A stretch of DNA of 64,000 nt from Erythrobacter ramosus (GTDB lineage Bacteria > Pseudomonadota > Alphaproteobacteria > Sphingomonadales > Sphingomonadaceae). The DNA lies in the NCBI RefSeq assembly GCF_009828055.1, contig NZ_WTYB01000003.1, positions 590 to 64,589 of the forward strand. The letters are read 5' to 3'. The position numbers and the translations under genes were made by a program. The number at the start of each line of letters is the position of its first letter. The stretch's first letter is position 1. The notes below the pieces were generated by a model. That model searched no databases. It was not told the origin of the DNA and was given only the letters and a program-made list of their open reading frames with translations. This document shows positions 1-64,000 of the stretch, piece after piece.

Positions 1-493
1 TGAATGCGCCGGTGGCGGGCCTGACGTTGAACCCGAACGGCACCTACAGCTTTGATCCGTCGAACGCGGCGTATCAGCAGCTGGCGGCTGGTCAGACCCA
101 GGTGGTTACGGCCAACATCACTGTGAGCGATGGCAACGGCGGGGTTGTCCCGACGACGCTGACGATCACGGTGACCGGCACCAATGATGTGCCGGTGGCG
201 GTGGCCGATGTGGCGGCTGCGACCGAAGATGGCGCGGTGGTGACCGGCTCGATGCGTACCAACGACAGCGATGTCGATACGACCGATGTCCTGACCTACA
301 CGCTGAATGCGCCGGTGGCGGGCCTGACGTTGAACCCGAACGGCACCTACAGCTTTGATCCGTCGAACGCGGCGTATCAGACGCTTCGCTCTGGCGCGAC
401 GCAGGCGGTTACGGCCAACATCACTGTGAGCGATGGCAATGGCGGGGTTGTCCCGACGACGCTGACGATCACGGTGACCGGCACGAACGATGC
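1..493 (+). repeat. 303-bp direct repeat encoding VCBS modules
   Basis: Base 1 aligns with base 304: the first 77 bases are identical in both copies (1-77 and 304-380). After a divergent stretch of about 35 bases, identity resumes almost without mismatch up to about 190 and 493. The period of 303 bp is exactly 101 codons, so the array stays in frame. More copies probably lie upstream of the window. Confidence 0.9.
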
Positions 494-1523
494 GCCGGTG
501 ATCACGTCGCCGACGACTGGGTTGGTGTCTGAAAACGCCCCCAACACGACGGTGGTGTATGACGCGAACGCAACCGATGTCGACGCTGGTGACGTGCTCT
601 CCTACAGCATCAGCGGTGTTGATGCGGCTGCATTCAATATCAATGCAGCCACGGGTGAAGTGCGGTTGAACGCACCGGCGAACTTCGAGCGTAAGACGAG
701 CTACTCGATCACAGTGACGGCTACCGATAACGGGACCCCGGCTCTGTCGGCTACTCGGGCGGTCACCATTTCCGTGGCGAACGAAATCGATGTCCTGTCG
801 ATCGACGGCCTCGGTGCGACCAATGCTGCAGTTGTGGTCAATGCCGGAATTCAGGCCGGTGACGTGACGGACACCAACTTCCGGTTCGACGAAACTTCGG
901 GCGGGTTTACCGAAGTCAACATCATCGCCTTCGGCGCCAACGACTTCATCCGGTTCGGTGGGTTGGATCCTAGTGACTACACCTTCCAGAACGACGGGAA
1001 CGGCGATCTTGTGATAAGCCGTCTAGATGATGACGGGAGCACCACCAATCTCATCACTCTCGTCGGTGTGCTGAATGGCATCAACACTCCGATCGTGACC
1101 GAGGCAGATGCTGAAGCCGCTCTTGCTCAGGCCTTCGGGGCGGCTGGCGACTACTTCCGGGGTTCGGCTTCGCCGCTAGCTGTGGCGATCGCTGGTTCAA
1201 GCACGGTCAACGCAGCAGGTGCGAAGGTGACCTTCACCGAAGACCTCGCCGGACCGGAAAGCTCGATCATCATCAACAACTTCAGGGCTGATGATATCAT
1301 CCGGTTCCTGAACGGGCCTGCTATCGAAGTCAGCTTTGGCACCGATCCGAACGATGCCAAGGACCTGCGCATTGACTACTTCGATCCGGACACGAACCAG
1401 GCGAGCGTGATTATTCTGAACGATGTGCTAGACGAAAATGGTCCGGCCATTTTCAGCGAAGCAACTGCGGAGGCGGCCCTTGCGGCCACCCTCGGGGCCG
1501 GGGACTACTTCCAGTTTGGTTGA
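1..1523 (+). CDS. VCBS/cadherin-repeat type I-secreted adhesin, C-terminal part (5' cut by window)
   Basis: The reading frame is open from base 3 to a TGA at 1521-1523, so this is only the C-terminal part (about 507 residues) of a larger surface protein. In order it has two VCBS-type repeats of 101 residues, each with the NPNGTYSFDPSNAAY core and a TLTITVTGTND end, then a cadherin-like domain (about residues 165-265, with a DVDAGD calcium-binding type motif). It ends with two related modules of about 115 residues, both closing with an AEAALA...GDYF motif. Such beta-sandwich arrays without a Sec signal are typical type I secretion (T1SS) substrates for adhesion or biofilm. The T1SS genes follow at 6228-10870. 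The target surface is unknown. The start lies upstream of the window. Confidence 0.8.
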   Translation, partial: NAPVAGLTLNPNGTYSFDPSNAAYQQLAAGQTQVVTANITVSDGNGGVVPTTLTITVTGTNDVPVAVADVAAATEDGAVVTGSMRTNDSDVDTTDVLTYTLNAPVAGLTLNPNGTYSFDPSNAAYQTLRSGATQAVTANITVSDGNGGVVPTTLTITVTGTNDAPVITSPTTGLVSENAPNTTVVYDANATDVDAGDVLSYSISGVDAAAFNINAATGEVRLNAPANFERKTSYSITVTATDNGTPALSATRAVTISVANEIDVLSIDGLGATNAAVVVNAGIQAGDVTDTNFRFDETSGGFTEVNIIAFGANDFIRFGGLDPSDYTFQNDGNGDLVISRLDDDGSTTNLITLVGVLNGINTPIVTEADAEAALAQAFGAAGDYFRGSASPLAVAIAGSSTVNAAGAKVTFTEDLAGPESSIIINNFRADDIIRFLNGPAIEVSFGTDPNDAKDLRIDYFDPDTNQASVIILNDVLDENGPAIFSEATAEAALAATLGAGDYFQFG

Positions 1524-1567
1524 TTGAATTAAAAACAAGTTTGTCTTTTCAAGAAGGAAATTGAATT

Positions 1568-4500
1568 ATGGCACGGGTTACTCTTGGTACGGGTGATACG
1601 ATCACTGTCGGGGGCGTTACCGAGATTTTCGGGACGTCGGGCGCTCAGTCGGTCACCATTCTTGACGGTTCGACCGTCACTTTCCGCAGCGGCTTCAACA
1701 CGGGCGGTGACTCCATTCGCCTGAACGGTCGGGCTTCCGACTTCCAGGTGTCAATCTCCGGGTCGAACGTGCGCCTGACCAGTGCCGTTGATGGTATCAC
1801 GATCGTGATCCCGGTGGGGAATGTCGCTAACACGCTGGTATTCGACAACGGCGACACCCGCTCGCTGTCGTTTGTCAACGGCGTCCCGACCCTCGGCACC
1901 CAGACGATCACGGGCACCGCAACCGCGCTGACCGCCGGTCCGGGCGTGTACAGCGTCGCTGTTACGCCGCAGCCCGGTGTGACCGGCACCGAAGGTGACA
2001 CGGTGACCTTCACCGTGACCCGCACTGATACGTCAATTGCCAATGAGACCCTTCAGTTCACTGTTCAGGGCGACACCGCGAACGGCACTCTGCCGGCCGC
2101 AGTTTCTGGCCTGGACTTCACGGCTGCCAACACCCCCATCACGTTTGTGGGCAATTCGGCGACGGCGACCTTTACCGTCGCGCTCAACGCCGACAACAAT
2201 GTGGAAGGTATCGAAGGTTACCGCGTCGCTATCCTGAAGGGGGCGACCACTGTCGCTTCGACCTCGGCGCTGATCCTCGACGCCAACAATGTCGGGCAGA
2301 CCTTCTCGCTGACCACCGCGCTTGATCGCATCGGCACCGGTTCGCAGCTGGATCTCATCGGTAGCGAAGGCAGCACCAACACCAATGGTCAGGACACCAT
2401 CGTCGCGACCGTTGGAACGATCAACACCTTCGACAACATCAATGGCGGGCTTCAGCGAGACCTGTTCATCGTCCTCGACAGCGCGGCTCCGTTCACGTTC
2501 GCGCCCAACTTTACCAACGTGACCGTCACCAACGTCGAAGCGCTTGAGTACACCTCGCAGCGCGGTCTGTTCAACGGTACGATCGACACCCGCGCTTGGA
2601 CCGGTCTCGTGAACACCGAGTTCAACCTCGATAGCAACTTCGATCAGACTTTCACGCTTGCCACCACCACCAATTCGGACATTACCCAAGCAGGTAACGG
2701 CGACGTTAACGTAATCGGCGGCGGCGGTTTGTTGACCATCGAACAACTCGGCAACGGCGATACCAATGTCGGCACCACCGGTGCGGCCAATGCTTGGACT
2801 TCCATTAGCGTTGATGGCGGCGACGATGTCACGATTGTTGACAACCTTGTCCAAGAACTCACCACGGTTGTTCTGAGCGACTTCGACGATGACGCGACCC
2901 TCACCGGTACGGCAATCACAAGCGTGACGGTTCGTGACCTCGACGGCGGTTCGGTTGATCGCGATGTGACGCTCACCAACGCCGCTGCCGTGGCGGTGAC
3001 CCTCAGCAACATTGACGTCAATGATCTCGATGTCATCCTGCAAGGTTCCGGCCGCCTCACGGTAAACGGCGATGGCAGCGTGGACGGGCTCGACGACATC
3101 ACTGCTGGCAACAATGTCACGGTGAATTCGACCGGCGGTACGTTGGTGTTCGACGACATTTCGGCGGGCGGCAGCGACCGCACCGTCACCCTGAACGCCA
3201 CCGGTGGCAACCTCATTCTCGATGATCTTACGGCTGGCGATGTCATCGCCGTCAACATCACCGGCACGGGTTCTGTAGCACTCGACGTGGTGACCCAGTC
3301 GGGTGACGCCACGGGCACCGTGATTACCTCGACCAACACCGGCGGTGTGACCATTGGCTCGCCGCTTGCTAGCAACACCCGCTTCGCGGGCGCTGCCAGC
3401 AATGGTAACGACACCGTTGCTTTCAATGGCACGGATCGTTCCAACAGCTTCGGTGGTGGCAACGACGTGGTCACCTTCAACGCGAACGCTTTTGTCAACA
3501 TCGCCAACAATGGTGACACGGGTTCGTTTGACGGTGGCGCCAACCGCGACACGTTCCGCATGGAATCGAACAACGCTAACACCTTCTCCGCTACGGCGCA
3601 GGCTGTGAGCAACTTCGAAGTGCTGGAGCTGCTCGCCCAGACGGTCGCCAAGCATGATACGATCAACCTCGCCAACCTCGGCTTCAATGCCACGACCGGT
3701 TCGGACGTAATTTCGAACGTCGGAAATGGCTCGGTTGCCGAAGTAACCAGCGTCGTGTTCACGGGGCCTTCGGCATCGTCGGTCACTGGTATTGGCGACA
3801 AGGTCGTCTTCACAGGTCGTCTTGATGCTGTCACCGACATTGTCTTTGCCGACAAGACCAGCGCAACCGCTATCGCTACTGCTGTTCGGGCTCAGATCCT
3901 CGCCGACCTGCCGGGTGTCTTCTCGATTGTTCAAAGTGGTAGCACCCTGACGTTGACGGACCTTGTCTCTGGCGAGATTACGGACCTTACGGGCTCTATC
4001 ACCTTCACGAATGCAACTTCGGTCGGGACTCCGTCGCTCGAACAGGGTATTCCGGTTGTGACGCTCGTCGAGGGCGTGACCCCTGTGACTGCCGTCTCTG
4101 AGCAGCAGACCCTCGTGCTTACCGACGTTTCTCTCCTCAACGGTCAGTCGATCACGATCTCGTGGGATCCGGACGGCGCTGGCGGGCTTGCTCCGCGCAC
4201 CTTCACGTACCTAAACAATACCGGAGGCGCACTTACGCAGAACGGTGGCGCTCTTGCGGATGCCATCGTTGCAGCAGCAAATGCAGCCTCTCAACCAGGT
4301 CTTGACTTTGACGATGTTTGGACAGCCGAGCGTGTCGGCAATAATGTGCGGTTCACAGCGATTGGTGCAGCGCAATTTAACCCCTTCCCGTTCCTCGAAG
4401 CTGTCCCTGCGGACGGTAATCGTCCATTGATCACTTTGTCCGGCCTCAATGGTGGTGATGTGTTCGCGGTCCAGGAGACCCGCACGGGTGCCACTGGGGT

Positions 4501-5746
4501 TACCGGTGTCCAAGAGGTGCAGACGTTTGCGCTCGATGGTGTGGCCAGCGGTGAGGACACCTTGACGTTTGACGGTGTCACGATCACGTTCGTCGACGGA
4601 TCGACCCCGGCTCAGCTCGCCGCGCAGTTCAATGCGCAGTACACCGCCTCAGGTCTCACCAAGACTTGGGAGGTGATCGCTGTGGTCGGATCGACCGTTA
4701 CGGTCCGCTCACTTGCGCCGGGCAACCGTCCGCAGCTGACGACGAGTGACTTCGTCTTCGGCGACGACACCAACGCTGGAGTGCCGTCGGCCAATGTGAA
4801 TGTCACCACTCAGGGCACCGACGACTCGGTGACGCTTAACAACTTCGTCTCGGGTTCCACTCTGACCCTGAACGCGGTTAATGGTACTCACACTGTGAAC
4901 ACCGTCACCGACACCGGTGCCGATGTCCTCAACCTCGTGCTTGCTCTCGTTGGCAATCATGGTTTGGTGACTGTCAACAATGCTGAAACTGTCAACATCA
5001 ACACTGCCGGTAACACTGCTGCGGTCGACACTCTCAACCTGTTTGGTGGCGATCTGACGACGCTGGTACTGACTGGTGCCAACGGTCTCACGCTCGACAC
5101 CAACAGCACGATCGTTTCCTCGGTCGATGCCTCGGCTCTGGGCGGCAAGTTCACCTGGGATGCCGGTGCGAACACGGTGGCCATCACGGTCCGTACCGGT
5201 GCTGGCGGCAGTGACGTTGACTTCACGCAGATGACGATCCCGGGTGGAAACGCTTCGGCCGGCACTGCGCCGATCACCTTCCTCGGTGGCTCGGGTAACG
5301 ATGAAGTCACCACCGGTGACCTCGGTACTTCGCGTGGCACGATCACGACTGGTGCTGGCAACGATGTCGTCTTTGTCGGGATTGTCGATGGCGGTAACGA
5401 CTTCTGGTCGATCAAGGACTTCGATGCGTCGAACTCCGCTGGTCCGGCTGGCCGTGACGTCCTCGACTTCGCTGCTGCGTCGACCTTCCTCGGCCGTGAC
5501 CAGGTGCTCGAACCGACTGCCATCTTCCAGGATTACCTGGATCAGGCGGCCCGTGGTAACACCATCGACGGCAACTTCGTTGCAGGCGGCGTCCGTTACT
5601 TCTGGTACGACGAAGACGGCGATGGCGACATCGATGCGACCTACGTGGTGCAGGACAACTCCAACAGCGAAGACTTCGTTGACGGAACCGACACTGTGAT
5701 CCGCCTCGAAGGTCAGATCACCTTGACGGCTGACAACTTCATCTAA
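1568..5746 (+). CDS. Large RTX-like, Calx-beta-containing secreted protein (probable T1SS substrate)
   Basis: 1392 residues, ATG preceded by AAGAAGGA at 1551-1558. There is no Sec signal peptide. Residues 1-115 form an N-terminal beta module, about 130-240 look like a Calx-beta domain, and about 430-640 are a glycine/aspartate/threonine-rich region that resembles a beta-solenoid. Degenerate RTX calcium-binding motifs (GGSGNDEV, GAGNDVV) lie near residues 1240-1270. The acidic C-terminus contains YDEDGDGDID and ends LTADNFI, as expected for an uncleaved C-terminal type I secretion signal. The protein is Asn/Thr/Asp-rich and almost free of cysteine. It lies 44 bp after the adhesin and just upstream of exporter genes, which points to it as the main cargo. 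An S-layer-like or matrix role is possible but not shown. Confidence 0.75.
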   Translation: MARVTLGTGDTITVGGVTEIFGTSGAQSVTILDGSTVTFRSGFNTGGDSIRLNGRASDFQVSISGSNVRLTSAVDGITIVIPVGNVANTLVFDNGDTRSLSFVNGVPTLGTQTITGTATALTAGPGVYSVAVTPQPGVTGTEGDTVTFTVTRTDTSIANETLQFTVQGDTANGTLPAAVSGLDFTAANTPITFVGNSATATFTVALNADNNVEGIEGYRVAILKGATTVASTSALILDANNVGQTFSLTTALDRIGTGSQLDLIGSEGSTNTNGQDTIVATVGTINTFDNINGGLQRDLFIVLDSAAPFTFAPNFTNVTVTNVEALEYTSQRGLFNGTIDTRAWTGLVNTEFNLDSNFDQTFTLATTTNSDITQAGNGDVNVIGGGGLLTIEQLGNGDTNVGTTGAANAWTSISVDGGDDVTIVDNLVQELTTVVLSDFDDDATLTGTAITSVTVRDLDGGSVDRDVTLTNAAAVAVTLSNIDVNDLDVILQGSGRLTVNGDGSVDGLDDITAGNNVTVNSTGGTLVFDDISAGGSDRTVTLNATGGNLILDDLTAGDVIAVNITGTGSVALDVVTQSGDATGTVITSTNTGGVTIGSPLASNTRFAGAASNGNDTVAFNGTDRSNSFGGGNDVVTFNANAFVNIANNGDTGSFDGGANRDTFRMESNNANTFSATAQAVSNFEVLELLAQTVAKHDTINLANLGFNATTGSDVISNVGNGSVAEVTSVVFTGPSASSVTGIGDKVVFTGRLDAVTDIVFADKTSATAIATAVRAQILADLPGVFSIVQSGSTLTLTDLVSGEITDLTGSITFTNATSVGTPSLEQGIPVVTLVEGVTPVTAVSEQQTLVLTDVSLLNGQSITISWDPDGAGGLAPRTFTYLNNTGGALTQNGGALADAIVAAANAASQPGLDFDDVWTAERVGNNVRFTAIGAAQFNPFPFLEAVPADGNRPLITLSGLNGGDVFAVQETRTGATGVTGVQEVQTFALDGVASGEDTLTFDGVTITFVDGSTPAQLAAQFNAQYTASGLTKTWEVIAVVGSTVTVRSLAPGNRPQLTTSDFVFGDDTNAGVPSANVNVTTQGTDDSVTLNNFVSGSTLTLNAVNGTHTVNTVTDTGADVLNLVLALVGNHGLVTVNNAETVNINTAGNTAAVDTLNLFGGDLTTLVLTGANGLTLDTNSTIVSSVDASALGGKFTWDAGANTVAITVRTGAGGSDVDFTQMTIPGGNASAGTAPITFLGGSGNDEVTTGDLGTSRGTITTGAGNDVVFVGIVDGGNDFWSIKDFDASNSAGPAGRDVLDFAAASTFLGRDQVLEPTAIFQDYLDQAARGNTIDGNFVAGGVRYFWYDEDGDGDIDATYVVQDNSNSEDFVDGTDTVIRLEGQITLTADNFI

Positions 5747-5749
5747 GCC

Positions 5750-5766
5750 GAACGATCATATCGTTC
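5750..5766. repeat. Short palindrome after the RTX-like gene
   Basis: GAACGAT and ATCGTTC are perfect inverted arms of 7 bp around a 3-base loop, starting four bases after the stop codon and ending 10 bp before the terminator stem. It may act as a small 3' mRNA hairpin; no protein-binding role can be claimed. Confidence 0.4.
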
Positions 5767-5776
5767 TGAAAATTGA

Positions 5777-5808
5777 GCGACGGCCCCCTAACGGGCCGTC
5801 GCTTTTTT
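5777..5808 (+). terminator. Rho-independent terminator after the RTX-like gene
   Basis: A perfect 10-bp GC-rich stem (GCGACGGCCC / GGGCCGTCGC) with a 6-base loop is followed directly by six T. It separates the abundant cargo gene from the exporter genes, so those probably have their own promoter in 5809-5956 or depend on read-through. Confidence 0.93.
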
Positions 5809-5956
5809 CGTGCCTCAAGGCGAGATGCGTTGCGATCACGGAAAGTGAGGTCTAGAGAGCAATGACAAACCTCAGTATCAGCGATCAAAGATTGACGATT
5901 GTCTGAGGCCGTTCACCTGCCCTGAGGGCACTGTAAAAAATCTTGAAGGAATACCG

Positions 5957-6169
5957 ATGTTGATTGAAGGTTTGGGCACTGCAACGATCGTTAACGGCAT
6001 GATGCGGATTGAGACTCTCTATCGCAACGCCAAGGGCGCCGATGTATCCGGTCCGGAGCTGCTCATCCCGGTGGCGCGCGTTGCAGCAGTGGCCCAGGGC
6101 CTGCAGGTTCTCCTCGATCGTGCGGAAGAAGCCGCCAAGGCGCAGCCCGCAGACGCGGAACCGAATTGA
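5957..6169 (+). CDS. Small conserved-looking protein of the T1SS locus
   Basis: 70 residues, ATG with GAAGGA at 5945-5950. Contains a hydrophobic beta-rich first half and an Ala-rich helix near the end (VARVAAVAQGLQVLLDRAEEAAK); no signal peptide and no membrane segment. It sits between the cargo and the outer-membrane channel gene and is followed 58 bp later by the TolC-like start. I do not recognise the family. Its constant-looking size and clean ribosome-binding site support a real gene, possibly an accessory factor for secretion. Confidence 0.6.
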   Translation: MLIEGLGTATIVNGMMRIETLYRNAKGADVSGPELLIPVARVAAVAQGLQVLLDRAEEAAKAQPADAEPN

Positions 6170-6192
6170 AATTCGGCAAAGGGTATATTCTG

Positions 6193-6231
6193 ATGAAGAC
6201 ATGTCTTGCCGTCTATGGGTGCGGGATATGA
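6193..6231 (+). other. Possible 12-codon leader ORF coupled to the TolC-like gene
   Basis: ATG at 6193 is spaced 9 bases after AAAGGG (6178-6183). The frame encodes MKTCLAVYGCGI and ends TGA at 6229-6231, overlapping the ATG at 6228 as ATGA. The TolC-like start at 6228 has no good ribosome-binding site of its own, so translational coupling through this small frame is plausible. This is read from sequence only. Confidence 0.3.
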
Positions 6232-7565
6232 GATTGCGGGTCACGCCCGTAATTGTAGGCCTGTGCGGATCGTTGATCTTTGCCGGAGCGGCATTCGCGC
6301 AGTCTGAAGGAGTCTATGGTCCGCCCGTGCCCGCCGAATTGGTGCCGGCCGAGGTGCCAGAGCCTGAAGCATTGCCGGTCGGCATCCCGCTCGCGCTCGG
6401 GCAAGTCGTCGAAATCGCGGCCCGACAGCACCCTTTGATCATGCGGTCCATTGCTGATCGGCGATCAAGTCTCGCTGACCTGCGCGGTGCGAAGTGGCAA
6501 GTCTATCCGAGCCTGGCTGTCGAAGGCCTGGCGCTCGGCGGTGGGAACAATGTCGGCACTCAGAACGGGGTGGGCGCCAATCTCATTCTGGAGCAGCCGC
6601 TTTACACCTTTGGCCGGATCAACGGTACGATTGACCGGGCTGAAGCAGCCTTGGAGTCGAGCACCTATGCGGTTGTCGATACCCAGCAAGAGATCGCGTT
6701 GCGGACGGTCGGGGCCTATTACGATCTCTCACTGGCGACGCGCCGGGAGCTGATCTTGAAAGATGCGCTTGGTCAGCATCAGGAACTGCTGCGCACAATG
6801 GAGCGCCGCGTTGAGCAGGAAGTGTCGCCCGGTTCAGACCTCGACCTGGCGCAGTCACGAACTGCGCAGATCGAACAGGATCTGGCGTCGGTCGCAGGCC
6901 TGCGGTCGACCAGCTTTAGCCGATTGCAGGAACTGGTTGGCTACGCTGAGATTGAATTGGGATCGGTGCCGGAGTTTAATCCGAACCTGCTCACACCGAC
7001 GGAAGATGAGCTCGTCGCCATGACGTTGGAGTGCAGTCCGCGGCTCAAGGCGCTCCAGTCGTTGCGGGCGGAGGTCGACGCCGAGCGGCGCGTTGCGAAG
7101 GCGCGGCTCTTCCCGCAGTTGTTGGCCCAAGCGAGCACCAATGAGATTACCGGGACACGCGCCGGCGTTGCGGTCCGCGTGCAGACCGGCAACGGCCTGT
7201 CGCAGTTCTCTGCGGTCCAGTCCGTTGAGGCTCAGATTGTCTCGGCCGAATTCGAATTGGCGACCAACGAGCGCGAGATCCGCGAGCTGATGCGGACAGA
7301 TTATCTGACATACATTTCGGGATTGAACCGCGCTCTGGCTAGCGAGAGAGTCTCGCGCTCATCCGAATTGGTCACAGAGTCCTACAAGCGCCAGTTCATA
7401 ACCGGGCGCCGCGGATGGCTCGATGTGATGAATGCCGTGCGTGAAAGCATGACAGCAAAGCTCTCCGAAGCCGATGCTGAGATTGGCACACTAGCCGCTT
7501 ATTCGCGCCTCATGTTGCGCAGCTGCATTTGGCGGCCGACACCGATTGCTATGGAAGACAACTGA
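6228..7565 (+). CDS. TolC-family outer-membrane efflux/secretion channel
   Basis: 445 residues from ATG 6228, chosen because it opens directly on a Sec signal peptide (MRLRVTPVIVGLCGSLIFAGAAFA, cut after AFA); an in-frame ATG at 6201 would add nine residues. The mature part has the two repeated long alpha-helical halves of the outer-membrane efflux family, with NVGTQNGVGANLILEQPLYTFGR near residue 105 as the first-repeat strand region. It should form the trimeric outer-membrane exit duct of the type I exporter together with the ABC and HlyD proteins encoded next. Its stop overlaps the ABC gene start as TGATG. No lipobox is present, so it is TolC-like rather than OprM-like. Confidence 0.88.
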   Translation: MRLRVTPVIVGLCGSLIFAGAAFAQSEGVYGPPVPAELVPAEVPEPEALPVGIPLALGQVVEIAARQHPLIMRSIADRRSSLADLRGAKWQVYPSLAVEGLALGGGNNVGTQNGVGANLILEQPLYTFGRINGTIDRAEAALESSTYAVVDTQQEIALRTVGAYYDLSLATRRELILKDALGQHQELLRTMERRVEQEVSPGSDLDLAQSRTAQIEQDLASVAGLRSTSFSRLQELVGYAEIELGSVPEFNPNLLTPTEDELVAMTLECSPRLKALQSLRAEVDAERRVAKARLFPQLLAQASTNEITGTRAGVAVRVQTGNGLSQFSAVQSVEAQIVSAEFELATNEREIRELMRTDYLTYISGLNRALASERVSRSSELVTESYKRQFITGRRGWLDVMNAVRESMTAKLSEADAEIGTLAAYSRLMLRSCIWRPTPIAMEDN

Positions 7566-9673
7566 TGACTGTCAGTGCAACATATAACATCTGCTCCGCA
7601 ATCGACTTCCTGGCTCAGGCTCAGGGTAAGTCGCTTCCTCCCAGCTGGACAGATGAGATCGATGAGTCAGAGTTGGCCGGCGACGTCGCTGACATTGCCC
7701 GCGTCTGCAAAAAGATGGGTTGGGCGATACCCGTCCTTCAGCAGTCGCGTCCCAGGCCCGACCAGCTGCCGCTAATTGTCTACGATAAGAATGAGGGCTG
7801 GGCGGTCGTCGATCAGTGGGAAAACGAGCATCAGTTCCGGTTGCGGAACGGAGGGGGTCTGAAGGACTTCGATGATGACCTCGTCTTCTTTGATATGAAC
7901 CTTCCTGATCCGCTTCAGGGCGGAAAGGTACAGACGGCACGGTCGATATTCTGGCAGGCTATTATGCGCCGCAAGCAGGTGCTTGTGTCGGCAGCAATTG
8001 CCACGATTTTTGCCAATATCATTGCGCTTGCTACGTCACTCTTCTCGATGCAGGTCTTTGACCGGGTTATCCCGCTAGCCAGCTATTCGACATTGTTTGT
8101 GTTGACGCTGGGGACGCTTGTAGCGCTCAGCTTCGATTTTGTGCTTCGTACAGTGCGCTCCCTCATGATCGAGCGTGAGGCCGCTGATATCGATTTTGAG
8201 GTGTCTGAGTACTTCTTTGCTCGGTCGCAGGCGCTGCGGATGGATACACGCCCGCCTGGCGTTGGCACTTTGGCCGCGCAGTTACGCGGTCTCGAGCAGG
8301 TGCGCAGCACCATGTCGTCCGGTTCGCTGTTCTTGATTGCCGACTTGCCTTTCGCGCTGTTCTTTATCGGGTTCATATATTGGGTCGGCGGGCCTGTGGC
8401 CTTTGTGCCGATCATTTCCCTGCCGATTGCTCTTATATTCGCGCTGATCTTGGCGCGACTGATCCGTAACGGGACCGATCGGGCTCAGGTCAGTGGGAAC
8501 CGCAAGAACGGCCTTTTGGTCGAGTCCCTCGATGCTGTCGAAACGATCAAGGCGTCACGCGGCGGGTGGTTCATGCTGGCCAGATGGAACCGACTGGTCA
8601 GGGACGTCCATCACTATGAGGACCCGGTGAAGCGTACCTCAGCGGTCGCACAGTCGGTGTTTTCTATTCTTCAGCAGGTATCCTATATCGCAATCATTGC
8701 GGTAGGCGCGATCCAGGTTGGCGAAGGTCATATTACGTCGGGCGCTTTGCTTGCGTGTTCGATCATCGGCGGCAGGGTGAATGGTCCGTTGATTGCGCAG
8801 CTTCCAAACCTCATTGTTCAGTGGGGCTATGCCAAGTCATCTCTGGCAGCACTCGACTCGATCCTGAAGCTGCCGATCGAGCGTAGTTCTGGCGACAATT
8901 CGTTGCGTCCCGATGTTCTGAAGGGTCCGCTGATCGCTGATGGCGTACGGTTCGGCTACCCCGGCGCTCGCGAATCTCTCGAAGTTCCGGGGCTGGTCAT
9001 TAAGGATGGCCAACGGATCGCGATCGTGGGTGGCATTGGGTCAGGAAAGACGACCCTGCTCAGGGTTCTGTCTGGTCTGTATTCGCCACAATCAGGGGCC
9101 CTGAAGTTGGGCGGCCTCGATATGGCGCAGATCGCTGATGATGTGCTTCGGAAGCACATCGGCTATCTTCCACAAGACTACCGTCTGGTGAACGGGACGC
9201 TGCGCGACAATCTGCTGATGGGTATCGGGTCCACTGACGATGAAGCCATTTTATCTGCCGCCAGCAAAACGGGGCTCGATCAAACGATTTCGGCGCACCC
9301 GATGGGTCTCGATCTTCCCATCCAAGAAGGCGGTCGCGGCCTCTCAGGAGGTCAGCGGACCCTCGTCGGCCTGACGCGATTGATGCTGATAAACCCTCAC
9401 ATGTGGATCCTGGACGAGCCGACTTCGAACCTTGATGCTAATTCCGAAGCGCAGTTCATGGACCTTATTGGCCGCGAATTGTCTAGTGACCGGACACTCG
9501 TCGTGGTCACGCACAAGTTGCAGCTTCTCAATCATTTCCAGCGGGTCATCGTAATGGCTCGTGGGAAGATAGTCGCGGATGGCCCGCGAGACGAGGTGCT
9601 GCGCAGGCTACAGGCGAATGCGGCAAACGTGGCTTCGAGCACCGTCCACCCGCTGTCTCGCGCAACTTCATAG
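7565..9673 (+). CDS. Type I secretion ABC exporter with C39-like N-terminal domain
   Basis: 702 residues; ATG 7565 overlaps the upstream stop (TGATG) and follows GGAAG at 7552-7556. Residues 1-130 resemble a C39-like domain with no evident catalytic Cys/His pair, as in HlyB-type exporters where it docks the substrate. About 140-420 hold the transmembrane domain, and the C-terminal nucleotide-binding domain has Walker A GGIGSGKTT (Lys495), signature LSGGQR, Walker B ending ILDEPTS and H-loop VVTHK. It should power one-step export from the cytoplasm across both membranes. The non-peptidase N-terminus argues for RTX/adhesin cargo rather than leader-peptide bacteriocins. Confidence 0.92.
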   Translation: MTVSATYNICSAIDFLAQAQGKSLPPSWTDEIDESELAGDVADIARVCKKMGWAIPVLQQSRPRPDQLPLIVYDKNEGWAVVDQWENEHQFRLRNGGGLKDFDDDLVFFDMNLPDPLQGGKVQTARSIFWQAIMRRKQVLVSAAIATIFANIIALATSLFSMQVFDRVIPLASYSTLFVLTLGTLVALSFDFVLRTVRSLMIEREAADIDFEVSEYFFARSQALRMDTRPPGVGTLAAQLRGLEQVRSTMSSGSLFLIADLPFALFFIGFIYWVGGPVAFVPIISLPIALIFALILARLIRNGTDRAQVSGNRKNGLLVESLDAVETIKASRGGWFMLARWNRLVRDVHHYEDPVKRTSAVAQSVFSILQQVSYIAIIAVGAIQVGEGHITSGALLACSIIGGRVNGPLIAQLPNLIVQWGYAKSSLAALDSILKLPIERSSGDNSLRPDVLKGPLIADGVRFGYPGARESLEVPGLVIKDGQRIAIVGGIGSGKTTLLRVLSGLYSPQSGALKLGGLDMAQIADDVLRKHIGYLPQDYRLVNGTLRDNLLMGIGSTDDEAILSAASKTGLDQTISAHPMGLDLPIQEGGRGLSGGQRTLVGLTRLMLINPHMWILDEPTSNLDANSEAQFMDLIGRELSSDRTLVVVTHKLQLLNHFQRVIVMARGKIVADGPRDEVLRRLQANAANVASSTVHPLSRATS

Positions 9674-9715
9674 TGTTCATGACGATAATTTAACTTTAAT
9701 TAGTCCAGAGATATT

Positions 9716-10870
9716 ATGTTACAAAGATTCCGCCTGTCTCACATTATCGTATTGACCATCGGGCTACTGATCATAGCCTCGATCACTTGGGCACGGTGGG
9801 CGGAACTCGATCAGATTACGCGGGCTCCGGGTACCGTTATCCCTATTGGGCGGGTTCAGATCGTCCAGAGCGTCAACGGCGGCGAGATTGCGCGCATCAA
9901 CGTGCGTGAGGGTGATCAGGTCCGTAGGGGTCAGGTTCTCGTCGTCTTGAGCAAGGTGCGGGAAAAGGCTGCGGTCGATGAAGCTCAGGGAAAGGTCGCC
10001 GCCTTGCTCAGCCAGCGGACGCGCATCGACGCAGAGTTGTTCGACAAAGCGCTGGTCTTTCCGGCCGAAGCCCTTGCGTACACGGACTTCGTTCGCAACC
10101 AGACGCAGCTTTATCAGCGCCGGCGTGAGGCACTCGCGGCGGAGCTTTCAAGCTTGGCGGAAATGAAGGCACTGCTCAAGCAGGAGTTGGATTTGAACCT
10201 TCCGCTGCTTAGGACCGGTGACGTTGCACGCGTTGAAGTCATTCGGATGGAGCGTTCCATTGTCGATGTTGAAGGACAGATGTCATCCATCAGGCAACGA
10301 TACATCCAGGAATTACAAACAGAACTAGCGCGAACCGAAGAAGAACTCGTCACAGCTCAGCAGGTTCTCGCGCAACGCAATGATGCTCTTAAAGTTACCG
10401 AGCTTGTTGCTCCGACTGACGGTATCGTGAAAAACGTTCGGCTCACCACTGTAGGGGGAGTTTTGCGTGCAGGTGATGAAGTTCTGCAGATTGTTCCGAC
10501 CGGGGAAATGCTTGTCGTAGAGGCAAAAGTGCCACCGCGCGACATCGCCTTTGTCAAGGCAGGTCAAGCTGCGTCGATCAAATTTGATGCATATGATTAT
10601 AGCACTTATGGCCCAGCCTCGGGGAAGGTCACCTACATTAGCCCGGATACCCTCACGGCAGAGGGGGCGGACGGTAAGCAGGAAGTTTATTACCGGGTCA
10701 GCCTTGAGGTCGACGTATCGGGAATGCGTCCAAAAGAAGCTGGAGAGAGGATTGTCATTCAACCCGGTATGACAATCGTAGCTGAGATCAAGACCGGTAA
10801 GAATACCGTGTTCGATTATCTCACGAAGCCCATCACCAAGACCTTCTCCGAGTCCTTGCAAGAAAAGTGA
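9716..10870 (+). CDS. HlyD-family periplasmic adaptor of the type I secretion system
   Basis: 384 residues. A short cytoplasmic N-terminus and one membrane anchor (residues 10-28, IIVLTIGLLIIASITW) are followed by a lipoyl half-motif (GGEIARINVREGDQVRRGQ), a long coiled-coil hairpin (about 85-225), a second lipoyl half (VAPTDGIVKNV) and the C-terminal beta-barrel region (VPPRDIAFVKAGQAASIKFDAY, typical of the family). It bridges the ABC exporter and the TolC-like channel. The gene lies 42 bp after the ABC gene in an AT-rich spacer that may contain an extra promoter; the ribosome-binding site is weak. Confidence 0.92.
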   Translation: MLQRFRLSHIIVLTIGLLIIASITWARWAELDQITRAPGTVIPIGRVQIVQSVNGGEIARINVREGDQVRRGQVLVVLSKVREKAAVDEAQGKVAALLSQRTRIDAELFDKALVFPAEALAYTDFVRNQTQLYQRRREALAAELSSLAEMKALLKQELDLNLPLLRTGDVARVEVIRMERSIVDVEGQMSSIRQRYIQELQTELARTEEELVTAQQVLAQRNDALKVTELVAPTDGIVKNVRLTTVGGVLRAGDEVLQIVPTGEMLVVEAKVPPRDIAFVKAGQAASIKFDAYDYSTYGPASGKVTYISPDTLTAEGADGKQEVYYRVSLEVDVSGMRPKEAGERIVIQPGMTIVAEIKTGKNTVFDYLTKPITKTFSESLQEK

Positions 10871-11028
10871 TCATTGCGACCCGTGGGGTTTAGTGGCGCC
10901 CACCGTCGGGAAAATGGCTCGCTGGGAGTTTGCCAGCGGCCCATTGGTGCCCTTGAGCCATGTTGCGCCAAATGATCTCAACCACGGATCCTTGGCCAAG
11001 CGGGACGAGTGCCTAGCCTTGTGCGCAG

Positions 11029-11334
11029 TTAACGGTCGGACAGCGAATCTGAATTCTCGCTAAATGCTATGAGCGCGTCCTCGAGCACCTTGATCTCTTG
11101 CATAAGAGACATGCCCCATTCCGTAAAAACCACTCCCTTCCGGGTCTTTTGGAACACGGGGGATGGTGAGTTCTCTTCAAACCGTCGGCACGTCCGGGAT
11201 ACATTCGCGATCGAGGTGTTCAATGCCATCGCAGCCGCTGTGATTGAGCCTGTCCGCCGGACCATCGAAACGATTTCAATTTGGCGCAGCGTCGTTCGAC
11301 GCTTGAACTGATCAATTGATCGCTCGGCCTTCAT
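11029..11334 (-). CDS. HTH-only LysR-type regulator (effector domain absent)
   Basis: 101 residues from the ATG at 11334, which has GGGGAAAA just upstream; a GTG at 11346 is the alternative. Residues 10-75 match the LysR-type winged helix (LRQIEIVSMVRRTGSITAAA, then a recognition-helix-like NTSIANVSRTCRRFEE and the wing GVVFTEWG), followed by one linker helix. A normal LysR protein has about 300 residues with a periplasmic-binding-like effector domain, which is missing here, and no remnant is visible in 10871-11028. It could be a truncated gene or a stand-alone DNA-binding protein controlling the neighbouring secretion genes. Confidence 0.6.
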   Translation of the reverse strand: MKAERSIDQFKRRTTLRQIEIVSMVRRTGSITAAAMALNTSIANVSRTCRRFEENSPSPVFQKTRKGVVFTEWGMSLMQEIKVLEDALIAFSENSDSLSDR

Positions 11335-11346
11335 GCTTTTCCCCAC

Positions 11347-12224
11347 TCTATGGGTGAGATGCTTCCCGATCCCGCTCGAAACAGCTCTAGTGGGTTACAA
11401 GCAATAAGAACATCATTGAATGTAATCAGATCGGTACATGAGTTTTGTTGTGTGGGCAGGTGTCAGCCTGACCATAGGAAGGCAGAGCATTTCGCTGAGA
11501 GGGCGGTTCCCGATCAGAAGAAGCATCGGTTATGAGCGACGCGCTCGGCCTGTGCAGCTGTGCTCCGTTTTTGGCAGGATTGGGCAAGCGGAGGCCGTTC
11601 AGTTTGCGCAAGCATTAGCCGAGCCGACGCGTGCGATCTTGTTCACTGTTCCGGAGCCGTTGAGCGATAGTGCTTCTAACCTTGATGATCTGGTGGTGGA
11701 CACCGCCCCTCGATGTCAGTTTCAAGCATATGCCCGATTCAAAAGCCTGCGATGAGCGGCAACGACTACGTCAATATACGTAGGGCCGTCTAGGATCAGT
11801 CAGGCTGCTTCTTCGCCGTTTTACCTCCACTCCGCATTTCGCTGTGGTCGTTGGGCCATTCGTTGCGCCGGTGAGGAATGGCCAGCATCCTACAGCGTTT
11901 CGAGCGCCGCGAAGTAGCGTGTGCCGGTGCTTATTCGATCAGTCAGAAAACTAAGCTCTTGATGCTAGATATTTTTCCGCTAGTATAGATTGGTCGAACG
12001 GCAGTCGTCTTGCTTTGCGTGATAGCATCATGAAGACAAGGGCTGTCTAGGGACTTAGACAATAATGATTTATAGTTACATACGAACACAAAGGATGTGA
12101 ATGAGATCATTTCAATCCAGGTTGTACTAAATTGTTATACACTATCAGATCCCTTAGGTGTGTTAGTCAAATTAACTCACTTCTGAGGGGCGGGTCGCAA
12201 AAATGTAAGTGGTTGTAACAAAAC
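11347..12224. other. Gene-poor, partly AT-rich intergenic region
   Basis: No recognisable gene in about 880 bp. A 105-codon open frame on the plus strand (11438-11755) has no ribosome-binding site, no recognisable domain and Arg-rich composition, and is probably not coding. From about 11940 to 12224 the sequence is clearly more AT-rich than its surroundings, with several TATA-like stretches, and probably carries the promoter of the gene at 12225. This base composition differs from the GC-rich genes on both sides. Confidence 0.5.
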
Positions 12225-12737
12225 ATGAACAAGGCAACATTGACGCTCACGATAGCGGACATAGAGGCGCTTAGCCTCGTCGCTCGTGAGGAATTGCAGC
12301 AGCTGTTTTTTGGGGCGCTTGAACAAGGTGTCTCAAGCGCGTTCGGGGTTCGGTCTGAGCCGGCCGAAGCTATCTCTGAGTTTTTGGAGGGGCCGGCAGA
12401 CTTGACCGTCGCGATGTGTCGCAGGTTGATTGCCCATCCTATTCACGACAAAAGCCTCGCGATCCTGCGAACGATTGCGCAGAATGAGACGCCGAGGTTC
12501 CGCATGGCAGACATCTTGGCGGCAGCTCCTGATGCCAAGGAGCCCAATGACCTCCGCGGTGCCTGGGCCGGATTGTCTCGGCGGACCCGCACTATCCTCT
12601 CGAACGACGAGGCCGAGTTCGTGTGGTGGGAAGGTGAATTGATTTACGATGACGCCCACAAATATGTCGATCGGGTTGGCCGCGTCTCCGTAATCACTCA
12701 TCAGTCGCTTAGGACCGCTTTGGGTATCCGTTCCTAG
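12225..12737 (+). CDS. Unknown 170-residue protein
   Basis: 170 residues, ATG 12225, weak ribosome-binding site. No signal peptide or membrane segment. The N-terminal half is helical (TIADIEALSLVAREELQQLF). Residues 90-150 (MADILAAAPDAKEPNDLRGAW, then LSRRTRTILSNDEAEFVWWEG) look like a small winged-helix fold with a beta hairpin, but the family is not recognised. The open frame is clean and the start lies at the end of an AT-rich promoter-like region, which supports a real gene. It may be a regulator acquired with the AT-rich segment; that is inference. Confidence 0.5.
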   Translation: MNKATLTLTIADIEALSLVAREELQQLFFGALEQGVSSAFGVRSEPAEAISEFLEGPADLTVAMCRRLIAHPIHDKSLAILRTIAQNETPRFRMADILAAAPDAKEPNDLRGAWAGLSRRTRTILSNDEAEFVWWEGELIYDDAHKYVDRVGRVSVITHQSLRTALGIRS

Positions 12738-12934
12738 CGAGTGCGTACCGGATGGAGGTCATGCGCGCAGCAATTGCGATCATGCCACCGGCTCTTTAGC
12801 GGGAAATGCATAGGCTAGTGGAAAGCGGTCGATAGGTTGGGTCGAGGTCATGCTCAGACCCGGGAAGCCTGCGAGCCCTTTCCGCTACGCCAACGCTTCG
12901 CCCGAATTATTCGTTGGCTCTTGATGTGAGCTAA

Positions 12935-13134
12935 GCGGCCAAGCGGATCGGCGAATGCGGGATGTACGGGTGCGCGGTGGCAATCGGCAGTGCGATCCAC
13001 AACGCCTGCGCCGCACACTTGCGGCACATCCCATGCCGCCTGACCGCGTCATTGCCACACTACAAACCAACGGCCTGGTGCCGTGCGTCATCCGCCATCT
13101 GCGTCCTCTGACGAGAATACCAAAAGCAGGATAG
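12935..13134 (+). pseudogene. Decayed C-terminus of a xanthine-dehydrogenase-family Mo subunit
   Basis: Frame 12935-13033 encodes KRIGECGMYGCAVAIGSAIH and continues HNACAAHLRHIP, matching the GIGE...GCAAAIGNAI...ATG.R.RHLP tail of molybdopterin-binding subunits. A one-base frameshift near 13030 moves the typical MPPDRVIATL ending into the next frame, closing at TAG 13132-13134. A stop codon (TAA) stands directly before the match. Only about 65 codons of a gene normally over 700 codons long remain. The rest of 12738-13274 holds nothing else I can name. Confidence 0.65.
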
Positions 13135-13274
13135 GATCTGGCCTCACGTCTCGTGCGATAGGGCGGATTGCCGCGGATTTCCCATGCCTACCGTCTGTCT
13201 GATGGAGCGGTGTGCGCAAGTTCTGAAGCGGTATCCTTGCGCCGAGAGCGCAGCTGATAATCGAAGGAAGTTTC

Positions 13275-14390
13275 TTGCGTCTGACATTAATGACTGCCGC
13301 CATCCTGTGCTCGTTCGGAATGCTCGGCGCTTGCGGCCCAAATGGGGCTGGCGAGGGTGCACAGCCCGATCAGACTTCCTCCACTGTTACTGCGGATAGC
13401 AACGGCGCCGACTCCATGGCATCGCGTGATCCAGGTAAAGGCGAAGTGGTTCAGAGCGACGATCCCGATACCGAATTGCGCCCCGTCATGCAGGCGCAGG
13501 TTGTGCTGGAGAGGCTTGGTTTCGGACCGGGCGCCATCGACGGCAAGCAAGGCGTGTCGTTGGTGAATGCGCTCAAGGGTTTTCAGGAAGCCCGCGATCT
13601 GCCCGTGACGGGAACGCTTGACGACGCGACACGGCTGTCGCTCGCCCAATGGGACAACATTGCTGCAACCCGGGTCGTCACGATCCCGAAGGCTTGGGGT
13701 GACATCCCGTTCACGACAATGCCGGCCGGCGCCGCGCAACAGGCGGAATTGTCCCATCTGGGATATGAAAACCTCGTCGAAAAACTTGCGGAGCGGTTCC
13801 ACACGACCCCTGAAGTGTTGGCCCAGCTCAATCCGGGCGGTCAGGAGCCTCGCTTTGCGCCGGGACAGAAGCTGCGCGTGCCTAATGTCGGGGCCGACTG
13901 GATCGATGCGTCGCTGGTGGACAACAAGGAATGGCTGGAAACCCTGCGCTCTCTCGGGGTGGGAACCGGCCAGCCGGATGTTGCACGCATCCTCGTTGAC
14001 GAATCCGAAGGCTGGTTGAAGGCCTTCGACAAGCAGGACCGGCTCGTGGCCATGTTCACGGTCACGACCGGATCACAGAACGATCCGCTACCGCTGGGCA
14101 ATTGGGAGGTGAAAGGCGTGGCTTACAACCCGCCGTTCGCGTTTGATCCCAAGCTGTTCTGGGATGTTCCCGACAGCGACGAGAAACAGCAACTTCCCCC
14201 AGGGCCCAATGGCCCGGTTGGTGTTGTCTGGATTGATCTGTCCAGGGAGCATTACGGCATCCACGGTACGCCCGCACCAGAGACGATTGGCCGCGCGCAG
14301 AGCCACGGTTGCATCAGGCTGACGAACTGGGATGCCGCGCGGCTTGCACAAATGGTCAGCGGCAGCACCAAGGTCGTGCTCCAGAAGTAG
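13275..14390 (+). CDS. L,D-transpeptidase (YkuD) lipoprotein with peptidoglycan-binding domain
   Basis: 371 residues from TTG 13275, which has GAAGGAAG at 13263-13270; the ATG at 13290 would lose part of the signal. A lipoprotein signal ends in the lipobox LGAC (Cys20). A PG_binding_1 domain spans about 70-115 (VVLERLGFGPGAIDGKQG). A short LysM-like stretch (HTTPEVLAQLNP) precedes the YkuD catalytic domain (about 235-370) with HGTPAPETIG and SHGCIRL; Cys346 is the expected nucleophile. It should form 3-3 peptide cross-links or attach proteins to peptidoglycan in the periplasm. It stands alone, convergent with the M20 peptidase gene 23 bp away. Confidence 0.9.
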   Translation: MRLTLMTAAILCSFGMLGACGPNGAGEGAQPDQTSSTVTADSNGADSMASRDPGKGEVVQSDDPDTELRPVMQAQVVLERLGFGPGAIDGKQGVSLVNALKGFQEARDLPVTGTLDDATRLSLAQWDNIAATRVVTIPKAWGDIPFTTMPAGAAQQAELSHLGYENLVEKLAERFHTTPEVLAQLNPGGQEPRFAPGQKLRVPNVGADWIDASLVDNKEWLETLRSLGVGTGQPDVARILVDESEGWLKAFDKQDRLVAMFTVTTGSQNDPLPLGNWEVKGVAYNPPFAFDPKLFWDVPDSDEKQQLPPGPNGPVGVVWIDLSREHYGIHGTPAPETIGRAQSHGCIRLTNWDAARLAQMVSGSTKVVLQK

Positions 14391-14413
14391 AGCATTACGG
14401 CGGTTGCGGGACG

Positions 14414-15862
14414 TCAGCCGGCAAGGTCTTTGAGCAGGCGGTACCAGTGGTCGAGCCCGCCATAGAATGCATCGACCGACAGCCGCTCGTTAAGCCCGTG
14501 CGCGAACATGTCCTGCGGCCGACTGGCAGCGCCCGAGATCGCGACGGTGGCATAGCCGCGGGCGCGGTAGTGCATTCCATCGGTGCCGCCCGATTCCATA
14601 TAGGGTTGGATCGGCAGGCCGGGATAGCGCGCGTCGATGGTCTTGCGCAGCGCCGCCATCACTTCGTCCGGAACGGCGGATTCCGGGCTTTCGGTGACGT
14701 CGGTGACAAGCTTGAACTGCACCTTGTCATTGGCGATCACTTGCTTGAGCGCAGCCTCGGTCGCGGCGGCTCCGACGCCCGGAAAGATCCGGCAATTGAC
14801 CGTCGCAGTCGCCGATTGCGGCAGGGCATTTTCGGCATGGCCGGCCTTGAGCATGGTCGCCACGCAGGTGGTGCCGAGCGTGCCAACGGTTTCCGGGGTG
14901 GCGCGCAGCACAGCAATCGCCGCTTCGTCGGCAGGATTAGCGGCAAAGGCCCGCATCGCAGTCCCCACTTCGCCGGGCGTGATCTGTCCCAGCGCGCCGA
15001 GGAAGGAGCGGGTGAGCGGAGTCGCCTGCACCGGGAAGCGATAGGCGGCGATCTTCTGTATAGCGTCGGACAATTCGTAGATCGCATTGTCTTTGCGCGG
15101 ACGCGAGGAATGGCCGCCGGGGTTGGTCACGGTGAGTTCAAAGGTCGCGAAGGTCTTTTCCGCCGCCTGCACTGCCATTGCCAAGGGCTTGTTGTCGGGC
15201 GCGAGCGTGATGCCGCCCGCATCGGAATTGAGCACATAGGCCGGGTCGATGGTCTTGGCGACATAGTCGGCTTGCGCCCGGGTCGAGATCATCCCGGTCT
15301 CCTCGTCGCCTGAAAACACCAGATAGAGATCGCGCTTGGGCGCCCAGCCTTCGCGCTTCAGGCGGATGAAGGTCTGGGTGAGGTTGGCGATGCCGTACTT
15401 GTTATCGGTCGTGCCGCGCCCGAAGAAGAAGCCGTCTTTCTCGGTCACGGTGAAGGGCGGGAGCTCCCAGTCTTCCGCCAGCGCGTCGACCACGTCCATG
15501 TGGCCGAGCAGCACAATCGGTTTGCGCCCATCGGGCTTGGCGGGGGCAAAACGGACGATGAGGCCCTGCACGCGTTCGCCATTGCTGTCGTAGTCGCTGA
15601 CCATGATGTCGACATCGGTGAACCCGGCCTGCTTCAGCCGCGTGACCAGATAGGCGACCATCTCGGGGGTTTTGGCCTGCCCGCGTGCCGTGCGGATGGC
15701 GATGATGTCGCGGTAGATGTCGAACGCCTGCTGCTGATCCGCGGTCAGCGGTGCGCGCTCGGCCGCGTGGGCGGTGCCGCCCGATGCGAGCACGCCAGCG
15801 GCCAGTGCCAGCGCGGTGGCGGCGCGCAGTCCGAAGCTCCGCGCGGTGATTGCCTTGGTCAT
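14414..15862 (-). CDS. Exported M20-family metallopeptidase
   Basis: 482 residues from the third of three consecutive ATGs (15862), the best spaced from GAGGGG; a start at 15901 would overlap the upstream stop as ATGA and cannot be excluded. A Sec signal (AATALALAAGVLASGGTAHA) leads to a periplasmic enzyme. Metal ligands and catalytic residues of M20 are visible: LLGHMDVVDA, GRGTTDNKYG, SGDEETG and the dimerisation domain with NPGGHSSRP. The family removes single residues or cleaves dipeptides using two zinc ions. It follows the zincin gene in the same direction and probably shares its transcript, suggesting periplasmic peptide breakdown. Confidence 0.9.
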   Translation of the reverse strand: MTKAITARSFGLRAATALALAAGVLASGGTAHAAERAPLTADQQQAFDIYRDIIAIRTARGQAKTPEMVAYLVTRLKQAGFTDVDIMVSDYDSNGERVQGLIVRFAPAKPDGRKPIVLLGHMDVVDALAEDWELPPFTVTEKDGFFFGRGTTDNKYGIANLTQTFIRLKREGWAPKRDLYLVFSGDEETGMISTRAQADYVAKTIDPAYVLNSDAGGITLAPDNKPLAMAVQAAEKTFATFELTVTNPGGHSSRPRKDNAIYELSDAIQKIAAYRFPVQATPLTRSFLGALGQITPGEVGTAMRAFAANPADEAAIAVLRATPETVGTLGTTCVATMLKAGHAENALPQSATATVNCRIFPGVGAAATEAALKQVIANDKVQFKLVTDVTESPESAVPDEVMAALRKTIDARYPGLPIQPYMESGGTDGMHYRARGYATVAISGAASRPQDMFAHGLNERLSVDAFYGGLDHWYRLLKDLAG

Positions 15863-15897
15863 CATCATCCCCTCAATGTTGTCTCTTGTGGCCGCGC

Positions 15898-18372
15898 TCA
15901 TTCAACTGGCGCGAGCAGGCTGGACAGGTCCATCCAGTCATCCTCGCCAATCGGGTCGCCCGGCGGCACCGTCACCATGCGCGGCAGGCTGGCCGCCAGC
16001 TGATCGCGCTGCGCGGGATCGAGCAAGCGCCGTGACAGGCTCAGCGCCCAGGCTCGCTCGGCCCCGCTCGCCTTGCGCTTGGCCAGCGCCGCGCCGACAT
16101 CGGTGAGCTTCTGGTCGATCGCGGCGGCAACTTCGGGGGTGGCATCCGGACGGCGCGCGACCTGGGCCATGGTCGCCAGCGTGCGATAAGCGATACGGCG
16201 GCCAAGATCGTCGCCGGTCGAGGCCAGCACGGTTGCCGTCAGCCGGTCGAGCATCTCGCCCACGCCGAGAGCCGAAGCATCGCCCTGGCTTTGGACAACC
16301 AGCCGCGCCAGCCTGCGCGGGGCGAGTAGCGTCTGCGCGGTCAGTTGGGCGGCGGCGTCGGCGGCGACCAGCGGGTCGAACACCGGGCCGCCTGCGGTGG
16401 CGAAGATCTCGGTCTCGTACTGGCGGTCGGTATTGCCATTCTGCGCGGCCGAGAGCAGCGGCACCAGCGCGGGCGAGACGCGCAGCGCCTCGGGCCGGAG
16501 CGTTGCCAGCGCCGCTTCCAATGCCGCGCGCTGCTGCGCTGGGGCAACCGGGGCTGCCGCCTCACGCCCGTCACCCTTTACGGCATAAGCAAATTCGACC
16601 CCGCCAATCGCCTTGGCGGCCGCAACCAGTTGGTAACGATGCAGCAACCAGAGGGGTACGAACCGGCGACGAAGGTTCGCAACCGGCTCGCCGGGGCTGA
16701 GGGCATCGAGCCCGAAGCGAGAGAGCGCTGCCGCGCGCACCGCCATCAGCCGGTTGAGCTCCGCGGTCGGGTCCACGCCGTCGTCCCACAAGCCGCCCCA
16801 CACTTGGGAAGTATCGGCCGCGCGGGCGTTATCGTCCTGAACAAAGCGGTAGCGCGCCGCCGCTTCTGCCGTCTCGCGCTCGTCTGTGTCAGCATAGAGC
16901 CAGCGCACCGTTGCCACGTCCCAGATGCCGATACCCTTGGCATAAGCGTCGGACAGGTCGGGCTTACCGTCGGCAAGGCCTATGCGCGGCGGCGGGTAGT
17001 CCATTACCGAGGCGCGGTCTTGCGTGCTGGCGGCAAAGTTATGCGCAAAGCCGAGCGTATGGCCGACCTCGTGTGCGCCGAGTTGGGCCAGCCGGTCGAG
17101 TGCGACCTTCACCGGATCGTTCGGCCCGCCGCTGTTCAGTTCTGCAGCACCGACCAGCGCCTGAAAGATCTGGATGTCCTGCCGCGCCCGCAAGGAGCCG
17201 AGCACCACCATGCCCTTCACGATCTCCCCGGTGCGCGGATCGACGATCTGCTGGCCATAAGCCCAGCCGCGCGTCGCCCGGTCGACCCAGTTGACCATGT
17301 TGTAGCGCGCATCGAGCGGATCGGCCCCTTCGGGCAGCATCTCGACCCGGAAGGCATCGATAAAGCCCGCCTGATCAAACGCATCGGACCACCAGCCAAT
17401 CCCTTCCAGCAGCGCTGAGCGGATCGGTTCAGGCGTGTTGCGATCGAGATAGAAGATAATCGGCTTTTTCACGCGCGAACGGGGCGCAGTGGGGTCAAGC
17501 TTTTCCAGTCGGAAGCGGTTGGCCAGATCAGACACCACCGGCGCGCCCAGAGGCGCGGAGAAGTCCACCGCCTGCGTCGCAAAGCCGCCCAGCCGCGGAT
17601 CGAACGGGCGCGGCACGAAGCCGGGTTCGGGCAGGCGGACGAAACTGTGGTGGACGGTGAGCGTTACCTTCCGAGGTTCAGGCACGATGTTCTCGATCTC
17701 GGCCCCCGGCTTGTCGGAGACGAAGGTCTGGATCGCGTCTACCTCGAGATTGTCGGGAAACAGCCGTACCGTCGCCGGATCGGCCAAGCTCAGCTTGTCG
17801 TCCAGCCGGAAGCCTTGCCCGGCAATCGCGGTGGCCGGACCAACGCCCAACACGTCCGACTCCTGATTGAGCGAGGCGGCAATACCCAGCGTGTCGAGCG
17901 CGAGGAACGGGGCTATGTCGATCACCAAGCGGCCATCTGGCAGCGTCTCGGCAATGTCGGTCAGCCAGACGGTTGAGATCCCGAAATCGCTGGCAACCGC
18001 GCTCTGCTGCGCTGCATCGCCCGCACTGGCGCGGAAGCGCGGGTTTTCGAACTGCACGGCAATCTTGCCACCGATCCGGCGGAAGGCGAGGAGCTGGGTA
18101 TTGCCAATCCGCCCGCGATCCAGCCCCAGCGGCGCCGAGCCCAATCCGGTCTTGAGCGCGGTGCTGTAGAGCAGGCGCAGCGATACGCCATCTTGCGCAG
18201 GCGCGGGCAGGGTGACGAGGATGCGGCCCTTGGCAGCTTCGGTGCGCACTGGCACCAAACCGGTCTCACCTGCGGGTGCCGCAACCTCCTGCGGGCCAAC
18301 CTGCGCGCTCAGCGTTGTAAGCGGTAGGGACCAAGCCAGCAGAAGCGCCCCAAGGCGCACGCGTCGCGTCAT
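15898..18372 (-). CDS. Exported zinc-dependent metalloprotease (DUF5117/DUF4953-like)
   Basis: 824 residues, ATG with AGGGGA about ten bases upstream. Signal peptide residues 1-23 (ending LSAQ). An N-terminal DUF5117-like region (about 40-280) precedes the zincin domain with the metzincin-type motif HEVGHTLGFAH (His434, Glu435, His438, His444) followed by a Met-turn-like SVMDYPPPR. A helical DUF4953-like C-terminal region completes it. The family is widespread in sphingomonads and Bacteroidetes; natural substrates are poorly known. The stop overlaps an alternative start of the M20 peptidase gene (ATGA), consistent with one operon. Confidence 0.88.
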   Translation of the reverse strand: MTRRVRLGALLLAWSLPLTTLSAQVGPQEVAAPAGETGLVPVRTEAAKGRILVTLPAPAQDGVSLRLLYSTALKTGLGSAPLGLDRGRIGNTQLLAFRRIGGKIAVQFENPRFRASAGDAAQQSAVASDFGISTVWLTDIAETLPDGRLVIDIAPFLALDTLGIAASLNQESDVLGVGPATAIAGQGFRLDDKLSLADPATVRLFPDNLEVDAIQTFVSDKPGAEIENIVPEPRKVTLTVHHSFVRLPEPGFVPRPFDPRLGGFATQAVDFSAPLGAPVVSDLANRFRLEKLDPTAPRSRVKKPIIFYLDRNTPEPIRSALLEGIGWWSDAFDQAGFIDAFRVEMLPEGADPLDARYNMVNWVDRATRGWAYGQQIVDPRTGEIVKGMVVLGSLRARQDIQIFQALVGAAELNSGGPNDPVKVALDRLAQLGAHEVGHTLGFAHNFAASTQDRASVMDYPPPRIGLADGKPDLSDAYAKGIGIWDVATVRWLYADTDERETAEAAARYRFVQDDNARAADTSQVWGGLWDDGVDPTAELNRLMAVRAAALSRFGLDALSPGEPVANLRRRFVPLWLLHRYQLVAAAKAIGGVEFAYAVKGDGREAAAPVAPAQQRAALEAALATLRPEALRVSPALVPLLSAAQNGNTDRQYETEIFATAGGPVFDPLVAADAAAQLTAQTLLAPRRLARLVVQSQGDASALGVGEMLDRLTATVLASTGDDLGRRIAYRTLATMAQVARRPDATPEVAAAIDQKLTDVGAALAKRKASGAERAWALSLSRRLLDPAQRDQLAASLPRMVTVPPGDPIGEDDWMDLSSLLAPVE

Positions 18373-18574
18373 TGTTAGTCATCCCCTGTTGCGGCCTGTG
18401 GTCCCAGGCCGGTTTGCCAGAGTGGGTGTTCGGGCAAGAACCGCCAAAGCTCAAGCATGAATACTGACGGGGCCGTTCCAGCGGAGGCTCGCGCTAATCG
18501 ACCAACGGCATTCCGCCCCCTAGCAATATCCTTTCTCGCCGCTAGTCTCCCGCCGCAACAGAGGAGACATTTCC

Positions 18575-21500
18575 ATGCGCCATTTCGCCGCCGCCCTGCT
18601 TGCCGGGGCCGCCTGCATTGCCACACCGCTTGCCGCTCAGACCAAGGGCAAAGCCGCCAAAGCTGACGAAAGCTGGAGCGTCGAAGCGCCCAAGGGTGCC
18701 ACCATCAAGCAGGTTCCGATCAAGACCGACGAAGGCACGTGGATGGATGTCAACGTGTCGCCCGATGGGCAGACGATCGCCTTCACGCTGCTCGGCGACA
18801 TCTACACCATGCCGATCACCGGCGGCACGCCCAAGCGGATTGCAGACGGTCTTGCATGGGATGTGCAACCGCGCTTCTCGCCCGATGGCAGCCGCATCGC
18901 CTTCACCTCGGATCGCGGCGGCGGTGACAATATCTGGGTGATGAACGCCGATGGGTCTGACAAGCGGCAGGTGACCAAGGAAGATTTCCGCCTATTGAAC
19001 CAGCCGACCTGGTCGCCGGACGGGCGCTTCATTGCCGCCAAGAAGCATTTCACCACGGAACGCAGCGCCGGGACGGGCGAGATCTGGCTTTATCATGTCA
19101 GCGGCGGCGGCGGGGTGCAGGTGGTGGAGCGCGCCAATGAGCGGCTCCAGAAGGAATTGGGAGAGCCCGTATTCGCGCCTGATGGCAGCGCGATCTATTA
19201 CACCCGCAACACCACGCCCGGAAACACCTTCGAATATGCGCAGGATTCTAACGCGGGCATCTTCGCGATCGAGCGCCATGATCTGGCGACCGGCGAAGTC
19301 AGCACCGCGGTTGGCGGCTATGGCGGCGCGGTGCGGCCGGCGCCTTCGCCCGATGGCAAGGAACTCGCCTTCGTCCGGCGCGACAAGGATCAGAGTCAGC
19401 TGTGGGTGAAAGACCTCGCCAGCGGGCGGGAGCGGATGATCTACGGCAAGCTTGATCTCGATGTGCAGGAGACCTGGGCTGTCACCGGTGTCTATCCCAA
19501 TATCGACTGGCTGCCCGATAGTTCGGGGATCGTGTTCTGGGCCGGCGGGAAGCTCAACCGGGTCGGCCGCGACGGATCGGGCCATGCGGTGATCCCCTTC
19601 ACGGTCAACGACACGCGCGGGGTGGCCGATGCGCCGCACCCGCAGATTGCCGTCTCGCCCGACACCTTCGTCACCACGATGCCGCGCTTTGCCACGCTGT
19701 CGCCCGATGGCAGCCGGGTGGTGTTCGAAAGCCTCGGACGGCTGCACAGCAAATCGGCCAAGGGCAGGGACGCGCCAGCGCCGCTTACGGGTGACACCGC
19801 CGACGCGCTCGAAGCCTTCCCTGCCTTCAGCCGCGATGGGGCAAGCCTTGCCTATGTGCGCTGGAACGATGCGAGTTTGGGCGAGATCATCATCGCCGAT
19901 GCCAGCGGGCAGAACCGCCGCGTGCTGACCGGGCCGGGGCATTTCGGCAATCTCGCCTTCTCGCCCGACGGCTCCATGATCGCCTTTGAAAAGCGCGAAG
20001 GTGGATACCTGACGGCGCCGGACTATTCGGAGAATGCCGGGATCTATGTGATGCCGGTCAGCGGCGGTGAGGCGCGGCTGGTCACGCGCGACGGGGGGAA
20101 CCCGCAATGGGGCGCCGCCTCCGACCGCCTGTTCATGCTTGCGCGCGAAGATGGCGGGCTGGCGTTGGTCTCGACCGACCTCAACGGGGAGGCCAAGCGC
20201 GTCCACGCCAAGGGCGATCTCACCAATGACCTGCGTATTGCGCCCGATGGCCGCACCATCGCTTTCCGTCAGAACTATGAAGTGTTCGCTATGCCTCTGA
20301 TCCCCGGAGGCAAGCCCGTGGATGTGAGCGAGACCGGCGGGTCGATCCCCGTCACCAAGGTCAGCACCGGAGGCGCGGATTACCTCGGCTGGTCGGGCGG
20401 CGGCGAGACGCTGTTCTGGTCGATCGGGCCGAGCTTGCAGAGCGCCAAGGTGGCCGAATTCTTCCCCGCTGCGCCCAAGGCGGACGCGGACAAGACTAAG
20501 CCCTATACGCCGCCCACCGTGGGCATTCCGCTGGGCGTGACGGTGCAGGCGGCCAAGCCCACCGGCACCACGGTGATCACCGGCGCGCGGGTGTTGACGA
20601 TGCGCGCGGGCCTTGGCGCAGAGGATGCGGGCGTGATCGCAAACGGGATGCTTGTCATCACCGGCGACCGGATCACCGGCGTCTATGATGCGACGGTCGT
20701 GAAGATGGCCTTCCCGGATGGCACGCGCTTTGTCGACGCCAGCGGCAAGACCATCATGCCCGGCCTTGTCGATGCCCACGCCCACGGCGGCTACGGGGTC
20801 GGCGATCTGATCCCGCAGCAGAACTGGTCGCTACTCCAGGATCTGGCGTTGGGGGTGACCACGGTCCACAACCCTTCAAGCCAGGCGAGCACCGTGTTTG
20901 CCGCCGCCGAACGCCAGCGTGCGGGGCTGACGCTTGGCCCGCGCATCTTCTCGACCGGGGAGATCATCTACGGGGCCAAGGCGCCGGATGTGTACGCGCG
21001 GATCGACACCTATGATGATGCGCTCGCCCATGTGCGCCGGATCAAGGCGCAGGGCGGGATCTCGGTCAAGAACTACAACCAGCCCCGGCGCGAGCAGCGC
21101 CAGATGGTCGCCCGCGCTGCGGCTGCCGAGAATATGCTGGTCGTGGCCGAGGGCGGATCGCTGTTCGGGATGGACATGAACCTCGTCGCGGACGGCAATT
21201 CGACCATCGAGCACAATGTCCCGGTCGATGTGTTCTACGAAGACGTGCTGCAATTCTTCGGCCAGTCGAACAGCAATTACACTCCCACGCTGGTGGTGAC
21301 CTATGGCGGGTTGGCGGGCGATCCCTATTGGCGGCAGGCGACCAACGTCTGGGAAAACCCGCTGATGGTGCACACGCCGCCCAAAATGCTGCTGGCCGAG
21401 ACCGGTCGCCGCACCAAGGCGCCCGATTGGGCCTTCGTCGATGACGACAACGCCCGCGAGGCGCGCAAGCTGGCGCAGCGCGGCGTCAAGGTCAGCATTG

Positions 21501-21895
21501 GCGCGCATGGCCAGCAGGCCGGCATCGGCGCGCATTGGGAGCTGTGGAGCTTCGTGCGCGGCGGGATGACCCCGGTCGAAGCGCTGAAGGCGGGCACGAT
21601 CACCTCGGCGCAGTCGCTCGGCATGGCCAAGGACATCGGCAGCATCGAGGTGGGTAAGCTGGCTGACCTCGTGATCCTGACCGACGATCCCAGCGCGGAC
21701 ATCGCCAATTCCGACAATATCGAACAGGTGATGCTCGGCGGGCGGCTGTATGACGCCAAGACCTTGAACGAGGTCGGCACCGGCACCGCGACGCGCCAGC
21801 CCTATTGGTGGGAAGCCAATGGTGGCAACGGCGCAGGCGGATCGGAAGCGGCAACGCAGGAAGGCCGCGGCCATGCAGACGGAGACGCAGGCTAA
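18575..21895 (+). CDS. Exported TolB-propeller / amidohydrolase fusion
   Basis: 1106 residues, ATG with GAGGAGA upstream, signal peptide residues 1-21 (ending PLAAQ). About residues 50-640 are repeated WD40-like TolB blades (SPDGQTIAFTLLGDIY, FSPDGSRIAFTS, SPDGRFIAAKK). About 660-1075 form an amidohydrolase TIM barrel with the metal motif DAHAH (His735, His737), later GGSLFG, STIEHNVP and a C-terminal GKLADLVIL strand. The fusion is typical of exported prolidase-like or peptide-processing amidohydrolases; the substrate is unknown. It diverges from the zincin gene across about 200 bp, which must contain both promoters. Confidence 0.88.
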   Translation: MRHFAAALLAGAACIATPLAAQTKGKAAKADESWSVEAPKGATIKQVPIKTDEGTWMDVNVSPDGQTIAFTLLGDIYTMPITGGTPKRIADGLAWDVQPRFSPDGSRIAFTSDRGGGDNIWVMNADGSDKRQVTKEDFRLLNQPTWSPDGRFIAAKKHFTTERSAGTGEIWLYHVSGGGGVQVVERANERLQKELGEPVFAPDGSAIYYTRNTTPGNTFEYAQDSNAGIFAIERHDLATGEVSTAVGGYGGAVRPAPSPDGKELAFVRRDKDQSQLWVKDLASGRERMIYGKLDLDVQETWAVTGVYPNIDWLPDSSGIVFWAGGKLNRVGRDGSGHAVIPFTVNDTRGVADAPHPQIAVSPDTFVTTMPRFATLSPDGSRVVFESLGRLHSKSAKGRDAPAPLTGDTADALEAFPAFSRDGASLAYVRWNDASLGEIIIADASGQNRRVLTGPGHFGNLAFSPDGSMIAFEKREGGYLTAPDYSENAGIYVMPVSGGEARLVTRDGGNPQWGAASDRLFMLAREDGGLALVSTDLNGEAKRVHAKGDLTNDLRIAPDGRTIAFRQNYEVFAMPLIPGGKPVDVSETGGSIPVTKVSTGGADYLGWSGGGETLFWSIGPSLQSAKVAEFFPAAPKADADKTKPYTPPTVGIPLGVTVQAAKPTGTTVITGARVLTMRAGLGAEDAGVIANGMLVITGDRITGVYDATVVKMAFPDGTRFVDASGKTIMPGLVDAHAHGGYGVGDLIPQQNWSLLQDLALGVTTVHNPSSQASTVFAAAERQRAGLTLGPRIFSTGEIIYGAKAPDVYARIDTYDDALAHVRRIKAQGGISVKNYNQPRREQRQMVARAAAAENMLVVAEGGSLFGMDMNLVADGNSTIEHNVPVDVFYEDVLQFFGQSNSNYTPTLVVTYGGLAGDPYWRQATNVWENPLMVHTPPKMLLAETGRRTKAPDWAFVDDDNAREARKLAQRGVKVSIGAHGQQAGIGAHWELWSFVRGGMTPVEALKAGTITSAQSLGMAKDIGSIEVGKLADLVILTDDPSADIANSDNIEQVMLGGRLYDAKTLNEVGTGTATRQPYWWEANGGNGAGGSEAATQEGRGHADGDAG

Positions 21896-21955
21896 GGGAA
21901 AGCACGGCTAGTCAACAGACAGCGCAGAGCGAGGGCAGAAAGAAATTGCCTTATT

Positions 21956-21990
21956 GATAATCATCCGCAATAGGGTTGCGAATGATTATC
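21956..21990. promoter_or_regulatory. Fur-box-like 15-bp inverted repeat
   Basis: GATAATCATCCGCAA (21956-21970) and TTGCGAATGATTATC (21976-21990) are inverted arms with one mismatch around TAGGG. Each outer half resembles the GATAATGATAATCATTATC Fur consensus half-site. It lies directly before the ribosome-binding site (AGGAG 21991-21995) of what was a TonB-dependent receptor gene, where iron control is usual. The gene it served is now broken. Confidence 0.6.
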
Positions 21991-22005
21991 AGGAGCGATT
22001 CACCG

Positions 22006-22159
22006 ATGCGCCTCGCACTGCTGCTGTCTGCGGCCAGCCTTCCTTTCGCCGCGTCAGCTCAGGCCGCAGAGCCAATCATCGTTACCGCCGCGCGCACCAA
22101 CCTTCCGGTCACTGCCCTGCCGCTGACGGCTGAGGTGATTGACCGCGAAACGCTTGACC
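22006..22159 (+). pseudogene. N-terminal remnant of a TonB-dependent receptor gene
   Basis: ATG 22006 with AGGAG ten bases upstream starts a signal peptide (MRLALLLSAASLPFAASAQA) followed by EPIIVTAARTNLPVTALPLT and EVIDRETLD, a TonB-box and plug start. Homology stops after about 50 residues at about 22159, where the sequence becomes a different gene. A complete receptor has 650-800 residues. The preserved promoter palindrome and start suggest the deletion is fairly recent. Confidence 0.7.
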
Positions 22160-22617
22160 TCTGCGCACCCTTACCGGCAGGCGGAGACCCTGCTGACCCA
22201 GACCGAACAGCAAATCGCCAGCGAGCGGCTGGCGCTGGCCAATTGCGCAATCAGCTCGCCGTGCCGGTCGGCGGGACCTTGCCCGAAACCTTGCCGCAAG
22301 GCCTCTCGCTCGCGGCGCAAGCGGATGAGCGGCGACTTGCGGCGGGGCTCCCGTCCGAACTGCTGCTGGCCCGCCCCGATATTATTGCCGCCTAAGAACA
22401 GCTGCGCGGCGCGCGGGCAAATATCGGGGCGGCGCGTGCGGCGTTCTTCCCTTCGATCTCGCTGACCAGCAATGCCGGTCTGACCTCCACCAGCCTCGGC
22501 AACCTGTTCAGCGCCGAGCAGCAATTGCTCGCGACCCGGCGCGCATGGCTGCAAAACGGTGCGACGCTGTTCGTGTCGCTGGGCGGCGGCGCCGGAACGG
22601 GCGAGCCGGACACCTGA
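22160..22617 (+). pseudogene. Remnants of an RND-efflux outer-membrane factor (NodT/OprM-like)
   Basis: Pieces of an outer-membrane efflux lipoprotein appear in two frames: YRQAETLLTQTEQQIASERL (frame of 22160), then after a frameshift near 22240 NQLAVPVGGTLPETLPQGLS and LPSELLLARPDIIAA. A TAA at 22393-22395 follows, and the match continues as [20 protein letters not shown]. An internal deletion joins this middle region to the family's C-terminal [20 protein letters not shown]. Stop, frameshift and deletions make a functional product impossible. Same orientation as the receptor remnant, to which it is fused. Confidence 0.75.
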
Positions 22618-22625
22618 CGCCCTCG

Positions 22626-23213
22626 TCAGGCGCGCATCCCGAGCCTGCCGAGCAATGCCAGCGTTTGCCGGGCTGAGCCGGGCGGGGTCGTGCCTGCCAG
22701 TTCCAAGGTGACGGCGCCGTGCAGGGTCGACCAGATCAGCAGTTCCAGCGCCCGCGCTTCGGCTTCCGCCATTCCGCTCCCGATCAACCCGTCGCCATAG
22801 ACCGACAGCGTCGCCCGCGCCCGCGCGACGGCGCGGCCAAGCGCGCTGTCGCTCCCGTCCTCCTGTTGATGCTGTTCGAACATCAGGCGATAGGTGTTGG
22901 CATTGCTCAGCGCGAAATCGAGATAGGCGCGCCCGGCCGCTGCGGCCTTGGCAGCGGCATCGCCGGGGGTTGCGGTATAGGCGGCCTCCAACTGACCGGC
23001 GAAGCGTTCAAAGCCGCGAATGCGTACGGCAGCGAGGATATCGTCCCGGCTGGCGAAGTAGCGATAGGGCGTCATCGGGCTGACCCCAAGCGCGGCGGCG
23101 ATCTGCCGGATCGAGACCTGCTCTGCCCCGCGCTCGGCAAACATCACCTCGGCCACATCGCACAGCTGTGCCTGAAAGCGGGCGAGGTCATCATCGGTGA
23201 GCGCGCGGGACAA
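22626..23213 (-). CDS. TetR-family transcriptional regulator
   Basis: 195 residues from TTG 23213, which has GGAGA six bases upstream; no in-frame ATG is available near. Residues 10-60 are the TetR helix-turn-helix (VSIRQIAAALGVSPMTPYRYFASRDDILAAV) and the rest is a helical ligand-binding domain of the TetR_C_33/WHG type (YRLMFEQ). It is transcribed away from the FAD-oxidoreductase gene, with a palindromic operator between them, so it most likely represses that gene and itself. The inducer is unknown. Confidence 0.9.
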   Translation of the reverse strand: MSRALTDDDLARFQAQLCDVAEVMFAERGAEQVSIRQIAAALGVSPMTPYRYFASRDDILAAVRIRGFERFAGQLEAAYTATPGDAAAKAAAAGRAYLDFALSNANTYRLMFEQHQQEDGSDSALGRAVARARATLSVYGDGLIGSGMAEAEARALELLIWSTLHGAVTLELAGTTPPGSARQTLALLGRLGMRA

Positions 23214-23267
23214 GGGGGTTCTCCGGATCGGTGCCGAGTATAGCCAAGGGCGCTTGACTCCTCAATC

Positions 23268-23291
23268 TTACGCTGTAAATTTACAGTGTAA
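23268..23291. promoter_or_regulatory. Palindromic TetR-type operator in divergent promoter region
   Basis: A 24-bp palindrome with one mismatched pair, centred on the perfect CTGTAAATTTACAG. A TTGACT (-35-like, 23254-23259) and TAAATT (-10-like, 23276-23281), 16 bases apart, place the palindrome over the -10 element of the rightward gene, so binding would block transcription. The divergent TetR gene is the natural candidate for the binding protein. Confidence 0.75.
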
Positions 23292-23316
23292 ATAGATTGC
23301 GAGCAGGGGCATAGGC

Positions 23317-24717
23317 ATGACCACCATCGAAACCGACTACCTGATCATCGGCGGCGGCGCAGTCGGCATGGCCTTTGCCGATACGATCATTGCCGAGACT
23401 GACGCGCACGTCACCATCGTCGACCGGCAGGCAAAGCCCGGCGGTCACTGGAACGATGCCTATGGCTTTGTCGCGCTGCACCAGCCCTCGGCGTTCTACG
23501 GCGTCAATTCGCTGCCCCTCGGCGAGAACCGCAAGGACACCCATGGCGCCAATGCGGGGCTGTACGAACTGGCGTCAGGCGCGGAGGTGAGCGGCTATTA
23601 CGACAAGGTCATGCGCCAGCGGCTGCTGCCATCGGGGCAGGTCACCTATCTGCCGATGAGCGAATATCGCGAGGACGGCCGCGTCGTGTCGCTGATGTCG
23701 GGCGGGGAAACGCAGGTGACGGTGCGCCGCAAGACGGTGGATGCGACCTACAACAGCCCGACCATTCCGGCTAACCACACCCCGCGCTTTGTCGTGGGAG
23801 AGGGCGTGCAACTTGTGCCCCCCGGTGAGCTGCTGCGCCTGTGGCTCAAGTCTGAGCGGCCGTCGCGTTTCGTTGTGCTGGGTGCTGGCAAGACCGCGAT
23901 GGATGCGGTGGGCTGGCTGCTCGCGATGGGCACGCCGCCGGACGCGATCCAGTGGGTCAAGCCGCGCGAAAGCTGGCTAATCAACCGCACCTGCACGCAG
24001 CCCGGTGTGGAGTTTTTCGACGCGGTGTTCGGCGGGCAGCTGGCGCAGATGCAGGCCTTTGCCGAAGGCACCTCGCCGGACGACGTGTTCGCGCGGCTTG
24101 AAGCAGTTGGCATGATGCTACGGATCGATCCTGACGTCACGCCCACCATGTTCCACTACGCGACGATCTCGGCGGGCGAGGTCGAGCAATTGCGCCGCGT
24201 CACCAATGTCGTGCGCAAGGGCCGCGTGAAGGCGATCACCGCCGCAGCGATTGAACTGGACGAAGGCAGCGAACCGGCAGTGGCGGATGCGCTTTACATC
24301 GATTGCACCGCCTCGGCAGTCGAAGTGCGGGCGCCGGTGCCGATCTTTCAGGGCGACCGGATCGTGCCGCAACTCGTGCGGGTGCCGCAGCCGTGTTTCT
24401 CGGCAGCGCTGATCGCCTTTGTCGAGGCGCATTATCCCGATGATGCCGCCAAGAACGGGCTGTGCCGCACGGTGCCGTTCCCGCATGATCTGACCAGCTA
24501 TTGCACCACCAACATCGTCAACCTGATGAATCAGGGCGCATGGTTCGGGGATGAGCGGCTGGGGACGTGGATCCGCCAGAGCCGGCTCGACGGTTTCGGC
24601 AAGATCGCCGCCAGTGTCGACCGCAGCGATAGTGCGCGGGTGGCGGTGCTTCAGCAGATGCGGCAAATGGGCCCGCTGGCGGTGCAGAACCTGATGCGGT
24701 TGGCCAGCGCTTCTTAA
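23317..24717 (+). CDS. FAD/NAD(P)-dependent oxidoreductase, probable monooxygenase
   Basis: 466 residues. The N-terminal dinucleotide motif YLIIGGGAVGMAFADTII binds FAD, and a second motif VVLGAGKTAMDAVGWL near residue 190 fits NAD(P) binding. No signal peptide or membrane segment. The two nucleotide folds suggest a flavoprotein of the class B monooxygenase/thioredoxin-reductase-like group, but the FxGxxxHxxxY/W fingerprint of Baeyer-Villiger enzymes is not visible, so substrate and reaction are open. Control by the divergent TetR gene suggests induction by a xenobiotic or lipophilic compound. Its 3' end overlaps the convergent photoreceptor gene by 4 bp. Confidence 0.75.
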   Translation: MTTIETDYLIIGGGAVGMAFADTIIAETDAHVTIVDRQAKPGGHWNDAYGFVALHQPSAFYGVNSLPLGENRKDTHGANAGLYELASGAEVSGYYDKVMRQRLLPSGQVTYLPMSEYREDGRVVSLMSGGETQVTVRRKTVDATYNSPTIPANHTPRFVVGEGVQLVPPGELLRLWLKSERPSRFVVLGAGKTAMDAVGWLLAMGTPPDAIQWVKPRESWLINRTCTQPGVEFFDAVFGGQLAQMQAFAEGTSPDDVFARLEAVGMMLRIDPDVTPTMFHYATISAGEVEQLRRVTNVVRKGRVKAITAAAIELDEGSEPAVADALYIDCTASAVEVRAPVPIFQGDRIVPQLVRVPQPCFSAALIAFVEAHYPDDAAKNGLCRTVPFPHDLTSYCTTNIVNLMNQGAWFGDERLGTWIRQSRLDGFGKIAASVDRSDSARVAVLQQMRQMGPLAVQNLMRLASAS

Positions 24718-25781
24718 CGGCCTCGGCGGCTGTTTTCACGCCGGCTCTTGCGAACCAGTTCAGCCATGCGGATGCTGGCGCCCGCAACCGTCATGCGCGC
24801 ATGATCCGCGCCGACCGACGCTGCGGTCGCGGCGGCCTCCGCAAACAGGCGGCCGCCCACCGACACCACCGTCGGGTGGTTGGCCGGAACCAAGCGGCTG
24901 TGTTCGACCGCGCTGCGAAGGCGATCCAGCGACTGCTGGCGGAACAGCGCATCGGACAGGCCGATATCGACCGCATCGGGCTTTTGCGCGCCGAGCTGGT
25001 TGAGCAGGGCTTCCTCGGTATCGGGGAAAGCCATCTCCACCTGCCAGCCTGCATCGGTGAACTGGTCGGCCAGCAGCGCCGTGCCAAGCATATGCGGCTC
25101 CCCCGGCGCGGTGGCCAGCAGGATGCTGTAACGGCTGCTGCGGATACCTTGCGGGGCTGTTTCATACCGCACCGCGTGGCCTGCCATCTGCAACATGCTG
25201 ATCGCGATCGTCAGATCAAGCTCGGTGCAATCATCGGCGAGCCAGGCATCGCCCAGCGCGCGGGCGGCAGGCTCGATCAGCAGGCTGAGCACCGCATCGC
25301 TCGTCCAACCCTGTTCGGCGAGCGCTGCCATCAGCGCGTTGAGGCCGATATCGTCGCCATCAAGCGACATCTGCACAGCCTTGCGGACATGCTCGGCCAC
25401 GGCGGGCGGAAGGTCGAATTGGCCGCCGACGGGATCGGGAATGCGGCTGACATTGCTGCTGAGGAACATGTCCCAGCCGGTAAACAACCGGGCGGGGGCC
25501 ATGTGCTTGCTCAGCACTTCGATTTCGCTGTGGCGCTGGTCGCGGGCAACCGAGGACCAGATTGCTTCCAACCCTTCGGGCGGGCCTTCGAGGGTCTGGA
25601 GAAACCGACCTTCTTCGAACAACAGCATTCCCGTAACGCCGACGCTGCGATTGCGCGCGCGGGCTTGCCGGGCGAGCGATTGCAGCTCGGTTGCGTCCGG
25701 AATTTTGGTCGCGGTGCTCTGATACGTCAGGCACCCGATCCAATTGTCTTGCGCGACTTGAAGGTTGTCCGTCCTGGCCAT
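24714..25781 (-). CDS. BLUF blue-light receptor with SCHIC/B12-binding-like domain (AppA-like)
   Basis: 355 residues. Residues 13-108 are a BLUF domain with the flavin-switch residues in place: Tyr20 (LTYQSTA), Asn44 (RARNRSVGVTG), Gln62 (FLQTLEG), Trp103 and Met105 (GWDMFL). About 130-340 form a helical cap and a cobalamin-binding-like Rossmann domain with a GEPH motif, as in the SCHIC heme/cobalamin-sensing domain of AppA and PpaA. AppA is the light- and redox-sensitive antirepressor of PpsR in purple bacteria. The Cys-rich tail of AppA is absent. The gene should sense blue light, possibly controlling photosynthesis or stress genes elsewhere. It is monocistronic and convergent with the oxidoreductase gene. 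Confidence 0.85.
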   Translation of the reverse strand: MARTDNLQVAQDNWIGCLTYQSTATKIPDATELQSLARQARARNRSVGVTGMLLFEEGRFLQTLEGPPEGLEAIWSSVARDQRHSEIEVLSKHMAPARLFTGWDMFLSSNVSRIPDPVGGQFDLPPAVAEHVRKAVQMSLDGDDIGLNALMAALAEQGWTSDAVLSLLIEPAARALGDAWLADDCTELDLTIAISMLQMAGHAVRYETAPQGIRSSRYSILLATAPGEPHMLGTALLADQFTDAGWQVEMAFPDTEEALLNQLGAQKPDAVDIGLSDALFRQQSLDRLRSAVEHSRLVPANHPTVVSVGGRLFAEAAATAASVGADHARMTVAGASIRMAELVRKSRRENSRRGR

Positions 25782-26379
25782 TCACCCATCCCCACTGCAC
25801 CTTTACGGAAGGGTCAGTCGAGCGCCGCAGAGAACGAACTCCGCACAGGCCCGGCGCGATCCCTCCGCCGCCTCATTTCTTTCCCTGGGAAGTGGTCCGG
25901 CATCTAGCGCACCGGTCGTTCCGCCCTGGATTGCCGCTTAGCCCAATGAGGCCGGGCGACTTCGGCGTGCCCGTTCGATCATGCCGCGCCCGCACATCGC
26001 GTGCTGAAAGGTGCGGGCGGCCTGTTGGCACACCGTTTCGTCGTACCGGGATCATCCGGAGACGCGGTAGTTTCGTCAAGTGATATATCCGGTACCGGTT
26101 TGCCCGATACCGCAACAATCGCGGCTTTCCGGGCTATTGCGCCGGCAGATTTAACCACGGTCCCGCTCTGGCACGGGCTTCATCGGGCCGACATTGCCCG
26201 CGATCCTGCTCGATTGGCCGCGCGCAGGCCTGAGTCGCACCCACACTGGGAGCACAACATAAGTGATGGTGAATAGTCGCCGACCTGTCAGTCAGGGCCG
26301 CGTCGAAGCCGTTCCGCGCATCGCTGCCTGGCAGCGTTACGGTGCCGGAGCGGAACATTCCTCGGCCAGGAGACAACGA
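25782..26379. other. Intergenic region without recognisable gene
   Basis: About 600 bp between the photoreceptor and GlsB-like genes, transcribed away from each other. No open frame has a recognisable domain or good ribosome-binding site. A perfect 10-bp palindrome CCGGTACCGG lies near 26090-26100. The region presumably contains two divergent promoters, but no convincing -35/-10 pair was identified. Confidence 0.4.
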
Positions 26380-26649
26380 ATGAACCTAATAATTGTCATC
26401 ATCGTCGGCGGCATTCTCGGCTGGCTCGCCAGCATCGTGATGCGGACCAACGCCCAGCAGGGCATTCTCCTCAACATCGTGGTCGGCATTGTCGGCGCGT
26501 TGGTTGCCGGGTTCCTGATCTCGCCCTTGCTCGGCGTTGCGCCGATCACATCGGGCGCGTTTGATATCAGCGCATTGCTGGTGTCGTTCCTTGGTGCGCT
26601 GATTCTGCTCGCCATCGTTAATCTCGTTCGCCGCGGTTCCGTGCGTTGA
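26380..26649 (+). CDS. GlsB/YeaQ/YmgE-family stress membrane protein
   Basis: 89 residues, ATG with AGGAGA at 26368-26373. Three hydrophobic segments with glycine-rich motifs (IIVGGILGWLASIVMR, NIVVGIVGALVAGFLI, LLVSFLGALILLAIVNLV) match the transglycosylase-associated/GlsB family of small inner-membrane stress proteins. Function is poorly known; expression is usually stress induced. It is followed 17 bp later by a small lipoprotein gene in the same direction, and an EcfG-type sigma gene lies just beyond. Confidence 0.85.
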   Translation: MNLIIVIIVGGILGWLASIVMRTNAQQGILLNIVVGIVGALVAGFLISPLLGVAPITSGAFDISALLVSFLGALILLAIVNLVRRGSVR

Positions 26650-26666
26650 ACAAAGGAGCACGTTAC

Positions 26667-26957
26667 ATGAAGAAGACCATTACGATCGCTGCGCTCGGCG
26701 CATCGGCCCTCGCGCTTGCCGCCTGTGCGGAGAGCAAGCAGGAAGAACAGCTCGAAGCCCAGGCCGAAGACGTCCGCGAAGCGGGCGAACAGACCGCCGA
26801 TCAGATGGAAGACCGCGCCGACACGCTCGATCAGACGGTCGACGGGGTGGATTCGAACGCCGAACAGAACCTTGAGAACAAGGCGGATGCCGTGCGCGAC
26901 AACACCGAAGCGAAGGCTGACGCGCTTGAGGAAAAGGCCGACAACCTGCCCCAGTAA
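26667..26957 (+). CDS. Small acidic helical lipoprotein
   Basis: 96 residues from ATG 26667 with AAAGGAG at 26652-26658. Lipobox LAAC after a short signal (MKKTITIAALGASALALAAC). The mature part is a continuous charged helix with repeated Ala/Glu/Asp heptads (EDVREAGEQTADQMEDRADT), probably coiled coil. It resembles small Lpp-like or stress-induced periplasmic lipoproteins of sphingomonads. The same AAAGGAGCAC leader stands before the stress-type gene at 36134, which may only reflect a shared strong ribosome-binding site. Confidence 0.75.
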   Translation: MKKTITIAALGASALALAACAESKQEEQLEAQAEDVREAGEQTADQMEDRADTLDQTVDGVDSNAEQNLENKADAVRDNTEAKADALEEKADNLPQ

Positions 26958-27047
26958 AGTCTTTCGGCTTCAGATGGTGCCGATTGTGAGGCACATCCGC
27001 GGCGCCGTCTGTGTGCGGGCCTGTCCAGTGGACGGGCCCGCCCATGA

Positions 27048-27584
27048 TCAGGCCTCGGGCAAGGCGTCCGCGCCGTCGATAATCGCCCGGATCGCCGCGC
27101 GGCCCCGATTGATCCGGCTCTTGACGGTGCCGATCTTGCAATCTGTCGCAAGCGCCGCTTCTTCGTAGCTCATTCCCGCTCCCGCGATTAGCATCAGCAT
27201 CTCACGCTGCGTGTTGGGCAATTGTCCCAGAGCCACCTCGATATCTTCAAGATGGAGTCCTTCTTCCTGATTGGGCTGCTGGATCAGGATGCGCTCCGCC
27301 GCCTCAGGGTCCCACGGGGTCAACCGGCTGCGCTTGCGCGCCGTGCTGTAGAACTGGTTACGCAGGATTGTGAACACCCACGGACGGAACTTGCTGCCCG
27401 GCTGGAAGGTATGACGCGATGACCACGCGCGGACCATCGTCTCCTGCACAAGATCGTCAACCATATCGCGCTGGCGGCACAGCGATTGCGCAAAGCGGCG
27501 CAGCGCGGGGAGCGATGCGGTCATTTCTTCGGTGAAGCCGGAGGCAGGGTTTTCACAGGAACTGGTCGGGGCTGGCTTGTGCAT
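27048..27584 (-). CDS. ECF sigma factor of the EcfG (general stress) type
   Basis: 178 residues, ATG with AAAGGTG upstream. Region 2 (ALRRFAQSLCRQRDMVDDLVQETMVRAW, PWVFTILRNQFYS) and region 4 (LPNTQREMLMLIAGAGMSYEEAA, KIGTVKSRINRGR) match ECF15/EcfG sigma factors, which direct the alphaproteobacterial general stress regulon and are held by NepR until phosphorylated PhyR frees them. No nepR or phyR lies next to it, so it may be an additional EcfG paralog. The stress genes on both sides are likely targets, though I could not find clear GGAAC-N16/17-GTT promoters. Confidence 0.82.
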   Translation of the reverse strand: MHKPAPTSSCENPASGFTEEMTASLPALRRFAQSLCRQRDMVDDLVQETMVRAWSSRHTFQPGSKFRPWVFTILRNQFYSTARKRSRLTPWDPEAAERILIQQPNQEEGLHLEDIEVALGQLPNTQREMLMLIAGAGMSYEEAALATDCKIGTVKSRINRGRAAIRAIIDGADALPEA

Positions 27585-27789
27585 GGCACCTTTCCGTCAC
27601 GTTTCTCCCCTTCACCTCTCTTGGGCCACCTTCCGTCCGGGTTCCCTATACTCGGCAAGGATTTGCGCCCCGCCAGGGCCCGCAAGGCATTAAAACGGGT
27701 CATTGGCCTATGTGAGTTCGTCCAGCTCGCTCGCGTCCTATCAATGGCAGCCTCCCGCCGCGTGCGCGGCCGATTTGAAAGGATGGACC

Positions 27790-28395
27790 ATGCGTATCCC
27801 ACTGCTGATCGCCGCCAGCCTGCTGGCAACGGCCTGTGACAGCCCCGGCACTGATGAGAACATGGCTGCAAGCGGTGTCGGCCCTGCCGTCAACGACGCG
27901 TCTGATGCCTTGACCGAAGGACCACCCTCATCGCTGGCCTTCGTGCAGGGCATCATCAGGTCGAACCTTTATGAAATCGCTGCGGGCAACATCGCGCTCG
28001 ACAAGGCGGAAGCCAGCTCAGTGCGGGATTTTGCGCAGATGATGGTCACCGATCACTCGAAGGCGCTGGAGACGCTTGAGGATGCGGTGGGAAGTTCGGG
28101 CCAGACGCTCGCTCTGCCGACCAATCTCGACGCCGAGCATCAGGCCAAGGTCGACATCCTCCAGAGCCTTCAGGGCGCCGCCTTCGACCGCGAATACCTG
28201 AGCCAGCAAATGACTGCGCACCGCGAGGCGCTGACTTTGCTCAAGGCCTATGGCGGCAAAGGCGAGTTAGCGGAGCTGCGCCAGTTCGCCCAAGGCGCGA
28301 TTCCGACCGTGCAGAAGCACCATGACTGGCTGGAGAAGAACACGCCGCAGCCGGGCACAGCGATGGCGAGCGGCGAAGCCACACCCACGCCTTAA
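27790..28395 (+). CDS. DUF4142 periplasmic lipoprotein
   Basis: 201 residues from ATG 27790 with AAAGGATGG just upstream. A lipoprotein signal ends LATAC. The DUF4142 helical bundle spans about 50-185 (NLYEIAAGNIALDKAEASSV, DFAQMMVTDHSKALETL, HREALTLLKAYG, IPTVQKHHDWL). The ferritin-like four-helix fold has no proven activity; it is often in stress regulons. Divergent from the EcfG-type sigma gene over about 200 bp. Confidence 0.82.
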   Translation: MRIPLLIAASLLATACDSPGTDENMAASGVGPAVNDASDALTEGPPSSLAFVQGIIRSNLYEIAAGNIALDKAEASSVRDFAQMMVTDHSKALETLEDAVGSSGQTLALPTNLDAEHQAKVDILQSLQGAAFDREYLSQQMTAHREALTLLKAYGGKGELAELRQFAQGAIPTVQKHHDWLEKNTPQPGTAMASGEATPTP

Positions 28396-28418
28396 CGAGA
28401 CCGTCGTTCCGACAACGC

Positions 28419-28452
28419 AAACCCCGTGTGGCCGCGCGCCGCACGGGGTTTT
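28419..28452. terminator. Bidirectional terminator between DUF4142 and otsA
   Basis: AAACCCCGTG (28419-28428) pairs with CACGGGGTTT (28442-28451) around a 13-base GC-rich loop; T-rich sequence flanks it on the right in the plus direction and A-rich on the left, so it can stop both convergent transcripts. Confidence 0.8.
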
Positions 28453-28464
28453 GTGTGCGGGTGC

Positions 28465-29883
28465 TCAGTCGGCGTTGACGGCTTTGGGAAGTAGGCGCGC
28501 GGCGGGCTTTGGCCCCGCCTTTTCCAGCGCTTCCATGAAGGTTTTCGACCACCAGTGAACGTCCTGTTTGACGATGCAGTCGAACATCGCCTTGTGCCGC
28601 TCCTGCCGTTCGGCGAGCGGCATGGCGAGCGCGCGGGCGATGCCATCAGCCATGTCCTCGCTGCTGTGCGGGTTGACGATCACCGCGCCTTCCAGTTGCG
28701 CGGCGGCTCCGGCAAAGCGTGACAGCACCAGCACGCCGGGATCGGCGGGGTCCTGGGCTGCGACATATTCCTTGGCGACCAGATTCATCCCATCCCGCAA
28801 GGGCGTGACGAGCCCAACCCGCGCGGCGCGGTAGATGCCGAACAGCTTCTCACGCGAGTATCCGTGATTGACGTAGCGGATCGGCACCCAGTCTATCGTC
28901 GCGAATTCGCCATTGATGCTGCCCGACAGCGCGTTGAGCTCAGCTCGGATCTGCTGGTAGCTCGGCACGTCCCCGCGTGATGGCGGTGCGATCTGAAGCA
29001 GCGACACCTTCTCGCACAGTTCGGGGTGGTTGGTGAGGAACTGCTGGTAGGCGATGAAGCGCTCCTGCAAGCCCTTGGAATAATCGAGCCGGTCGACGCC
29101 CACAATCATGTCGCGCCCGACCGCGCTGACCATCAGCTGGGTTTGCGACTGCTTGGCCGCCATCGAATGGGCTGCGCTGCAAAAATCGGCGGTGTCGAGC
29201 CCGATCGGGCAGACCAGCATTCGCGTGCGCCGGTTGCCGAAGCTGACGATCTCACCGTCGATATCGGCATCGAGATGGGCGGTGACATAGTCCATGAACG
29301 CCTGCCGCCACTCCTCCGACTGGAAACCGACCACATCGTAATCGAGCAGGCTTTCGACCAGTTCGCGGTGGTCAGGTAGCGATATCAGCAGGCTTGGCGG
29401 CGGCCAGGGGATATGGAGGAAGAAGCCGATCCGGTTGCGAAAACCGCGCTCGCGCAGCTGCTGGCCGAGCGGCAGGAGGTGATAGTCATGCACCCAGACC
29501 AGATCGTCCGGCTCGATCAGCGGGCCGACAGTTTCGGCAAAGCGATGATTCACCCGCGCATAGCCCCCGGCAAAATCGCGCGCGATTTCGGTCAGGTCGA
29601 GCCGGTAGTGAAACAACGGCCACAAGGTGCGGTTGGCAAAGCCGTTGTAGTATTCCTCGATGTCCTGCGCTTCGAGATCGATGGTGGCCGTGGCGACGCC
29701 ATTGGCGCGGCGAAACGTGATCTGGCCGGTGAACTCCTCGGTCTGCTCACCCGACCAGCCGAACCAGATACCGTTGCTGGCGCGCAGACCTGCCGCCAAC
29801 GCAACGGCCAGTCCACCGCGATTGGCGGTCTCGCCTTCGGTTTCGGTTTGCACGCGGTTGGAAATGGCAATCAGGCGAGGCAT
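28465..29883 (-). CDS. otsA: Trehalose-6-phosphate synthase
   Basis: 472 residues from ATG 29883 with GGAGGG upstream; upstream in-frame codons lack support. GT20 family: it joins UDP-glucose and glucose-6-phosphate to trehalose-6-phosphate in the cytoplasm. Visible family motifs are ISNRV at the N-terminus, [30 protein letters not shown] (phosphate binding), [13 protein letters not shown] and VLSRFAGAA. Length matches OtsA of E. coli (474). It follows otsB by 156 bp on the same strand; together they make trehalose as an osmo- and stress protectant. The gap could hold a separate promoter. Confidence 0.96.
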
Positions 29884-30039
29884 CGGCGACCCTCCGTTGG
29901 GGACAGGGCAGCGCGGGGCGCGGCCATGCAGGGGTAAAGCCAGGGCGGAGCTTGTCCGCGAGATCCAGCGACCTTGCGACCCTTGCCCGAACCAGCCGAA
30001 CAAAAAATGGCCTATGTGGTAAATTTGGCCGAAGCCCTG

Positions 30040-30753
30040 TTACGCCAGCAATTTGCGGATGTGGCTGATCACCTCGGCAGGGCCAGAAAGCACGTCATCG
30101 GCGTGGGCGGCGATCTTCTGACCCACCGCAATCCCGCGCCCGCCGAACTTACGTGCGGCGATGATGGCGGGAATGTCGGTCAAGTCGTCACCGATATAGA
30201 CGGGTGAGCTACCCGCAAAGCGCCGCCGGTCCATGATCTGGCGCACGGCCTCGCCCTTGTTCGCACCGGGCAAAAGCAATTCGAACACCATATCGCCGGG
30301 CTGGATCGCGAGGCGATGATCCTCCGCGCATTCCCTGGCCCAGTCGTGCACAGCCTCACGCAGCGTCGGCGCCAGTCGGTAGTGCAGGCCGAGGCCGAAG
30401 CTCTTGAGTTCGATCACCACACCCCGCTGCGCGCCGAAGCGCTTCTCGGTCTCGCGCGCCAGCCGGGCGAACAGCGCAGAGTGCTCGGGCGCGCTCAGCA
30501 GGCCGTCGCTGCGCAATTCGAGCCCGTGGCTGGCGGCGACCGTGACGCCCCTCAGGCTCTCGCCCCACAGTGCATCGAGCTGTTCGAGCGAGCGGCCGGA
30601 AATGATCGCGACGCGCCCTTCCAGCCGCTCCATCGCCTCGGCGATCAAGGCGTGCAGATCGTCACTCACTACGATGGCGTCGGGTGTGGCGACAATCGGC
30701 ACGAGCGTGCCATCGAAATCGAGCAGCAGAGCGAGGGGCTTCGGCAGGGTCAT
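30040..30753 (-). CDS. otsB: Trehalose-6-phosphate phosphatase
   Basis: 237 residues; ATG 30753 overlaps the stop of the upstream antiporter gene (ATGA), indicating translational coupling. HAD superfamily: nucleophile motif LLLDFDGTLVPI near the N-terminus, SGRSLEQL, a substrate-binding GLELRSDG, and the C-terminal YIGDDLTDIPA motif that binds magnesium. It removes phosphate from trehalose-6-phosphate made by OtsA, encoded next. Confidence 0.95.
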   Translation of the reverse strand: MTLPKPLALLLDFDGTLVPIVATPDAIVVSDDLHALIAEAMERLEGRVAIISGRSLEQLDALWGESLRGVTVAASHGLELRSDGLLSAPEHSALFARLARETEKRFGAQRGVVIELKSFGLGLHYRLAPTLREAVHDWARECAEDHRLAIQPGDMVFELLLPGANKGEAVRQIMDRRRFAGSSPVYIGDDLTDIPAIIAARKFGGRGIAVGQKIAAHADDVLSGPAEVISHIRKLLA

Positions 30754-32009
30754 TGCACGGCTGCCTGTTCGAGCCGAGGTCTCCGCTTTGGTTCCGATGC
30801 CGTATCGGCGCGGATTCCCGCGAGCACGGCGGCGGCGCTCAGGCCGTGGACCAGTGCGGACAGCGCAATCGCCACCAGCACCACCAGCCACAGGTCGGTC
30901 AGTCCCGCCAAGGGCGCCGCGCTTGCGGCAAAGGCGAGGTAATAAATGCTCCCGATCCCGCGCACGCCGAAAGCTGCGGTGACAAAGCGTTCACGCGGCG
31001 GCAGGCCCGACCCGGCCAGCGCCACCCACCCGCTCAGCGGGCGGACAAGGAAGATCAGGCTCGCAGCGATGGCGACATGCTTCCACTCCACCCACGCCGC
31101 ATAGGTGCCGAGCGCCGCGCCGGTCATCAGCAGCAGGACCGCGGTCAATGCGTGTTCGATGGCAAGGTTGAAGAGGTGGAGATTGCTGTGAAAGCTGTGC
31201 TTGGCCTCGACCCGGCGGAATGCCATCCCGCCCACGAAGCAGGCGATGAAGCCATAGCCATGGACGAACTCGGCCGCGCCGTAACACACCAGCACACCTG
31301 CCAGCGCGAGCACGCCCGATCCGGTCTCGGCGAGGATATTGCCCATCGGCCAGCGGAACACCACCTGCCCGAGCAACCATCCGGTCAAGACCCCGCTGAC
31401 CGCGCCCGCTGCGATCCGGTAGGCTACATCATAGCTGAGCCAGTTGAACGCTTCGGTGCCGGAAATCCCGCCTAGCGCTGCAATAGCGAGGTAGACGAAG
31501 GGGAAGGCCAGCCCGTCATTCAACCCGGCCTCGGTCGTGAGAGCGAAGCGCACCGGATGCTCACCGCCTTCGGTTGGCGGGCCGACCTGCAAATCGCCTG
31601 CCAGCACCGGGTCGGTGGGCGCAAGCACAGCGCCCAGCAGCAGCGCGCTCGCCAGCGGCAGGCCGGCTGCCGTGCCTGCCAGCACCATCGCGCCAATGGT
31701 CAGCGGCATCGCCACCGCCAGCAGACGCCACGTCACCCGCCAGCGCGCAAAGGGGCGCACCACATCGAGCCGCATGCCGGTGGCGAACAGCGCAACGATC
31801 ACCGCCATTTCGCTCATCGTCTCCCACCACTGGGGATGGCTGATGGGCGTGAAGAGCGGCGGCGCTTCGTCGATCGCCAGCGCGCAAACGAAGCCCGCAA
31901 GGATCAACAAGGCCGATGCGGCAGGCTCGCGGCCCGAAACAAACCGCGGCAGCCAGAACGCTGCCAGAATGGCGAGCCCCGCGAACAGCAGGAATTCGTG
32001 ATACGACAT
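30750..32009 (-). CDS. CPA1-type cation:proton antiporter
   Basis: 419 residues from ATG 32009, no clear ribosome-binding site. About 12 hydrophobic segments; the family motif APTDPVLAGDLQVG and, further on, TTEAGLNDGLAFP are the NhaP/CPA1 ion-binding helices with the conserved Asp residues. It should exchange Na+ or K+ for protons across the inner membrane. It is the first gene of an operon with otsB and otsA, so ion extrusion and trehalose synthesis are coordinately made, fitting salt stress. Residue counts assume the chosen start; upstream codons are rich in Arg/Pro and not convincing. Confidence 0.88.
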   Translation of the reverse strand: MSYHEFLLFAGLAILAAFWLPRFVSGREPAASALLILAGFVCALAIDEAPPLFTPISHPQWWETMSEMAVIVALFATGMRLDVVRPFARWRVTWRLLAVAMPLTIGAMVLAGTAAGLPLASALLLGAVLAPTDPVLAGDLQVGPPTEGGEHPVRFALTTEAGLNDGLAFPFVYLAIAALGGISGTEAFNWLSYDVAYRIAAGAVSGVLTGWLLGQVVFRWPMGNILAETGSGVLALAGVLVCYGAAEFVHGYGFIACFVGGMAFRRVEAKHSFHSNLHLFNLAIEHALTAVLLLMTGAALGTYAAWVEWKHVAIAASLIFLVRPLSGWVALAGSGLPPRERFVTAAFGVRGIGSIYYLAFAASAAPLAGLTDLWLVVLVAIALSALVHGLSAAAVLAGIRADTASEPKRRPRLEQAAVQ

Positions 32010-32152
32010 GAGTAGGTGACTGCCATTGGTCCCGCGGGAGGGGCGGGAGCCGCAGGCATGGCGCGGCGAACGGGGCCGAACATTAACCGGGGATAGGAAC
32101 CCGGCAATACCGGCGCGCGAGGCCTCCACTCAGGGAGCGCTGCGACGCTCAC

Positions 32153-32180
32153 AAAAAACCCCGCCCATCACTGGGCGGGG
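32153..32180 (-). terminator. Orphan terminator for a minus-strand transcript
   Basis: A perfect 9-bp stem CCCCGCCCA / TGGGCGGGG with loop TCAC (32168-32171) is preceded on the plus strand by six A, that is, followed by six U on a minus-strand RNA. No annotated minus-strand gene ends here; the next gene to the right is on the plus strand. Confidence 0.85.
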
Positions 32181-32230
32181 AGTATATTGGGGCAATGACC
32201 GAGCCATAAGGAAGCCGAACGCTGGCTGGG

Positions 32231-32287
32231 TCATCCGATGACCGGAAGGATCGGGACCTTCTGGTGCCCGTTCTCTGCCCAGCCCAT
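32231..32287 (-). CDS. Possible 18-residue microprotein upstream of the orphan terminator
   Basis: On the minus strand an ATG at 32287 encodes MGWAENGHQKVPILPVIG and stops at TGA 32231-32233, 50 bases before the terminator. An AGGTTAG stretch lies too far upstream to be a normal ribosome-binding site. It is offered because it sits exactly where the orphan terminator demands a transcript; the RNA could equally be a non-coding sRNA. The rest of 32181-32635 shows no other gene. Confidence 0.25.
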   Translation of the reverse strand: MGWAENGHQKVPILPVIG

Positions 32288-32635
32288 GCACGGCACGCTC
32301 TAACCTAAATTGGACTCGCGCGATTTATGGCGCTCAGATGCCAATTCCGCTGTCATGTCCCGCCTGAGCGCGCCAAGCTTGGCAATCGGCAGCCGGGCTC
32401 TCCGGCGTGGAGGAACCTTGTGGCGCAAACCGGATTGTTCCATGAAATTTCGAATTTGTTATTTTTGTGCCGTTGCTTCGCCCAGTTTACCGATCGAAGT
32501 GGTTGTTTAAGCCAGTACGAAGCATTTACCCGGTGAGCCGAACACAATTCGACCCTCGGCGTAACTTTTGAATGAGAGAAGAACCGGCTATTCTGAGAAA
32601 TTGTATATGACGCAACACTCCCGAGGAGGACGCCA

Positions 32636-33388
32636 GTGTCCAATGCTTTTTTACAACGCCTGACGCACGCTGCCGTACTCTCTGATGAGGAGTTGGCCGC
32701 CGTCGAGGAACTGTGCCGGCAGCCCAAGGATGTTGCAGCCAAAAAATACCTCTCGCGCGATGGTGACGAGATGGTCTCCTTCCCCGTGGTGCTGAGCGGC
32801 TGGGCCGCGCGCTACCAGATTCTGCGCGATGGCGCGCGGCAGATCACCCGCTTGCTGCTGCCGGGCGATGCTTTCTATTTCGACTCGTCGCCCGATGGCG
32901 TCGCGATCGAAGAAGTCATCACCCTCAGCTCGTGCCGGATCGTCAATATTCTGCACGCCGATATGCGCCGCGTGATCGACCGTTTCCCGGCGGTGGGTGA
33001 AGCGATGCGCAGCTATGGCAGCATGGAAAATGCCGTGATGGCATCATGGGTGGTCAATGTCGGTCGCCGCGATGCGCTTGAGCGGATGGCGCATCTGATC
33101 TGTGAGGCGCATTACCGGCTTTCGCTGGTAGATCCCAAGCTGGATGAGCAGATGTTCTTCCCGCTGACGCAGGACGATCTGGCCGACGCGCTCGGCCTGA
33201 CCCCGGTGCACATCAACCGCAAGCTGCAACAGTTGCGTCAGGATCAACTCATCACTCTGCGATCAAAGCAGCTGATCATTCATGACCTGCGAAGCCTGCA
33301 ACAGGTCGCTGGATTCGACAGCGCCTATCTCGCGCCGCGGACGCAGACACCGCGCGATGAGGAACGGCTGAAGGCTATCGCGGCCTGA
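32636..33388 (+). CDS. Crp/Fnr-family transcriptional regulator (first)
   Basis: 250 residues from GTG 32636, with GAGGAGGA at 32622-32629. An N-terminal cyclic-nucleotide-binding-like beta barrel (about 25-130, VVLSGWAARYQILRDGARQI, LLPGDAF) and a C-terminal winged helix (about 150-225, LTQDDLADALGLTPVHINRKLQQLRQ) make a typical Crp/Fnr protein. No cysteines for an iron-sulfur cluster are arranged as in Fnr. This group of sphingomonad regulators often responds to stress; the ligand is unknown. It shares architecture with the regulator at 36546. Confidence 0.9.
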   Translation: MSNAFLQRLTHAAVLSDEELAAVEELCRQPKDVAAKKYLSRDGDEMVSFPVVLSGWAARYQILRDGARQITRLLLPGDAFYFDSSPDGVAIEEVITLSSCRIVNILHADMRRVIDRFPAVGEAMRSYGSMENAVMASWVVNVGRRDALERMAHLICEAHYRLSLVDPKLDEQMFFPLTQDDLADALGLTPVHINRKLQQLRQDQLITLRSKQLIIHDLRSLQQVAGFDSAYLAPRTQTPRDEERLKAIAA

Positions 33389-33414
33389 GGTGACCCCGCG
33401 TGACGGGGGCAATG

Positions 33415-33444
33415 GGTGAGCGCAGTGGGATCGCTGCGCTCACC
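33415..33444. terminator. Strong hairpin between convergent genes
   Basis: GGTGAGCGCAG and CTGCGCTCACC pair perfectly over 11 bp around an 8-base loop, located between the Crp/Fnr stop and the receiver-gene stop. No T-tract follows, so termination may be partial or Rho-assisted. Confidence 0.5.
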
Positions 33445-33454
33445 GGACATTGTT

Positions 33455-33829
33455 CTAGCCCCCGCGTGACGCCAGTCCGGCGATGACGCTGACTACCCGG
33501 TGAAGATCGGCGGGCTTGCTTATGCACACGTTGGTCGCAAGATCATCAGGCAGCATTCCCGCGTCATAGCCAGTCAGAAATGCAAACGGGATAGACCGCG
33601 CTTGCAACTCGCGCGCGAAGTCGAACGTGTGGCTGTGCCCCAGATTGATGTCGATCAGCGCCGCATCAATCCGCCCCTCGGCAAGCAGATCAGGCAGATC
33701 GGGCACGATCGCAGTGACCGCGACGACCTTGGCACCGGCTTGCTGGAGCATCTGCTTGCAATCATGTGCTTGGTAGTAATCATCCTCGACGATGATGATG
33801 CGGCATCCGGAGAGCACTCTGTCAGTCAT
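33455..33829 (-). CDS. Single-domain response regulator
   Basis: 124 residues, a stand-alone receiver domain. The acidic pocket is EDD at 15-17, the phospho-acceptor is Asp60 (LIDINLG), the switch Thr is in FLTGYD and the Lys in CISKPAD. No output domain. It lies 13 bp after the HWE kinase gene in the same direction, so it is its probable partner or phosphate sink. Confidence 0.92.
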   Translation of the reverse strand: MTDRVLSGCRIIIVEDDYYQAHDCKQMLQQAGAKVVAVTAIVPDLPDLLAEGRIDAALIDINLGHSHTFDFARELQARSIPFAFLTGYDAGMLPDDLATNVCISKPADLHRVVSVIAGLASRGG

Positions 33830-33842
33830 GGCAGCGGCCCAA

Positions 33843-35981
33843 TCAGGAACGGGTCTCGAGAATGCTGCCGGAATCCGTCAGCGGAAACTCCAGCTGCGCC
33901 AGCACTCCGGTGTCGTGAATATCGAAGCGACCTTCGCCCTGCAATTCGTAAGGCACGCGCTCCTCGATCAGCCGCCGCCCGAAGCCTTTGCGGTTGAACT
34001 TCGTCTTGCGCTGCGGCGAGGTTTCCTGCCAGCGCAAGTTCATCCAGGGCCTTCCGTTCTTTTCGAGAGTCGTCCACACGATCCGAATATACCCGGTATC
34101 GCCCAGCGCGCCATATTTGATCGAGTTGGTCGCGAGTTCATGGATCGCTAGTGTGACAATCTCGGCGGCATGGGGCGACAGAGCGATGGGGGGGCCGTCC
34201 AGATGATACTGATGCGGCTGGGCGGCATGGACCAGCAATTCCTCGCGCACCAGCTCGGCCAGGTCGACATTGCGGCCGGGTGAGCGAGTGAGGGTGCTCT
34301 GGGTCCGGCCCATCGCTTGCAGGCGGCCGATCAGGTGATCGACGTAATCGCTGACATTGCGATGGCTGGGCGCCGACAGCCGGGCGACCGAACGGACCAT
34401 GCCGATCAGGTTGCGTACGCGGTGCTGCAATTCGGCCACCAGTAGCCTTTGCCATTCCTCCTCGCGACGGCGCTGGGTGGTGTCGACCATCGCGCCGAGC
34501 ATCCGCACCGGCCGGCCGTCGTCGTCAAACAGAAAGCGGCCGCGCGCTGACAGCCAGCGAACTTCGCCGGTAGGATGGCACACGCGGTATTCGTTGACGT
34601 ATTCGCAGCCGCTTTCCATCGCTCCCCTGATCTTGTCCTCGGTGGCGCCGCGATCATCCGGGTGGACACGTTCGGACCAAATATCATAGGTCGGGACGAT
34701 CTCGCCCGGCTCGTACCCTTCCATGCGGAAATGTTCGTCCGACCAGGTCAATTCGCCGGTTTCGACATTCCAGTCCCACAGACCGACCTTGCCGATCTCG
34801 CTCGCCACCCGCAGCATTTCTGCGCCGTGGGACAACTGCTGTTCGACCTGTCGGCGGGCGGTGATGTCGGTTGCCATCCCGAACCATTCGGTGTTCTCGC
34901 CATCATCGCCGAAAACTGGGATAGCGCGCGAGGAAAGCCAGCTGAGGATTCCGTCGGCGGTCAGCACCCGGTGTTCGATCTTGAGCGGCTGGCGGTTACG
35001 GATCGCTTCGGCGAGCGCGGCCTCCACCATCGCCCGGTCGCTTTCAGGCACGAAGTCTTCAATCCAGTTGCCCGCCGCACCGCGATTGCCGAGCAGGTCT
35101 TTGCCGCCAACCTGCTCCATCTCCGTGCCTTGCGGGTTCATGCGGAAAATCAGATCGGACGTCGCTTCGATGAGGGATTGCAATCGGCCTTCGCTGTGAC
35201 GCAGCGCGATTTCCATGGTCTTGCGCGGCCCGATATCCTCGAACAGGATTCCCACCTGATAGGGTGCCTGTTGGCCGATCGGGAAAGCGAAGACATCGAA
35301 CCAGCGACCCATGGCGGAGGATTCGCTCTCGAACCGCTTGGCCACCCCGCTCAAGGCGATGGTGCCATAGGTTGCCGGCCAGTGATCCTCGATATCGGGC
35401 TGCATCGAGCGCATGGTCCGGCCGATCGGGTCGATCAGGCCGGTGTGACCGACAAAAGCGTCATTGGCTTCGAGGAAGCGATAATCGACCCCGTTGCCGT
35501 CATCATCGAAGACCACCTCGATGATGCAGAAGCCTTCGTCGATCGCATCGAACAGCAGCTTGTAGCGGGCATCGGCTTCGCGGCGTCCGGCGCGGGCGAC
35601 GTGTTCGCTGGTGATGTCGCGGATTCGCACCATGATCGCCCCGCGCTGACCATGATCCATCGGGGTCAGTGCGATTTCGTAGACCAGCGGCTGATCCGAC
35701 CCTTCTTCAACCAGCGTCTCAGACGTGCAGCTGGTGAGAGCGCGGGTGAAGTGTTCCGACCACTGGGTCGCGTGCTTGGGGAACCGGTCGCGCAGGCTTT
35801 GTCCGGCGAGGTCATCCAGCTTGAATAGCGTACAAAATGCCGGATTGGTCGAAAGATAGCGCCAGTCGCTATCCTGATCCTCCGCAACCTCCAGCGGTTC
35901 AAGGACGCACACAGCGTCGGGCAGCGCCTTGAAGACGGTGCTGAACAGGCTTTCGGCAGTTGCGTGTGGCAGATCCGGCAT
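33843..35981 (-). CDS. Multi-PAS HWE-family sensor histidine kinase
   Basis: 712 residues from ATG 35981 (GAGAGGCG upstream); ATGs further upstream lack a site. No membrane segment, so cytoplasmic. Four PAS/PAC-like sensor modules are visible (about 10-140, 145-270, 275-395, 395-520), followed by the HWE kinase core: H-box LLVAELQHRVRNLIGMVRS, ATP-binding HELATNSIKYGAL and the LRWQE motif giving the family its name. Such kinases feed the PhyR/NepR/EcfG general stress response or light responses. No LOV cysteine motif (NCRFLQ) was seen. The adjacent receiver gene completes a two-component pair. Confidence 0.9.
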   Translation of the reverse strand: MPDLPHATAESLFSTVFKALPDAVCVLEPLEVAEDQDSDWRYLSTNPAFCTLFKLDDLAGQSLRDRFPKHATQWSEHFTRALTSCTSETLVEEGSDQPLVYEIALTPMDHGQRGAIMVRIRDITSEHVARAGRREADARYKLLFDAIDEGFCIIEVVFDDDGNGVDYRFLEANDAFVGHTGLIDPIGRTMRSMQPDIEDHWPATYGTIALSGVAKRFESESSAMGRWFDVFAFPIGQQAPYQVGILFEDIGPRKTMEIALRHSEGRLQSLIEATSDLIFRMNPQGTEMEQVGGKDLLGNRGAAGNWIEDFVPESDRAMVEAALAEAIRNRQPLKIEHRVLTADGILSWLSSRAIPVFGDDGENTEWFGMATDITARRQVEQQLSHGAEMLRVASEIGKVGLWDWNVETGELTWSDEHFRMEGYEPGEIVPTYDIWSERVHPDDRGATEDKIRGAMESGCEYVNEYRVCHPTGEVRWLSARGRFLFDDDGRPVRMLGAMVDTTQRRREEEWQRLLVAELQHRVRNLIGMVRSVARLSAPSHRNVSDYVDHLIGRLQAMGRTQSTLTRSPGRNVDLAELVREELLVHAAQPHQYHLDGPPIALSPHAAEIVTLAIHELATNSIKYGALGDTGYIRIVWTTLEKNGRPWMNLRWQETSPQRKTKFNRKGFGRRLIEERVPYELQGEGRFDIHDTGVLAQLEFPLTDSGSILETRS

Positions 35982-36133
35982 TAAGTCGCCTCTCAAGGGG
36001 GGCATAAGCGATGGGGCAGGGCACGGGATTAACATAAGTTGGTCTGGGGAAAAGCACCTGTGAGGCTACTAACGCACGATAGGGACACGCGCTCCCAGAG
36101 GCAGAGAATGGTTCGCATGCAAAGGAGCACATT

Positions 36134-36379
36134 ATGCGAATGATCCTCACGATGGTCGCCCTCGGCGGCGCGGCCTATGCGTTGTCCCGCAAGCTGGGTG
36201 GCCGCAACAGCAGCCACGGGAATGCCGCCTATGCTGGTGGCCAGCCGCGTCAGTCCTATGATGATGTCCGCGATTCCGGCCCCGCAGCGATGCGCGATTC
36301 CCCCGGCCGCAAGTGGACGGGCGTGGACGAAGCCAGCGACCAGAGCTTTCCCGCAAGCGATCCGCCCGGCAATTACTGA
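36134..36379 (+). CDS. Small sphingomonad protein with SFPASDPP motif
   Basis: 81 residues, ATG with AAAGGAG at 36121-36127. One N-terminal hydrophobic stretch (MRMILTMVALGGAAYALSRK) could anchor it; the C-terminus holds WTGVDEASDQSFPASDPPGN, a motif common to small, abundant, stress-associated proteins of alphaproteobacteria. The function is not known. It diverges from the HWE kinase gene. Confidence 0.75.
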   Translation: MRMILTMVALGGAAYALSRKLGGRNSSHGNAAYAGGQPRQSYDDVRDSGPAAMRDSPGRKWTGVDEASDQSFPASDPPGNY

Positions 36380-36545
36380 CACCAACGCCGCAGTACCAGT
36401 GAGCGAGCCAGACGTTATGCCGGATTTGCAAGTCATCCGGTCGCACACATCATGGCCGGAATGATGATTTGGGTTAGTGTCCCTTTTTGCGTATTCGCTT
36501 CCAAGCAGGCTGGGTGTTCCAGCCTGACTTATGCCGGGATCGATA

Positions 36546-37286
36546 ATGATGGCCACTATGACCGATGCCGGGACGGAACCATTGTTCCGGTTGCTCAGCC
36601 GCTACATGGCGCTTGACCACGCCGACCGCGTAGCGCTTTCGGCGCTGGAGACAGGCCCGATCCGCAAACTCAATGCGCGCAGTGATATTGCCCGTGAGGG
36701 GGAGAACCCCTCGGTCGTCCGCCTGCTCGTGTCGGGCTGGGCGTGCCGTTACAAGGACTTGCCGGATGGCCGCCGGCAGATCGTCGGCTTTTTCCTGCCA
36801 GGCGATTTCTGCGATCTCAATGTCTATATCCTGAGCGAGCTCGATCATTCGATCGGCGCGCTGACAGGCGTGAGGTTTTTCGAGATCGAGCCTGAGCAGT
36901 TTCAGGAAGTGATCGACCAACGCCCGAACCTGATCCGCGCGCTGCTGTGGCACGAAATGGTCGCGTCCGGTATCCAACGCCAATGGCTGCTGTCGATCGG
37001 ACAACGTTCCGCGCTGGAGCGACTCGCGCATCTGTTTGTGGAGCTTTACTATCGGTTGCAGGCGGTTGGGCTGGCGACAGGGCTTACGTTTGAGTTGCCG
37101 ATCACCCAGAACCACTTGGCCGAAGCCAACGGGCTAAGCCCGGTGCATCTCAATCGCACATTGCAGGAAATGCGGCGTGAGGGCTTGATCGAACTGTCCG
37201 ACCGGCAGCTGAAGATCGTTGACCTTAAACACCTGAAAAAGGTGGCGATGTTCAATAGTAACTACCTGCATTTCAACCGGACATAG
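36546..37286 (+). CDS. Crp/Fnr-family transcriptional regulator (second)
   Basis: 246 residues from ATG 36546 (GGGA eight bases upstream); ATG 36531 and 36558 are alternatives. A cyclic-nucleotide-binding-like barrel (about 20-135, VRLLVSGWACRYKDLPDGRR, FFLPGDFCDL) and a winged helix (about 160-225, ITQNHLAEANGLSPVHLNRT). It resembles the regulator at 32636 in layout, suggesting paralogs of one sphingomonad subfamily. It stands alone. Confidence 0.88.
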   Translation: MMATMTDAGTEPLFRLLSRYMALDHADRVALSALETGPIRKLNARSDIAREGENPSVVRLLVSGWACRYKDLPDGRRQIVGFFLPGDFCDLNVYILSELDHSIGALTGVRFFEIEPEQFQEVIDQRPNLIRALLWHEMVASGIQRQWLLSIGQRSALERLAHLFVELYYRLQAVGLATGLTFELPITQNHLAEANGLSPVHLNRTLQEMRREGLIELSDRQLKIVDLKHLKKVAMFNSNYLHFNRT

Positions 37287-37424
37287 GCCACGCCGCCGCT
37301 CTAAAGCGCCAATCGGTCGCACGCGCTGGTAGATTTCGAACCCAGGTTATGGGTGATTGCGCTGGCTGCTCCAGTCCTGCGGCAACCGTTGGCAACGGAC
37401 AGCCTTGGAACAGGTGGAGGCGTC

Positions 37425-37727
37425 ATGACTATCGATTGGGTGAGCATTGTCGGCACCATCGGTGCCTGTGCCTCGGTGGCGAGCTTTACGCCGCAGGCTT
37501 GGAAGATCATCCGCGAACGATCCACCAAGGGGCTGTCGCTTGCGATGTTTGCGCTGACGACCCTGGCGTTCGCAGCTTGGACGACGTTCGGGGTGCTCAA
37601 GGGCGAATGGACGCTGGTCATCCCCAACGCGATCTGCCTGTGCTTTGCCCTGTTTATTCTCGGCATGATCGCGCTGCCGCAACGCAAGACCGAAGAAGTC
37701 GCCGAAGCAATCGATCCGGTCGAGTGA
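37425..37727 (+). CDS. SemiSWEET-family sugar transporter
   Basis: 100 residues from ATG 37425 with GGTGGAGG at 37413-37420. Three membrane segments and the PQ-loop motif FTPQAWKI near residue 21 identify the SemiSWEET half-transporter, which dimerises to move sucrose or other sugars passively across the inner membrane. Compared with the sugar loci at 38919-51781 and 57911-64000 it may only be a chance neighbour. Confidence 0.85.
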   Translation: MTIDWVSIVGTIGACASVASFTPQAWKIIRERSTKGLSLAMFALTTLAFAAWTTFGVLKGEWTLVIPNAICLCFALFILGMIALPQRKTEEVAEAIDPVE

Positions 37728-37754
37728 TGGCCCCGCCATTGTAGCGGGGCCATC
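37726..37754. terminator. Perfect 11-bp hairpin between convergent genes
   Basis: GATGGCCCCGC and GCGGGGCCATC flank a 7-base loop, starting in the SemiSWEET stop codon and ending before the PRC-barrel stop. It is symmetric and probably serves both transcripts; there is no clear T-tract. Confidence 0.6.
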
Positions 37755-37762
37755 GGATCAGC

Positions 37763-38125
37763 TTAGTAGGTCACGCCATAGTAGGAATAGACCTGCTGGC
37801 CGTAACCGGCGTTGTAATCGGGTTCGTCATTATCGGCATAGCGCGGTGCGTCCTGAAGCCGATCCTTGTCGAGATCGACCACATAGCCGCCACGATCCGT
37901 GCTGTAGTTCAGCATCTTCCACGGAATCGGATAGTAATCGGCGCCGATGCCGAGAAACCCGCCGAACTGCATCACAGCATATTCAGCCTTGCCCGAACGC
38001 TTGTCGACCATGAAGTTGTTCACGGTGCCGAGCCGTTCGCCGCCCATATCATAGACAGCAGTGCCTTCGACCTTGTTCGAAGCGATCAGTTCGCGGGTTT
38101 CGCCGGTGTTGATGGTATCTGTCAT
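37763..38125 (-). CDS. PRC-barrel domain protein
   Basis: 120 residues from ATG 38125 with GGAGGA upstream. Residues 15-85 form a PRC barrel (LIASNKVEGTAVYDMGGERL, then NFMVDKRSGKAEYAVMQF and YYPIPWKML). The tail is Tyr/Asp-rich (YADNDEPDYNAGYGQQ). Such stand-alone PRC-barrel proteins are common stress proteins in sphingomonads; the function is unknown. Confidence 0.85.
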   Translation of the reverse strand: MTDTINTGETRELIASNKVEGTAVYDMGGERLGTVNNFMVDKRSGKAEYAVMQFGGFLGIGADYYPIPWKMLNYSTDRGGYVVDLDKDRLQDAPRYADNDEPDYNAGYGQQVYSYYGVTY

Positions 38126-38383
38126 GGGAATGTCCTCCGTTAGTAGGCAGGCACGATGCTGCGGCTGGGGCGGACAAGCGGCACTCACATAAATCAGCCA
38201 CCTGCGCCCGCGTCCGCGAACCGCCCCAAAGCTGCGGTGGAGGGCGGCTGCGGCAGAGCCGTGCTTCTGCACGGCCTGTTCGGGCGGGAGATTTGCGCTT
38301 AAGAGAGCCGCGTTCGTCCTGGGTTCAGGCGTAGGGCGGACAAGCTTCGACCACTCTTCGCCCTTACCGTGTCCGGACTCCCG

Positions 38384-38494
38384 ATGGCCCCCACCGCCCC
38401 GATCGAGCAGGCCTATCTCGCCAACCGGACGCGCTTGCTGCGCTTTCTGCGCGCGCGCGGCGCGGGGTATGCGGCGGCGATGCGTTGGACCTGA
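38384..38494 (+). pseudogene. N-terminal stub of an ECF sigma factor
   Basis: ATG 38384 encodes APIEQAYLANRTRLLRFLRA followed by RGAG, the usual first helix of FecI-like sigma factors (before the DAAEDLVQE region), then reads out of frame into foreign sequence and stops at TGA 38492. Only about 25 residues of sigma homology remain. The junction lies in a GCGGCG-rich stretch at 38461-38476. Confidence 0.6.
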
Positions 38495-38835
38495 CGGTCG
38501 AGGGCCGGTCGAGCAAGGAAGCCGGCATCAATGGCGGCGTCACCGTCGGCGTCGATATGTGGGGTATGCAGGCGCGCGACACCGGATGGTTCCGCATCGA
38601 GGCCGAAGGCGGCTGGCGCGAATTACTGACGAGCGATCTTGGCGCAACCCGCGCGCAGTTCGGCGAAGGGGCCGAATTCACGCTGACCCCCGAAGGGCGC
38701 GATAGCGGCTGGTTCGCCCGCGCCCGCGCGCTGGGCGGGGACGGCAGTTACAAGATCGCCGGTGAAGTCGGGCTGGAAAACCAGTTCGGCAATATCGGCT
38801 ACAGTTTGCGTGCGTCGATCCGCTTCGGCTGGTGA
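38473..38835 (+). pseudogene. C-terminal remnant of an autotransporter-like outer-membrane barrel
   Basis: An open frame (shifted relative to the sigma stub) encodes GDALDLTVEGRSSKEAGING, further beta strands with alternating hydrophobic residues, and the outer-membrane terminal signature LRASIRFGW. This is the last third of an autotransporter barrel; the passenger and first strands are missing and there is no start or ribosome-binding site. It was joined to the sigma stub by deletion. Confidence 0.6.
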
Positions 38836-38918
38836 CGCGCGCGGGTGCCGGCTTTGCTATGCCCCACCCGCACGTTGGGCCGGCACCCACCTTCATATGA
38901 GACCCCAGGGAGGCTCGG

Positions 38919-39533
38919 TCAGACCCGCGCTGATTCCAGACGGACGATCAATGCGCTGATTTCGGCGACGGCCAGATCATGGGCCGCGATAAGTTCGCCG
39001 ATATCGTCGATCCGCGCCATCTCGCCATCATCGCGCATGATCGAACAGATCACCGCCGCGTCCCCTGCGCCAGCCATCCGCGCCAGATCGATCGCTGCCT
39101 CGCATGCCGCCGGACGGGCGAGCACGCCGCCGCTCTGGCCGATCAGCGGGAAGACGTGGCCGGGAGAATGGATGTCGGCATTGCTCGCTCCCTCGGCCAT
39201 TGCGACCTGCACGGTATGCGCCCGGTCCGCAGCGGAGATGCCGGTAGACACGCCCTCGGCCGCTTCGATCGAGCGGGCGAAAGGCCGCCCGGTCTGGCGC
39301 GCGGTGCCGGGGTTCACCAAGGTGAGGCCCAGCTGATCGGCACGCTCCGGCGTGACCGCCAGACAGATCAGCCCGCGCCCGTGAGTGGCCATGAAATTGA
39401 TCGCTTCGGGCGTGACGTGCTTTGCAGCACACATCAGGTCGATGTCCCCGCCGCGCAGCCGGTCGCCCGAAATCACCACGATCCGCCCCGCGGCAACAGC
39501 GGCAAGCGCCGCGTCGAAAACCGCGTTGGTCAC
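38919..39533 (-). CDS. RibB-like (DHBP synthase) paralog with altered active-site loop
   Basis: 204 residues from GTG 39533, overlapping the FMN-reductase stop (GTGA). Clear family features: VTPEAINFMATHGRGLICLA, a LTLVNPGTARQTGRPF-type middle and SPGHVFPLIGQSGGVLARPA. However, the catalytic acidic loop DRENEGD of normal 3,4-dihydroxy-2-butanone-4-phosphate synthases reads DRLRGGD (24-30), so both glutamates that bind magnesium and substrate are replaced by Leu26 and Gly28. Ordinary RibB activity is therefore doubtful. Last gene of the minus-strand operon with SsuE-like reductase, GlpD and YeiH; a changed reaction, or a role in flavin supply for the monooxygenase, is inference. Confidence 0.75.
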   Translation of the reverse strand: MTNAVFDAALAAVAAGRIVVISGDRLRGGDIDLMCAAKHVTPEAINFMATHGRGLICLAVTPERADQLGLTLVNPGTARQTGRPFARSIEAAEGVSTGISAADRAHTVQVAMAEGASNADIHSPGHVFPLIGQSGGVLARPAACEAAIDLARMAGAGDAAVICSIMRDDGEMARIDDIGELIAAHDLAVAEISALIVRLESARV

Positions 39534-40102
39534 GCCAGATCCCTTCCGGCAGCAAAGCTCTTGGCGCCGAGCACCACCTGCTTGCCGACCAGTTCCAGCT
39601 GGCCCCGCGCGCGTTCATCAAGGCATTCGCCGTCGGGCGAGAACAGCCCGCGATAGGTGCGGATCGTCGCGCCCATCGGGGTCGGCCAGCCGCGCAGGGC
39701 ATGGGTGATCGCGCGCATAGTGAGCAGGGTCGACATCGACGCCTGATCGCCGAACGCTGTGGCAATCAGCCCGACCGCACGGCCATCAAGGTAAGGGCGC
39801 TCGTCTCGCGAAAGGTCTTCCAGGTAATCGAGCGCGTTCTTCACCACGCCCGAAATCGTGCCGTGATACCCCGGCGCCGCAATCAGCAAGCCATCAGCTG
39901 CGCGCACCGCTGCGACCATCTCGGCCCCTTGCGAAGGATCGTGCAGCGGGCCGAGGTAGTGAGGCAGCGCGGTCAGATATTCGCCGCCGAACACCGTCAC
40001 TTCCGCCCCTTCGCTCGCGGCAATTCCGGCAGCGAGGCGCAGCGCCTGCTCGGTGGACGAGCCGGGGTTGACCGTGCCGCCAAGGGCTACGATTCGGGTC
40101 AT
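39530..40102 (-). CDS. SsuE-like NAD(P)H-dependent FMN reductase
   Basis: 190 residues; ATG 40102 overlaps the glpD stop (ATGA). Flavodoxin-like fold with GGTVNPGSSTEQALRLA at the phosphate site and APGYHGTISGVVKNALDYLE, a signature of SsuE/MsuE-type flavin reductases. These supply free FMNH2 to SsuD-like monooxygenases. The plus-strand set of this locus encodes such a monooxygenase (50690-51781), making a two-component system likely even though the genes lie on opposite strands. In Agrobacterium SmoA fills this role with an unrelated fold. Confidence 0.85.
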   Translation of the reverse strand: MTRIVALGGTVNPGSSTEQALRLAAGIAASEGAEVTVFGGEYLTALPHYLGPLHDPSQGAEMVAAVRAADGLLIAAPGYHGTISGVVKNALDYLEDLSRDERPYLDGRAVGLIATAFGDQASMSTLLTMRAITHALRGWPTPMGATIRTYRGLFSPDGECLDERARGQLELVGKQVVLGAKSFAAGRDLA

Positions 40103-41601
40103 GCGGGGGTAATCCTTTCGGTGATGTAGGCAGCGAGCCGCGCGGTTTGCGCGTCCGTGAAATGCAGGCCGAGCTTGGTCCGCCGCCACAGCACGTCAGC
40201 GGCAGTGCGGGCCCATTCGCGGGTGATGAGGTAGTCGATCTCAGCGGCGGTCAGTCCGTGGCCGAAAGCCTCACCCAAGTCAGCCGCGCTGGCGGCATCG
40301 CCTAGGAACGTGGCGGCCGAAGTACCGTAAAGGCGGATCAGGCGGTAAGCCTCGACCTCGCCCAGAAATGGATAGCGCACGGTCAGATCAGCGGCGAGGG
40401 CGGGCGCATCGAACCGCTCGAAATCGCCGCCGGGCAGGAATGCCTTGCCCGTCCAGTCCTCGCCTTTCAGCACTGGCAGGAAGGGCTCGAGCTGGCGGAT
40501 CGCCTCGGCGGCGAGTTCGCGATAGGTAGTGATTTTGCCGCCGAACACCGAGAGTAGCGGAGCCGCGCCGTCCGCTCCGCCGTCGAGTTCGAAGCTGTAG
40601 CCGCGGGTCGCCGCCTCCGGCTTGCCCGAGCCATCGTCGATCAGCGGGCGCACCCCGGAATAGGTCCAGACGACATCGGCGGGGGTGACGGGCTTGCGGA
40701 AATACTCCGACGCGCCTGCGCACAGGTAAGCGATTTCCTCCGCACTGGCGCGCACTTCGTCAAGGCTGCCATCGTGATCGACATCAGTGGTGCCGATCAG
40801 GGTGAAGTCCTGTTCGTAAGGGATCGCAAAGAAAATCCGCCCGTCGGGCAGTTGGAAGAAATAGGCGTAGTCGTGGTCGAACAGCTTGCGGACAACGATG
40901 TGCGAGCCGCGCACCAGTCGCATCTTCTGCGCCGAAGGCTCGCCTGCGCGGCCCAGCAGATCAAGCACGCGCGGGCCGGCGGCATTGACGACGGCGCGGG
41001 CGTGGAAGGTCTCGCCCCCCGATTCGATCCGCCAATGTTCGTCCTCGCGGGTGAGCGCCGTCACCTCGCAGCGGGTGCGCACCTCGGCTCCGCGATCCGC
41101 TGCGTCGCGGGCGTTGAGCACCACCAGCCGCGCATCATCCACCCAGCCATCGGAATAGGCAAAGGCGCGGGTATATGCGGGCTTGAGCGGCGCGCCGGCG
41201 GGGTGGCGGGTCAGGTCGACACCCTCGGCAGACGGCAGATATTTGCGGCCGCCGATATGGTCATACAGGAACAGGCCCAGCCGCAGCAGCCAGCGTGGGC
41301 GCAAGCCCGGGCGGTGGGGCAGGATGAAGCGCAGCGGCCAGATGATGTGCGGCGCAATGCCCCACAGCACCTCACGCTCGGTCAGCGCCTCGCGTACCAG
41401 AGAGAATTCGTAATGTTCGAGGTAGCGCAAGCCGCCGTGGATCAGCTTGGTGGAATTGGACGAGGTGCCTTCCGCCAGATCTCCGCGTTCGAGCAGCAGC
41501 ACCTTGGCCCCGCGCCCGGCGGCATCGCGGGCGATGCCTGCGCCGTTCACGCCGCCGCCGATCACCGCAAGGTCGAACATCGCTGAGGTAGGCTCAGGCA
41601 T
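40099..41601 (-). CDS. glpD: Aerobic glycerol-3-phosphate dehydrogenase
   Basis: 500 residues (E. coli GlpD has 501); ATG 41601 overlaps the YeiH-like stop (TGATG). FAD motif VIGGGVNGAGIARDAAGRG, then LLERGDLAEGTSSNSTKLIH and GGLRYLEHYEF, and the conserved C-terminal region. It oxidises glycerol-3-phosphate to dihydroxyacetone phosphate and passes electrons to quinone at the inner membrane. No glycerol kinase is in view. In this locus it would use the glycerol freed when a sulfoquinovosidase cuts SQ-glycerol. Confidence 0.93.
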   Translation of the reverse strand: MPEPTSAMFDLAVIGGGVNGAGIARDAAGRGAKVLLLERGDLAEGTSSNSTKLIHGGLRYLEHYEFSLVREALTEREVLWGIAPHIIWPLRFILPHRPGLRPRWLLRLGLFLYDHIGGRKYLPSAEGVDLTRHPAGAPLKPAYTRAFAYSDGWVDDARLVVLNARDAADRGAEVRTRCEVTALTREDEHWRIESGGETFHARAVVNAAGPRVLDLLGRAGEPSAQKMRLVRGSHIVVRKLFDHDYAYFFQLPDGRIFFAIPYEQDFTLIGTTDVDHDGSLDEVRASAEEIAYLCAGASEYFRKPVTPADVVWTYSGVRPLIDDGSGKPEAATRGYSFELDGGADGAAPLLSVFGGKITTYRELAAEAIRQLEPFLPVLKGEDWTGKAFLPGGDFERFDAPALAADLTVRYPFLGEVEAYRLIRLYGTSAATFLGDAASAADLGEAFGHGLTAAEIDYLITREWARTAADVLWRRTKLGLHFTDAQTARLAAYITERITPA

Positions 41602-42695
41602 CAGATCATCCACCACGCAAAGCCCAGCGCTGCTGCGAGCGAGGCGATGGTGGCCGCCAGCACCGGCATCACCGACCGCCAGCCCAATCCGAGCAACAGG
41701 TCGGTCCGCGTCCGCATCGCTGTGGCGGTCACGGCGAGCAGCAGCAAGGTTTTTGACAAGGTCAGCGCATGGCCGGCCAGATTGGCGGGCAGGGTAACAA
41801 GCGAATTGACCCCCACCAGCGCCAAAAACGCGAGAATGAAGCCGGGCAGGATCGGCACCCGCGTGCGGCCCACGCCCTCGGGCAACGGCTCGGCGCGGGC
41901 AATCCACAGCGCGGCGAGCGTTACCAGCGGTGCGAGCAGGGCGACGCGGGTGAGCTTCACCACGGTCGCCTGCGCGCCAGCCGCGTCCGACACCGCGAAC
42001 CCTGCACCGATTGCCTGCGCGACATCATGGATCGATGCACCGACCAGGAACCCGGCCTGCGCATCGCTAAAGCCGAGCATCCGGGTCAGCGGCGGATAGG
42101 TGACGAGCGCAATCGCGCTGGCGGCGGCAAGGATCACCAGCGTCAGGGTGAAAAGCGCCTGATCGATCCGCTCGCGCCCGATCACGCCATACAGCGCCAG
42201 CGCAGCAGACGCCCCGCAGATTGCGGTCGCCCCGCCGCCGAGCAGGCCGACCGATTGGCTCTGTCCGGACAGGCGTGCGGCTGCGAGGGCAGCGATCAGC
42301 GCGGCGCCCATCACTAGCGCAAGGCCAAAAAACGGCACCAGCCCCATTGCCATTACCTGCATCGCGGTGACCTGCACCCCGAGCAGCACGATCCCGGCGC
42401 GCAGGCCGTGGCGAGAGACCCAGTCGAGACCGTCATGGGTGCGGGGGTCTGTGGCCGCAAAGTTCAGCGCAAGGCCGAGCAGCAAGCCCGCTAAAATGAT
42501 CGGCACCCCGTAATTCTGGCTGAGCCAGGCGGCAGCCGCTCCGGCAATGGCACAGATCGCCAAACCGGGGACGAAGCGCGACAACGGCTTCTTCTCAGCC
42601 TTAGTAGCGGCAGCAGCAGCCGTATCGGCGAGCATGATCTCGCCGAACAGGTCGCCGGCAAAAGCCTCGTAGTCGGGGCGCGCATCGCGCTTCAT
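41601..42695 (-). CDS. YeiH/UPF0324-family putative sulfite/sulfate exporter
   Basis: 364 residues, about ten membrane segments after a soluble N-terminal 40 residues. Family motifs: GLLLGLALNF, GLRAGIVLLGVQVT, GGGATAICGASAA, GASIHDVAQAIGAGFAVSD. The family (PF03601, 'conserved hypothetical protein 698') is annotated as putative sulfate exporter and often sits with sulfonate-degrading genes. Here it could remove the sulfite released by the monooxygenase. Start at 42695; an internal ATG at 42635 is possible. Coupled to glpD by TGATG. Confidence 0.85.
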   Translation of the reverse strand: MKRDARPDYEAFAGDLFGEIMLADTAAAAATKAEKKPLSRFVPGLAICAIAGAAAAWLSQNYGVPIILAGLLLGLALNFAATDPRTHDGLDWVSRHGLRAGIVLLGVQVTAMQVMAMGLVPFFGLALVMGAALIAALAAARLSGQSQSVGLLGGGATAICGASAALALYGVIGRERIDQALFTLTLVILAAASAIALVTYPPLTRMLGFSDAQAGFLVGASIHDVAQAIGAGFAVSDAAGAQATVVKLTRVALLAPLVTLAALWIARAEPLPEGVGRTRVPILPGFILAFLALVGVNSLVTLPANLAGHALTLSKTLLLLAVTATAMRTRTDLLLGLGWRSVMPVLAATIASLAAALGFAWWMI

Positions 42696-42780
42696 GCCGT
42701 TCAGCCTGCCTTATGTCTCACGGTGTCATAGCCCTACTCCGCAAGCCTGTTGAATGCAACCGCACCTGCGCCTTGGGCGG

Positions 42781-44046
42781 CTATGCGAACAGATCGACCG
42801 CTTCTTCTTCTGGCCGGCGGATCACTGGCAGCAGCCACTGGAACCACGCCAGCGCAAGCAGATAGGACGAGGCGGCAAAGATGAACAGCGGCACGAAGCC
42901 AAAGCCTGCATCGAGCACGCGGCCAGTAATCAACGAAATCGCGACTCCGCCCATATTGCCCATGAACGCGCCGAACGCGGTAACCCGCCCGACCTTGGCG
43001 TTGGGGACGACATCGGTGATGGTCGAAAACAGCGAGAGCGAGAAGCCCTGATGCCCGGCCATCACTACCCCGATCATCACGGCCACGGGCCAAAATGCGT
43101 TGAGCTCCAGCACCAGCGGCAGGGGCGCGACCAGTAGGGCCGAGGCCAGCATCACGCCCTTGCGCACCCGGTTGGGGCTATGCCCGCGCTCCAGCAGCCG
43201 GGTCGACACCCATCCCGCCAGCAGTGCGCCGAGGCCTGACCCGGCAAAGGCAATCGCCAGGGGCACCGCGAGCTCCAGCGTGGTGAGGCCGAATTCCTTG
43301 CGGTAGTAATCCGCCAGCCAGAAGTTGATGAACCACCAGGTCATGTCCGAAAGCGCTTTGGCACCGACGATTGCCCAGGTCGCGCGGTTGGCGAGGATTG
43401 CGCCGTAACGCGCGCTCTCGCCGCCCGGATCGGGGCTGTCCGCCAGCGTGCGCTCACGCAATTGCGCCACCCCGCGCGCCAGCCACATCCATGCGAGCAG
43501 CGACAGAAATCCGCCGATCCCGCCCGCCACCAGCGCCCCGCGCCAGCCCACCGCCAGCGCAAGTGCCGGGATGACGAAGGGCATCGCAATCGTGCCCGCG
43601 CCGGCCAGCATGGTCGCAAAGCCGAAGGCGAAGCTGCGCTTGTCCGGCGGGAACAGGCTGGCGACGGTCTTGATCGTCAGCGGGGTCTGCACCGCCTCGG
43701 TCACGCCCAGCCCGACGCGCGCGGCGACCACCTGCGCAGTGCTCAGCGCCCAGCCATGCGCGACCGCCGCAAGGCTCCACGCGGTCGCGCCCACCTGCAT
43801 CGAACGGTTCACGCCGAGCCGGTCGACAAGCCAGCCGGTGAACAGGAAGGCGAAGGCGGCGGAGAATTGCGTGACTGCGGCGAGATCGCCGAAGTCACTA
43901 TCGCTCCAACCGAAATCGGCCATCATGTCGGGCTTCAGGATCGCAATGATCGGGCGGTCCATCGCATTGAATACGCCCGCGACGCACAGCACCGTGAACA
44001 GCGACCAGCGCAGCCGCGCAGATATGGGCGAGGAAGGTTGGGCCAT
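42781..44046 (-). CDS. MFS transporter, candidate inner-membrane SQ/SQ-glycoside importer
   Basis: 421 residues from ATG 44046 with AGGA eight bases upstream; the GTG just before is an alternative. Twelve hydrophobic segments, the MFS loop motif GWLVDRLGVNR between helices 2 and 3, and an anion:cation symporter-like layout. Substrate cannot be read from sequence. Position between a TonB receptor gene (upstream) and the YeiH/glpD genes (85 bp downstream) suggests it carries the compound taken up by the receptor. Known SQ monooxygenase clusters use an ABC importer, so this would be a replacement. Confidence 0.82.
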   Translation of the reverse strand: MAQPSSPISARLRWSLFTVLCVAGVFNAMDRPIIAILKPDMMADFGWSDSDFGDLAAVTQFSAAFAFLFTGWLVDRLGVNRSMQVGATAWSLAAVAHGWALSTAQVVAARVGLGVTEAVQTPLTIKTVASLFPPDKRSFAFGFATMLAGAGTIAMPFVIPALALAVGWRGALVAGGIGGFLSLLAWMWLARGVAQLRERTLADSPDPGGESARYGAILANRATWAIVGAKALSDMTWWFINFWLADYYRKEFGLTTLELAVPLAIAFAGSGLGALLAGWVSTRLLERGHSPNRVRKGVMLASALLVAPLPLVLELNAFWPVAVMIGVVMAGHQGFSLSLFSTITDVVPNAKVGRVTAFGAFMGNMGGVAISLITGRVLDAGFGFVPLFIFAASSYLLALAWFQWLLPVIRRPEEEAVDLFA

Positions 44047-44093
44047 CACGGGTTCCTAGAGTTCAAGCACGCAGCAGGGCAAGCAAGGCCAGA

Positions 44094-44127
44094 CAAAAAG
44101 GGCCGCCGGATCGCTCCGACGGCCCTT
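44094..44127 (-). terminator. Terminator after the SQ-locus TonB receptor gene
   Basis: AAGGGCCGCCGGA (44098-44110) and TCCGACGGCCCTT (44115-44127) form a 13-bp stem with one C-A mismatch and a TCGC loop; on the minus strand five U follow. It lies between the receptor stop and the MFS start, so the abundant receptor is probably made in excess and downstream genes read through or have their own promoter. Confidence 0.85.
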
Positions 44128-44151
44128 GTTGATTTCAAGTTGCCACGCGGG

Positions 44152-46467
44152 TCAGAAGGTCCGCACACGCAGGCTGATGCCGAAATAGCGGTCGGCATCG
44201 CGCGGGATCTGCAAGCGGCGCCCGTTCTCGATATTGAGCAGCACGTAGCTCTCATCAGTGATGTTGCGGGCGTGGAAGGTCACGCGATACTTGTCGTCCG
44301 GATCGGAGAAGCCGACCGAGGCGTTCCAGATGCCATAGGGATCGATCCGGGTGGTCGGCGACTGGCCGAGGTCCGAGAACTGCGTGCTGGTGTGGCGGTA
44401 ATCGGTGTTGAGGTACAGCGTCACCCCGCCCAGTTCCTTGGTATAGTCCCCGCCGATGGTGTAGACGAACTTCGGCGCCAGCGGCAGCACGGTGCCGTTG
44501 CGTGCGTCGGGCGCGTTGGTGGTCGGGTTCGGATTGAACTGCTTGACCCGTGCGTCCGCATAGGCCGCGCTGGCGCGCAGGTTCAGCCCGTCGACCGGGT
44601 TGACGATCAGATCGGCTTCGAAGCCTTCGCTCTTAACCGTGCCCGCGTTGGTCAGGTTCGAAATCGTCGCAGTATTGACGACGATGAAGTTGTTCGCCTG
44701 GAACCCGTCATACTCGACCATGAACGCCGCGACGTTGAGCTGCACGCGGTTGTCGAGGAACTGCGTCTTCGCCCCGATTTCAAAGCTGTCAGACAGCTCT
44801 TCGGAGATTGGCACCGCGTTGTTCGGCGCGGTGTGGTTGAAGAACACGTTGAAGGCCGGACCCTTGTAGCCGCGGGTGTATGAGCCGTAGAGCATGATGT
44901 CTTCCGACGGCTTGAACTGAATCGCCGCCCGGCCCGACAGGTTGCCGTTGGTGGTCTCGCCGCGGCTGGTGTTGGTGCCGTTGCCGCCGCTGGCGATGGT
45001 GCCGCCCGCCGGGTTGCCGTTCGTGCCCGGGCCGGTTGCGGGCAGACCGGTGGTGCGGTTGACCGCCGGTGCGCGGGTGTGGGTGAATTCAAGATCATCC
45101 CATGTGTAACGCAGGCCGCCGGTCAGCGAGAGCTGCTCGGTGATCTGGTAGGTGGCCTGACCGAACAGTGCGTAGTTCTTCGACCGCACGTCGCTGCGCG
45201 AGGTGGCGAAGGGGAACAGCGTGTTGACCGTATCGGAAACATTGCACGGGATCGCTCCGCCCGGCAGCGCCGCGAGAGTCGAGGTTGCGCAGGTCACACC
45301 CTGACGGGTGAAATCCTGAGTATTGTCCGATTGCCAAGCGAAGGCGCCGACCTGATAGAAGAACGGCTTCGACTGGTCCGAAGCGAGGCGGATTTCGGCC
45401 GAGACCTGTTCGGTCTTGACCACACCAAGATCATGCAGCTGGCCTGCGCCGACGATTGCGCGCGGCAGGAAATCGCCCTCGCGGTTCTCGGTGTTCTCCC
45501 AGTTGCGGTAGCCGAGCACGACGCTGAGGGTGTGAGTGTCGGTGATCTCGAAATCGCCGGTGCCCGTCAGGCTCCACTGCTGATCCTGCGTGCTGGTAAC
45601 GAGGTCATTATTGATGAAGCGCTGGTCCTCGCCCAGAGCCACGCCGCCCGGCAGTGCGAGTAGCGCATCCTGCAACGCGCCGCGGCTGGCGCCGGTCACG
45701 TCGACGCAGCAATCATCATCGGCCTTGTAGTAATCCGCAATCAGGCGGACGGTGTTGCCGCCATCGTCATAATCCATGATCCCGCGCACGCCGTAACGCT
45801 CGTAACCATTGACCTTGTCGTTGCGGCCGCCGTTGATATTGGTGATGTTGCCATCAAAGCTGCCGTAGAAGCCGGTCAGGCGAGCGCTGAGGTTTTCACC
45901 CAGCGGACCAGAAATGGCTGCGCGCAGGCGGTATTCCTCGCCTTCGAACCAGTCGGCGCTGGCTTCGGCTTCAAACGTGTCGGTGCCGCCCTTGGACACG
46001 ATGTTGACCAAACCGGCCGAAGCATTGCGGCCGAACAGCGTGCCCTGCGGCCCGCGCAGAACTTCAAGCCGTTGGAGATCAACCAGATCCATGAAGGCTT
46101 GGCCCGAACGCGACAGCACCACGCCATCGACAACGGTGGACACAGACGGTTCAGCGGCGACCGAGAAGCTGATGGTGCCGACGCCGCGCATCACGATCGC
46201 GCTGTTGGCGCTGGTGGTGCCCTTGCGGAAGGTCACCGAGGGGACGACGGTCGAGATGTTCTCGAGGCTGATGACCCCCGCCTGAATCAGGCGATCGCCC
46301 GAAACCGCGGTGATCGCGATCGGCACGTCCTGAACGTTTTCTTCGACCTTCTGGGCGGTTACGATGATTTCTTCGACCTGCGCCATGGCCGGCGCAGTGT
46401 GCATCAGCGCCAGCGAGCTGGCGGAAATGGCGAGCGTTTTAAGCGCAATACGGGTGGTGGCGGACAT
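44152..46467 (-). CDS. TonB-dependent outer-membrane receptor of the SQ locus
   Basis: 771 residues from ATG 46467 with GGGAGAGAA upstream. Signal peptide (ending APAMAQ), TonB box EEIIVTAQKVEENVQDVPIA, plug domain with GVGTISFSVAAEPSVSTVVD and RLEVLRGPQGTLFGRNASAG, then a 22-strand barrel ending FGISLRVRTF with terminal Phe. It matches the large sphingomonad receptor group that imports oligosaccharides, glycosides and aromatic compounds rather than only siderophores. It is divergent from the sulfoquinovosidase gene, so uptake of SQ glycosides (for example sulfoquinovosylglycerol from plant or algal debris) is the contextual inference. Confidence 0.9.
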   Translation of the reverse strand: MSATTRIALKTLAISASSLALMHTAPAMAQVEEIIVTAQKVEENVQDVPIAITAVSGDRLIQAGVISLENISTVVPSVTFRKGTTSANSAIVMRGVGTISFSVAAEPSVSTVVDGVVLSRSGQAFMDLVDLQRLEVLRGPQGTLFGRNASAGLVNIVSKGGTDTFEAEASADWFEGEEYRLRAAISGPLGENLSARLTGFYGSFDGNITNINGGRNDKVNGYERYGVRGIMDYDDGGNTVRLIADYYKADDDCCVDVTGASRGALQDALLALPGGVALGEDQRFINNDLVTSTQDQQWSLTGTGDFEITDTHTLSVVLGYRNWENTENREGDFLPRAIVGAGQLHDLGVVKTEQVSAEIRLASDQSKPFFYQVGAFAWQSDNTQDFTRQGVTCATSTLAALPGGAIPCNVSDTVNTLFPFATSRSDVRSKNYALFGQATYQITEQLSLTGGLRYTWDDLEFTHTRAPAVNRTTGLPATGPGTNGNPAGGTIASGGNGTNTSRGETTNGNLSGRAAIQFKPSEDIMLYGSYTRGYKGPAFNVFFNHTAPNNAVPISEELSDSFEIGAKTQFLDNRVQLNVAAFMVEYDGFQANNFIVVNTATISNLTNAGTVKSEGFEADLIVNPVDGLNLRASAAYADARVKQFNPNPTTNAPDARNGTVLPLAPKFVYTIGGDYTKELGGVTLYLNTDYRHTSTQFSDLGQSPTTRIDPYGIWNASVGFSDPDDKYRVTFHARNITDESYVLLNIENGRRLQIPRDADRYFGISLRVRTF

Positions 46468-46502
46468 GGTAATTCTCTCCCCTGCATCGTGATCGGGTCT
46501 TT

Positions 46503-46528
46503 CGGGCGATAGCAAAGACCATCGCCCG
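46503..46528. promoter_or_regulatory. Inverted repeat in the divergent SQ-locus promoter region
   Basis: CGGGCGAT (46503-46510) and ATCGCCCG (46521-46528) are perfect 8-bp arms around 10 bases, in the 164-bp region between the TonB receptor and sulfoquinovosidase starts. It could be the operator of the LacI protein encoded at 48617, though the spacing is wider than the usual LacI site with central CG. Assignment is by position only. Confidence 0.35.
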
Positions 46529-46631
46529 TGCGGTCGATCTTTCGGTGCTCGGGTTGCGCTTTCCGCCGCGATCTGTCAAGCGGTGTCAGAACGGGCCAAG
46601 GGATAGCCCGGTGAGGGAATCTGGGACGAGA

Positions 46632-48620
46632 ATGGTGGCAATGACGCCATGCGAGGGGGGATTTGACCTGCGATTGGCGGGGTGGACGATCCTGCGTAAC
46701 AGACCACATAGTCCTGTAATTTCAGTGTCTTCAGGCAATTCTCTGGTCACGATGGTGCGTGGCAATTTCCGCCTGTCGGATACCCCTGTGGCAGCAAGGC
46801 CACTGTCTGTTTGCGAAGTGGCGGATGAGGGCGCGGCGGTGCTCTCCAGCGCCGATGGAACCGCGAAACTGTCCGCGAGTCTTGCGCCAGACGCATCGCG
46901 GCTCACTATGACCGCGCTCACCGGGCATGACCGCATCACGCTCGACTTCACGCTGGCCCCCGATGATGTGCTGTGGGGCGGGGGTGAGCAGATGAGCTAT
47001 CTCGCTCTCAACGGTCGCACATTTCCGATCTGGACAAGCGAACCGGGGGTCGGCCGCGAACCCGGCACGCCGCTTACCGATCAGGCGAGTGCCGACGGGT
47101 CGTTCGCGGGCGGGGACTACTGGACGACCAACTATCCCGAACCCACGGTGCTGTGCTCCAGCGGCTGGGCGCTGAGCCTTGCCAATGCCGAATATGTCGA
47201 ACTCGACGCCAGCGAGCAGGGGCGGTTGCGCGTTCATGTGTGGTCGGGTGAGGTAGTCATCGACCTGTTCGAAGGCGCGCCCGCCGACCTTACCCGGCAG
47301 CTCGCCGCGCGCTTCGGTCCGCGTCAGGCGCTGCCCGATTGGGCATTGGGTGGGGCCATCGTCGGCCTCAAGCAGGGCGAGGCGAGCTTCGACCGGCTCG
47401 AAGCTTTGATCGAAGCGGGTGCTGCCATTTCCGGCCTTTGGTGCGAAGACTGGGTCGGCATCCGCGAGACGAGCTTCGGACGCCGGTTGTTCTGGGACTG
47501 GCAGTGGAACGCGGAACGTTACCCCGATCTGCCCTCCCGCATCGCGGCGCTGAAAGCGCGCGGTATCCGCTTCCTCGGCTATGTGAACCCCTACCTTGCG
47601 GTCGACGGTCCGCTCTATCCCGAGGCTGCGGCCAAGGGCTACTTCGCCAAATGCCTCGACAGCGATGAACCCTATGCGGTCGATTTCGGCGAGTTCCACG
47701 CTGGCGTCGTCGACTTCACCAACCCTGCCGCTGCCGAATGGTTCGCTGAGGACGTGATCGGCAAGCGTATGCTCGATTTCGGGCTCGATGGCTGGATGGC
47801 GGACTTCGGCGAATATCTGCCCACCGATCTGCGCTTGCACGATGGCGACCCGATGCAGGAGCACAACCGCTGGCCTGTGCGCTGGGCGGAAGTCAACGCG
47901 CGCGCCGTCGCCTCGCGCGGGCGGACGGGCGATGTGCTGTGGTTCATGCGCGCAGGCCACACGGGCGTCCAGGCGCATTGTCCACTCTTGTGGGCGGGCG
48001 ACCAGTCGGTCGATTTCAGCCGCCATGACGGGATCGGAACGGTCATTACTGCCGCGCTGTCATCGGGGCTGGTGGGCAACGCGTTCAGTCACTCGGACGT
48101 GGGCGGCTACACCAGCCTGTTCGGCAATGTCCGTTCGCCCGAATTGCTGCTGCGCTGGTACGAGCTGGGCGCTTTCAGCCCGGTGATGCGCACCCACGAA
48201 GGCAACCGCCCCGACGATAATCTCCAGATCGACAGCAACGCCGAACTGATCGAGGGCTGTGTCAGGTGGAGCAATATCCACGCGCACCTTGCGCCCTATG
48301 TTCGGCATCTCGTGATCGAAGCGCAGGCGACTGGCCTTCCGGCCCAGCGCGCGCTGTTCCTCCACTATCCGCTCGACCGTGAAACGTTCACGATCCAAGA
48401 CCAGTACCTCTATGGCGGGGACCTGATGGTGGCGCTGGTGATCGAGGCAGGGGCGGTAATGCGGAGAGTCTATCTGCCGGAAGGCGAATGGCGGCATGTC
48501 TGGAGCGGCGCAGACTTCACCCCCGGCTGGCACGATGTCACGGCGCCCATCGGCGAGCCGCCGGTTTTCTACCGCCGCACCAGCACCTTCGCGCCCCTGT
48601 TTGCGGAGCTCGCCCGATGA
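46632..48620 (+). CDS. GH31 sulfoquinovosidase (YihQ/SmoI-like, KERWY type)
   Basis: 662 residues from ATG 46632 (GGGACGAG upstream). Aligned by motif to E. coli YihQ over the whole length, including WTSEPGVGRE, WMADFGEYLPTD, LWAGDQSVD, HSDVGGYTSLF, MRTHEGNRPDDN and PIGEPPVFYRR. Catalytic nucleophile Asp391 and acid/base Asp457. The sulfonate-recognition residues are Lys247 (GLKQGE), Glu272 (WCEDW), Arg285, Trp288 and Tyr493, spaced exactly as Q262, Q288, R301, W304 and Y508 of YihQ: the KERWY subclass described for the Agrobacterium enzyme. No signal peptide, so cytoplasmic. It should release SQ from SQ-glycerol or SQDG-derived glycosides. First of a plus-strand operon. Confidence 0.92.
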   Translation: MVAMTPCEGGFDLRLAGWTILRNRPHSPVISVSSGNSLVTMVRGNFRLSDTPVAARPLSVCEVADEGAAVLSSADGTAKLSASLAPDASRLTMTALTGHDRITLDFTLAPDDVLWGGGEQMSYLALNGRTFPIWTSEPGVGREPGTPLTDQASADGSFAGGDYWTTNYPEPTVLCSSGWALSLANAEYVELDASEQGRLRVHVWSGEVVIDLFEGAPADLTRQLAARFGPRQALPDWALGGAIVGLKQGEASFDRLEALIEAGAAISGLWCEDWVGIRETSFGRRLFWDWQWNAERYPDLPSRIAALKARGIRFLGYVNPYLAVDGPLYPEAAAKGYFAKCLDSDEPYAVDFGEFHAGVVDFTNPAAAEWFAEDVIGKRMLDFGLDGWMADFGEYLPTDLRLHDGDPMQEHNRWPVRWAEVNARAVASRGRTGDVLWFMRAGHTGVQAHCPLLWAGDQSVDFSRHDGIGTVITAALSSGLVGNAFSHSDVGGYTSLFGNVRSPELLLRWYELGAFSPVMRTHEGNRPDDNLQIDSNAELIEGCVRWSNIHAHLAPYVRHLVIEAQATGLPAQRALFLHYPLDRETFTIQDQYLYGGDLMVALVIEAGAVMRRVYLPEGEWRHVWSGADFTPGWHDVTAPIGEPPVFYRRTSTFAPLFAELAR

Positions 48621-49624
48621 GCCGCGCCAACATCAAGGATGTGGCCGCCCGCGCAGGCGTAGCGGTCAAGACCGTCAGCCGCGTGCTCAACGGCCACCCC
48701 TATGTCAGCGATACGCTGCGCGAGAAGGTCGAGCGGGCGATGGCCGATCTCGACTACCGGCCCTCGGTGGCTGCGCGCATCCTGTCCGGCGCAAAGTCCC
48801 ATCAGGTTGCGCTGATCTACGACAATCATAGCCCCTATTACATGTTCCAGATCCAGAAGGGTTGCTGGGAGGTGTGCCAGGAAAACGGCATCCGCCTGCT
48901 CGCCCAACCGGTGGACGTTGCCGATCCACGCGTCGGCGATCAGGTGCGCGGGCTGGTGAGTGAGACCCACGTGGATGGCATCATCCTCTCCTCGCCGGTC
49001 ACCGATTGCGATCCGGTGCTGCGCGCGCTGGAGGGGATGGACGTGCCGTTCGTGCGCATCTCGCCGGGGACCAATCACGCGCTGACATCCTCGGTGTTCA
49101 TGGACGACGCGCAGGCCGCCGACGACATGACCACGCACTTGATCAACGCCGGGCACCGCCGGATCGGGTTCATCAAGGGCCACACCAACCACATGGCGTC
49201 CGACGATCGCTTGTTCGGATACCGCCGCGCGCTCGACCGGGTCGGCATCCCGTTTGAGCCGCAGATGGTGGTCGACGGCGAGTTCGACTTCGATTCCGGC
49301 GTGGCGGGCGCGAAGGCGTTGCTCGATCAGCCCGAACGCCCCACCGCGATTTTCGCCTCGAACGACGATATGGCCGCCGGTGTGCTTGCGGTCGCGCATG
49401 ATCGCGGCATCAATGTGCCGGGCGATCTGTCGGTCGCCGGGTTCGATGACACCACGCTGGCGCGAACCGTCTGGCCGCCGCTCACCACGATCCGCCAGCC
49501 GATGGCCGATCTGGCGCGCACCGCCACCCAAATCCTGATCGCAGGCGGGGACATCACCCACAAGCGCCTGCCCCATGACCTTGTCGAGCGCGCTTCGGTC
49601 GCTCCGCCAAAGAGGAACCCCTAG
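48617..49624 (+). CDS. LacI-family regulator of the SQ locus
   Basis: 335 residues; ATG 48617 overlaps the sulfoquinovosidase stop (ATGA). N-terminal LacI helix-turn-helix and hinge (NIKDVAARAGVAVKTVSRVL, YRPSVAARILSG) and a sugar-binding periplasmic-protein-like effector domain (ALIYDNHSPYYMFQIQKGCW, FIKGHTNHMASDDRL, AIFASNDDMAAG, VAGFDD). It is the likely repressor of both divergent gene sets, probably released by SQ or SQ-glycerol; the inducer is inference. Confidence 0.92.
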   Translation: MSRANIKDVAARAGVAVKTVSRVLNGHPYVSDTLREKVERAMADLDYRPSVAARILSGAKSHQVALIYDNHSPYYMFQIQKGCWEVCQENGIRLLAQPVDVADPRVGDQVRGLVSETHVDGIILSSPVTDCDPVLRALEGMDVPFVRISPGTNHALTSSVFMDDAQAADDMTTHLINAGHRRIGFIKGHTNHMASDDRLFGYRRALDRVGIPFEPQMVVDGEFDFDSGVAGAKALLDQPERPTAIFASNDDMAAGVLAVAHDRGINVPGDLSVAGFDDTTLARTVWPPLTTIRQPMADLARTATQILIAGGDITHKRLPHDLVERASVAPPKRNP

Positions 49625-50539
49625 ATGAGTGAACTGCCCCTTCCGCCTGCCACCCGCGCCCTTGGTGCGAGCGGCATTGAGGTGTCTCCCATTGCCTGGG
49701 GGATGTGGCGGCTGACCGAAAATGGCCGGACCGTCGCCGAAGCCGCCAAGCTGGTGCACGCGGCGCTGGATGCTGGGATCACCTTCCTCGACACCGCCGA
49801 CATCTACGGCTTCGATGGTAGTGCGGGCTTTGGCGATGCCGAGGTGCTGCTGGGCGAGGTGCTGGCCGCCGAACCGGGCCTGCGCGACAAGATGGTGCTC
49901 GCGACCAAGGGCGGTATCCTGCCGCCGCTGCCGTACGATCAGAGCGCGGCTTATCTGCGCGCCGCTATCGAAGCGTCGCTGACCCGCCTGAAGGTCGACA
50001 GCGTCGATCTGTGGCAGATCCACCGTCCCGATATTCTCGCCCATCCGCAAGAGACGGCGCGGGTGCTGGATGATGCGATGGCGAGCGGCAAGATCCGCAG
50101 TCTTGGCGTCTCCAATTTCACGATGGCCCAGACCGCCGCGCTGAACCACTTCCTCGGCAACAAGCTGGTCACGACCCAGCCTGAAATCAGCCCGCTTCGG
50201 ATCGATTGCTTCGAGAATGGCGAACTCGATCAGGCGATGATGCTGGGCCTGACCCCGATGGCATGGTCACCCTTGGGCGGCGGCAGGCTCACCGCGCCGG
50301 AGAATGCGCGCGAGAGCGCGGTGGCTGCCGCGCTGGATGTCGTGGCCGAGGCGCACGGCGTCTCGCGCACGGTCGCCGCCTACAGCTGGCTGATGGCGCA
50401 CCCGGCGGGGATCATTCCCATCATCGGCTCGCAGAACGCCGAGCGGATTGCGGAAGGTGCGACTGCGCTCACGGTGCGCTGGACGCGGACGGATTGGTAC
50501 GCGGTGCTGGTCGCCGCGCGGGGTGTGCCTTTGCCTTGA
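49625..50539 (+). CDS. Aldo-keto reductase, candidate 6-oxoglucose reductase (SmoB-like role)
   Basis: 304 residues; ATG directly after the LacI stop, with AGAGGAA upstream. TIM-barrel AKR with the complete catalytic tetrad Asp56, Tyr61, Lys95, His133 (FLDTADIY, LATKGG, WQIHRPD), and the NADPH-site GVSNFTMAQ and IIPIIGSQNAERI. The closest general type is the YdhF-like group. In the SQ monooxygenase pathway the desulfonation product 6-oxoglucose is reduced to glucose by an AKR (SmoB). Position between the sulfoquinovosidase/LacI and monooxygenase genes makes this role likely. Confidence 0.85.
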   Translation: MSELPLPPATRALGASGIEVSPIAWGMWRLTENGRTVAEAAKLVHAALDAGITFLDTADIYGFDGSAGFGDAEVLLGEVLAAEPGLRDKMVLATKGGILPPLPYDQSAAYLRAAIEASLTRLKVDSVDLWQIHRPDILAHPQETARVLDDAMASGKIRSLGVSNFTMAQTAALNHFLGNKLVTTQPEISPLRIDCFENGELDQAMMLGLTPMAWSPLGGGRLTAPENARESAVAAALDVVAEAHGVSRTVAAYSWLMAHPAGIIPIIGSQNAERIAEGATALTVRWTRTDWYAVLVAARGVPLP

Positions 50540-50549
50540 GTTAAATTCT

Positions 50550-50645
50550 CCGTTCGCCCTGAGCTTGTCGAAGGGCCGCACTTTTCTTCGGGTTCAGCGC
50601 GTGACCTCCAGAAGAACGGTGCTTCGACAAGCTCAGCACGAACGG
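50550..50645. repeat. REP-like inverted repeat with GAGCTTGTCGAAG core
   Basis: Arms 50550-50573 and 50622-50645 (24 bp, two mismatches) share the core CTGAGCTTGTCGAAG and its complement CTTCGACAAGCTCAG, separated by 48 bases. This palindromic element occurs widely in sphingomonad and related genomes between genes. Here it separates the aldo-keto reductase and monooxygenase genes of one operon and could stabilise or split the mRNA. Confidence 0.85.
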
Positions 50646-50689
50646 GGAGCGGTTCTAAGCAGAACGAAAATTGGGATGGGATTGAAGTC

Positions 50690-51781
50690 ATGACTGAACA
50701 GCAACAATGCGAAATCGCGTGGTTCTCCGCGCTCTGCGACGACGATTACGAGTTCCTCGGCGTCCCCGATCCCTATCTCGCCTCAAGCTGGGAGCATTGC
50801 CGCAACATCGTGCTGCGCGCGGAAGAAGGCGGGTTTGACAACATCCTGCTGCCCTCGGGCTATCAGCTGGGCGTCGACACCACGATCTTCGCCGCTGCCG
50901 TGGCGACGCAGGTCAAGCGCATCAAGCTGCTCTGGGCCACCCGCATGGGCGAAGACTGGCCGCCGCAGCTGGCGCGCCGGATCGCGACATTGGACCGCAT
51001 TCTTGGCCCGAATGCTGCTGGCACCGGAGGCAGGCTCAACGTCAACATCATCTCCTCCGATATGCCGGGAGAGAAAATCGAGTCCGGCCCGCGGTACCGT
51101 CGCGGCACCGAGATCATGAAGATCGTCAAGACGCTGCTCAACGGCGAACACCTCGATTTTGACGGCGAGTTCTATCAGCTCAAGCTCGATCCACCGCGCA
51201 TCACGACGCTCAATGGCAAGTGCCCGCCGTTCTACTTCGGCGGCCTCTCCCACGAGGCGCGCGAGTGTGCGGCCGAGGCGGCGGACGTCTACCTGATGTG
51301 GCCCGACACGATGGACAAGGTGCGCGAGAACATCGCCGACCTGAAGGCGCGGGCCGCCAATCACGGGCGGACCCTCAAGTTCGGCTACCGCGCCCACGTG
51401 ATCGTGCGTGAGACCGAGGACGAGGCGCGGCACTACGCCGATCGCCTGCTTTCGAAGCTCGACGACGAGGCAGGCCGCGCGATCCGCGAGAAAAGCCTCG
51501 ACGCCAAGAACTACGGCGTCCAGCGCCAGCAGGAACTGCGCGGCGCGGCGGATGGCGACGGCTTTGTCGAAGAGAACCTGTGGACCGGCATCGGCCGCGC
51601 ACGCTCCGGCTGCGGCGCGGCGATCGTCGGCACGCCCGATCAGGTGCTCGCCAAGCTGCGCGCCTATCAGGCCGAAGGAATCGAAGCCTTCATCCTGTCG
51701 GGCTACCCCCACGCACAGGAGGCCGATCTGTTTGCCCGCCATGTGCTGCCACACATTCAGCACGGGCCATTGGAGATGTGA
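50690..51781 (+). CDS. SsuD-like FMNH2-dependent sulfonate monooxygenase (SmoC-like, candidate SQ monooxygenase)
   Basis: 363 residues, luciferase-like TIM barrel. Residues used for alkanesulfonate oxidation in SsuD are in place: YRAHVIVRET gives the Arg/His pair (R226, H228 of SsuD), GRARSGCGAAIVG the Arg at 297 and LSGYPH the Tyr at 331. With FMNH2 and oxygen it should cleave the C-S bond and release sulfite; for SQ the product is 6-oxoglucose. The context (sulfoquinovosidase, aldo-keto reductase, FMN reductase, YeiH) favours SQ over simple alkanesulfonates. Last gene of the plus-strand set. Confidence 0.88.
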   Translation: MTEQQQCEIAWFSALCDDDYEFLGVPDPYLASSWEHCRNIVLRAEEGGFDNILLPSGYQLGVDTTIFAAAVATQVKRIKLLWATRMGEDWPPQLARRIATLDRILGPNAAGTGGRLNVNIISSDMPGEKIESGPRYRRGTEIMKIVKTLLNGEHLDFDGEFYQLKLDPPRITTLNGKCPPFYFGGLSHEARECAAEAADVYLMWPDTMDKVRENIADLKARAANHGRTLKFGYRAHVIVRETEDEARHYADRLLSKLDDEAGRAIREKSLDAKNYGVQRQQELRGAADGDGFVEENLWTGIGRARSGCGAAIVGTPDQVLAKLRAYQAEGIEAFILSGYPHAQEADLFARHVLPHIQHGPLEM

Positions 51782-52036
51782 CGCAGACGGCCTGAACGCG
51801 GCCGCGAACTTGACAAAGTTGACAGCGTGTCAAGCGTCCACTTTGCAATTTTTCGCTGATATTCCGGTATATTGCTTGCAAAAAGCGAAGTTGACACTTT
51901 GCAGGTTTGCGGGGGGGGGAGGCCTCTCGCTCCCTCCGCATGGCATGGGTTGGTTCAACGATAGAAAAGAGCCGCCCGACCGATAGCGCGTGGCAGGCGT
52001 GTAGGAAACGCGCGGCATGAGGCGGAACCTTCTTGC
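51782..52036. promoter_or_regulatory. AT-rich spacer with repeated TTGACA and palindrome
   Basis: TTGACA occurs at 51810 and 51819 and again near 51891. TTGACAGCGTGTCAA (51819-51833) is a perfect palindrome with 6-bp arms, and CACTTTGCA is repeated directly (about 51841 and 51896). A TATATT near 51870 could be a -10 element. No gene is visible. It may be a regulated promoter upstream of the acyl-CoA dehydrogenase genes, about 400 bp away, or of a small RNA. Confidence 0.4.
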
Positions 52037-52119
52037 CGTCACCCCGGCGCAGGCCGGGGCCTAGGGCCGCATAGGGCAAGGTTTGCCGCGTCTGGGTCCC
52101 GGCCTGCGCCGGGATGACG
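52037..52119. repeat. REP-like inverted repeat with CGGCGCAGGCCGGG core
   Basis: CGTCACCCCGGCGCAGGCCGGG (arms described by position 52037-52058 and 52098-52119) pairs with its near-perfect reverse complement ending GGGATGACG. This is a second common alphaproteobacterial intergenic palindrome, different from the one at 50550. Confidence 0.85.
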
Positions 52120-52290
52120 GAATAAGGGGAGCGTCGGTCGATTCGCCGCCTCGCATCCCGCGCGCGGGGCCATCGACCACCTCCTTGCCGCTACGGCGAC
52201 GCGGCCTCGCGCAATTGCCTCTTTTCCGCGTCCGCAGGGCGTGACAAAGCGTATCGCAAAGCACAGACCATCTGCTGGAGAGAGCACGCC

Positions 52291-53487
52291 ATGAACCTCG
52301 AATTCACCGCCGAAGAACAGGCCTTCCGCGACGAAGTCCGCGCCTTCATCGCCGAAAGCCACCCCAAGGAGTTGGGCGATTTCGGCATGCGCGAAGACAT
52401 GACCCGCGAGGAAATGGTCGCGTGGCACAAAATCCTCGGCACCAAGGGCTGGTCCGTCCCGGCATGGCCCGTCGAATATGGCGGCACCGGCTGGACCCCG
52501 ACCCAGCGTTACATCTGGTCGGAAGAAAACGCCCGCGCCAACACCTTCATGCCGCTGCCCTTCGGCGTGTCGATGGTCGGTCCGGTGATCTACACCTTCG
52601 GCAATGCCGAACAGAAGGCCCAGCACCTGCCCGGCATCCGCAGCGGCGAAGTGTGGTGGTGTCAGGGTTACTCGGAACCGGGCGCAGGTTCCGACCTTGC
52701 CAGCCTCAAGACCACCGCGGTGCGTGACGGCGATCACTATGTCATCAATGGCCAGAAGACCTGGACGACGCTCGCCCAGCACGCCGATTGGGGCTTCTTC
52801 CTGTGCCGCACCGATCCCACCGCCAAGGCGCAGGAAGGCATCAGCTTCATCCTCGTCGACATGAAGACGCCGGGCGTGGAAGTGAAGCCGATCAAGCTGC
52901 TCGACGGCGGGTACGAGGTCAACGAAACCTGGCTGACCGATGTGCGCGTGCCGGTCGAGAACCTCGTGGGCGTGGAGAACAAGGGCTGGACCTATGCCAA
53001 GTTCCTGCTCGCCCATGAACGCTCGGGGATTGCCGGGGTGGCGCGCTCGAAGCGCGGCGTTGAAAAGCTGCGCGAAATCGCCGCGAACGAGACGCTGGAC
53101 GGCGCGCCGCTGATCAAGGACTTTGACTTCGCCAAGAAGGTGAGCCAGCTCGAAATCGATCTCGCCGCGCTGGAAATCACCGAGTTGCGCACCCTCGCTG
53201 GTGAGCAGGCGGGCAAGGGGCCGGGGCCGGAAAGCTCGATCCTCAAGATCAAGGGCACCGAAATCCAGCAGCGCCTTACCGAACTGACGCTGGAAGCGGT
53301 CGGCACCTATAGCGCGCCCTATTACGGCAGCATCGCCAATGACACCGGCTCGAACGAATATGCCGTTGGCCCGGCGCATGCCCAGCACGCGGCGGCGACC
53401 TATTTCAACATGCGCAAGACTTCGATCTATGGCGGGTCGAACGAAATTCAGCGCAACATCATCACCAAGATGATCCTCGGCCTGTAA
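52291..53487 (+). CDS. Acyl-CoA dehydrogenase (catalytic-type subunit)
   Basis: 398 residues, ATG with GGAGAGAG upstream. Family features in order: N-terminal helices, WWCQGYSEPGAGSDLAS flavin-site motif, NGQKTWTT, KEGISFILVDM-like strand, and C-terminal YGGSNEIQRNIITKMIL carrying the usual C-terminal FAD/active-site region. It oxidises acyl-CoA to enoyl-CoA. It is followed 24 bp later by a second, more divergent acyl-CoA dehydrogenase, the layout of heteromeric enzymes acting on large side chains (sterol or cyclic substrates) in Actinobacteria and Proteobacteria. The substrate is open. Confidence 0.92.
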   Translation: MNLEFTAEEQAFRDEVRAFIAESHPKELGDFGMREDMTREEMVAWHKILGTKGWSVPAWPVEYGGTGWTPTQRYIWSEENARANTFMPLPFGVSMVGPVIYTFGNAEQKAQHLPGIRSGEVWWCQGYSEPGAGSDLASLKTTAVRDGDHYVINGQKTWTTLAQHADWGFFLCRTDPTAKAQEGISFILVDMKTPGVEVKPIKLLDGGYEVNETWLTDVRVPVENLVGVENKGWTYAKFLLAHERSGIAGVARSKRGVEKLREIAANETLDGAPLIKDFDFAKKVSQLEIDLAALEITELRTLAGEQAGKGPGPESSILKIKGTEIQQRLTELTLEAVGTYSAPYYGSIANDTGSNEYAVGPAHAQHAAATYFNMRKTSIYGGSNEIQRNIITKMILGL

Positions 53488-53511
53488 GAGCCGAAGGACG
53501 GGAGAGAATAC

Positions 53512-54642
53512 GTGGATTTCAATTTCACTGAAGAGCAGGACATGGTCCGCGATGGCCTGTCACGGCTGGTGCGTGAACAGTACGACTGGGAAACCCGGCG
53601 CAAGGCGATTGCCTCGTCCGCAGGCTGGCGGCCCGAAGTCTGGGCGCAGCTGGCTGAACTCGGCATCCTCGGGATGCCGTTCAGCGAAGCCGATGGCGGC
53701 TTCGGCGGCGGCGCGATTGATGCGATGGTCATCATGGAAGAGTTCGGCAAAGGCCTCGTGGTTGAGCCGTTCGTCCCCACCGTGGTCTGCGCGGGGGGTT
53801 TCCTGAAGCACGGCGGCACCACGGCGCAGAAGGAAGAGCATATCGGCGGGATCGTCGCGGGGTCTTCCGTGTTCGCCTTCGCCTATGCCGAACCGCGCGG
53901 CCGGTTCGATTATGCCGACCTTGAAACCACCGCGAAGAAGGACGGCGCAGGCTATGTCATCAACGGCCACAAGGCTGTCGTCATGGGCGCGCCCTGGGCC
54001 AGCCACCTGATCGTCACCGCCCGCACTGGTGGTGAACGCCGGGATCGTTCGGGCGTCTCGGTGTTCGTGGTCGCCAAGGACGCCGCCGGGATCACCACCC
54101 GCGATTATGTGACCGTCGATGGCCGCCGCGCTGCGGAAGTCTATTTCGAGAACGTGTCCGTCCCCGCAGACGCGCTGATCGGCGCCGAGGGTGAAGGGCT
54201 GGCGCTTATCGAGCTGGTGACCGACGAAGCTATCGCCGCGCTTTGCGCCGAAGCTTGCGGAGCGATGAAGGTCGCGCACGCCATGACGGTCGAATACAGC
54301 CGCCAGCGCAAGCAGTTCGGCGTGCCGATCGGCAGCTTCCAGGTGCTCCAGCACCGCATGGTCGACATGTACACGGCTTACGAAACCGCCGTTTCGCTGA
54401 CCTATCTCGCCACGCTGCGGCTGGGTTCGGGCGAGGTCGAGCGCAAGCGCGCGGTCTCGGCCGCCAAGGTCGGTGTCGGGCAATCGGCGCGGTTGATCGG
54501 ACAGGAAGCGGTGCAGATCCACGGCGGCAACGGCGTGACCGATGAATATGCCATCGGGCATTACTTCAAGCGCCTGACGATCTTCGACAGCGAGTTCGGC
54601 AATGTCGATCACCACATGAAGCGCCACGTCGCCCTCGGTTGA
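53512..54642 (+). CDS. Acyl-CoA dehydrogenase (partner-type subunit)
   Basis: 376 residues from GTG 53512 with GGGAGAG upstream. Acyl-CoA dehydrogenase fold (ELGILGMPFSEADGGFGGGA, FAFAYAEPRGRFD, RQRKQFGVPIGSFQVLQHRM, GQEAVQIHGGNGVTDEYAIG). The flavin-site region AEPRGRFD is altered compared with the AEPxxGSD consensus of the first subunit, fitting a non-catalytic or complementary chain in an alpha2beta2 enzyme. Same operon as the preceding gene; a strong terminator follows. Confidence 0.9.
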   Translation: MDFNFTEEQDMVRDGLSRLVREQYDWETRRKAIASSAGWRPEVWAQLAELGILGMPFSEADGGFGGGAIDAMVIMEEFGKGLVVEPFVPTVVCAGGFLKHGGTTAQKEEHIGGIVAGSSVFAFAYAEPRGRFDYADLETTAKKDGAGYVINGHKAVVMGAPWASHLIVTARTGGERRDRSGVSVFVVAKDAAGITTRDYVTVDGRRAAEVYFENVSVPADALIGAEGEGLALIELVTDEAIAALCAEACGAMKVAHAMTVEYSRQRKQFGVPIGSFQVLQHRMVDMYTAYETAVSLTYLATLRLGSGEVERKRAVSAAKVGVGQSARLIGQEAVQIHGGNGVTDEYAIGHYFKRLTIFDSEFGNVDHHMKRHVALG

Positions 54643-54664
54643 GGCGCAGGCCCGCATGAACACC

Positions 54665-54699
54665 GCCCCGCTCTCGGCCATCCGAGGGCGGGGCTTTTT
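54665..54699 (+). terminator. Rho-independent terminator of the acyl-CoA dehydrogenase operon
   Basis: GCCCCGCTCTCGG pairs with CCGAGGGCGGGGC (one G-U pair) around CCAT, followed by five T at 54695-54699. Confidence 0.93.
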
Positions 54700-54744
54700 C
54701 GTGGGCAGTGTAACCGCCTGCACGGCGGCCGCGAACCAGCGGGC

Positions 54745-55269
54745 ATGAGAGCCGACGAAGCCTCGCTCGCCCGGTTGATGGCGCTGTCGCAGCAAGGCGA
54801 CAAGCAGGCCTATGCCTCGCTGCTGGACGCGTGTCAGCGCTGGCTGCGGGGCTATTACAGCCGCCGGATCGCGCCCTCCAGCCTTGACGATCTGGTGCAG
54901 GAAACGCTGATCGCGCTCCACACCAAGCGCGCCTCTTGGGATCCGTCGCGCCCGTTCCTGCCGTGGCTGGCCGCGATTGCGCGCTATCGTTGGGTCGATC
55001 ACCTGCGCCGCCTGTACCGCGCTGACGAGCACGAATTGCGCGAAGAGCTGATCGGCACGGACGACGAACCCGCCGTCACCGCGCGCATCAGTTTGGACCG
55101 GCTGCTCGGCCTGCTTCCACCCGCACAGGAGCGCGCGATTGCGCTGGTGAAGATCGAAGGGATGAGCATCGCCGAAGCCTCGGCCGCGACCGGACAGAGC
55201 GAGGCGCTCGTCAAAGTGAACATTCACCGGGGGCTGAAAAAGCTCGCCCATATGATTGAGAAAGAATGA
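54745..55269 (+). CDS. ECF sigma factor, SigF-like (partner of NrsF)
   Basis: 174 residues, ATG 54745, weak ribosome-binding site. Region 2 (LDDLVQETLIALHTKRASWD, PWLAAIARYRWVDHLRR) and region 4 (LPPAQERAIALVKIEGMSIAEASAATGQSEALVKVNIHRGLKKL). Its stop overlaps the next gene (ATGA), which encodes an NrsF/DUF1109 membrane anti-sigma factor. In Caulobacter the SigF/NrsF pair responds to metals and oxidative stress. Targets here cannot be read from the window. Confidence 0.9.
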   Translation: MRADEASLARLMALSQQGDKQAYASLLDACQRWLRGYYSRRIAPSSLDDLVQETLIALHTKRASWDPSRPFLPWLAAIARYRWVDHLRRLYRADEHELREELIGTDDEPAVTARISLDRLLGLLPPAQERAIALVKIEGMSIAEASAATGQSEALVKVNIHRGLKKLAHMIEKE

Positions 55270-55916
55270 CAATGCCGCGCAATTCCGATGCCCTGATTGC
55301 CGAGTTGGTTGGCGACCTCGAGCCGGTCAAGCCGCTGCGCTTTGGCGCGGGGATGGCGGCCACGCTGGCGGCGGCGACGCTCTCGTCGGCGGTCGTGATC
55401 GCCTTGTTCGGCTTGCGGCCAGATTGGCTGGAGGGGCGCGTCAATCCGATGCATCTGCTGGCGACCGGGCTGTATCTCGGCCTTGCGCTGGCAGCGACAG
55501 TCACCGTCGTGGTGATGAGCCGCCCGCAGGTCGGTAGCGACTACAGCGGCTGGCGCTGGGCGGCGGCGATGACCGGGCTGTTGCCCGTGGCGGGGCTGAT
55601 CGTCGGCATCAGCCGTGGGCGCGACATGCTCTCTGCCGAGACCATGCGCCATGGGGGCGAATGCCTGGTGCTGGGCGGGGGCGCCTCGCTGCTGGTGTTC
55701 GCGATGCTGGTGCTGTGGCTACGGCGCGGCGCCCCGACCGCGCCCGACCGCGCCGGACTGGTCGCGGGCGTCGCGGCAGGGGCTTTCGGCATCTTTGCCT
55801 TCTCGCTCCACTGCCCGGACAATGACATCGTCCATATCGGCATATGGCACAGCACGGTGGTGCTGGCGATGGCGGGGCTTGGCCGTATCACGGTGCCTCG
55901 CCTGATCCGCTGGTAG
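55266..55916 (+). CDS. NrsF-family (DUF1109) membrane anti-sigma factor
   Basis: 216 residues, six hydrophobic segments after a short cytoplasmic N-terminus (SDALIAELVGDLEPVKPLRF). Conserved cysteines are present in HGGECLVLGG and FSLHCPDNDIVHIGIWH; in the Caulobacter protein paired cysteines sense chromium/cadmium. It should hold the sigma factor at the inner membrane until stress. ATGA overlap with the sigma gene supports tight stoichiometry. Confidence 0.9.
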   Translation: MTMPRNSDALIAELVGDLEPVKPLRFGAGMAATLAAATLSSAVVIALFGLRPDWLEGRVNPMHLLATGLYLGLALAATVTVVVMSRPQVGSDYSGWRWAAAMTGLLPVAGLIVGISRGRDMLSAETMRHGGECLVLGGGASLLVFAMLVLWLRRGAPTAPDRAGLVAGVAAGAFGIFAFSLHCPDNDIVHIGIWHSTVVLAMAGLGRITVPRLIRW

Positions 55917-55934
55917 GCCAGCGCCCAGAAGGGT

Positions 55935-57734
55935 TTAATCGCGACCCTTGGGCTTGCCCTTGAACTTGCCCTGAGGCTTGCCGCCTGCCTTGGCGAAATG
56001 CTTCGGCTTGGCGAAGCCAGCGCCGGGCGCAGCACCGGGACCGACGGGCTTGGGCTTGAACGGACGCTGCGGGGCAGGGCCGTTGGGCTTGCCGCGCTTG
56101 GCATTCTCCCGCGCGGCCATGCGCGGCGGCTCGTTCGATTGCTCGATAGCGACATAGCCGCCGTTTTCCTCGCTGCCCGCCGTCGCCGCAATGGCTTCGG
56201 CAAACTTGCCCGCGATGGCGCGGGGGATCTGGAAATAGGTCTCTGCCTGAGCGATCCGGATCGCGCCGATTTCGTTGCGGGTGATATGACCGCGGCGGCA
56301 GATCAGCGGCATGACCCAGCGCGGATCGGCGTTCTGGCGGCGGCCGATATCCATCCGGAACCAGACCGTATCCTCGAACCCTTCGCGGTGACGATCCTTC
56401 TGCGCGGCGCGCTGGGCATCGACGGATTGCGCCAGCAGCTCCTCAGGCTCAGGCATCGACGCACGGTGCGCCTGCACCAGCATGGCAGCGATTTCCTGCG
56501 GGCTTTTGGTTTCGAGCAGCTTGTCGGCCAGCTCGCGGTCACCATCGGTGACTTCGACGGGCTGCATCAGCTTGTCGAGCAACCGCACCCGGTCCTGCGC
56601 GATGATGTCCTCGCGGCTGGGCGCATTGATCCACTCGGCGTTGATCTTGGCATGGTGGAGCATCGATTCGACCCGCCGGCGGCGCGGGAAGGGAACGATG
56701 ATGACCGCGATGCCCTTCTTGCCCGCGCGCCCGGTGCGGCCCGAACGGTGCTGGAGCGTTTCGGCATCGCGCGGGATTTCCACGTGGACGACGAGGCTGA
56801 GTGAGGGCAGGTCGATCCCGCGTGCGGCGACATCGGTGGCCACGCACACCCGGGCGCGGCGATCGCGCAGGGCCTGGAGCGCTTGGTTGCGTTCCTGCTG
56901 CGAATGCTCGCCCGACAGCGCGACGACGCCAAAGCCGCGCTCCTGCAAGGTCGCGTGCAGGTGGCGGACATTGTCGCGCGTGGCGCAGAAAAGGATCGCG
57001 GTTTCGGCTTCGTGGAAGCGCAGCAGATTGATGACCGCGTTCTCGATTTCGGACGGCGAGACCGTGACCGCCTGATAGGCGATGTCGCCATGCCCACGCT
57101 CGCTGCCGCCAGTCTGGATGCGCAGCGCATCGCGCTGGTACCGGCGGGCGAGGGCTTCGATCGGGCGCGGCATGGTGGCCGAGAACATCAGCACGCGCCG
57201 TTCTTCCGGCGTCGCGTCGAGAATTTCTTCCAGCTCCTCGCGGAAGCCCATATCGAGCATTTCGTCCGCTTCATCGAGCACCACGGCGGACAGCGCCGAC
57301 AGGTCGAGCGCGCCGCGTTCCAGGTGATCGCGCAAGCGGCCGGGGGTGCCCACGACAATGCTTGCGCCGCCAGCCAAGGCGCGGCGTTCGACCTGCGGGT
57401 TCATGCCGCCCACGCAAGTGGCGATACGGGCACCTGCCGACTTGTAGAGCCAATCGAGTTCGCGGGCGACTTGCAGCGCCAATTCGCGGGTCGGGGCAAT
57501 CACCAGCGCCAGCGGGCCGGAGGCGCGGCGCACGCGGCCATCTTCGTCCAGCACCTGATCGGCAAAAGCGAGGCCAAAGGCGACCGTCTTGCCCGAGCCG
57601 GTCTGCGCCGAGACGACCAGATCGCGGCCATGCGCTTCCGGTTCGAGCACGGCGGACTGCACCGGGGTAAGCGTTTCATAGCCGCGTGTGGCCAGGGCCT
57701 CGGCGAGGCCAGCGGCGATATGGGGAAATGGCAT
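55935..57734 (-). CDS. DEAD-box ATP-dependent RNA helicase with DbpA-like C-terminal domain
   Basis: 599 residues from ATG 57734, the position where homologs begin (IAAGLAEALATRGYETLTPVQ Q-motif); a TTG at 57788 is an alternative and neither has a clear ribosome-binding site. Motifs: AQTGSGKT, PTRELALQ, VLDEADEMLD, FSATMP, and HRSGRTGRAG. The C-terminal region (about 455-530) resembles the DbpA/CsdA RNA-binding domain, then a Lys/Gly/Pro-rich tail that should bind RNA. Likely role: ribosome assembly or cold-shock RNA remodelling. Confidence 0.93.
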   Translation of the reverse strand: MPFPHIAAGLAEALATRGYETLTPVQSAVLEPEAHGRDLVVSAQTGSGKTVAFGLAFADQVLDEDGRVRRASGPLALVIAPTRELALQVARELDWLYKSAGARIATCVGGMNPQVERRALAGGASIVVGTPGRLRDHLERGALDLSALSAVVLDEADEMLDMGFREELEEILDATPEERRVLMFSATMPRPIEALARRYQRDALRIQTGGSERGHGDIAYQAVTVSPSEIENAVINLLRFHEAETAILFCATRDNVRHLHATLQERGFGVVALSGEHSQQERNQALQALRDRRARVCVATDVAARGIDLPSLSLVVHVEIPRDAETLQHRSGRTGRAGKKGIAVIIVPFPRRRRVESMLHHAKINAEWINAPSREDIIAQDRVRLLDKLMQPVEVTDGDRELADKLLETKSPQEIAAMLVQAHRASMPEPEELLAQSVDAQRAAQKDRHREGFEDTVWFRMDIGRRQNADPRWVMPLICRRGHITRNEIGAIRIAQAETYFQIPRAIAGKFAEAIAATAGSEENGGYVAIEQSNEPPRMAARENAKRGKPNGPAPQRPFKPKPVGPGAAPGAGFAKPKHFAKAGGKPQGKFKGKPKGRD

Positions 57735-57910
57735 GGGGAGAAGGCTTTCAGACAAGGGCGCCGCCACAGGGGGCAGGCGGAGAGACAAGGGGGACAGCGG
57801 AGCGCGGATCGGGCCACCAGGCCAACCTCGCGCAGAGCGTCGACAAGCGGCCCTTACACAGTTTCGGGGTGTTTGGCTTGCGATTAAATCACAAGGGCGT
57901 TCCGCTATAC

Positions 57911-58171
57911 CTATTCTGGTGCGGCGGCGGCCAGCATATCCATCAAATTGCGCGCGGCCTCACGGTCTTCCTCATGCGCGAAAGCGACATCCAGCTCGGG
58001 GGCATCGCCCAGCACCATCAGCAACGTCCACAAGGCAAAGCGCTGCCCGCGGTCCTGCGTCATGCCGAAATCGACCCGCATCCGCTCGACCCCGTCAGGC
58101 AGAGCGGCGGGCGATACGGCGTCGAGATCGCGGGTGCCGAAATAGCGTTGCAGGAGATCAACCATGTCCAT
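57911..58171 (-). CDS. Small acidic protein of unknown function
   Basis: 86 residues, ATG 58171 with GGGAC/GCGGGC upstream. Soluble, acidic, helical (MVDLLQRYFGTRDLDAVSPA; EEDREAARNLMDMLAAAAPE). I do not recognise it. It lies 51 bp after the LacI gene of the sucrose locus in the same direction and may be the last gene of that operon, or stand alone. Confidence 0.6.
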   Translation of the reverse strand: MDMVDLLQRYFGTRDLDAVSPAALPDGVERMRVDFGMTQDRGQRFALWTLLMVLGDAPELDVAFAHEEDREAARNLMDMLAAAAPE

Positions 58172-58222
58172 GCCCGCGTCCCTATCGCACGCAGGCGCGT
58201 TTGCCTACCGGTCGCGGGGGCC

Positions 58223-59248
58223 TCAAGTGGTGGCGCGCACGACCAGTTGCGGGGGCAGGACGAGGCTTTCGGTCTTCTCGCCCGCCAGCCGCCGCAGCAG
58301 CAGATCGACCAGCCCGCGTGCGCCTGCTGCGATGTCCTGCCGCACGGTGGTGAGCGGGGGCACGGTCTGGCGGGCGATCGGCAGGTCGTCGAACCCGGCC
58401 AGCTTCATGTCGCCCGGCACGGCGATCCCGCAGGCGCGAAGCTCGGTCAGGCACAACGCGGCGAGCGTATCGGTGGCGGCGAAGATCCCGTCGATCTGGC
58501 TGGCACGGGCGGCGAGGTGCTGGGCGATCTCCTCGCTCGCGCGGTCGGGAGACAGGTGAGTGGGCAGGGTGATGATCGGCGGCAAGCCCATGCGCGAGGC
58601 AATGTCCTGCGCCCCGGCAAAGCGCGCGGCGAACTCCATCGCGGTGGTGTCCCCCAGAAACGCGAGGCGGGTGGCCCCGGCGGCGATCAGGCGTTCTGCT
58701 GCCAACCTGCCGCCCAAGCGGTTGTCGGTGCCGACTACGCAGTGCCGCTGGCCTTCGGTGTGGTTGCCCCACACCACCATCGGGCCGTAGCCATCGGCGA
58801 CATCCTCGATCCGGTCGAACTGGTCGGACTGGCCGATCACGATCACTCCGTCGATCATGCCCGAACCGATAAAGCGGTCGAGCCAGTCGGCATCGTCTTC
58901 CGGCACCACCCGGCGCAGCATCAGGTCATAGCCTTCGCGCGTCAGCTCGTCGGCGAGATGGCCGAGCAGGGTCATGAAGAAGCTGTCGGAGATTTGCTGG
59001 CGGCTGTCATGGCCGAGCGGGATGACCACGCCAATCACGCCGGTCTTTTGGCGGCGCAATCCGCTCGCCATCTGGTTGGGGCGGAAGCCGTGTTCGCGCG
59101 CGAGCGCTTCGATCTTCTCGCGAGTTTTGGTGTTGACCAGGCTCTTGCCCGCCAGCGCGCGGCTCACCGTGCCGGGGGAGACGCCCGCCAGCCGCGCCAG
59201 ATCGGTGATATTGCGCACCGTCACGCGGGTGGTCTTGTCCTCGTCCAT
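58223..59248 (-). CDS. LacI-family regulator of the sucrose locus
   Basis: 341 residues, ATG 59248, two bases after the transporter stop. LacI helix-turn-helix (NITDLARLAGVSPGTVSRAL) with hinge (FRPNQMASGLRRQKTG) and sugar-binding domain (GVIGVVIPLGHDSRQQISDS, FAATDTLAALCL, LAGFDDLPIARQTVPPLTTV). The two TGCAA-type operators upstream of the TonB receptor gene fit this family, so it is their likely ligand-controlled repressor; the inducer should be sucrose or fructose. Confidence 0.92.
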   Translation of the reverse strand: MDEDKTTRVTVRNITDLARLAGVSPGTVSRALAGKSLVNTKTREKIEALAREHGFRPNQMASGLRRQKTGVIGVVIPLGHDSRQQISDSFFMTLLGHLADELTREGYDLMLRRVVPEDDADWLDRFIGSGMIDGVIVIGQSDQFDRIEDVADGYGPMVVWGNHTEGQRHCVVGTDNRLGGRLAAERLIAAGATRLAFLGDTTAMEFAARFAGAQDIASRMGLPPIITLPTHLSPDRASEEIAQHLAARASQIDGIFAATDTLAALCLTELRACGIAVPGDMKLAGFDDLPIARQTVPPLTTVRQDIAAGARGLVDLLLRRLAGEKTESLVLPPQLVVRATT

Positions 59249-59250
59249 CG

Positions 59251-60579
59251 TCAGCTTGTCGCCAGCCCCTGCGTGCGTGGCTGCCTGTGCCCCGCATCAA
59301 CCAACAGCGTAGCCAGCGCGCCCGCCAGCATCAAGACGCCGCCCAGCATCAGCACGTGGCGCGGATCGCCGCCCAGCAGCGGGCGATAGATCAGCGGCAT
59401 GGTGAGCGTCTGGATCAGCATGGGGATGACGATGAACAGGTTGAAGATGCCCATGTAGATGCCGTTCCGCGCCGGCGGGATACAGTCGGCGAGCATGACA
59501 TAGGTGTTGCCCATCATTCCGGCCCAGCCGATCCCGATGCCGAGCATCAGCACGAACAGCGCGGCCGGGGTCGAGGCTCCCGGAATCATCAGCATCGCCG
59601 CGCCCGATGCGGCGAGGCACACCGCGTGGACATGGCGCGCACCGAAGCGCTTGACCACCGGGATCAGCACCAGCGCGCCGAGGAAAGCGATGAAGTTGTA
59701 GAAGGCGCCCGCCTGCTGCGCGGTCAGCGTCGCTTCGCGGAAGGCAGTGCTGGCGGGATCGCTGGTGTTGTAGATGCTGCGGCCCACGGCAAAGGTGATG
59801 TACTGCCAGTAAGCGAACATCGCATACCACTGGCACAGCATCGCACCCGCCAATTGGCGCATCGGGCGCGGCATTTCGCGGATCGCGGCGCCGATCTCGG
59901 CGAAGGTGGAGCGGATGGTGAGCGGTTTGGCGACAAGGTCCGCTTCCTCCTCTGGCGAAAGCGGCAGCTCACGCACCCGGAACACCGACCACACGATGGT
60001 CGAAATCGACAGGATCGCGCCGATGATGAAAGCAATCCGCACGATCACCGGAATGCCATTGGCGTCGAGCACATCGCGCGCCACGACAGCGGTAAGCAGG
60101 CTTGGTGCGAGATAGGACAGGGTTTGCGCGAGGCCGGTAAATGCGCTCTGCGTCAGGAACCCGGTCGAGCGTTGGTCGGGGGCGAGCCGGTCCGCCACAT
60201 AGGCGCGGTATGGCTCCATCGTGATGTTGTTGCCCGCGTCGAGGATCCACAGCAGGCTGGCGGCCATCCACAGGGTGCTGGAATAGGGCATGGCGAACAG
60301 CGAGAGCGTGCAGATCACCGCGCCGATCAGGAAGTACGGCGTGCGGCGGCCCATCCGGGTGTTGGTCCGATCACTCATCGCGCCGACAATCGGCTGGATC
60401 AGCAGCCCGGTCATCGGGCCTGCCAGCCACAACAGCGGCATGGTCGCTTCGTCCGCGCCGAGGAAGCCGTAGATCGGCCCCATATTGGCCTGTTGCAGCC
60501 CGAAGCTGAACTGCAAGCCGAAGAAACCGATGTTCATTTCGATGATTCGCAGCAACGAAAGCCGTGGCTTATCGATCAT
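59251..60579 (-). CDS. GPH/SUT-like sucrose transporter (MFS)
   Basis: 442 residues from ATG 60579 (GGGA nine bases before); ATG 60594 is possible. Twelve hydrophobic segments and the [13 protein letters not shown] loop typical of the glycoside-pentoside-hexuronide and plant sucrose transporter families ([20 protein letters not shown] near the N-terminus). Expected to bring sucrose across the inner membrane with a cation. It is transcribed with the LacI gene away from the TonB receptor gene. Confidence 0.88.
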
Positions 60580-60657
60580 GTCCGCCTGTCCCATCCTCTA
60601 TTCCGCACGATCATGTCGCCGCGCTGTGCTTTTGAAGTGACATGATTCCACGCAATT

Positions 60658-60695
60658 TGCAAACGATTGCAAGATTCTTGTTGCAATCGTTTGCA
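60658..60695. promoter_or_regulatory. Two LacI-type operators of the sucrose locus
   Basis: TGCAAACGATTGCA (60658-60671) and its exact reverse complement TGCAATCGTTTGCA (60682-60695) are spaced 24 bp centre to centre, about two helical turns and a bit, between the divergent transporter and TonB receptor genes. Each site is a near-perfect palindrome with central CG, the form recognised by LacI/GalR proteins. Confidence 0.9.
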
Positions 60696-60755
60696 GGAAA
60701 GTTAGGTCTGCATCGTCGTCGCCAAAGAAGCGCGCACCCGAGAGGAGAGAAAGCC

Positions 60756-63227
60756 ATGAAATTGCGTACCGCGCTTTGCGCCAGTGCAGCCGTGTCGAGC
60801 CTGCTGATGAGCCCGGCTCTGGCACAGGATGTTGCCGCCACCGATGCCGCGACCGAAACCGAGGGCGAGGAAATCATCGTCACGGCGGTGGCCCGCGGGC
60901 AGAACCGGATCGAAAGCTCGGTCTCGGTCAGCACCATCGGTTCGCAGGCGATCACCAACCTTGCCGCGCCGTCTTCGGCTGACCTTATCCGCCAGATCCC
61001 GGGCATCCGCTCGGAAGCTTCGGGCGGAGAGGGTAACGCCAATATCGCGGTGCGCGGGATTCCGGTTTCGACCGGCGGTGCGCGCTATATCCAGCTTCAG
61101 GAAGACGGCCTGCCGATCCTCGAATTTGGCGACATCATCTTTGGCAATGCAGACAACTTCCTGCGCGCTGACCGCTCGGTCGCCCGCGTTGAAGCGGTGC
61201 GCGGCGGTTCGGCCTCGACCTTCGCGTCGAACGCGCCGGGCGCGGTGATCAACTTCATCTCCAAGACGGGCGAGCAGGAAGGCGGCGCGATCCAGGGCTC
61301 TGTCGGCCTCGATTTCGAAAGCTACCGGCTTGATTTCGATTACGGCGCGCCGCTGGCGGACGATCTCTATTTCCACGTCGGCGGCTTCTACCGCACCGGG
61401 GAAGGCCCGCGCGACATCGGTTACAACGGCTATGATGGCGGCCAGATCAAGGCCAACATCACCAAGGAATTCGACGGCGGCTACATCCGCTTTCACGCGA
61501 AGTATCTCGACGACCGCACCCCCACCATCTTGCCGCAACCGGTGCGGGTGACAGGCAGCGGCGGCAACCCCGATTATCAGGCGATCGCCGGCTTCGATCC
61601 GCGCACCGCATCGCTTTATAGCCCGTTCCTGACGCCGGCCCAGTCGCTCGACGGCAACAACAACCCCACAAGCTACGATTTCCGCGACGGGCTTTCGGTG
61701 CAGAGCCTCGCCTTCGGGATCGAGAGCGAGATCGATGTGGGCGGCGGCTGGACGCTAACCAACCGCTTCCGCTTTGCCGACAATTCGGGCAGCTTCCAGT
61801 CGCCCTTCCCGGCGGGCGCGGACACGGCGCAGAACATTGCCAATGGCATCGGCGGTGCGGGTTCCAGCATCGTCTTCGCCAGCGGGCCGAACGCTGGACA
61901 AAGCGCCAATGCTTCGACCATCGGCGGCAATGGGCTCCTTGCCAATATCGTGGTGTTCAATGTCCGTCTGAACAGCCTCGACAACGTCACCAATGATTTT
62001 CGCGTCAACAAGGCGTTCGACATCGGCGGCGGCACGGCCAACTTCACCAGCGGCTTCTACCTGTCGCGCCAGACGATCAACACCGACTGGCTGTGGACCA
62101 GCCACGTGCAGACCATTCAGGGCGACGGGCAGGCCGTGTTGGTCGACATCCGCAATGCGGGCGGCAACCTCGTTACGCAGAACGGCACGGTGGGTTACAG
62201 CGCCAGCTTCTTCGGCAATTGCTGCCGCCGGAACTATGATGTCGATTACAGCACCTATGCGCCGTTCGCCTCGCTGTCGCTGGAGTTGGACCGCCTGACC
62301 ATCGATGCCTCGATCCGTTACGATTACGGCGATGCCAGCGGGACGATCACCGGATCGGACAGCGGCTTTGGCACCGGCATCGGCAGCTTCGATTTCAACC
62401 GCAATGGCACGATCAGCCCGGCGGAAGCACAGACCGCGATCCTGCCGCTCGGCAATGCGCGGCCGGTCAATTACGAGTTCGATTACTTCAGCTTCTCGCT
62501 GGGCGCGAACTACCTTGTGACTGACGATCTGGGTGTGTTTGCCCGCTACAGCCAAGGCGGCCGCCACACGGCGGACCGTTCGCTGTTTTCGCCCGCGATC
62601 AGCGCGGTCGACGGCAGCCTGCCGGGCGGCGATCAGGGCGTGGTTGCCACAGTCGATCAGCTGGAAATGGGGCTGAAGTATCAGGCCAATGGCCTGTCGC
62701 TGTTCGCCACCGGGTTCTTTGCCAAGACGGCGGAAACCAATGTCGAACTCGCCCCGCTGGAGCTGTTCGACACCGAATACGAAGCCTACGGGATCGAACT
62801 GGAAGGCGCCTATCGCACCGGCCCGTTCACGCTGTCGGCGGGGGCAACCTGGACCGACGCCGAGATCGTCGACGCGCTGGCGGCCAATACCATCGGCAAC
62901 ACCCCGCGCCGTCAGGCCGATCTCGTCTATCAGGCGACCGCCCAATATGACGCCGACATGTTCACCATCGGCGCCAACGTGGTCGGCACCACCGAAAGCT
63001 TCACGCAGGACAATAATGATCTGGTGCTGCCGGCCTTCGCTCAGGTGAATGCCTTCCTGGCCTTCCGCCCGATCGAGCGGATCGAGGTGGGTTTGAACGC
63101 GCAGAACCTGTTCAACGCCACCGGCTTCACCGAGGCGGAGGAAGGTTCGATCCCCGCCAATGGCATCGTGCGGGCGCGCTCGATTGCCGGGCGTACGGTA
63201 CTCGCTTCGGTGCGGTTCGACTTCTAG
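60756..63227 (+). CDS. TonB-dependent outer-membrane receptor for sucrose (SuxA-like role)
   Basis: 823 residues from ATG 60756 with AGAGGAGAG upstream. Signal peptide (ending SPALAQ), TonB box GEEIIVTAVARGQNRIE, plug (LIRQIPGIRSEASGGEGNAN, then NIAVRGIP and VARVEAVRGGSASTFASNAP), large barrel and C-terminal LASVRFDF. Sugar-linked receptors of this group feed sucrose or fructans through the outer membrane. The position beside a sucrose-type transporter, LacI regulator and GH68 gene gives the substrate. Confidence 0.9.
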   Translation: MKLRTALCASAAVSSLLMSPALAQDVAATDAATETEGEEIIVTAVARGQNRIESSVSVSTIGSQAITNLAAPSSADLIRQIPGIRSEASGGEGNANIAVRGIPVSTGGARYIQLQEDGLPILEFGDIIFGNADNFLRADRSVARVEAVRGGSASTFASNAPGAVINFISKTGEQEGGAIQGSVGLDFESYRLDFDYGAPLADDLYFHVGGFYRTGEGPRDIGYNGYDGGQIKANITKEFDGGYIRFHAKYLDDRTPTILPQPVRVTGSGGNPDYQAIAGFDPRTASLYSPFLTPAQSLDGNNNPTSYDFRDGLSVQSLAFGIESEIDVGGGWTLTNRFRFADNSGSFQSPFPAGADTAQNIANGIGGAGSSIVFASGPNAGQSANASTIGGNGLLANIVVFNVRLNSLDNVTNDFRVNKAFDIGGGTANFTSGFYLSRQTINTDWLWTSHVQTIQGDGQAVLVDIRNAGGNLVTQNGTVGYSASFFGNCCRRNYDVDYSTYAPFASLSLELDRLTIDASIRYDYGDASGTITGSDSGFGTGIGSFDFNRNGTISPAEAQTAILPLGNARPVNYEFDYFSFSLGANYLVTDDLGVFARYSQGGRHTADRSLFSPAISAVDGSLPGGDQGVVATVDQLEMGLKYQANGLSLFATGFFAKTAETNVELAPLELFDTEYEAYGIELEGAYRTGPFTLSAGATWTDAEIVDALAANTIGNTPRRQADLVYQATAQYDADMFTIGANVVGTTESFTQDNNDLVLPAFAQVNAFLAFRPIERIEVGLNAQNLFNATGFTEAEEGSIPANGIVRARSIAGRTVLASVRFDF

Positions 63228-63248
63228 GAGCCTCACCGGAAGCACACG

Positions 63249-63290
63249 GGCTGGCCGCCATTCTCCCCGGCGGCCAGCCTGTTTCTTGTT
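63249..63290 (+). terminator. Terminator between receptor and GH68 genes
   Basis: GGCTGGCCGCC (63249-63259) pairs perfectly with GGCGGCCAGCC (63269-63279) around a 9-base loop, followed by a T-rich stretch (TGTTTCTTGTT). The GH68 gene is then about 26 bp away, so partial read-through is likely. Confidence 0.8.
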
Positions 63291-63315
63291 GCACGAATTG
63301 GGATAGATTGCCGCC

Positions 63316-64000
63316 ATGACGAGCGCCTGGACAGCCGATCACGTGGGCCGGATTGAGCCGGGGCAGGGCGGCGTCATTCCGCCGGTGGTGGCGCCTGACC
63401 ATTCGGGTCTGGATGCAGCGCGGCTCTACTGGGACATGTGGCCGGTGCAGGACGCGCACGGCGCGCGCGCACTGATCGCCGGGCGGGAGCTGTGGATGGC
63501 GCTGACCGCGCCGGATCGCGGCGATCCGGCGCTCCGCCATTTCGAGGCGAAGATCCACTGGATCGAGCGGCGTGGCGGGGCCTGGCATGATCGTGGCCCG
63601 GTCTTGCCCGATCTTGCCATCCCCTATGAACGCGAATGGGCAGGCTCCGCGCTGCTCGATCAGGGGGTGGTGACCCTGTTCTTCACCGCCGCCGGAACTG
63701 CGGCGCGCGCCGGGGGCTACCAGCAGGAATTGTGGTCGGCCAGCGCGCCGCTGGGAGCGGATGGTTGGCCCGGCGAATGGTCGTTTCCTACCCCGCTGGT
63801 GACGGGATATGGCCCGCATTACATGCCCGCCGATGCCCATGAGGGCGAGGCCGGAAAGATCAAGGCATTCCGCGATCCGGCCTATTTCCGTGATCCGGCT
63901 GACGGCGGTGAATACCTCGCCTTTACCGCCTCGCTTGCAGGGTCTGGCAGTGCGTTCAACGGGGCGTTTGGCTTGGCGCTGAAGGGCGCAAACGGATGGA
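63316..64000 (+). CDS. GH68 sucrose-active enzyme, N-terminal part (3' cut by window)
   Basis: The frame runs from ATG 63316 to the window end (228 residues). GH68 signatures: nucleophile motif YWDMWPVQD (Asp40), YEREWAGSA, and the RDP transition-state stabiliser in AFRDPAYF. No signal peptide is present, unlike secreted levansucrases of Gram-positives; Zymomonas levansucrases likewise lack a classic signal. It could hydrolyse imported sucrose in the cytoplasm or be exported in another way. Levansucrase or inulosucrase activity cannot be told apart from this fragment. Confidence 0.9.
   Translation, partial: MTSAWTADHVGRIEPGQGGVIPPVVAPDHSGLDAARLYWDMWPVQDAHGARALIAGRELWMALTAPDRGDPALRHFEAKIHWIERRGGAWHDRGPVLPDLAIPYEREWAGSALLDQGVVTLFFTAAGTAARAGGYQQELWSASAPLGADGWPGEWSFPTPLVTGYGPHYMPADAHEGEAGKIKAFRDPAYFRDPADGGEYLAFTASLAGSGSAFNGAFGLALKGANGW

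Follow-up and report, generated by a model that had tools for sequence, protein, structure and literature searches.

Sulfoquinovose (SQ) is a very common plant sulfur-sugar. The accessible text of PMC9594981, PMC12890257, PMC13372026 and PMC10755693 reports the sulfo-SMO/ASMO pathway from Agrobacterium and from Novosphingobium aromaticivorans. For the latter, the available portions of PMC9594981 and PMC12890257 describe a sulfo-ASMO cluster with SquD, SquF and a YihQ-type SQase, and according to the same portion of PMC9594981 the enzymes were characterised as recombinant proteins. This cluster is represented here by its published descriptions (the genome lies outside the best 80 of at least 572 loci recovered in our searches). 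It comes from the same bacterial order as the locus studied here and has the same core chemistry, but it is reported, in the part of PMC9594981 at hand, to be without an SsuE homologue, whereas the present locus carries a PF03358 reductase gene and a RibB-like gene. The SmoI, SmoC, SmoB and SmoA system of Agrobacterium tumefaciens provides the closest solved structures for our GH31 protein, monooxygenase and aldo-keto reductase. Agrobacterium uses an ABC importer for SQ-glycerol (PMC9594981, same portion); the present locus has instead a TonB-dependent receptor and an MFS transporter, together with GlpD, YeiH and RibB-like genes. Because the pathway was already reported for the sphingomonad N. 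aromaticivorans, the core is not new. The claim of a first-pass annotation that the whole combination had not been described was therefore overstated: sulfo-ASMO is published, as far as the accessible text of PMC9594981 and PMC12890257 goes, and the gene set is common in Sphingomonadales. Among the literature titles searched, none joined an SQ cluster with TonB; TonB or MFS genes may be drawn in the cluster diagrams of Sharma 2022, Liu 2021 and Snow 2021. The locus is an ordinary core in a widely shared sphingomonad variant with one strange conserved accessory, the RibB-like protein, designated RibB-prime.

The window (the whole stretch of DNA analysed) comprises 64,000 nucleotides from Erythrobacter ramosus. 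Ten genes at 38919-51781 form two divergent sets separated by 164 bases (46468-46631). All ten proteins were confirmed with Pfam and NCBIfam models and are present as first annotated. Gene starts were chosen by us, and the features are as follows.

38919-39533, minus strand, RibB-like protein (RibB-prime); PF00926, 206 bits
39530-40102, minus strand, FMN_red, flavodoxin-fold NAD(P)H FMN reductase; PF03358, 84.8 bits
40099-41601, minus strand, GlpD, glycerol-3-phosphate dehydrogenase; NF009906, 739.2 bits (cut-off 352)
41601-42695, minus strand, YeiH/PF03601 membrane protein; PF03601, 161.5 bits (cut-off 24.5)
42714-42728, plus strand, regulon element copy TGTCTCACGGTGTCA, upstream of yeiH-glpD-fmnR-ribB
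42781-44046, minus strand, MFS transporter; PF07690, 152.6 bits
44152-46467, minus strand, TonB-dependent receptor; PF00593 and PF07715
46574-46588, plus strand, regulon element copy TGTCAAGCGGTGTCA, within the tonB-gh31 divergent gap
46632-48620, plus strand, GH31 sulfoquinovosidase, KERWY type; NF007746, 806 bits (cut-off 553)
48617-49624, plus strand, LacI-family regulator; PF00356 and PF13377
49625-50539, plus strand, aldo-keto reductase, SmoB/SquF-like; PF00248, best PDB match 7bbz at E 1.3e-57
50690-51781, plus strand, SmoC/SquD-like luciferase-like monooxygenase; best PDB matches 7olf and 7oh2

The plus set is ordered gh31-lacI-akr-llm. The minus set consists of tonB, mfs and then yeiH-glpD-fmnR-ribB, in which neighbouring reading frames overlap by 1-4 bases. 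The locus is flanked on one side by a PRC-barrel gene and a PAS/HWE kinase, and on the other by two acyl-CoA dehydrogenases. This gene content and order were seen again in dozens of genomes, far above chance.

The best PDB match of the GH31 protein was 5ohy (E 3.6e-224). In the alignment with 5ohy/5ohs, which we take to be the Agrobacterium SQase, its K-E-R-W-Y residues and its two catalytic aspartates are all matched; the motif name KERWY and the roles of its residues in GH31 are likewise taken as given. With these pocket residues aligned and a score above the NF007746 cut-off, the cluster contains a sulfoquinovosidase, in agreement with its earlier designation as a KERWY-type enzyme. No signal peptide was seen in the GH31 protein on inspection by eye. 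The monooxygenase matched 7olf (E 1.7e-109) and 7oh2 (E 2.7e-107), both with generic PDB molecule names and both presumably SmoC. By comparison, SsuD (1m41) was matched at only 1.1e-54 and the SsuD model TIGR03565 was missed (246 vs 518.2 bits). These matches predict an SQ monooxygenase of the SmoC/SquD type. For the aldo-keto reductase, the best PDB matches were 7bbz and 7bby, of which 7bbz (also generic in name) is taken to be SmoB, and the protein is a putative 6-dehydroglucose reductase of the SmoB/SquF type. The entries matched by all three proteins are assumed to be Agrobacterium sulfo-SMO gene products. The flavin reductase had been annotated as SsuE-like; its PF03358 membership fits, but it lies far below both the SsuE and MsuE equivalog cut-offs (30.3 bits against 164.05 for SsuE). 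Relatives of this reductase also occur without SmoC (G008, G071 and G076).

Three proteins of the minus set are assigned from gene position. The TonB receptor is the proposed route of SQ glycosides through the outer membrane, the MFS protein a proposed importer of SQ or SQ-glycerol, and the YeiH/PF03601 protein a proposed exporter of sulfite or sulfate. The best NCBIfam model for the MFS protein was TIGR00893 (galactonate transporter), at 107.8 bits and thus short of the cut-off of 395. As for the YeiH-type exporter of the first-pass annotation, the PF03601 assignment stands (161.5 vs 24.5 bits), but the protein misses TIGR00698 (84.2 vs 232.6 bits). No ABC importer for SQ-glycerol was found among the ten genes and ten flanking ORFs scanned. 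The GlpD of the locus is the sole full GlpD match found in its own genome (G000), so its role may be a general one in glycerol metabolism. The description of the system as self-contained was too strong, since glycerol kinase (GlpK) is encoded outside the locus, at G000:C2:62296-63753. In the annotation of N. pentaromativorans pLA3, llm, glpD and glycerol kinase are consecutive, which fits SQ-glycerol as the substrate.

A 15-bp element, TGTCNNNCGGTGTCA, precedes both gene sets and so defines one candidate regulon. It is present twice in the window (46574 and 42714), and 100 shuffles gave no copy. A scan for CG-centred palindromes, meant to reveal a LacI operator, was unproductive and showed no clean LacI-type palindrome in the element; it was an alignment of 43 rows and shared 8-mers that revealed it, the tonB-gh31 gap containing one conserved block while the remainder had diverged. 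Across 2.02 Mb (loci L032-L149 plus the window), 113 sites were counted against a chance expectation of 0.33 under a first-order Markov model of the same loci; the pattern was found by inspection and drawn from the loci in which it was counted, and the count takes related loci at face value. These sites fall in 106 distinct contexts of 135 bases, the duplicates being the same genome fetched twice. By position, 60 of the 113 are within a gap between tonB and gh31 and the other 53 are next to mfs, yeiH or, in L098 and L099, glpD, and none of the 2.02 Mb outside the promoter regions of SQ clusters contained a copy. The strict element was absent near the GlpK gene of the same genome and from L032, L033, L155 and L157.

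Among the best 80 of at least 572 loci, 74 strict sites were found in 44 loci (43 tonB-gh31; 31 mfs, yeiH or glpD). A looser form, TGTCNNNCGNTGTCA, was present in all 47 divergent tonB-gh31 gaps of these 80 loci and in 26 of their 34 testable yeiH upstream regions, the other 8 being without it. Within the same best 80 of at least 572, 6 of 52 loci with a LacI match of at least 63% had no looser element (L101, L054, L074, L084, L085 and L092); in all of these except L101 the sequence begins inside or just before the genes. Conversely, L073, L097 and L103 have the looser element with LacI absent or more distant. LacI probably controls both gene sets through the 15-bp element. The element before yeiH would place this gene under the same control as the SQ genes, and with it glpD, fmnR and ribB if the four are one operon, as their overlapping frames suggest. 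The candidate element, which earlier work on LacI regulons of Sphingomonadales may already describe, could serve the annotation of SQ clusters.

Relatives of the locus were collected by a scan with the SmoC alignment, in which at least 572 were confirmed and the best 80 named loci kept; the nearest named relatives among the matches listed belong to Porphyrobacter and Erythrobacter. SmoC was detected at E <= 1e-60 in 88 of 396 Sphingomonadales genomes. The first-pass annotation had made its reading depend on co-conservation of the GH31, monooxygenase and reductase genes, and this was found. In 150 genomes (own included), SmoC was present in 36, GH31 in 35 and both in 34, leaving three with only one of them (SmoC in G111 and G138; GH31 in G032), and the aldo-keto reductase gene adjoins SmoC in the Sphingomonadales loci inspected. 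The order tonB-gh31-lacI-akr-llm repeats across genera. An adjacent divergent tonB-gh31 pair is present in 47 of the best 80 of at least 572 loci, several of which are incomplete. The MFS and TonB genes range from close to more distant kinds, and the MFS gene occurs in either orientation. Once SmoC identity drops under about 75%, the layout is more variable. As a set, TonB/MFS/YeiH/GlpD is a version of the system that is widespread in sphingomonads.

Other arrangements were also seen. In Rhizobium L111, L113-L115, L122 and L127, and in L157, SmoC-like genes (about 70% identity) occur without GH31 and SmoB-like neighbours; in the Rhizobium loci the other cluster genes are not nearby or give weak matches only, and in L157 the SmoC-like gene has an ABC importer and a LacI gene for neighbours. 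On a plasmid of Novosphingobium sp. EMRT-2 (L155), a SmoC/AKR pair adjoins uronate genes and a gene of the phytanoyl-CoA dioxygenase family, while the opposite strand carries an alpha-glucosidase (GH31-type); this rearranged variant does not have the strict element.

We read the locus with confidence as one SQ regulon in two gene sets, with a pathway of the sulfo-SMO (sulfo-ASMO) type. Gene content, homology, synteny and the common element were observed; from these we infer each enzymatic and transport step of SQ flow, as well as binding of the element by LacI. The TonB receptor would admit SQ-glycerol or other SQ glycosides, and the MFS protein would move them across the inner membrane to a cytoplasmic GH31 enzyme that frees SQ and glycerol. 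The PF03358 reductase would supply FMNH2 to the SmoC-like monooxygenase, which is predicted to cut the C-S bond and yield sulfite and 6-dehydroglucose, the latter to be reduced to glucose by the SmoB-like reductase. YeiH may export sulfite or sulfate, and glycerol would be burned by GlpD and the GlpK encoded elsewhere. LacI would probably govern both sets via the 15-bp element, and RibB-prime might serve the reductase/monooxygenase step in a non-canonical role. The locus offers a definite inventory of genes for uptake, desulfonation, removal of sulfite and use of glycerol. Homology, synteny and the common upstream element support the core that had been read from the window (SQ glycoside hydrolysis, oxidative desulfonation and 6-dehydroglucose reduction), as well as the linkage of the TonB, MFS, exporter and GlpD genes to it. 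Use of the same chemistry on another sulfonated or anionic sugar, such as sulfofucose, would suit an MFS protein and a TonB receptor that match broad families only, and a SmoC just 53 and 51% identical to those of order members L032 and L033. Given that the K-E-R-W-Y residues align with the Agrobacterium SQase and that the SmoC and SmoB entries are the top matches of the monooxygenase and the reductase, we consider another substrate very unlikely.

RibB-prime has the domain and fold of a DHBP synthase, a vitamin B2 enzyme (PF00926; AF2 model), and falls just under the TIGR00506 cut-off (176.7 vs 177.45 bits). The AF2 model has a mean pLDDT of 80.5, with residues 74-96 below 50. The best PDB match of this predicted structure was RibBX 6mnz (TM 0.79), and all 47 PDB matches at E <= 0.001 were DHBP synthases or fusions of them. 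Identity in the structural alignment was 39% to RibB 1g57 and 48% to RibBX 6mnz. These proteins share the fold of RibB-prime, but the RibB-prime clade is without the metal ligands, the catalytic Glu and the X domain. In E. coli DHBP synthase numbering, we take Glu38 and His153 to be metal ligands and Glu174 to be catalytic. The window protein has E38G, H153A and E174S, as well as Gly33 and Asp40. In every one of the 34 aligned cluster copies, Glu38 is replaced by Gly or Arg, His153 by Ala and Glu174 by Ser or Ala, a stronger result than the altered RibB first annotated. In a second, overlapping set, all 25 RibB-prime proteins form one clade with 100/100 support and have lost the same three residues, while Arg37, Asp42, Thr107, His136 and Arg150 are kept in 25 of 25. 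Seventeen other Sphingomonadales RibBs (16 distinct), E. coli RibB and 6mnz keep all of these residues. With E38, H153 and E174 lost throughout the clade, DHBP synthase activity has very probably been lost, as judged from sequence. An intact housekeeping RibBA is encoded elsewhere in the same genome.

Of 396 Sphingomonadales genomes, 28 carry RibB-prime, each of them with SmoC on the same contig within 12.4 kb, and 0 of 308 SmoC-negative genomes do (P about 1e-20 on the assumption of independent genomes, which does not hold). Since 60 of the 88 SmoC genomes are without it, it is an accessory. At E <= 1e-58, none was found in 384 other genomes of the class sample; the cut-offs of 1e-60 and 1e-58 were set where they separate RibB-prime from the ordinary enzyme, and distant forms could escape them. 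In the genus set, G014, G032, G058 and G069 have a RibB-prime-type gene (E <= 1e-60) without SmoC, each time on a contig that breaks off within the cluster. RibB-prime adjoins the reductase in 13 of 15 fetched SmoC loci that have the reductase, the exceptions being L120 and L099 (the latter at a locus edge). In 14 of the 28 genomes, fmnR-ribB, usually with glpD, is on the strand opposite SmoC at 11.6-12.3 kb, and in the other 14 it is on the same strand at 1.5-3.2 kb. The glpD-fmnR-ribB block follows yeiH in window-type loci and llm in others; in L083, L084, L087 and L088, fmnR-ribB follows llm without glpD. That the accessory block switches gene set yet stays in the cluster argues for a shared function.

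RibB-prime would be an accessory, non-canonical member serving the reductase/monooxygenase step. An active DHBP synthase boosting flavin supply to the monooxygenase would have the same fold and Pfam family and an adjoining flavin reductase, and the lux operons are a known case of rib genes placed among genes for flavin enzymes. It is very unlikely, given the residues missing from 34 of 34 copies and kept by all 17 other RibBs, and the housekeeping RibBA already in the genome. The lost residues could also mark a decaying passenger gene, but this is scarcely credible for one clade at 100/100 with a median dN/dS of 0.127 (37 rows, 75-99.5% identity only, some being the same genome twice; 0.1425 for the cluster AKR), indicative of purifying selection. 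Mixed dimerisation with RibBA, by which RibB-prime would tune flavin synthesis as a regulatory pseudoenzyme, is a possible but rather doubtful alternative. The two subunits of a DHBP synthase dimer share an active site, and H136, kept in 25 of 25, is presumably contributed by the partner subunit; mixed dimers alone would not require R37, D42, T107 and R150 of its own pocket, which are kept just as strictly. We regard it as an even call whether RibB-prime is a new functional family, that is, a metal-independent DHBP synthase descendant with a re-used ligand pocket that was recruited to Sphingomonadales SQ monooxygenase clusters, where it would either catalyse a step on an intermediate that is a sugar or an aldehyde (e.g. 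6-dehydroglucose) or bind a flavin or metabolite as a partner of the reductase/monooxygenase pair. A whole-word literature search gave no paper joining RibB and sulfoquinovose, and none of the titles listed concerned an altered RibB. Conserved though without its catalytic residues, RibB-prime is a cleanly defined puzzle tied to one pathway.

Several other features of the window were recorded. A protein with BLUF and B12-binding domains (24714-25781, minus strand), presumably AppA/PpaA-like by domain make-up, fits an aerobic phototroph lineage. A GT20 glycosyltransferase (trehalose-6-phosphate synthase type) and a trehalose phosphatase are paired at 28465-30891 (minus strand). A type I secretion-like set (OEP, ABC exporter and HlyD; 6009-10870, plus strand) is near a cadherin-like repeat ORF (12-1523) and a 1392-aa ORF with no Pfam match (1568-5746). 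The region 54745-63227 (plus strand) encodes an ECF-type sigma factor with an NrsF-type anti-sigma, ORFs without a Pfam match and, at 60642-63227, a second TonB receptor.
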